The notes beneath the pieces were generated by a model. It was not told where the DNA came from, searched no databases, and was given only the letters and a program-made list of their open reading frames with translations. Shown here piece after piece: positions 1 through 23,399 of a stretch of DNA of 23,399 nt. Source of the stretch: a virus; the IMG/VR virus record IMGVR_UViG_3300025727_000054, positions 1-23,399 of that record; one strand, written 5' to 3'. The translations under genes and the position numbers were made by a program. Every line of letters starts with the position of its first letter. Positions within the stretch are counted from its first letter, which is position 1.

Positions 1-94
1 TACCAGTAAGTTTTGTTGAATCTAAATCTGCGATGTCAACATTAGCAACCGTACCATCTTCTATATTACTTGATTTTATTCGTGTGATTGCCAT
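1..94 (-). CDS. Tail fibre protein, N-terminal fragment (runs off window)
   Basis: Only the first 31 codons lie in the window. The translation begins MAITRIKSSNIEDGTVANVD and continues IADLDSTKLTG. The ATG overlaps the TAA of the 115-aa gene (TAATG), and GAGGAT lies about 12 nt upstream on the minus strand. MAITRIKxSNIEDGTV is a typical start of marine phage fibre proteins, followed by decapeptide repeats like those in the 464-aa fibre. The rest is outside the window, so the length and tip domain are unknown. Confidence 0.8.
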   Translation of the reverse strand, partial: MAITRIKSSNIEDGTVANVDIADLDSTKLTG

Positions 95-441
95 TAGCTA
101 TTTACATCCTCTAATATGGCTGCAACTACATCTAAAACACTCGCAGCGCTTGCAGTTACTCTTACAGCATCTCCTGCTTCCAATACAATTTTCTGTCCTG
201 CTATAACCATCAAAGAACCACCAGAAGGGACCGGTGCGTTTTTAACTAAGTATCTCCATGCAGATGCAGATACACTTGAATCTAATATTTCAACAGAGGC
301 CTCAACAACATTCTGTGTCGTGTTGGCAACATCCAATTCCAAAAGAATAGAAGTCTTTGTTGCTGGAACTGTGTAGATAGTAGTACCTCCAGCAGCATTA
401 CTTACATTTTGTGCTATTGCGTTTTTAAAATCATTTGCCAT
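94..441 (-). CDS. Small putative virion protein (115 aa)
   Basis: A beta-rich protein of small residues with an N-terminal helix-like MANDFKNAIAQNV. Next come TTIYTVPATKTSILLELDVA (an ICVALNTS-like strand pair), NAPVPSGGSLMVIAGQKIVL and the C-terminal DAVRVTASAASVLDVVAAIL. The pattern (YTVPA.KTSI...; PVP.GSS; G.K.VLE.GD.V.V....S.DV..S..E) is familiar from small phage structural proteins with a single jelly-roll-like domain, but I cannot name a function. The ribosome binding site is GAGGA, 9 nt before the ATG, and the gene follows a late promoter. Its TAA shares a base with the next ATG (TAATG), linking it to a fibre gene. It may be a fibre tip or capsid/tail decoration. Confidence 0.82.
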   Translation of the reverse strand: MANDFKNAIAQNVSNAAGGTTIYTVPATKTSILLELDVANTTQNVVEASVEILDSSVSASAWRYLVKNAPVPSGGSLMVIAGQKIVLEAGDAVRVTASAASVLDVVAAILEDVNS

Positions 442-467
442 TATTTGTTCCTCTTCATTGTTTTATA

Positions 468-475
468 TATTTATA
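468..475 (-). promoter_or_regulatory. T4-type late promoter before the 115-aa gene
   Basis: An exact TATAAATA on the minus strand in the 45-bp gap between the 180-aa and 115-aa genes, 26 nt before the ATG at 441. A GAGGA ribosome binding site follows. It would serve the 115-aa gene and the fibre gene that runs off the window. Confidence 0.75.
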
Positions 476-486
476 ATACTTATATA

Positions 487-1029
487 CTATCCAAGTGCGA
501 TTGCCATGGCAACAGCAAATCCTGATGTTGGAATCCCTGCAGCTGACATTGTTTGATTTTTCCATGAACTAGTTCCATTATCATATTGAAGAATGTCAAG
601 ATTTGCCAAACCCGACATAGTAGTATCGTTCATCTCTGCCAGAGTGTCCTCAGTAGCGACTTGTGCATCAACATATGCTGTCGTTGCAATTAATGTAGAA
701 TTATTACTAGCAGCTTGAGTTACAGCTGTAACAGTTCCTGCAATATTTGTAGCTGTCAATGTACCAGTAATACCAATATGACCAGTTCCAGTAATAGTAT
801 TGCCGTTCAGATCAAGATTTCCTCCTAACTGCGGTGTGGTATCATCTACCACATTTTCCATATCATCACTATCATTAGTATAAATTTCATTGATGGCGGC
901 AACAAGAGTTGATTTATTAGTAGTAGACAAATCATTTAAAGAACCTTGGCCCATTACTGCTATGCCAAGGTCATTTGTCTTTAATCTCCACTCATCAAAA
1001 GTATCTGTTAAATTAACTATTACGGCCAT
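487..1029 (-). CDS. Short tail-fibre shaft-like protein (180 aa)
   Basis: Begins MAVIVNLTDTFDEWRLKTND and continues with STTNKSTLVAAINEIY, an N-terminal pattern frequent in phage fibre proteins. The middle has TPQLGGNLDLNGNTITGTGH followed by ITGTLTATNIAGT, a shaft-like beta-repeat segment. Then comes STLIATTAYVDAQV, a segment common in fibre proteins. The C-terminus (LDILQYDNGTSSWKNQTMSA) resembles the GxxWxNxT fibre module, and the protein ends in small hydrophobic residues. It is much shorter than complete fibres, so it may be a fibre subunit that pairs with neighbours or an adaptor. A GGAG ribosome binding site precedes the ATG, and it has its own late promoter and good spacing. No enzymatic motif is seen. 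Confidence 0.82.
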   Translation of the reverse strand: MAVIVNLTDTFDEWRLKTNDLGIAVMGQGSLNDLSTTNKSTLVAAINEIYTNDSDDMENVVDDTTPQLGGNLDLNGNTITGTGHIGITGTLTATNIAGTVTAVTQAASNNSTLIATTAYVDAQVATEDTLAEMNDTTMSGLANLDILQYDNGTSSWKNQTMSAAGIPTSGFAVAMAIALG

Positions 1030-1051
1030 TTTCTTTCTCCAATTTTTCTAG

Positions 1052-1059
1052 TATTTATA
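1052..1059 (-). promoter_or_regulatory. T4-type late promoter before the 180-aa gene
   Basis: An exact TATAAATA on the minus strand in the 32-bp gap between paralogue 3 and the 180-aa gene, 22 nt before its ATG. A GGAG ribosome binding site lies between them. It gives the last part of the cassette its own late transcription start. Confidence 0.75.
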
Positions 1060-1061
1060 CA

Positions 1062-2159
1062 TTAAACCTGTGAACCTACTGGACTAGGAAACCATCTTAC
1101 TCCACCTGCTAAATCTCCAACATCAGTCGCATCTGAATCTGTAGTCACACTATATTTTTCTATTATATTTATAGCACCCCCTCCTCCTGCATTATAACCA
1201 GCTGCACTATAACCAAAAGTTTCTGATGAACATCCTGTATGTCCATGACGATCTGCTGTTAAATTTGCAGTATTAGTCGAATCTCCATCAGTTGCAAAAG
1301 AATATTTACGAATGCTACCACCATTTTGATTAAAAACACCGCCCGCTATATATCCATGTGTTAAAGATGATGTACCGGAATGACTTTCAGCAGCCTCACC
1401 AACATCACCCACATCAGTAGCATTATTATCTGAAGCCAATGTAAACTTATCTATTGTATTAAGCCATGGAGCTCCAGCTTCTCCACCAGCAGAATAACCA
1501 TGTGTTGAAGATGTTGCTCCTGATGTTACAGACCTTGTTACTGTTAAGTCTGCAACATCTGTTGCATTATTTGTACTACCAGTAGATGCAAATGGAAACT
1601 TTTGTATACTATTAATATATGTATGGCTCCCACCTTGTGGGCCATTATTACCCCCAACATGATAACCATGAGTTTCAGATGAATGGCTAGTACCTTGTCC
1701 TGACGCAATTGCTAAGTCACCATGATCTACAGCATTTCCTTCTGTTGCAAAACTCCATCTATCAATTGTATTATTAATTGGTTGTGCAATATGTCCACTA
1801 CCAGAAATATATCCATGTGTACTTGATGATTGACCGGATTGATGTGATCTACCAACTATTACATCTCCAACATTAGTAGAATTTGCATCTGTTGTAAAAC
1901 TCCATCTATCAATCGCCGTAATATTAGTTCCACCAGCTGGAGCAGTATTACCAGCAGCACAATATCCTTTGACTGTTCCCGGGAATGTCCAAAGTGGTTG
2001 ACCCCATTCAGGTGCAGTAACAGATTCATTCATAGTAAGAACTTCTCCAGGTTCTCCTTTTGCAAGTCGCACCCAATCAGTTCCATCAAAGTATGCAACA
2101 TCACCTGATGCTTGACTAGTCAACTCTATTGTGACACCTGATATTTTTTGTATAGCCAT
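1062..2159 (-). CDS. Six-repeat propeller-like tail protein, paralogue 3 (365 aa)
   Basis: Third paralogue. The N-terminal module is MAIQKISGVTIEL, DVAYFDGTDWVRLAKGEPGE and NESVTAPEWG. Six repeats begin near residues 65, 116, 165, 221, 269 and 316, with AIDRWSFTTDANSTNVGDV, TIDRWSFATEGNAVDHGDL, SIQKFPFASTGSTNNATDV, TIDKFTLASDNNATDVGDV, SIRKYSFATDGDSTNTANL and IIEKYSVTTDSDATDVGDL. The last repeat ends in WFPSPVGSQV instead of the SSxTHGY linker, as expected if the ring closes there. It has no clear ribosome binding site of its own and starts on the stop codon of paralogue 2, so it depends on coupling. Its N-terminal DNA shares an exact 33-bp block with paralogue 1. Confidence 0.85.
   Translation of the reverse strand: MAIQKISGVTIELTSQASGDVAYFDGTDWVRLAKGEPGEVLTMNESVTAPEWGQPLWTFPGTVKGYCAAGNTAPAGGTNITAIDRWSFTTDANSTNVGDVIVGRSHQSGQSSSTHGYISGSGHIAQPINNTIDRWSFATEGNAVDHGDLAIASGQGTSHSSETHGYHVGGNNGPQGGSHTYINSIQKFPFASTGSTNNATDVADLTVTRSVTSGATSSTHGYSAGGEAGAPWLNTIDKFTLASDNNATDVGDVGEAAESHSGTSSLTHGYIAGGVFNQNGGSIRKYSFATDGDSTNTANLTADRHGHTGCSSETFGYSAAGYNAGGGGAINIIEKYSVTTDSDATDVGDLAGGVRWFPSPVGSQV
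2052..2084 (-). repeat. 33-bp exact direct repeat, copy in propeller paralogue 3
   Basis: Matches 4223-4255 exactly. The corresponding part of paralogue 2 encodes AAWQRLPIGE and does not match. Recombination between the copies would delete or exchange one to two propeller genes while keeping the reading frame. Confidence 0.85.
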
Positions 2160-3250
2160 TATATTTGTGTTCCCGTTCCAGAAAAATGACTTCTTGCTAC
2201 TGTTAAATCTGCTACATCAACTTCATTTCCATCTGACACATGACTATTCTTTGATATTCTAGTTACTTTTGCTGGAGCTGTATCAATCCCTCCTGCTGAA
2301 TATCCATGTGTAGTTGATGATGTACCAGATGAAAGTCCTCGTTGAAATGAAATATCACCTACATCAACAGAATTTGTTTGAGATGCATATGGAAATTTTT
2401 GAATATCAGCAACATACGGCCCACTCGCACCACGATATCCAAACGCTGCATATGCATGGGTTAATCCTGATTGACCATTCATGTCACGCATCGGAAATGT
2501 TAAGTCTGCATGGTCTGAGGCATTACCATCTGAAGCAAATAAAAATTTATCTATTACATTTGTATTTGGATCGCCAGGTCCACCTTGAAAACCACCAAAA
2601 ACAAATCCACCATAATCCCAAGATGAACATCCTGCATGACCAGCACCATGAGCCGCTACTGTAAGATTACCTACATCTGTAGTGGTTGATTCGTTTGCAA
2701 ATAAGAACTTTGAAATTGCGTTACCATCACCATACAAATCATAAGCACCCGCACCATAACCATGTGTTTCTGATGCGTGACCACTTGGGCCATCCCAATG
2801 GTTATTAGGTAAAGTTCCAACATTAGCTGCATTTCCATCTGAACTAAAACTCCACTTCTCAACAAAAGTGCTTGTTCCACGAGGAGGTCCCACATTATTA
2901 CGCATACAATAACCATTAGTATTTGAACCACAACATCCAGCTTGCATTCCCGGAGCGGTTAAATCTCCGACATCAGTAGCATTTACGCTACTCGTATAAC
3001 TAAACTTATCTATTATATTAACGGGAGTTGTTCCTGATGTTTCTCCACCTACACAATATCCAGAAATTCTTCCTTGAAATATTGGAGTATCATCCCATGT
3101 AGGTAATGTTCCACCTTCATTCATAGTCAATCGTTGGCCAGCTTCACCTATTGGTAATCGTTGCCAAGCAGCACCATCAAAGTATGCAATATCACCAGCG
3201 GCATCATTTCCTAACTTAATTGCTCTTCCCGGTATTTTTTGTGTAGCCAT
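2159..3250 (-). CDS. Six-repeat propeller-like tail protein, paralogue 2 (363 aa)
   Basis: Same architecture as its neighbours. The N-terminal module is MATQKIPGRAIKL, DIAYFDGAAWQRLPIGEAGQ and NEGGTLPTW (to about residue 52). Six repeats follow from about residue 64, with IIDKFSYTSSVNATDVGDL, FVEKWSFSSDGNAANVGTL, AISKFLFANESTTTDVGNL, VIDKFLFASDGNASDHADL, DIQKFPYASQTNSVDVGDI and a last repeat RISKNSHVSDGNEVDVADL. The second repeat has lost the usual GG (GYCMRNNVG) and carries a longer loop. Several cysteines occur in repeats 1-3. The gene's TAA shares one base with the ATG of paralogue 3 (TAATG), so their translation is probably coupled. A tail-fibre tip or decoration role is inferred from the cassette. 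Confidence 0.85.
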   Translation of the reverse strand: MATQKIPGRAIKLGNDAAGDIAYFDGAAWQRLPIGEAGQRLTMNEGGTLPTWDDTPIFQGRISGYCVGGETSGTTPVNIIDKFSYTSSVNATDVGDLTAPGMQAGCCGSNTNGYCMRNNVGPPRGTSTFVEKWSFSSDGNAANVGTLPNNHWDGPSGHASETHGYGAGAYDLYGDGNAISKFLFANESTTTDVGNLTVAAHGAGHAGCSSWDYGGFVFGGFQGGPGDPNTNVIDKFLFASDGNASDHADLTFPMRDMNGQSGLTHAYAAFGYRGASGPYVADIQKFPYASQTNSVDVGDISFQRGLSSGTSSTTHGYSAGGIDTAPAKVTRISKNSHVSDGNEVDVADLTVARSHFSGTGTQI

Positions 3251-3256
3251 TATCTA

Positions 3257-3261
3257 TCCTT
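3257..3261 (-). promoter_or_regulatory. Ribosome binding site of the second propeller-like gene
   Basis: AAGGA on the minus strand at the same 6-nt spacing as before the first propeller-like gene, in a leader AAGGATAGATAATG that differs from that gene's by one base. It is the only clear signal in the 18-nt gap. Confidence 0.75.
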
Positions 3262-3268
3262 ATACTGT

Positions 3269-4330
3269 TTAAAAATGTGATGATCCATGATGACTTCTAT
3301 TAGTCGTTTGTCCTGTTCCTAAATCTCCTACATCATTCCATGTTGTTTCATTAGCAAAAGAAAATTTATCTATTTGTGTAAAATGAACTTCACCCCCTAC
3401 TAAATATCCATGTGTCTGAGATGATATTCCATTTCCTCTAGCGGTTCCATTAGAACTAAGTGTGGCAACCTGTGTTGCATTACCAGATGATGCAAATGCA
3501 TATCTTTGTACTCTTGATGGATTACCAGGTCCTATAAAATAACCATGTGTTTCTGATGAACAACCAGAAGCTTGACCTGATGTAAGTACTAAATCTCCAA
3601 CATCATCAGTTGTTGTTTCATTTACAAAAGAAAATCTATCAATTACATTTGTATTTGGAAACCCTCCTGCTGCATAACCATAATCATTAGTTGAATCAGT
3701 TGCTCCACCACCATGTGTTCCAGTATGACTGTTTGATAAATTACCAACCAAAGTTGCGTTTGCTGTATTAGCAAATGCAAATTTTTCTATATTAGCACCG
3801 GCACCACTCACACCATAACCATGTGTTAAACTTGAAACTGGAGTTATACGAGGGTGATTAGTTGTCAAATCAGCAAGGTCAGTTGCGTTACCACCAGGAT
3901 TTGTATTTTGAAAACTTTGAATCACATTCTGTGATTGAGCCCCACCAGCTACAAACGAATGTGTTTCACTTGAAAAACCAGAACATCCATGATTCGCTGC
4001 AACCAAATCACCAGTTGTATCAACTGCATTTCCATCTGTAGCAAATTCATGTGAATATATATCTGAGAAATAATACCAGACACCTGTTCCACCACCACCA
4101 GGCTGGTCATGGTGATTAGCACCACCTATAGAAAATCCTCTAGTACTACCACGATAAACCCAATCGGATGTACCCCATTGTGGAAATGTTCCAGCATCAT
4201 TAACAACTAATACTTGTCCTGCTTCTCCTTTTGCAAGTCGCACCCAATCAGTTCCGTTATGATACATAATATCAGAACTTACTTGTGAATCTAATTGTAT
4301 TGCTCTACCTGGGACTTTTTGTAATGCCAT
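3269..4330 (-). CDS. Six-repeat propeller-like tail protein, paralogue 1 (353 aa)
   Basis: First of three tandem paralogues. Residues 1-52 form a shared N-terminal module (MALQKVPGRAIQL, DIMYHNGTDWVRLAKGEAGQ, VNDAGTFPQW), probably an attachment domain. From about residue 65 there are six repeats of about 45-55 residues. The repeat pattern is GYxxGG...N.IDKFSFA, then ..GNATDVGDL, then GCSSETH; examples are VIDRFSFVNETTTDDVGDL and QIDKFSFANETTWNDVGDL. The pattern resembles kelch/galactose-oxidase-type blades, and six of them could close as a beta-propeller, but the fold is inferred. The first repeat is longest (a PGGGGTG insert) and the third is degenerate. Surface loops vary more than the framework, consistent with ligand binding. 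A sugar or receptor ligand is a guess. Confidence 0.85.
   Translation of the reverse strand: MALQKVPGRAIQLDSQVSSDIMYHNGTDWVRLAKGEAGQVLVVNDAGTFPQWGTSDWVYRGSTRGFSIGGANHHDQPGGGGTGVWYYFSDIYSHEFATDGNAVDTTGDLVAANHGCSGFSSETHSFVAGGAQSQNVIQSFQNTNPGGNATDLADLTTNHPRITPVSSLTHGYGVSGAGANIEKFAFANTANATLVGNLSNSHTGTHGGGATDSTNDYGYAAGGFPNTNVIDRFSFVNETTTDDVGDLVLTSGQASGCSSETHGYFIGPGNPSRVQRYAFASSGNATQVATLSSNGTARGNGISSQTHGYLVGGEVHFTQIDKFSFANETTWNDVGDLGTGQTTNRSHHGSSHF
4223..4255 (-). repeat. 33-bp exact direct repeat, copy in propeller paralogue 1
   Basis: Identical base for base to 2052-2084 and encodes the same TDWVRLAKGE segment of the N-terminal module. Flanking sequence diverges, including at synonymous positions, so this block stands out from the surrounding homology. 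Confidence 0.85.
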
Positions 4331-4336
4331 TATTTA

Positions 4337-4341
4337 TCCTT
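4337..4341 (-). promoter_or_regulatory. Ribosome binding site of the first propeller-like gene
   Basis: AAGGA on the minus strand, 6 nt before the ATG at 4330, overlapping the TAA stop of the 837-aa fibre gene (TAAGGATAAATAATG). The leader nearly matches TATCCTTATC's counterpart before the second propeller-like gene, which fits duplication of gene plus leader. The GATAAATA here is one base off a late promoter but is too close to the ATG to act as one. Confidence 0.75.
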
Positions 4342-6853
4342 ATCTATATTCTCTAATATATATTCCACCAGCACCACCAGCACTACCCCAACCATTAGCT
4401 GTTGTCCCAGCACCACCATCTCCTTTACCTGAAATGCCTGAGTTTACAAAGCCGTGTGCAGATTTCATTCCAAAGCCTGAACCAGCGGCACCAGCACTTC
4501 CATGTGTTGTTGCTTGTGGAATAGATACATCACCACCACCTTCAGTTCCGATACCACCTCTAGTTCCACCAATACCATAATAGGCACTTACTTGCCCTTG
4601 TATATATCCACTACCACCATTCGTAACTGTTATACCTGTAACTGCACCACCTGAAATAGTTGCAGTAGCTGTTGCACCTGTACCACCAGCACCTGTTGCT
4701 GAACTCCAATTTGGTTCTATAGTAATAATTGGAGCTATAGTTAATCCACTACCAGCATCACCAGTTATTGCTGTAATAGCACCATTCGTAACTGTTACAG
4801 TCAAAGCAGTAAATTGAAGTGTTCCATTTTGGCCAAAACATGATCCTGCAGCATTATTCGCAGAAGTTCCACCTCTACCAACTTGATAATTTATTGAAGA
4901 AATATTTTTAACATCAAATATTCTCCTACTAAATCCACCAGAACCACCATTACCACCTGAACCTGATCCTTCTGCACCAGAACCACCTCTACCTGCTCCT
5001 CCACCACCAGTAAGAAAAACTTCAATTTGTTTAACACCTGAAGGTTTTGTCCAAGTACCATTAAGAGTTGTTGTCTGATCTGATGAAACAATAATATCTT
5101 CCGTTACAGTACCAAAAAGACCCCCTACTACTGAAGGATCTGAGTATTCTTCAATAAAAATACAACCACCAGTATTCCCGACCATAGCATCGCCAGTTGC
5201 AATACCTCGTGCTCCTCTACCATATGCTGCAATATATGAAAGACCACCAGGACCACCAGCACCAACACCGGCTGAATCACTTCCTAAACCACCATCTTCT
5301 CCCGGAAAAATTATATCAGCACCAGTTGCAAGACCACCAAGACCACCCGGACCGTTATCCTGGTTATTGCTTGTTACATTTGCGGGACCTCCACCAAGAC
5401 CTACTATTGGAGTTGCTAAACTAAAAGTTGTAGGATTAGCTGTAGTCGCTATTGTATATGCAACTGTAGTCAGACCAGTAACATCAACTACTGATATACC
5501 AGTACCTCCTCCACCTCCACCTCCAGTACTACAGCCGCTATGACCATTGAAAGCATGACCACCACCACCAACAACAAAAACTCTAATTTTTGTAACGCCA
5601 GCAGGCTTTGTCCAAGTACCAGCACCAGCAGTTGTAAATAATTGATGTGATACTAATTTCTCTCCAACTAGGGAGGCACTTACATCTGAGTATTCTTTGA
5701 TAAGACAATATCCATTAGAGCCAGTCCTACTGTTTCCAGCACTTACAGCCTCAGCCCCTCGCCCATAATTACCACCAAAAGGTCCGGCAGCACGACCACC
5801 ATCTCCTTCAGCTCCACCACCGGATCCGGAGCTGTCGCCTGCACTACCAGAAAGATTAAATGAACCACCAGTTGCTGTACCGCCTGCTCCACCAGTAGGA
5901 AGGTTCTGAACCACTGCACCAGAATTAGCAGTCAAAGTAGTAATACCACTTCCAACAAATGTACTCGCCGTGGAGGGAAAGTTTGGTATAATCCAAGCAG
6001 TCCCTATTGTAACTGTTGCAGAAGCAAGATCAGTAACATCATAAATACCTAAACAATAACCACCTCCACCTGCTCCACCCGTGGCAGCGGGACTCGAACC
6101 CGCAACAGCTTCAGTACTTCCACCAGGCCCAATTAAATGAACTTCAATTCTTTTCACACCAGAAGGTCTTGTCCAAGTTCCGCTAGCAGAAAAACTTTGA
6201 GTTGATACCAACTCACCACCAACTCCACCGAGAGGAGTTTCGCTTGCCCAATTCGTTCCATCAGATGTTAATACATTTCCGTCTGCACCGACAGCTGGTA
6301 AAGCAGCTGTAGCTGCATTAACCCAATTAGGTGCATTAGCAGCAGAATTAGTCGCGAGAACTTGTAACGCTGTTCCAATACCTAATTTCTGATAATCTGT
6401 TCCATTATAATAAAGAATATCACCAGCCACATCACCACCCATAGATAGTTTAGCACCCGTAATACTATTATCTGCAACAGAACTTGCAATACCTAAATGT
6501 ACTACTCTTATAGCTGCACCATTGCCAGGTGCGGGACTAAATGTAATTGATGTTGTTGATGGTAAAGTAAATGATGTGGTTGGTTGAGCAACACCATCAA
6601 TAAAAGTTAATATTGATTCTTCATAAGGCGCACCAGTACTTAATGTAAACGTAGTTGTAGTACCATCACCTGTAAAAAGATTTTCTATATATGTGGAAGA
6701 ACCTACAGCACCACCTGCACCAACTGTTGCAAAAGTCATTGTACCAGATCCGTCTGTAACTATTGCCTGGCCTGAAGTTCCGTCAGTTACAGCCAATTGT
6801 GGAATACCAACTGTGTTGTCGGTAACCATTCTACCATGTGTTTTAATAGTCAT
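4340..6853 (-). CDS. Tail fibre/adhesin with three glycine-rich domains (837 aa)
   Basis: Modular. Residues 15-42 hold a [12 protein letters not shown] / TDGSGTMTF module shared with the 464-aa fibre. About 57-124 hold the [15 protein letters not shown] beta domain. 143-177 hold the [14 protein letters not shown] docking-like module shared with the propeller proteins. Three glycine-rich domains follow, each opening with GTW(T)(R/K)PxGVxxIxV: near 225 ([14 protein letters not shown]), 412 ([14 protein letters not shown]) and 599 ([14 protein letters not shown]). Each ends in a short strand ([25 protein letters not shown]). The third is longer because a GxGY-type block (about 680-757) interrupts it. 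The function is probably receptor binding at the fibre tip, by analogy with polyglycine-sandwich adhesins. A tRNA T-arm-like GC-rich patch encodes about residues 250-257. Its TAA overlaps the next gene's ribosome binding site. Confidence 0.87.
6080..6103 (-). other. tRNA T-arm-like sequence embedded in the fibre coding region
   Basis: On the minus strand, 6103-6087 reads GCGGGTTCGAGTCCCGC: a perfect 5-bp stem around the seven-base loop TTCGAGT, which fits the universal T-loop pattern (TTCRANY). The next seven bases (TGCCACG) occupy the place of an acceptor-strand 3' half, but no CCA follows. The 50-60 bases upstream give no D-arm or anticodon arm, so this is not a complete tRNA gene. The codons here (GCG, TCG, CCC, GCC, ACG) are unusually GC-rich for the window. 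It may be a captured tRNA fragment or a coincidence. Confidence 0.45.
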
Positions 6854-6858
6854 TTATT

Positions 6859-7224
6859 TTATCCTTTAACGCTTAGTTTCCAAGTTATATTATCTTCATC
6901 CCATTCATAAGTATCTGCCGCATCATGGCCTGTTGGATAAGCAACTGGTGCATCCCATAGACAAGTATCCTCATCCAATATCCATGATGGATAAGGTTGT
7001 TGAGGAATAAATGCATCTCTTGTTTTATCATAAGTCATACCGACACCAGCATAATTTTTTCTCAATGGTGTTCCACCTAAACTATGTTGACCCCCATATG
7101 TATTATATGAAGTCTTAATCCAATTAAGAGAATTGCCAAACTCACCAGAATTGACAACTTCTTCATCCATAACAAGAACTCTTGTAACTATATTATTCTT
7201 ATCTATAAGTGCATAATGTGCCAT
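6859..7224 (-). CDS. Small conserved phage protein of fibre cluster (121 aa)
   Basis: Begins MAHYALIDKNNIVTRVLVMD and continues with a YNTYGGQHSLGGTPLRKNYA segment, then AGVGMTYDKTRDAFIPQQP and YPSWILDEDTCLWDAPVAYP. From memory this pattern (NIVTRVIV; FAGIGYTYD..LDAFIPPKP; PSWVLD) is widespread among marine phages, usually annotated as hypothetical and located in tail-fibre clusters. It has no signal peptide, membrane helix or catalytic signature and is rich in aromatics and Asp near the C-terminus (TYEWDEDNITWKL). An AAGG ribosome binding site precedes the ATG. Three bases separate it from the oxygenase stop, and five from the next gene's ATG. It may be a fibre tip, chaperone or hinge component, but nothing in the sequence decides. 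Confidence 0.82.
   Translation of the reverse strand: MAHYALIDKNNIVTRVLVMDEEVVNSGEFGNSLNWIKTSYNTYGGQHSLGGTPLRKNYAGVGMTYDKTRDAFIPQQPYPSWILDEDTCLWDAPVAYPTGHDAADTYEWDEDNITWKLSVKG
6862..6866 (-). promoter_or_regulatory. Ribosome binding site of the 837-aa fibre gene
   Basis: AAGGA on the minus strand, 8 nt before the ATG, in an A-rich leader (AAAGGATAAAATAA). It lies inside the 3' end of the preceding 121-aa gene, so that gene must be translated through it. It closely resembles the leaders of the two propeller-like genes that start at 4330 and 3250. Confidence 0.7.
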
Positions 7225-7227
7225 ATT

Positions 7228-7836
7228 CTATACCTTACTATAAAAATGTGTCATACAATATCTACCCAATCCTTGATCTCTGTATTTATTTTCTATTTTT
7301 ACTTTATCTACTTCATGTAAATAATAGCTTGGAAACATTATCATTCTATTATGTATACACTCAACTGTTTCATTTGATTCTGGAAATCTTAAATTTCCAT
7401 CTTCAAATCTTTTTGGTTCTTTATAAAACCATATCAAAACTGTATGCATAAACGAATCAAAATGTTCTCCATAACTATTTGAATCTTCATAATAATTAAC
7501 TATCGAACAATCATAGTTAGTATTTTCAAATTGTCTTGCAGCTGGTGTCGTCTGTCTATAATTTTCTAAAACTTCTTGTGATAATATTTTTTTATATACT
7601 GTTAATATATTTGAATCTTCTCTATTGTCTGGATATATTCCTTCCAGATAAATTCTATTTAAATTGGCTACTGGACTAACACCATAACTACCTGGGAACT
7701 TTCCATCTGTATAAAGATTGTCTTGTCTATACCATTCAAGTTCTTCCCAAATTAAATCTTGTTCTTCGGTTGAATAAAAATCATCAACAATCATATATGG
7801 AAAAGCTTTATCATCTGTACATAATGTAAAATTCAT
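7228..7836 (-). CDS. 2-oxoglutarate/Fe(II)-dependent oxygenase (prolyl hydroxylase-like)
   Basis: 202 residues with the iron-binding facial triad in place: HFD gives H125 and D127, and the distal histidine is H174 in SYYLHEV. R192 in GLGRYCMTHFY is the likely 2-oxoglutarate carboxylate ligand. The gap H174-R192 is wider than usual, with a charged loop between. The C-terminal strand order (NYYEDSNSYGEHFDSF, then GNLRFPESNETVECIHN, MIMFPS) fits the double-stranded beta-helix of the P4H/PKHD group. Such enzymes hydroxylate protein side chains, nucleic acids or small molecules, and the substrate here is unknown. The gene lies between adhesin and fibre genes, and 2OG oxygenases are frequent accessory genes in marine T4-like phages. 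No good ribosome binding site precedes the ATG. The DNA looks AT-richer than its neighbours. Confidence 0.88.
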   Translation of the reverse strand: MNFTLCTDDKAFPYMIVDDFYSTEEQDLIWEELEWYRQDNLYTDGKFPGSYGVSPVANLNRIYLEGIYPDNREDSNILTVYKKILSQEVLENYRQTTPAARQFENTNYDCSIVNYYEDSNSYGEHFDSFMHTVLIWFYKEPKRFEDGNLRFPESNETVECIHNRMIMFPSYYLHEVDKVKIENKYRDQGLGRYCMTHFYSKV

Positions 7837-7848
7837 AATACTTATAAT

Positions 7849-9060
7849 TTAAGGGGTGTATATAATAACATCTCCTGTTGCACCAGAGGTTCCACCAGTA
7901 AGTGTTTCACCAGTAACAAAAGCTCCTGTTGGTTCTGATAGACTTATTGTTCGCCGAGGTGTAATCCAACTTAAATTTCCTGTTCTTGCATCATTAGTAC
8001 TTGAACCAATACCACCAGCACCTACTGCAATTGCATAAGTCCCAGATACAATCTGTGTACCAGTAGCAACGTGCATACCACCAGCACCTCCACCACCTCT
8101 AAACCATCCACCTTCACTATTACTATTACCATGACCACCAGAACCTCCACCACCAGATATAATCATAGTATCAATATTACCAGTTCCAGTTACAACAATT
8201 GCACCGGAAGATAAAAAAGTATGTGATTTATAATTTACCGAACTAACTGTATAAGTATTTGTAGTACCACCTGCAATACTAAATCCTGATTGACTTGTAT
8301 CATATCTCACAACTACAATACCAGAACCTCCATTACCCGGTACGGATCCAGCTGCGCCACCTCCACTTCCAGTATTTACAGCACCAACAGCAGTAGTTCC
8401 ACTACCACCTCCACCTGATCCACCTGCAGCATAACTTGGAGTTACATTACCTCCTGCACTTCCACCACCGCCTGCAAATATATGCATCCCTACAGTAGTT
8501 CCAGCAGTATTTCCATCTCTATAAAAATTAGCTAAACCAGCACCGCCTGCTCCACCAGTAGTACCACCTCCACCGCCACCGGCAGCACCTGCTCCTCCAC
8601 CGCCACCGCCTGCACCTGAATGAGCATTTCTATCTCCACCATTACCACCATTATTTCCTTGGCCTGTAGTTGATCCACCTCCACCAGAAGGACCCCAATT
8701 GTTTGAAGCTCCTCCTCCACCTGAACCACCACCATAACCAGCTTCTTCACCCGGACCTCCTGCACCTCCACCTACACAAGTTGCTAACTCTGTTGTTCCT
8801 ATTAAAGTAACACCTTCGTAAACTGCTGTATATCCATTTACACTTCCTGTAACTGTTTCACCTAATTGAAAATCTGGTAAAGCAGTAAGAGTTCTTTCTA
8901 TCACTTGTGATGTCCCAGGAGTTCCATGATAAGGAATCTGTTCTGGATTTGTTCCACCCGGACCGGGAATATTACCTTGAATTTTAATCTGTAAATCCAT
9001 TAATGCAGCTGCAGTTAAACCGACTACACTAAGATGTCTGCCCTGATTAATAAATGCCAT
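7849..9060 (-). CDS. Glycine-rich tail adhesin (403 aa) with apparently permuted halves
   Basis: About the first 60 residues look like an attachment segment. An FQLGETVTG module (64-72) follows, then a very glycine-rich block (97-248, runs such as GAGGGGGGAGAAGGGGGG) closing with GGSGIVVVRY (244-253). Residues 279-352 (SHTFLSSGAIVV, IDTMIISGGGGSGG, YAIAVGAGG) are the kind of sequence that normally opens a glycine-rich tail domain rather than follows it. The protein ends with a second module, FVTGETLTGGTSGATG (381-396). Such domains occur in phage tail tips and T-even-type gp38 adhesins, where polyglycine helices pack as a sandwich and surface loops bind receptors. The ribosome binding site is weak (TAAGG). 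Its stop lies 12 nt before the oxygenase ATG. Receptor binding is inferred. Confidence 0.85.
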   Translation of the reverse strand: MAFINQGRHLSVVGLTAAALMDLQIKIQGNIPGPGGTNPEQIPYHGTPGTSQVIERTLTALPDFQLGETVTGSVNGYTAVYEGVTLIGTTELATCVGGGAGGPGEEAGYGGGSGGGGASNNWGPSGGGGSTTGQGNNGGNGGDRNAHSGAGGGGGGAGAAGGGGGGTTGGAGGAGLANFYRDGNTAGTTVGMHIFAGGGGSAGGNVTPSYAAGGSGGGGSGTTAVGAVNTGSGGGAAGSVPGNGGSGIVVVRYDTSQSGFSIAGGTTNTYTVSSVNYKSHTFLSSGAIVVTGTGNIDTMIISGGGGSGGHGNSNSEGGWFRGGGGAGGMHVATGTQIVSGTYAIAVGAGGIGSSTNDARTGNLSWITPRRTISLSEPTGAFVTGETLTGGTSGATGDVIIYTP

Positions 9061-9063
9061 ATT

Positions 9064-10458
9064 TTATGCCTTACATTTTAACATAAATCTTACACCTGAT
9101 CCAGCAACTCCAGAACCAATTTGTGTAACTTTAAAAGTTATCCTATCACCAGAAACAAAAGCAGTTGTTGATAATACACCAGCAGTCATCGCATTAGTAC
9201 TAATTGCAAATTGTGGTTTAGTAGAATAAATTGATGTTCCATTTTTTAAAACATCACATATAAGAGCTTGACCAGTACATACAGTATCAAGATATCCAAC
9301 TTCACCTTCAAATATTCCAGTTCGTGCCATAACCATTTCACCATATGTTTGAACTACCACTGCTTGTGCAACAGTAGCAGAAGAATAACCAGCAATAAAA
9401 GATATATCATAATTCCATCCAAAAGCAGCACCAAACGAAGTTGGATTTCCAGCAATCTTAGTTCCATCAATAGAATCATCTGCTATATCAGTTCCAACGA
9501 TTGAACCATTTGCAATTTCTTGTGAACGAATAGTTCCCGGAGAAATTGATGCATTTGTAATTGTTTGTGCAAATATCTTGGCTTCTGTTACAGCATCATC
9601 AGCTAACTTAACTGTTGTAATTACACCATCTAAAATTTTTGCTGAAGTAACTGCGTTCGCTGCTATTTTCGCAGTCGTAACTGTTCCATCTGAAGGTACA
9701 CCAACCGTAGATTGAAAACCAAGATGTAAACAACGGATAATTGAACTTAGAGGAGGTGCTGTAATAAACTGAATAGATGTTGCTGTCGGTAATGCGTATG
9801 CAGTTGTTGGTTGAACAATACCATCAATATAAACTAGTAATGCGTTAGTAGAACCAACAGAAGCAGAAAGAGTAAATGTGGTTTGTGCAGATACACCTGT
9901 AAATTCATCTATTGTAAAATTCTTTAATGCTGTTGTCAGCATTCCAGATGTTATCGTATCCTGATTAATTACAGCTGCAGATGTTGTACCAGAAAGATGT
10001 CCACCTAAAGCAGGGTCTGTAAGAACATCACCAAACGAAAGAGTACCAGAACCATCAGTAATAAGTGCCTGACCAACAGTACCATCTGAAACATTCAATT
10101 CAGTAATTCCAACTTTATTATCTTTAATAAGAGCATTTGCAACAGTACCTTCAATGTCACCACCAAGAGCTCCCATCGTGGCACCAGCTACATCAATCGT
10201 ACCAAAACTAATTGTACCAGAACCATCAGTTTTTATTACCTGTTCTGCTGTACCATCTACAAGATTTAATTGAGTAACACCAACTTGATTTATGACATTA
10301 CTCATATCCTCTCTTGCTAATGGATATCCACCTGCAACTGATCCATCATGAACTACTACTGTATCTTTACTAGTATCAACAGTTGTTTCACCATCATACC
10401 CTGTAAAGGTAGCATGCTCTGATGTTGTACCTCTTCTTCTTTGGACTCTCTTTGCCAT
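9064..10458 (-). CDS. Tail fibre protein with Mtd-like N-terminus and decapeptide-repeat stalk
   Basis: 464 residues in clear modules. Residues 1-50 (VQRRRGTTSEHATFTG, VVVHDGSVAGGYPLAR) resemble the N-terminal domain of phage major tropism determinants, an anchoring domain seen in many fibres. Two copies of a VxxLNVxDGT..TDGSGTxSF module lie at 59-86 and 116-142. A beta domain with YIDGIVQPTTAYALP (210-224) follows. Residues 257-336 are eight consecutive decapeptides of the form DGTVTTAKIA / NGSIVGTDIA, probably a trimeric stalk or beta-helix. The C-terminal head (345-464) contains VLKNGTSIYSTKPQFAI and GDRITFKVTQIG and is probably a beta-sandwich that could bind a receptor. No reverse transcriptase or template repeat for diversity generation is in view despite the Mtd-like domain. 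Confidence 0.88.
   Translation of the reverse strand: MAKRVQRRRGTTSEHATFTGYDGETTVDTSKDTVVVHDGSVAGGYPLAREDMSNVINQVGVTQLNLVDGTAEQVIKTDGSGTISFGTIDVAGATMGALGGDIEGTVANALIKDNKVGITELNVSDGTVGQALITDGSGTLSFGDVLTDPALGGHLSGTTSAAVINQDTITSGMLTTALKNFTIDEFTGVSAQTTFTLSASVGSTNALLVYIDGIVQPTTAYALPTATSIQFITAPPLSSIIRCLHLGFQSTVGVPSDGTVTTAKIAANAVTSAKILDGVITTVKLADDAVTEAKIFAQTITNASISPGTIRSQEIANGSIVGTDIADDSIDGTKIAGNPTSFGAAFGWNYDISFIAGYSSATVAQAVVVQTYGEMVMARTGIFEGEVGYLDTVCTGQALICDVLKNGTSIYSTKPQFAISTNAMTAGVLSTTAFVSGDRITFKVTQIGSGVAGSGVRFMLKCKA
9451..9690 (-). repeat. Eight 30-bp coding units encoding decapeptide repeats
   Basis: Residues 257-336 of the 464-aa fibre split exactly into eight ten-residue units: DGTVTTAKIA, ANAVTSAKIL, DGVITTVKLA, DDAVTEAKIF, AQTITNASIS, PGTIRSQEIA, NGSIVGTDIA, DDSIDGTKIA. 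Hydrophobic residues fall at positions 4 and 9 of each unit. The DNA units have diverged, so selection for the protein pattern rather than recent expansion maintains it. A similar pattern (DGTVANVDIA) is in the partial fibre gene at the low-coordinate end of the window. Confidence 0.85.
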
Positions 10459-10459
10459 A

Positions 10460-10663
10460 TTATTTCTCGCTCATCTTTAGTAAAAGATTTTTTATTTCTT
10501 GTATATCATCTTTCAAAGTATTTATATCAGTTACACAATTTTGTAAAGTGTTTTGTTCTTGTACTCGTTTATCTCTTGCCATCTTATATTGTTCTAAAGA
10601 ATTAATATCAGTATTTAAAACAGCTTTAGATAAAGTATCTCTAACAAATTTATGTTCATTCAT
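10460..10663 (-). CDS. Small coiled-coil phage protein (67 aa)
   Basis: A 67-codon gene whose ATG overlaps the TGA of the giant structural gene (ATGA), which implies translational coupling. The N-terminal half contains LSKAVLNTDINSLEQYKMAR, a pattern (NTD...L..YK..R) I recall from small proteins in other phage structural clusters. The C-terminal half (DINTLKDDIQEIKNLLLKMS) has hydrophobic residues in heptad spacing and probably forms a coiled coil. No cysteines, membrane segment or enzyme motif is visible. It may be a small virion component or a chaperone for the neighbouring giant protein or fibre, but this rests only on position and predicted helix. One base separates its stop from the next ATG. 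Confidence 0.8.
   Translation of the reverse strand: MNEHKFVRDTLSKAVLNTDINSLEQYKMARDKRVQEQNTLQNCVTDINTLKDDIQEIKNLLLKMSEK
10519..10526 (-). promoter_or_regulatory. Possible late promoter inside the 67-aa gene
   Basis: An exact TATAAATA on the minus strand within the coding sequence of the coiled-coil protein (reading GAT ATA AAT ACT), 60 nt before the ATG of the Mtd-like fibre gene. The distance is suitable for starting the fibre cassette separately from the giant structural gene. Because it is intragenic in AT-rich DNA it may be fortuitous. Confidence 0.4.
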
Positions 10664-13600
10664 GCCATCGCGATTGCTCGGTAATCTTGTATTCTCGGAA
10701 CCTTAGTTGTATTTGTACTTGTCATTACAATCTTAATTGCAAAAGTTTTAAATGTTGTATATGTTGCACCCGAAGCAGTATAGTTAACATTACCACCTGC
10801 TGGGTCAAATTGAAACTCAGTAAATTCATTATCTGTCAATGCAACATTATTTACATTAGTTGTCTGTGACATTACTTCCCATGGTCTATCATCAAATAAT
10901 TCTGGATCAAACTGTGATAATACTTTGTAATAAACATAAACATTTGTTCCAGCTGGTTTATTCATTGTTAAGAATATTGATAAATCAGATGCGTCAAAAC
11001 CATCTGTCAAACTTACTCGTCTTGAAATATATTTTGCTGTTGCGTTTCCACCAGACGGTTGTTCGGTTTCATTTGTTATATCATTATTAACTATATTTTC
11101 AATTGCAATCGCACCCATTCGACCCGTATCAATAATAGGACTGATTTGGTCATTCGTGGATGATAGAGTAGCCTTAGCAACAAAACTTCCTGCTGTTGTA
11201 GTAATTACTTGTTGATTAACAAACTCATGGTTTTTATTTGGAATTGTATTTACAAAAGAAGAACCTAAAATACCAGTAGATTTGGGAGATGTCTTGACTG
11301 CCCAAGTCACTGCTGTATTATCAATTTTCAATTCTTGTGGTGTCATTTGCATAACATCCATATTCATATTTACTGAATTTGAATTATTAAATACAGCTTC
11401 ATGTGTTCCTGCTATTGTATATGAACAACGATTTAAAACAAAAGTCAAATCTTGATTTTGATTCTGTTGCCATGTACTTGCATTCTGTGATTTAAACAAT
11501 ACACCAGTTGCGGGTTGTTTAGAAACTTTTCGTGTAGAACCAATTACGTTCTGTCCTAATTCTGCCATGTAAGATTCCCACTTACTACTATTAGACATTA
11601 TAACAACTGCATATTCTCCCGGTGCTAAGAAAACAGGAGAAGGGAATGTAAACTTAGTTGCTACTGAACCATCTTCACTTGTCGTAACTTCAGATGGCAA
11701 TTTACTTACATCAGAAAATGGTGCTACCATTAATGTTGGAAAGCCTGCTTCAGTCGCACGAATAGAAACATTAACTGGAACACCACCATCATCTTTAGAT
11801 TTAAAATATAAATCTAAGTCAGAACAATATACACCATTTGGATATAAACTAGGATCAACAAAGAATGTTTGTGCAAGAGGATCACCACCACCCGGAGGTG
11901 CGGCCCATCCAATAACAACATTTCTATCAAACCTTCTTGTTGTTACTATTGCCTCATCAGCACTTCCCATTTGTCCTACATGAAGTCTTGGGATTCTTGA
12001 TGAAAGAATTAATTCTTCATTTGTTGCTAACAATCCCTGTGCATGAAAAGCTCTTTCAGCAAATGTACTAGCCGTTGTTAATGAACCATTAGAATCATCT
12101 GTTAAAAGAAATTGTCGTTCACCAGTTCTGAATATTAATAAAGGAGGTTCTTGTTCTTGTGCTAAATCTGGACAAGGTAAATTAAATACCAATCCACTAA
12201 CTGAACCATTATCATCACTATAGATTGCATCACCAGCACTTCCACCACTAGGAGTACAATATGAAGCTATTGATGTTTTATCAAAGAAAGGATAAACTCT
12301 TGTGTTTGGTTTTAATCCTGTTGCTGTAACAGTAATCGTTTGTTCTCTTATGTATGGTAATACAGAAAGATCAACCACTCGTTCTCCGAGAGTTTGATTA
12401 ACTGTATCAGAACCAACAATCTCTGTTCGTATACCTGTTCGTGATTGAAGTTGATCTACAGCAAATGTTTGTCGTTGTACTAATGCTCGACCCTGCCATC
12501 CTGCCTCACCTCTATCAACTACTCTTTCATTTCTTCCAGTACCAATGTCTTGCCAATCATTCCATTGACTTCCCCATCCAAGTCCAGCCAACATTTCCCA
12601 TGCATCATTTTCACCAGTTGCATTAACAATAACATCTGGTCTATTATTTTTTGATACCCACATATCACTATCTGGACTGAGTGAAAGTACACCCATCCAA
12701 TGTTGTACATCAAATGGATTAACACTTGTAAATGATGTTGCTTGTGTTTGACTAACAAGAGATGTCGTTGTATATGGTAATGTAATTAAGTCACCAGTTT
12801 TCTGAACACCCGTAGATGAACCAGATATATATGTGAGGTCTGCCATGTTAGAAAGAAACGAAGGTCTTAATTCACGGCTTTGATAATCAATAGCACACTT
12901 ATAATCTGCACTACGAACATCGCCTATACTATGTCCGGCAAAGTCATCAACTAATATCCCATTCTTGAATCTGTCTAATCCAGATGCATCTTTAATAACC
13001 AATGCCTCTGCATCTTTTTCAAGTAATGTAAGAGCCGTATAATATTCTACATGATTAAGTCGTTTTTCTAACTTACCAATGTCTTTCATTGTATATCGTT
13101 TATTCTCAATATACTTTGCAATAACATCGGCTGGTTTAAATGTGTATGCAGGAATTCTAAGTTCCCACAAACTCATTGTGTTATCTAATTTATATGGAGG
13201 TACTGGATTATCAGATGATACACCTTTGTGTACACCAAACTGTTTATCTTTACTTAGATAAACCATATCTATTCTTGGTTGGTAATAACTATAATCTGCC
13301 TGCCAATTAAGATTTGGATATGGATGTTCTGCACCTGTTAATGTCGTGGCTCCATCTGCTCGCCGTGGTCTAAAGTCAATACAATCTCTAAGTTCAACTA
13401 TATTACCAGTTGTCGGACTTGTAAATGTTGGAATATCATCATAACCAGTTGCTGCTGTATATGAATCAGCAGAAAGATAACCAGAACCACTATGTGTAAA
13501 ATAATCAAAAATTACTAAAATTCTACCAGTAGGTGCAGTTCCTGTTAATTGGATTCTACCATGATCGTAAAAATTATCTCGTTGTCCAGTATCCAAAGTG

Positions 13601-16074
13601 TAACTAGATTTAATATCTGTATCACCAGTTGCAAGACTAGCCATGGTTGCAGTATATGAGTTAGCACTTCCAGTAATAGTTTCTGTTCCTGCAAATGTTC
13701 CTGAAGTAACAACAAACGTAATTGTTGTTAATGGATTATGTGCAATAACAGTTCCTATTGCACCAGATGTTCCACCCGTAATTGTTTCACCAGCAATAAA
13801 AGTTCCAGTTGCACCTGATACTGTTAGTGTCGGTGCTACTGCATCTGTACCAGCATTGCCAGAATCATAAACAGATTTAATTAAACTTGCGTCAGCCAAG
13901 TTAAGAGAAGTGTATCCTAATGCTGTATTGTTTGGTGATGTAACTGGTAATGTTTTATTCAAAACAAGTGTCTTAATTCTTTCTTGTTTCGTATCAACAT
14001 TCATAGTTACCCAAAAATTAAATGTCGTATTTAATGATACGTCACCAGTAAATATAGTTACTGACTGTCCATTAGCAGCTACTGTAACAGTTGCAGCTGC
14101 AGGAGTTGTTGCACTAAGATTTACATTCACACCACCCGAATCCTGTGCATGATAATAAGTATCTTTTACCGTTGAACTAAGTACACCAGTTCCATAGAAT
14201 GTTTCATTAGCACCACTTGATGTTAATGTACAAGTACCAGCACTAATAGTAACAGTACCATAATGTTTTTGTTTAGTATAACTTGTATCAATGTTACCCG
14301 AATCATCACGAATTGTTTTAATCGTATTCTGTGGTAATTTAAATACCATTGAATTGAAATCTGTTTCAAATAATTTTGCATCACCATTCACAACACCACC
14401 AATTTTACCTATATCAGCTACTCTGGATTCTGTGGTTACAACTACTGGAGTTGTATTTGCATCAACAGGGATAGTAAATCTTTCTGCATCAACAAATGCA
14501 TTACCAGCTGTCATCTGAATATCATATAAAAATATTTGATATCTCCAAGTAGATGGTGTGCCTAACGTAGGTCTATCAATTGGTGTTATAGTACGAACTC
14601 TTGCTGTACCAATTTTAGTATTTGCGTATGTAACTGGAGTTGTTAAAACAGGAGCTGCATTATGAATATCAACTGCCGTGCCTGTAGTAAAATCATACAT
14701 TCCTGACAAGTTATCAATTTTAGTATAATTGCCATATTGTAGTAAACGATCAAAGTTATTTACACTAACATAATCTCTTGCACGATCTACTGCAACATCA
14801 CTTGAAATTAAAGTTCTAAATTCATGGCCATGAACATATGCTTTACCTGGGTCTAATCGTGCAGTAAATTTTGTTGCATCAACTGGATTACCTGTATGTG
14901 GTTTTAATTGTAATGGAAAATGTCTTACAGTATAATCACCTGACTCATCATATGTTCTTCGAGCAAATGTTTCTTCCAATACAGAGTAGATTGGATATTC
15001 AACATCAACATGTCGAACACCATTTACCAAACGAATCATCTCTATAAAATCTATATCATCTGTAGACGTTGTAGTTTTCTTAATAAGAGTAAGAGTATAT
15101 TTTAATCTGTCAGCACCTGGAGCTGCATAGTTGTATGCTCCCTGTGCATTATCTAAAAGTGTAGTATCATCCCCAGAAGCAACTGTAACTGCTTCGACTT
15201 GAAAACCAATTTTATATGTTGGTGTATTTGTATAGTTATCTAAAATAACTGTTGAGGCACCTGCTCGTATAAAGTTACCATTAAAATAATAGTAACCTGC
15301 ATCATTAGAAACTGCTGAACCCTTACCTGTTGCAGAAGAAGATGCAGCTAGACAAGCAACTGCTTGATCTGTTGATACTAATCTTTCACCAGAATTAAAT
15401 ACTGCTGAAGTATTAAGAGTAGCTGTTGCAGTTGCAGAAGAACCTCCACCACCCGTAATTGAAATACTTGGTGTAGATGTATATCCAGATCCTTTATTTG
15501 TTACATTAATACCGATAATTGTTTGCGCACCAGAAGTTCCATTATTACCAACTACAGCAACAGCTGTTGCATCAACACCACCACCACCTGTAAGAGTAAC
15601 TGTCGGTGTAGTAGTATATCCTGTTCCTGCATTAGTTACAGTAATACCTTGAACATTTTGTGTGAGTCCACCACCCGTAAGATACTTAACCCATATAGTA
15701 TCTGGATTACCAGTTGTTGCATCAACAGCAGAAGTATTAACAACTCTTGCTATCGTTCCAGATTGACTACCAATAATTGTTTTACCATTAAAGTCAGCAA
15801 CAGTAATTGCAACACCATTATAATTAGCTTGCAACTTTACATAATTATAATCTGTATCAACGTGCAATTCACCACCAGATACTCGACTACCATTTGCAAA
15901 TATATGATCGCCAAATCGTTTGAGTTGATTTCTTATTATTGTTTGTTCTTGGGTAAGTTCTCTTGCCTGAACAGCTACAGCAGGTTTATAGAGGACTTGA
16001 TGAAAATCTTTAGTTTCATCATAATCATCAAAGTAAGGACTCTGATTAAGATTTAAATTTATATTGGTCGTCAT
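10660..16074 (-). CDS. Giant virion structural protein (1804 aa), baseplate periphery or fibre anchor
   Basis: The largest gene, directly after gp8 where T4 has gp9-gp12. The N-terminus has SPYFDDYDETKDFHQVLYKP and VAVQARELTQEQTIIRNQLK followed by FGDHIFANGS (residues 12-63). This pattern is found in large structural proteins of marine myophages and recalls DUF4815-type proteins (from memory). Two GxGY/GGGG repeats lie at 143-218 and two FxxGExxTG modules at about 757-812. A conserved-looking core follows: GNIVELRDCIDFRPRR (890-905), YYQPRIDMVYLSKDKQ (930-945), VQHWMGVLSLSPDSDMW (1123-1139) and LKPNTRVYPFFD (1254-1265). The C-terminal part is beta-rich (DPLAQTFFVDPSLYPNG). No catalytic motif is visible. 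It probably links the wedge rim to fibres, perhaps replacing gp10 functionally. Its TGA overlaps the next ATG (ATGA). Confidence 0.88.
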   Translation of the reverse strand: MTTNINLNLNQSPYFDDYDETKDFHQVLYKPAVAVQARELTQEQTIIRNQLKRFGDHIFANGSRVSGGELHVDTDYNYVKLQANYNGVAITVADFNGKTIIGSQSGTIARVVNTSAVDATTGNPDTIWVKYLTGGGLTQNVQGITVTNAGTGYTTTPTVTLTGGGGVDATAVAVVGNNGTSGAQTIIGINVTNKGSGYTSTPSISITGGGGSSATATATLNTSAVFNSGERLVSTDQAVACLAASSSATGKGSAVSNDAGYYYFNGNFIRAGASTVILDNYTNTPTYKIGFQVEAVTVASGDDTTLLDNAQGAYNYAAPGADRLKYTLTLIKKTTTSTDDIDFIEMIRLVNGVRHVDVEYPIYSVLEETFARRTYDESGDYTVRHFPLQLKPHTGNPVDATKFTARLDPGKAYVHGHEFRTLISSDVAVDRARDYVSVNNFDRLLQYGNYTKIDNLSGMYDFTTGTAVDIHNAAPVLTTPVTYANTKIGTARVRTITPIDRPTLGTPSTWRYQIFLYDIQMTAGNAFVDAERFTIPVDANTTPVVVTTESRVADIGKIGGVVNGDAKLFETDFNSMVFKLPQNTIKTIRDDSGNIDTSYTKQKHYGTVTISAGTCTLTSSGANETFYGTGVLSSTVKDTYYHAQDSGGVNVNLSATTPAAATVTVAANGQSVTIFTGDVSLNTTFNFWVTMNVDTKQERIKTLVLNKTLPVTSPNNTALGYTSLNLADASLIKSVYDSGNAGTDAVAPTLTVSGATGTFIAGETITGGTSGAIGTVIAHNPLTTITFVVTSGTFAGTETITGSANSYTATMASLATGDTDIKSSYTLDTGQRDNFYDHGRIQLTGTAPTGRILVIFDYFTHSGSGYLSADSYTAATGYDDIPTFTSPTTGNIVELRDCIDFRPRRADGATTLTGAEHPYPNLNWQADYSYYQPRIDMVYLSKDKQFGVHKGVSSDNPVPPYKLDNTMSLWELRIPAYTFKPADVIAKYIENKRYTMKDIGKLEKRLNHVEYYTALTLLEKDAEALVIKDASGLDRFKNGILVDDFAGHSIGDVRSADYKCAIDYQSRELRPSFLSNMADLTYISGSSTGVQKTGDLITLPYTTTSLVSQTQATSFTSVNPFDVQHWMGVLSLSPDSDMWVSKNNRPDVIVNATGENDAWEMLAGLGWGSQWNDWQDIGTGRNERVVDRGEAGWQGRALVQRQTFAVDQLQSRTGIRTEIVGSDTVNQTLGERVVDLSVLPYIREQTITVTATGLKPNTRVYPFFDKTSIASYCTPSGGSAGDAIYSDDNGSVSGLVFNLPCPDLAQEQEPPLLIFRTGERQFLLTDDSNGSLTTASTFAERAFHAQGLLATNEELILSSRIPRLHVGQMGSADEAIVTTRRFDRNVVIGWAAPPGGGDPLAQTFFVDPSLYPNGVYCSDLDLYFKSKDDGGVPVNVSIRATEAGFPTLMVAPFSDVSKLPSEVTTSEDGSVATKFTFPSPVFLAPGEYAVVIMSNSSKWESYMAELGQNVIGSTRKVSKQPATGVLFKSQNASTWQQNQNQDLTFVLNRCSYTIAGTHEAVFNNSNSVNMNMDVMQMTPQELKIDNTAVTWAVKTSPKSTGILGSSFVNTIPNKNHEFVNQQVITTTAGSFVAKATLSSTNDQISPIIDTGRMGAIAIENIVNNDITNETEQPSGGNATAKYISRRVSLTDGFDASDLSIFLTMNKPAGTNVYVYYKVLSQFDPELFDDRPWEVMSQTTNVNNVALTDNEFTEFQFDPAGGNVNYTASGATYTTFKTFAIKIVMTSTNTTKVPRIQDYRAIAMA

Positions 16075-16089
16075 GTATTATTACCTTTA

Positions 16090-17415
16090 TTAAAATTCAA
16101 CTACTAGCTTAACATCCTCTGTTTGGTCAGATGCACGATTGATGGGAGCTCGATATTCTACATAAATTTGTTCTCCACTATCATCATCCATTTCAGCACC
16201 AGAGTATGTACTTGCTGTTGCGGCAGAGCCAGATACATTTGGGTTTGCAATCAAAACTACTTTTCTAAAATCATCTCCTACAACAAAATCACCACCCTCT
16301 GTTCCAACTAAACGAACATTCATCATAACGTATGCTCCACCAAGTTCTGTCTTTGGATTTTTACCGTGTCCATTCTTGGGACCGATTCGTGGTTCAAGTG
16401 TACATCCTGTTCCACCACCACCAGTAAGAGTTGCTGTGCCAGAACGATAACCAGTACCAACTGCTGTCATAGCAATTTTCTTAATGATACCACCAACTAC
16501 ACTTGAACATCTTGCAGCTGCACCAGTACCTTCTGTTGTCGTAATTGCTACTGCTGGCATTATTTCATAAACACTTGTAGTATCTGGTTGTGTTGTCCAT
16601 GCAGAAACAGTTGCTACTTTTGTAGAACCAACATAGTCAGTAATAACTTTAATCTGTCCACTTCCAGTTCCTGAAGAAATATAAACTGTCATACTATTAT
16701 AAACATCATCTGTTACAGATGCTGTAGCTGCAAGAGTAATTGTAGTTGCCGCACCAGCTTGTGCCGTACCTGTATGAGTATTTGTATATCCAGTTCCACC
16801 AGCAGTTACATCTATATGTTCCAATGCTCCATCAACAGCTGCTTGCTGAACAGTCCATTGTGCTGTACCATCATTTGATGTCAAATACTTAATTGGAATC
16901 CAATCTGTCGTTACATATTTCAATACATCTGCCTGTTGGACTTCATACATAAATTTCCAACGATAGTTATCTGATGTTTCTATAATTGATGCAGATTGTC
17001 CAGTAGGTTTGACTGTAGAAGCAAGTCCACCATAATTACTGATACACTTGTAAATATTATATTGATCTGTCATTACAAAAAATGTTTGGTCAATCTGGTC
17101 ATCTTGAAGATGATTGTATTCTGTATAAACAGTTCCTGATGTCCAATCAGTTCTTTTAACAACATGAGATACATCTGAGGTATTAATTAATTTTGCAGCT
17201 ATCATATCATTATGATGAATAAAAGGTGCTACAGTTGTATCTATAGGTGTTGGGATTGCTGTATCAGATGGGGAGCCTTCAGTATATTGTCCAGCACTTA
17301 CACCAGACCAACTATCAGCCTTTCCAATCATTAGATACATCTTATTAGTCGCAAATGACCCAATAAAATTATCTGCGTTATAAGTTCTAAATGCATTTGT
17401 TATAATTGCTGGCAT
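16090..17415 (-). CDS. 8: Baseplate wedge protein gp8, with a repeat-rich insert
   Basis: 441 residues against 334 in T4 gp8. Both ends match T4 gp8. The N-terminus reads IITNAFRTYNADNF then YLMIGKADSWS, like T4 SKFRTEKMLNFY and ITFGRSEPWS. YRWKFMYEV (151-159) matches T4 YVWEYLFEI. The C-terminus GEQIYVEYRAPI with ASDQTED matches T4 GEMIYMENRPPI with AMDQTEE. gp8 is the outer wedge protein that contacts gp7 and gp10. The extra length lies around residues 198-345 and holds two GxGY repeats (TAGGTGY, TAVGTGY), one with a TLTGGGG tail. Between them is a VYISSGTGSGQIKVITDY module. A GAGGAT ribosome binding site and tandem late promoters precede it. It is followed by the giant 1804-aa structural gene after a 15-nt gap. 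Confidence 0.93.
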   Translation of the reverse strand: MPAIITNAFRTYNADNFIGSFATNKMYLMIGKADSWSGVSAGQYTEGSPSDTAIPTPIDTTVAPFIHHNDMIAAKLINTSDVSHVVKRTDWTSGTVYTEYNHLQDDQIDQTFFVMTDQYNIYKCISNYGGLASTVKPTGQSASIIETSDNYRWKFMYEVQQADVLKYVTTDWIPIKYLTSNDGTAQWTVQQAAVDGALEHIDVTAGGTGYTNTHTGTAQAGAATTITLAATASVTDDVYNSMTVYISSGTGSGQIKVITDYVGSTKVATVSAWTTQPDTTSVYEIMPAVAITTTEGTGAAARCSSVVGGIIKKIAMTAVGTGYRSGTATLTGGGGTGCTLEPRIGPKNGHGKNPKTELGGAYVMMNVRLVGTEGGDFVVGDDFRKVVLIANPNVSGSAATASTYSGAEMDDDSGEQIYVEYRAPINRASDQTEDVKLVVEF

Positions 17416-17443
17416 AACTCAAATCCTCTTGTTTAATTTCTTA

Positions 17444-17451
17444 TATTTATA
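17444..17451 (-). promoter_or_regulatory. T4-type late promoter, copy proximal to gp8
   Basis: An exact TATAAATA on the minus strand in the gap before gp8, 28 nt upstream of its ATG. It leaves room for the GAGGAT ribosome binding site. It forms a tandem pair with the copy at 17453-17460, 9 bp away start to start. Confidence 0.75.
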
Positions 17452-17452
17452 A

Positions 17453-17460
17453 TATTTATA
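17453..17460 (-). promoter_or_regulatory. T4-type late promoter, distal tandem copy
   Basis: A second exact TATAAATA on the minus strand, overlapping the last codons of the 645-aa gene. Two octamers one helical turn apart could act as alternative start sites for the gp8 / giant structural protein unit, or one may be fortuitous in this AT-rich gap. Confidence 0.6.
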
Positions 17461-19393
17461 CAATACTTATGTGACTATTCATCACATATCTCGTTTTTTC
17501 GTTCTGTGTTGTAACATATTTGGAAATCTGTTCGTTCTTAAAAAATTCAATCGTATATGCATTACTACCCAAGTCTGTTTTTAATGTACTATATCCAGCC
17601 TGTTTTGCAAATTTCAATCTGTCTACTTGACGGCGCATAGGACCTAATTGTAATGCCCCTCCAATACCACTTGAAATCTGTCCCCAATCTTCATATGACG
17701 AAATACTTAAATCTGTAATGGTACTCCAATTCTCAGATGGCATGGTAAGTCCCATCTGAACATATAACCAATCATTACTATCTGCTATACTTAAAAGAAT
17801 AATAGGTAAATCTATTTCAACAATATGCCAATCAGAATGTCCGAGTCCCATCTGTGAACCAAAAGCTTGTCCATTGTGTGGCCACGGACCTCCATCTGGC
17901 CATTCTGGATTTGTCTGTTGTAATTGTAGATTGAGTCGTACTGGTGGCTCAATATCTCCATCATGCCAAACAATAGTATATGGCCATTTGTGTTGTGGAG
18001 GAATAGAAAGTTTTATTCCTGTTTCGAGTAATCCCGTAATTAATGTTCTACCAAATAATGCAAGCCCAGAAGGATGCACTATTCGTTTGACATAATCTCT
18101 CCACTTGTCAATTGTATTACCAGCTTTAATCTCATAAGAAAATGCTTGATAATATATACTATCTTGAATATAGTTAGCAGCAGAAATAAATCCATCATCA
18201 CCAACCCATCTTGTATTTGCTTCATCTTCGTAACTACCAATTGTTGCTACACCCGTTGCTGTGCCATCTCCTTTAGAAGCAAAATTTAAAGTTGGTATTG
18301 ATTGATAATGAAAACCACCATTTACTATTTTCAAAGTTTTAATTCCACCAATACCAGACCCACTTAATGTAACACTAGCTCCTGTTCCACTTCCTCCTCC
18401 AGAAATAGTTGGTGTTGCTTTATATCCATATCCATTATGTTCAAACTCCAAAGCAGTAATTACACCAGAACCATCTACAGTTTTAACAAGTACACTACAA
18501 GTTCTTCCATCAATTTCTAATTTATCTGTATTGTTAATTGTAAGTTTATCACCAACAACATAACCAGTTCCACCAGATACAATAGTTGCTGTAGTCATAC
18601 TTCCAGTTGTTAATGATGAAACCATAAACTGTGCCCCGACAGCACCTGCTCCACCACCTGTTACTGCAATATTGTCATCTACACTATAACCATTGCCAGA
18701 ATTTGTTATTGTATATCCTGTTACCATACTATCCAGAGTAAACGTATTTGTTCCGTCTGTAACAGTTTCGTTGTCAATAAATGTTCCAACAACTTTAGAA
18801 AGATAAATAGTAGAAACAACAAAGGCTCCTATTTGTTCATTCAATACTAACTCAACAATTCCAGTAGCACCAGAAGTTCCACCAGTAATTTCTTGTCCAG
18901 TAAAATCAAATATAGCTGAACTACCACTAGTGTCAATACATCTTAAAATTTTATCTCTAGTATATCTTCCATCTGATATACGAAGCATATCAACAGATGG
19001 ATAATAAAATTCAATTTCTTCTTGATACAATAAACGAAATAAAAACTGAAAAGATTTCTCACTACCTTTTGCACGATAGAAATCACGGAGTCGTTTTATT
19101 ACATGAGGTTTATTTGAATTAGCAAATACAGCCTCTGGAATATCCTTACCAAATTGTGTTTTAAAATACTGTAAGAAATCATCAACTGTTTTATCAACAT
19201 TAAAATAATTTGGAAGATTACCAATAATCTCATATGGTTTTCCAGTTTGTTCCAGATACTCATAGTATGCTTCCAAGAAAGCTACAAACGTAGCATGATC
19301 CTGTTTTACAAAATCTGGTAATTGTCCTTCTACACGAACAGATATTCGTTCATCAAACGAAGGATGTATTGGGGTGTTTGGATTACTTGCCAT
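17456..19393 (-). CDS. Baseplate/virion structural protein in the gp7 position (645 aa)
   Basis: Lies exactly between gp6 and gp8, where T4 has gp7, but I cannot show sequence homology to T4 gp7 (1032 aa). The N-terminal 150 residues are helical and look conserved, with HATFVAFLEAYYEYLEQ (33-49) and a VIKRLRDFYRAKGSEKSFQF stretch (98-117). The middle (157-375) is a beta-rich block of two FxxGQEITGGTSGATG-type modules and four GxGY-type repeats (YTITNSGNGY, IVSGGTGY, EFEHNGYGY, IVNGGFHY). Residues 396-450 carry YIQDSIYYQAFSYEI and IVHPSGLALFGR, which I recall from marine T4-like structural proteins. The C-terminal third is Trp-rich and ends in helices. It probably forms part of the wedge. The central block resembles fibre modules more than a classical wedge core. 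Confidence 0.85.
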   Translation of the reverse strand: MASNPNTPIHPSFDERISVRVEGQLPDFVKQDHATFVAFLEAYYEYLEQTGKPYEIIGNLPNYFNVDKTVDDFLQYFKTQFGKDIPEAVFANSNKPHVIKRLRDFYRAKGSEKSFQFLFRLLYQEEIEFYYPSVDMLRISDGRYTRDKILRCIDTSGSSAIFDFTGQEITGGTSGATGIVELVLNEQIGAFVVSTIYLSKVVGTFIDNETVTDGTNTFTLDSMVTGYTITNSGNGYSVDDNIAVTGGGAGAVGAQFMVSSLTTGSMTTATIVSGGTGYVVGDKLTINNTDKLEIDGRTCSVLVKTVDGSGVITALEFEHNGYGYKATPTISGGGSGTGASVTLSGSGIGGIKTLKIVNGGFHYQSIPTLNFASKGDGTATGVATIGSYEDEANTRWVGDDGFISAANYIQDSIYYQAFSYEIKAGNTIDKWRDYVKRIVHPSGLALFGRTLITGLLETGIKLSIPPQHKWPYTIVWHDGDIEPPVRLNLQLQQTNPEWPDGGPWPHNGQAFGSQMGLGHSDWHIVEIDLPIILLSIADSNDWLYVQMGLTMPSENWSTITDLSISSYEDWGQISSGIGGALQLGPMRRQVDRLKFAKQAGYSTLKTDLGSNAYTIEFFKNEQISKYVTTQNEKTRYVMNSHISIV

Positions 19394-19394
19394 A

Positions 19395-21236
19395 TTAGAT
19401 TATCGTTTCCGCGACCATTGTAATATTAATTGCAGCTGTGTCAGTCGAATCAGTTGTTATTATTTGTTCTCTTAATGGAGTAATATCCTGATTGTTAGTT
19501 CCAGGTGTTACAGTCATCTTGATATATGTTTTTCCATCTGAAATAGTATAAGGAGTAAAACTATTTAAAACAACTTTACCAGTAGTATAATCTATAGTAC
19601 CAAGATTCTGAGAACCAGAAGGTAAAGTCATATACGTTGTTGGAATATCTATAGCAACACTATCTGTTGAACTAGTATAAGTTGATCTAACTAATTTAAC
19701 ATTACCAAGACTATCATCAATCAATGTATATGTAAATCCATCACTCGCCGTAAAGGCAGTGCTGGTAAGTGTTCCCTTAGTTAGTGTCGTATTAAATTCC
19801 ATAGTATATGTCGCAGCTACTGCTAAAGTTGTTGGAGCAATTTGCATCTGATATCTAATAGATGTTTTACTATTGCGTATAGAACTATTCGTATCATCTA
19901 TTACTCCTGCTAACTTAGAATATCTAAACTTATTATCAAACTTTTGCAAACTCGTTGAGAAGTAATTTGTAATAGTTGAACTTATTAGAGATTTTAAAGT
20001 ATCTTCATTCGTCAACAAAGTAACAGGATCATAATTAATAGTCGTGTCAATTAAGAGATAATAAAAAATAGGATCAATAATTTCTGGTGTTACAGTAACT
20101 ACATTAGTCTTTTTCAATATAGATGTTTTGATTGCATCTTTAGTAGCTGCACTAAATGCTGTATTGCCTTTTGGTTTAACTGCTATATAAACTTTACCAT
20201 ATACTGCGGGACTTGCATCCTCACCACCATATACCGTAATAGATTCTATATCACTTCTCTCACCAAGCAAGATAGCTTTATAATCTTCTTTAGTTGTTGC
20301 ACGTTTTTGTGCTTGATATAATTTTGGTGCATTTGTTTTTATTGAAGCAACAGATTCAATCTCTGCCCCACCTGAAGCTGCACTAGCAACTGTCAATGTA
20401 TAGTTAGCTGATGATAAACCAGCAACTGTTCCGACAGCCGTAAATGAACTTGCCTTATTTGCGGCTAAACCACTTGTAACTAAATACTCAATAAAAATAA
20501 TATTAGCATCAGCTAACTGAGCTCCAACTGAACCATCACCAAATAAAATTTCGTATTTTTGTTCTTCCACTTCTTGTATCCAAAAAACTTTTTGTGTAGA
20601 TGCTATTGTTGTAACATCTAATGCATTAGCATTTGTCCAAGTAGTTACTGCTGTATCTGATGATGAATTTTGAACTTGAACTGTAATAGTAGAAATATCA
20701 ACATTTCTATTTGGCACAACAAATCTTTGTGTTGTATCAGCTAAGTTGACAGTATATTTTTTATTAACAATTGTTCCTTCTCTGATCGGTAAATTAGTAA
20801 CTGAATAGGCACCAGCAATCGGATAAATTGTTTTGTTGGCTGTTGTTGTAAACGTATAACTTGTTGCACTAATACTAGTAGTAAATCTTGTATTTTTTGC
20901 AATTGATAAAGATGTGGGAGAACCACTTGGAGTAAAAGTCATATCCAAGTATGCAGTAGAAGCAGTGACTGATGTTGGTATAACATTCAAATGTTTTGCA
21001 TGAGAAACTACTGATTCTCTAAGTGAAGCAGAATCTATAAACATTTCATTGACTGCCATGTTTGCATAGTATCCCATATAGTGAGTATTGTATGCTAAGA
21101 CATCTAACAAAACATCCATACCACTTCCAGTAAAATCATAATCAGCAAATTGACTTTGTGCTGATAAATATGATTTTAAATTTGACTTGATACCATCAAA
21201 TTCTAAATCTGTTATTGTTAATTTATTGCTTGCCAT
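19395..21236 (-). CDS. 6: Baseplate wedge protein gp6 (baseplate J-like)
   Basis: 613 residues, close to T4 gp6 (about 660). gp6 dimers form the inner ring joining the baseplate wedges. The N-terminal signature of the marine T4-like family is clear: a YDFTGSGMDVLLDVLAYN segment (residues 33-50), followed by HYMGYYANMAVNEMFIDSAS and a long helix to about residue 85. Further on are the LFGDGSVG motif (231-238) and the baseplate-J-type IKTNAPKLYQAQKRATTKED (299-318). The C-terminal part contains FDNKFRYSKLAGVIDDTN (433-450) and ends in beta-rich sequence. It starts immediately after gp25, with GGAGAGG 9 nt before the ATG. One base separates its stop from the next gene's ATG. No frameshift or insertion is apparent. 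Confidence 0.95.
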   Translation of the reverse strand: MASNKLTITDLEFDGIKSNLKSYLSAQSQFADYDFTGSGMDVLLDVLAYNTHYMGYYANMAVNEMFIDSASLRESVVSHAKHLNVIPTSVTASTAYLDMTFTPSGSPTSLSIAKNTRFTTSISATSYTFTTTANKTIYPIAGAYSVTNLPIREGTIVNKKYTVNLADTTQRFVVPNRNVDISTITVQVQNSSSDTAVTTWTNANALDVTTIASTQKVFWIQEVEEQKYEILFGDGSVGAQLADANIIFIEYLVTSGLAANKASSFTAVGTVAGLSSANYTLTVASAASGGAEIESVASIKTNAPKLYQAQKRATTKEDYKAILLGERSDIESITVYGGEDASPAVYGKVYIAVKPKGNTAFSAATKDAIKTSILKKTNVVTVTPEIIDPIFYYLLIDTTINYDPVTLLTNEDTLKSLISSTITNYFSTSLQKFDNKFRYSKLAGVIDDTNSSIRNSKTSIRYQMQIAPTTLAVAATYTMEFNTTLTKGTLTSTAFTASDGFTYTLIDDSLGNVKLVRSTYTSSTDSVAIDIPTTYMTLPSGSQNLGTIDYTTGKVVLNSFTPYTISDGKTYIKMTVTPGTNNQDITPLREQIITTDSTDTAAINITMVAETII

Positions 21237-21653
21237 TTATCGTAACCTCTCCAAAAACAATGAAATTTCTATGGGCTCTGGTGAATTGACTACATGGAAA
21301 AAAATTGAAACATCAAAACCATTTTTATCTATATCTCCACCAACAACAATATCATCTACCACAACTCTTGGTTCATAGTTTGCTAAACATAATTCTACAG
21401 CTAATTGAATATCATATTTCGTATGAGCAGTAGCCAGGCCAAACAAATGTCTAGTTACTCCTCCATCAACTTCAGGATGGAATGGTTTATCATACTTGTT
21501 TGTCAATATGAGATTCTTAACAGCTCGTTTAACAGCCTCTACATTTGTCTTTCGTACAATGTCTTTTGTTATAGGATGAGCAACAAAATCCAAATCCAGA
21601 TCAGCCCATTGTCTGTTATGTGTAGAAAGTCCCTTTGTATATATTGCTGCCAT
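21237..21653 (-). CDS. 25: Baseplate wedge protein gp25 (T4 gp25/GpW family)
   Basis: 138 residues, the normal size for gp25. The fold is conserved from T4 gp25 to contractile-tail and type VI secretion TssE proteins. It sits in the baseplate wedge next to the gp6 dimer and helps start sheath assembly. Family features visible here are a DLDLDFVAHPITKDI segment near residue 20, a following helix (VKRAVKNLILTNKYDKPFHP) and G-rich VTRHLFGL, then an amphipathic helix and a C-terminal beta pair ending EPIEISLFLERLR. An AAGGA ribosome binding site lies 9 nt before the ATG. The stop codon directly abuts the gp6 ATG, so translation is probably coupled. The gp25-gp6 order matches other T4-like phages of marine type. 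I see no truncation or odd residues. Confidence 0.95.
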   Translation of the reverse strand: MAAIYTKGLSTHNRQWADLDLDFVAHPITKDIVRKTNVEAVKRAVKNLILTNKYDKPFHPEVDGGVTRHLFGLATAHTKYDIQLAVELCLANYEPRVVVDDIVVGGDIDKNGFDVSIFFHVVNSPEPIEISLFLERLR

Positions 21654-21735
21654 AACTTGTTCCTTGTATTACTATTTTCTGTGTGTTATAATGTATTGTA
21701 GGTTTGGTTAGGGATCAAGATATTACTTATATTAA

Positions 21736-21876
21736 TTATCTTCTTTTCCCTTGTCCTTTATATCTTTTCCAGCTTACTTTTTTCTTCTTATTCTTTGGCA
21801 TACTTCTAGTAGAATGTCCAATAGAAGTAACTTTTTTAATCTTTTCTCTCTTGTTTTTAACTACTTGTTGAGCCAT
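21736..21876 (-). CDS. Tiny, very basic conserved phage protein (46 aa)
   Basis: A 46-codon gene with an excellent ribosome binding site (GAGGAGA at 21881-21887, 4 nt before the ATG) and a late promoter just upstream. The translation begins MAQQVVKNKREKIKK, continues with a GHSTRSMPKNKKKK core and ends in WKRYKGQGKRR. More than one third of the residues are Lys or Arg. There are no cysteines or acidic clusters, and it is too short for a folded enzyme. From memory, similar GHSTR..PK / RYRGQGK mini-proteins occur in marine T4-like phages. A nucleic-acid-binding or virion-packaged role is only an inference from charge. The position ahead of gp25 in a late unit argues for late expression. It is easily missed because it is under 60 codons. 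Confidence 0.85.
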   Translation of the reverse strand: MAQQVVKNKREKIKKVTSIGHSTRSMPKNKKKKVSWKRYKGQGKRR

Positions 21877-21890
21877 AATATCTCCTCATA

Positions 21891-21898
21891 TATTTATA
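21891..21898 (-). promoter_or_regulatory. T4-type late promoter (TATAAATA)
   Basis: An exact TATAAATA octamer on the minus strand, in the short gap between the upstream unknown gene and the 46-codon basic gene, 15 nt before that gene's ATG. T4 late promoters consist of essentially this octamer at -10, read by the gp55 sigma-like factor. It would drive the small gene, gp25, gp6 and the 645-aa gene. With so short a distance to the ATG, the leader would hold little more than the ribosome binding site. Confidence 0.75.
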
Positions 21899-21904
21899 AT
21901 AGTT

Positions 21905-23399
21905 TTAGTATAATTTTCCAAATGGGCCGAACCCCTTTCCCTTTTTCTGTGCCATAAAACAAACATAAGTTACCCATATATCTAAGTGAGTTATATCTTT
22001 ATTTTTTGGACTTTTCTTGTCCTTCAATTTCCTTAATTTATCTAAACAATCTACTTGCATTAATTTGGATACAATATTATATCTTAATCTATCCGATGTA
22101 TCTTTACGCTCACCTTTTTTATCACCATCATCTTCACTTGGAGGAGATAACTCCTCTTTCTGTTTTTTGTTCCATGCTGTAAATCCCATATCTATTCGTT
22201 TTTCAAAATCCAATAAATCAACTTGCAAAAACATGCGTGTAACAGTATTAATAAAAGTTTTTCCATTAACACCACCACAATCAATAAATTTTCCCGAAAT
22301 TCTATCTACCATTCTTTCATAATCTGGTGCAGCTTTTTTCCATGCCTTTGAATCGGCTGGATATTTAGTAGCATCATTTGCAAACGGAGCTCCTAGTTTT
22401 ACAAACAACTCTCTTACTTCATCTGCTTGAGCTCTACCTGCACGAGCACCAGGTGCTGCTAATGGTTTTGGTTCAAACTTTAAATTTTGTGGTTTATTAG
22501 AACTTGTACTACTAGATTTTAAAGGCAACTCAAACCAATCTTTGCCATCTTCAGAAATTATCATTGATGCTTCCATTGTTCCAAATGCCAAAATATTATA
22601 ATCTAAATTTTTTATTTTTTTTGTTTTAGCTAACTTATCTATATTATTTTTCCATGACTTAGATTGTGAAAATTTTGATAACTTTCCTTTCCATGTTTTT
22701 TCTGCCGCACCACCTTGAACTAAATAATTACCAGTTTCAACATTAAGTGAACATTTAGATCGCGTATGAGATTTATTAAATTGATATACATTAGCTCCTT
22801 TACCCGGTATAAACATTCTATGAGCTTTCGGATCTAAATTTACAACTTCCCACAATGCAGCTTTTCCAGAAATCTTTTTTAATGAAATACCAACCACACT
22901 AGGACTCTGAGAATTACTTTGTTGCCTCATCAAGGTAACCATTATATTATTTAACATATGAATCAAAACTTTTTTACTTCCAATATTTACTTGTCCTAAT
23001 GCACCTTCAATGTCTTTTTTAACTTGTTCATAATCATTAACTAACCATACATCAGCTGGATTCCATGTATCCTTTTTAGAAATACCTGCTCTCGTTCCTA
23101 CTAGTTTACTAATCCATTCCATAAAGGCACCTGAAGTCGATCTATCATAATGATCGAATTTAGATGCATCACCACCAAGTTGTGATTTACCAATTTTTGT
23201 ACTCGTATCAAATACTTTACTTTGTTGTTTATAAAAATTCTGTAGCCATTGTGTATCAGCATGATGCTTCGCTGGGAAATATTCAAAAATTATATCTTGT
23301 GCTGCAGAATAACTATGATCCTTATAATATGGTATTCCTATTTTTTTACTTTGAGTAGCACTTAAACCACCAATCTTTCCTACAAATAATTTATTTTTT
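21905..23399 (-). CDS. Conserved-looking phage protein of unknown function, N-terminus cut by window edge
   Basis: The frame stays open from the TAA stop at the low-coordinate end to the window edge, giving at least 497 residues. The first ATG in the window, at 23122, is therefore internal: 92 further sense codons precede it and it has no convincing Shine-Dalgarno sequence. The protein is soluble-looking and lysine-rich, with no signal peptide or membrane segment. A stretch WNPADVWLV lies just after the internal ATG. A Ser/Pro-rich and charged segment (KQKEELSPPSEDDGDKKGER) precedes a helical C-terminus ending in a Gly/Lys-rich GKGFGPFGKLY. It sits directly upstream of the late baseplate genes, separated from them by a late promoter. 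I do not recognise the family. A virion, assembly or DNA-handling role would each be a guess. Confidence 0.85.
   Translation of the reverse strand, partial: KNKLFVGKIGGLSATQSKKIGIPYYKDHSYSAAQDIIFEYFPAKHHADTQWLQNFYKQQSKVFDTSTKIGKSQLGGDASKFDHYDRSTSGAFMEWISKLVGTRAGISKKDTWNPADVWLVNDYEQVKKDIEGALGQVNIGSKKVLIHMLNNIMVTLMRQQSNSQSPSVVGISLKKISGKAALWEVVNLDPKAHRMFIPGKGANVYQFNKSHTRSKCSLNVETGNYLVQGGAAEKTWKGKLSKFSQSKSWKNNIDKLAKTKKIKNLDYNILAFGTMEASMIISEDGKDWFELPLKSSSTSSNKPQNLKFEPKPLAAPGARAGRAQADEVRELFVKLGAPFANDATKYPADSKAWKKAAPDYERMVDRISGKFIDCGGVNGKTFINTVTRMFLQVDLLDFEKRIDMGFTAWNKKQKEELSPPSEDDGDKKGERKDTSDRLRYNIVSKLMQVDCLDKLRKLKDKKSPKNKDITHLDIWVTYVCFMAQKKGKGFGPFGKLY

Follow-up and report, generated by a model that had tools for sequence, protein, structure and literature searches.

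Three tandem marine phage genes combine a conserved N-terminal module with predicted six-bladed Kelch heads

Three adjacent genes in a host recognition cluster

In a marine phage genome fragment of 23,399 nucleotides (IMG/VR record IMGVR_UViG_3300025727_000054; this whole stretch is referred to as the window), three genes, A, B and C, lie side by side on the minus strand (Table 1). Each encodes an N-terminal module of about 53 residues followed by a head of six repeats. To count the repeats, each protein was searched from residue 61 onward with profiles trained on the other two. Exactly six were detected in each protein, with scores of 141.5 (A), 206.0 (B) and 218.0 bits (C), while the best scores of shuffled controls (200 per protein) were 5.3, 6.8 and 5.9 bits. 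This layout is the one described in the first-pass annotation, which had reported three adjacent genes, each with an N-terminal module and exactly six repeats. The sixth repeat reaches the last residue in all three proteins according to our own segmentation; the profile ends it at residue 350 of 353 (A), 362 of 363 (B) and 364 of 365 (C). Pairwise identity is 54–58% among the modules and 37–39% among the heads. Within positions 1000–4400, a single DNA-level tandem array (15-base unit) was found, so that the protein repeats must be old at the DNA level.

Table 1. Features of the A–C locus and its neighbourhood. L008 and L009 are orthologous operons.
Feature	Position	Strand	Basis
Gene A, 353 aa: N-terminal module and six-repeat Kelch head (predicted)	3269..4330	-	ORF, repeat profile, AF2
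A module, aa 1-55	4166..4330	-	module profile, i-E 1.1e-37 (profile includes A sequence)
A head, six repeats, Kelch (predicted), aa 64-353	3272..4141	-	repeat and domain profiles, structural alignment
Gene B, 363 aa: N-terminal module and six-repeat head	2159..3250	-	ORF, repeat profile
B module, aa 1-53	3092..3250	-	profile; 85% identical to L009 B module, 73% to L008 B module
B head, six repeats, aa 63-363	2162..3064	-	repeat and domain profiles
Gene C, 365 aa: N-terminal module and six-repeat Kelch head (predicted)	1062..2159	-	ORF, profile, AF2
C module, aa 1-55	1995..2159	-	profile; identity to L009 C module (see text)
C head, six repeats, Kelch (predicted), aa 64-365	1065..1970	-	profiles, AF2, structural alignment
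ACTATGAATGAA in C module, beside the L009 head-swap crossover (codon columns 46/47)	2025..2036	-	
Last codons of C, GGT TCA CAG GTT TAA	1062..1076	-	
Adjoining glycine-rich protein, divergent internal module copy at aa 130-178	4340..6853	-	module profile
VrlC homologue, marks start of host recognition cluster	10660..16074	-	identity to HTVC008M and Mosig VrlC

The three genes are located downstream of homologues of gp25, gp6, gp8 and VrlC, a relative gene order shared with HTVC008M and Mosig. The VrlC homologue is 40% identical to VrlC of HTVC008M over aa 789–1552 and 41% identical to that of Mosig over aa 816–1553. In pelagimyophages and cyanomyophages, the host recognition cluster with its tail fibres lies directly downstream of VrlC, according to a passage of PMC7029224; the words kelch, propeller and paralog are all absent from the main text of that paper. 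Genes for neck or sheath-stabiliser proteins were present in 35 of 68 related loci, always on the strand of the array, and no such gene was found in the other 33. The cluster in the window also includes a gene for a 2OG-Fe(II) oxygenase. No RNA elements were detected at gathering threshold. Between positions 1 and 7500, promoter-like sites showed no excess (26 versus 25.4 in shuffles), and terminator-like sites numbered 10 versus 3.4 in shuffles.

The module is not restricted to A–C. The glycine-rich protein with the internal module copy matches a tail-fibre-assembly family, and of nine module-bearing proteins on other contigs, matches to tail, tail-fibre or tail-spike families were obtained for five, the other four matching no tail family. 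AF2 confidence is low in the module (block means 35–74). Beside the repeats, neither a BTB domain nor any other Pfam domain was found in A, B or C. We infer that the N-terminal module attaches the heads to the tail.

Six repeats are nearly fixed among the relatives. Scanning 86 loci yielded 214 distinct repeat regions from 83 of them, and a single locus can have as many as ten repeat genes; regions were counted as distinct by exact identity only, and the loci include near-copies as well as stretches that overlap on the same contig. Of the 193 distinct regions that are complete, 183 have six repeats, a count subject to selection bias, as most loci were chosen with a six-repeat query, being the best 80 among 211 stretches confirmed by tblastn; array neighbours in those loci were not picked by that query. 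The exceptions have five (four regions), four (four regions), seven (one) and two repeats (one). Several of these contain unmatched stretches, possibly missed repeats.

Predicted Kelch fold and the variable loop face

Structure models were made for two of the three proteins, C and A, and both were predicted to form six-bladed Kelch propellers (mean pLDDT 83.6 and 74.8 respectively). The C model aligns with 7onc (Z 40.1, rmsd 1.8, 280 residues) and with Keap1 (1x2j, Z 39.0), the A model with the designed Kelch protein 7ona (Z 34.0, rmsd 1.9, 264 residues) and with Keap1 (1x2j, Z 33.1). Independent support comes from sequence: a profile of 33 family proteins compared with PDB sequences gave 20 distinct matches at E ≤ 1, all of them Kelch (best 1.8e-5). 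The Pfam Kelch models matched neither the 33 aligned family proteins at E ≤ 1 nor A, B or C at 0.1. As Pfam is a detection tool, this lowers detectability and does not affect the fold assignment. Matches of relatives to the Pfam families THDPS_M (13 of 33 proteins, best 5.3e-5), DUF4907 (8 of 33, best 4.3e-8) and NucA/NucB nuclease (8 of 33, best 1.7e-4) were judged to be repeat-driven and discarded, because none of these families matches A, B or C, and because structures and profile indicate Kelch.

The repeats of the C model carry the strands b, c, d and a. The strands at aa 64–71, 79–87 and 95–99 and the last strand at aa 361–364 follow the order described for Keap1, from which a matching strand pairing is deduced. 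For Keap1, a passage of PMC4668279 assigns the binding face to the DA and BC loops and the completion of blade I to the last bA strand; the same loops lie on the ligand face of KLHL20 according to a passage of PMC6720452. By analogy, the terminal strand of C presumably closes blade 1, and the end of the last repeat would lack the linker motif because it serves as this closing strand. The six-bladed propeller suggested in the first-pass annotation is thus supported by the models and can be specified as Kelch; closure by the last repeat, also suggested there, fits the strand order of the C model. Six four-stranded blades with a double glycine ending strand B are found in Keap1, KLHL12, KLHL20 and SAKe6 and would also describe the A–C family. 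Among 1038 family repeats, states 6 and 7 are Gly in 93% and 97%; several of those in A–C deviate from GG. Other likenesses to the BTB-Kelch proteins and SAKe6 are that the variable loops, BC and DA, share one face and, presumably, that a C-terminal A strand is positioned for completing blade I. In contrast to them, A–C carry a short module common to tail-fibre-like proteins, are arranged in tandem phage arrays, have no detectable BTB domain and are only 14–23% identical in the structural alignments listed.

Variability was quantified over the 1038 repeats, which derive from 173 non-redundant relatives, with class borders drawn by us from the C model. Mean entropy is 2.60 bits in the BC loop and 2.55 bits in the DA loop, compared with 0.83–1.13 bits in the strands and the AB and CD turns. 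At the loop states 8–15 and 37–42, the top residue never exceeds 73% (Arg at state 39). The conserved framework with differing loops, noted earlier for the 18 repeats of A–C, also holds across these relatives. In four pairs of heads, the excess of differences on the loop face was reached by 8, 0, 236 and 55 of 5000 permutations, being weak in the pair W_A/L009_A.

The same annotation had taken the three genes for duplicated binding proteins that diversify. Point divergence agrees with this, but a whole head has also been replaced on a conserved module (see below), and positive selection is unsupported, because no region reaches a pooled dN/dS of 1 (0.82 in the DA loop). Single pairs do exceed 1, with values of 1.12 and 4.23 for the DA loop and of 1.07 and 1.15 for two strand classes. 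Synonymous change is likewise raised in the BC loop, so that part of the loop divergence would reflect recombination or relaxed constraint. A diversity-generating retroelement was considered and rejected for the window, a fragment from which such an element might lie at a distance: all six substitution types occur in the heads, without specificity for adenine, and a reverse transcriptase was not detected among the 17 window proteins scanned. Across the family, blades at the same position are no more alike (0.566) than those at different positions (0.562), the similarity within one protein being 0.598; blade-by-blade orthology is therefore unusable.

Replacement of a head on a conserved module

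Three orthologous operons were compared (window, L008 and L009/L027), one of which revealed a clear swap. The C module of L009 is 96% identical to that of window C and 87% to that of L008 C. The head behind it is 88% identical to the B head of L008 and only 41–43% to the other two C heads (window C, 41%). A single crossover inside the module, between codon columns 46 and 47, fits 299 of 317 informative sites: all 38 sites to its left are C-like and 261 of 279 to its right are B-like (0 of 2000 permutations). The first 11 bases of ACTATGAATGAA, next to this crossover, are shared among the six compared modules of B and C, but not with those of A. At the other end, positions 11350–11364 of L027 hold a relic of the old C ending behind the stop codon of the transplanted head, and the 3′ flank reverts to C-type.

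These sequence features show one clear head replacement, in which slot C of L009/L027 consists of the conserved module and a slot-B-type head, swapped as a unit and leaving a scar. They suggest that heads can move as cassettes. Such a scar makes head exchange in host-recognition clusters directly traceable. Further operon scans returned the same two contigs only, the other loci in these scans having more distant modules, and the swap thus rests on three operons. Across these, the A and C modules are 87–100% identical, whereas their heads are 62–74% identical or, in C of L009, replaced. The B head of the window is 34–40% identical to each of the other eight operon heads compared.

For the wider family, the analysis covered 179 proteins whose N-terminal parts are 25 aa or longer. 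Eighteen pairs combine at least 80% identity in the N-terminal part with less than 60% in the head, and two pairs show at least 80% in the head with less than 50% in the N-terminal part. These pairs are weaker evidence than L009, because the N-terminal parts are mostly short. Another 25 pairs are at least 80% identical in the N-terminal part and at least 60% in the head, which indicates that both often travel together.

Proposed role in host recognition

A–C belong to a tail-gene cluster, their variability is one-sided and their repeats are six in number. We consider it likely that they are accessory tail-fibre or baseplate-fibre receptor-binding tips of a T4-like marine phage, with exchangeable Kelch heads on the module. 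The module of about 53 residues, of a kind that also occurs inside large tail-fibre proteins, would attach each protein to the tail. The C-terminal 300 or so residues would fold into a six-bladed Kelch propeller whose final strand closes the ring, with the variable face (BC and DA loops) gripping a ligand on the host surface. One phage would display several heads at once. Its repertoire may shift through point and length changes in the loops, or by exchange of a whole head on the conserved module, with one recombination junction in the module and another directly behind the stop codon. We infer that A–C are present in virions and that the heads bind ligands. Kelch domains are well characterised as scaffolds for protein binding, so that the variable face of any given head should be readable from sequence; if A–C do serve as receptor-binding tips, a large collection of host-recognition surfaces can be read from uncultured phages. 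More tentatively, marine T4-like phages might possess an antibody-like repertoire, in which fixed attachment slots take any head from a large pool of Kelch heads. Heads would pass as cassettes from slot to slot and from phage to phage via module homology, and blades from head to head, with receptor specificity combined on a single propeller scaffold.

Propellers could instead decorate tail, whiskers or capsid, binding weakly to phage proteins or general glycans without setting host specificity. In jumbo phage CBB, the mature virion contains the Kelch protein CBB_552, for which the passage concerned (PMC5259590) gives no binding role in the phage, and as many as ten repeat genes in a locus could mean bulk display. 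We regard decoration as improbable, however, as specific recognition fits better with modules that are conserved in A and C, heads that are divergent or replaced, and a location in the tail-fibre cluster.

Poxvirus BTB-Kelch proteins act intracellularly, binding proteins during infection. Poxvirus Kelch proteins are structural neighbours of the models and Kelch domains commonly bind proteins, which would be in line with A–C binding host or phage proteins inside the infected cell; yet the lack of a Pfam domain beside the repeats, the module common to tail-fibre-like proteins and the position within the structural region make this very unlikely. Least probable of all, in our judgement, is an enzyme that attacks host polysaccharide in the manner of a galactose oxidase or lyase. 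Although one phage protein of similar structure bears the name galactose oxidase and the oxygenase gene lies in the cluster, galactose oxidase has seven blades as opposed to six here, and it is the loop-face positions, states 8–15 and 37–42 among them, that are most variable.

The receptor-binding role has parallels in known systems. Modular phage receptor-binding proteins also have a conserved N-terminal part and an exchanged C-terminal receptor part, as outlined in a passage of PMC10684548, the main text of which contains neither kelch nor propeller; the exchange described here differs in linking tandem slots of one operon type, in retaining the fold and in leaving a relic of the old ending. 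Kelch propellers occur in other tailed phages, namely the jumbo phages CBB (CBB_550, CBB_552 and CBB_554; PMC5259590, in part), BcepSaruman and PhiPA3. These form a different phage group, which includes structural neighbours of the models, and the passage on CBB does not mention a tandem head-on-module exchange. For cyanophage P-HM2, a passage of PMC3037559 lists one unique Kelch-repeat protein. In the open-licence literature, no paper was found joining Kelch propellers and bacteriophage receptor-binding proteins, phage beta-propeller adhesins and tail fibre paralogues, or on SAKe designer Kelch propellers. The word kelch is absent from PMC9004378 and PMC4981710, as is propeller from PMC9004378, and is an author name in the relevant parts of PMC12494034 and PMC13033339.

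Protein B as query gave no match among phages at 1e-5 and none in viral_contigs. A typical family member, compared with 50,697 phage records, matched one phage only at E ≤ 0.001, Synechococcus phage S-SKS1 (two accessions). The same repeat family was found there by tblastn at 15 places, the best of which covers 88% of the query. This place is 33% identical and is annotated as 'hypothetical protein'. S-SKS1 is a cyanophage, and its protein M4QT40 is also a structural neighbour.

Fold and number of the repeats

The genes A, B and C are adjacent, and each encodes an N-terminal module of about 53 residues followed by a head made of repeats. When profiles were constructed from each two of the proteins and applied to the remaining one, exactly six repeats were detected in A, B and C (141.5, 206.0 and 218.0 bits), compared with best scores of 5.3, 6.8 and 5.9 bits among 200 shuffled versions of each protein. 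This bears out the six repeats per gene proposed in the first-pass annotation. The repeats extend from about residue 63 through the C-terminal end, and tandem repetition is almost absent at the DNA level of these genes.

Genes of the array and the neighbouring fibre cluster in the window
Feature	Position	Strand	Remarks
C	1062-2159	-	Kelch-type repeat gene
B	2159-3250	-	six-repeat gene
A	3269-4330	-	Kelch-type repeat gene
Glycine-rich gene adjoining A	4340-6853	-	divergent copy of the A/B/C module; tail-fibre-assembly family match
2OG-Fe(II) oxygenase gene	7228-7836		within the fibre cluster
Glycine-rich gene	7849-9060		403 aa
Fibre protein gene	9064-10458		Mtd N-terminal domain PF18454, E 2.5e-10

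Structure models were made for C and A, and B was assessed by repeat profiles alone. The AlphaFold2 model of C, based on an alignment of 33 sequences, has a mean pLDDT of 83.6, reaching 90 or more in 22 of 31 ten-residue blocks after residue 60, and its repeats contain the strands b, c, d and a. Structural alignment matched it to the designed Kelch protein 7onc (Z 40.1, rmsd 1.8, 280 residues) and to Keap1 (1x2j, Z 39.0); the best Foldseek E-value was 1.8e-19. The repeats of A are the weakest of the three (model mean pLDDT 74.8, Z 34.0, Keap1 Z 33.1). Those of B score like the repeats of C in a profile including B; the 206.0 bits were obtained without it. Independently of any structure, a profile of 33 family proteins matched 20 distinct sequences of the PDB with E-values no higher than 1, and every one of them is a Kelch domain (best 1.8e-5). 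Pfam Kelch models did not match the proteins. A Kelch fold of the heads is nearly certain, and the propeller suspected earlier is predicted as Kelch for A and C.

The repeats run b-c-d-a along the sequence. In the model of C, a strand at residue 64 opens the first repeat, and the last strand of the chain spans 361–364. This is the strand order of Keap1, in which blade I is completed by the final A strand (passages of PMC4668279). Judged by strand order, the C-terminal strand of C would pair into blade 1. The last repeat had been noted to lack the SSxTHGY linker, as would follow if the final strand closes the first blade; of this proposal the strand order agrees with Keap1, and the pairing itself is inferred.

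Viral contigs scanned with C and one relative, plus genome contigs, yielded at least 86 family loci, most of them from one viral-contig scan of which the top 80 among 211 confirmed stretches were kept, a selection that favours full-length matches. In 83 of these loci, one or several genes contain three or more repeats, with as many as ten repeat genes per locus, and there are at least 307 repeat ORFs and at least 214 distinct repeat regions. Of these 214, 193 lie clear of the ends of the fetched DNA, and the repeat count among them is exactly six in 183, five in four, four in four, seven in one and two in one. Only three loci came from genome contigs, and these belong to two metagenome-assembled genomes. 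A typical member searched against 50,697 phage records matched S-SKS1 alone with an E-value of 0.001 or less, at 15 places in each of two accessions. C matched S-SKS1 as well, plus two more records weakly (E 0.07–0.1), and B had no match at 1e-5.

In the related locus L064, the tandem paralogues at 2027-3007 and 9445-10416 share 362 aligned bases at 82% identity (485-840 versus 608-966 within the genes), offset by about one blade. The aligned residues of blade 5 in one paralogue, including those of the loops, are the same as those of blade 6 in the other. From these sequences, blades seem to move between positions, with the count kept at six.

Exchange of heads between modules

The same operon was found on two further contigs, L008/L028 and L009/L027. 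Across the three operons the modules follow gene position, with identities of 90–100% for A, 87–96% for C and 73–85% for B. The heads follow position for A (62–74%) and for C between the window and L008 (71%), with exceptions elsewhere. The C head of L009 shares 88% identity with the B head of L008, compared with 41–43% for the C heads of the window and L008. A single crossover placed between codon columns 46 and 47 accounts for 299 of 317 informative sites of L009 C (38/38 C-like before it, 261/279 B-like after it), a fit reached by none of 2000 permutations. The crossover adjoins ACTATGAATGA, which all six B and C modules have and the A modules lack.

After the stop codon that ends the transplanted head, C-type sequence resumes in L027 (GGTTCACAGGTATAATGTATAAATACTAG versus GGTTCACAGGTTTAATGTATAAATACTAG at the C end in the window), and the genes downstream lie in an 84.7% alignment. 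By its sequence, the leftover GGTTCACAGGTATAATGTATAAATACTAG is the former C ending, now past a stop codon. A simple mix-up with L008 is ruled out because the donor head is identical to no head found here. An assembly error involving an unseen relative is possible, but it would need to produce the scar behind the stop codon. Head replacement is also suggested for B of the window, since a divergent head (34–40% identical to all eight other heads) sits on a module with 85% identity to the L009 B module.

Variability of the loop face

Conservation was analysed in 1038 repeats from 173 non-redundant relatives. The BC and DA loops vary most, with a mean entropy of 2.60 and 2.55 bits, respectively; the strands have 1.01 (b), 1.01 (c), 0.83 (d) and 1.02 (a), the CD turn 1.13 and the AB turn 0.85. 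A conserved framework with differing loops had indeed been described. Insertions occur in the BC loop of 251 repeats, in the DA loop of 76 and elsewhere in 24. According to parts of PMC4668279 and PMC6720452, the binding face of Keap1 and of KLHL20 is made up of the BC and DA loops. Amino-acid differences between related heads in BC+DA versus AB+CD were 50/116 versus 14/62 (excess reached by 8/5000 permutations), 43/100 versus 9/60 (0/5000), 35/104 versus 13/60 (236/5000) and 25/124 versus 5/56 (55/5000) in four pairs.

Pooled over five non-independent pairs, dN/dS was 0.82 for the DA loop and 0.46 for the BC loop, where synonymous change is high too; it was 0.34–0.59 in the other named head regions, 0.86 in 98 codons without assigned state and 0.36 in the module. 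Single-pair values exceeded 1 for the DA loop (1.12, and 4.23 with very few synonymous changes), strand c (1.07) and strand a (1.15). As the pairs are non-independent and no pooled region exceeds 1, positive selection on the heads is not demonstrated.

Genomic setting and proposed function

In the window, a virus record of 23,399 bases, minus-strand genes for homologues of gp25, gp6, a structural protein, gp8 and VrlC are followed by one for a small protein and by fibre-like genes, in the same relative order as in the Pelagibacter phages HTVC008M and Mosig; in Mosig, unlike in the window, additional genes separate the structural protein from gp8. The gp6 is about 39% identical to those of HTVC008M and Mosig, the best among the matches listed. 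Parts of PMC7029224 describe the region from VrlC to gp14 in pelagimyophages as a host recognition cluster that is hypervariable and includes tail fibres. Relative to the VrlC homologue, A, B and C are downstream, and the window does not extend to the gp14 end.

Neck or sheath-stabiliser genes are present in 35 of 68 related loci (drawn from the viral-contig scan limited to its top 80 of 211 stretches and from the genome contigs), always on the array strand, and absent from 33; for loci of at least 15 kb from this set the count is 18 of 31. Each of ten hand-picked array-adjacent proteins has a PHROG match: seven to connector, sheath or sheath stabiliser (one the sheath protein), two to tail fibre and one to an oxygenase/ferrochelatase-named family. 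The module type also occurs in other proteins on other contigs, and five of nine scanned match tail, tail-fibre or tail-spike families; four do not. It is probable that A, B and C are tail-borne receptor-binding tips, given their genomic location, the shared module, the exchange of heads and the variability of one side. Kelch proteins in phages (PMC5259590) and modular receptor-binding proteins (PMC10684548) are already known; the partly surveyed literature gave no description of Kelch heads on modules in tandem arrays with a head swap that can be traced.

The N-terminal part of the glycine-rich gene adjoining A is kept in L027 (81%) and L028 (inside a 91.9% block); of the remainder, short pieces are alignable in L028 and hardly any in L027. 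The L027 counterpart of the 403-residue glycine-rich protein has 284 residues, a like start and only a short aligned piece. The oxygenase gene is found in L028 and is missing from the ORFs listed for the syntenic L027 stretch. In the T4-like contigs L049, L053, L061 and L064, non-structural genes lie after or within the arrays, before the neck genes where present; one, L049:10912-12168, matches the 2OG-Fe(II) oxygenase family. The first 47 residues of the Mtd-domain protein are 55% identical to a stretch of HTVC008M, and no reverse transcriptase was seen in the window.

The motif TATAAATA, the core of the T4 late promoter, has seven sites in the window, where 3.2 would be expected (7/100 shuffles reach seven), and each lies on the minus strand, which is the coding one. 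One of them, at 1052-1059, is just downstream of C.
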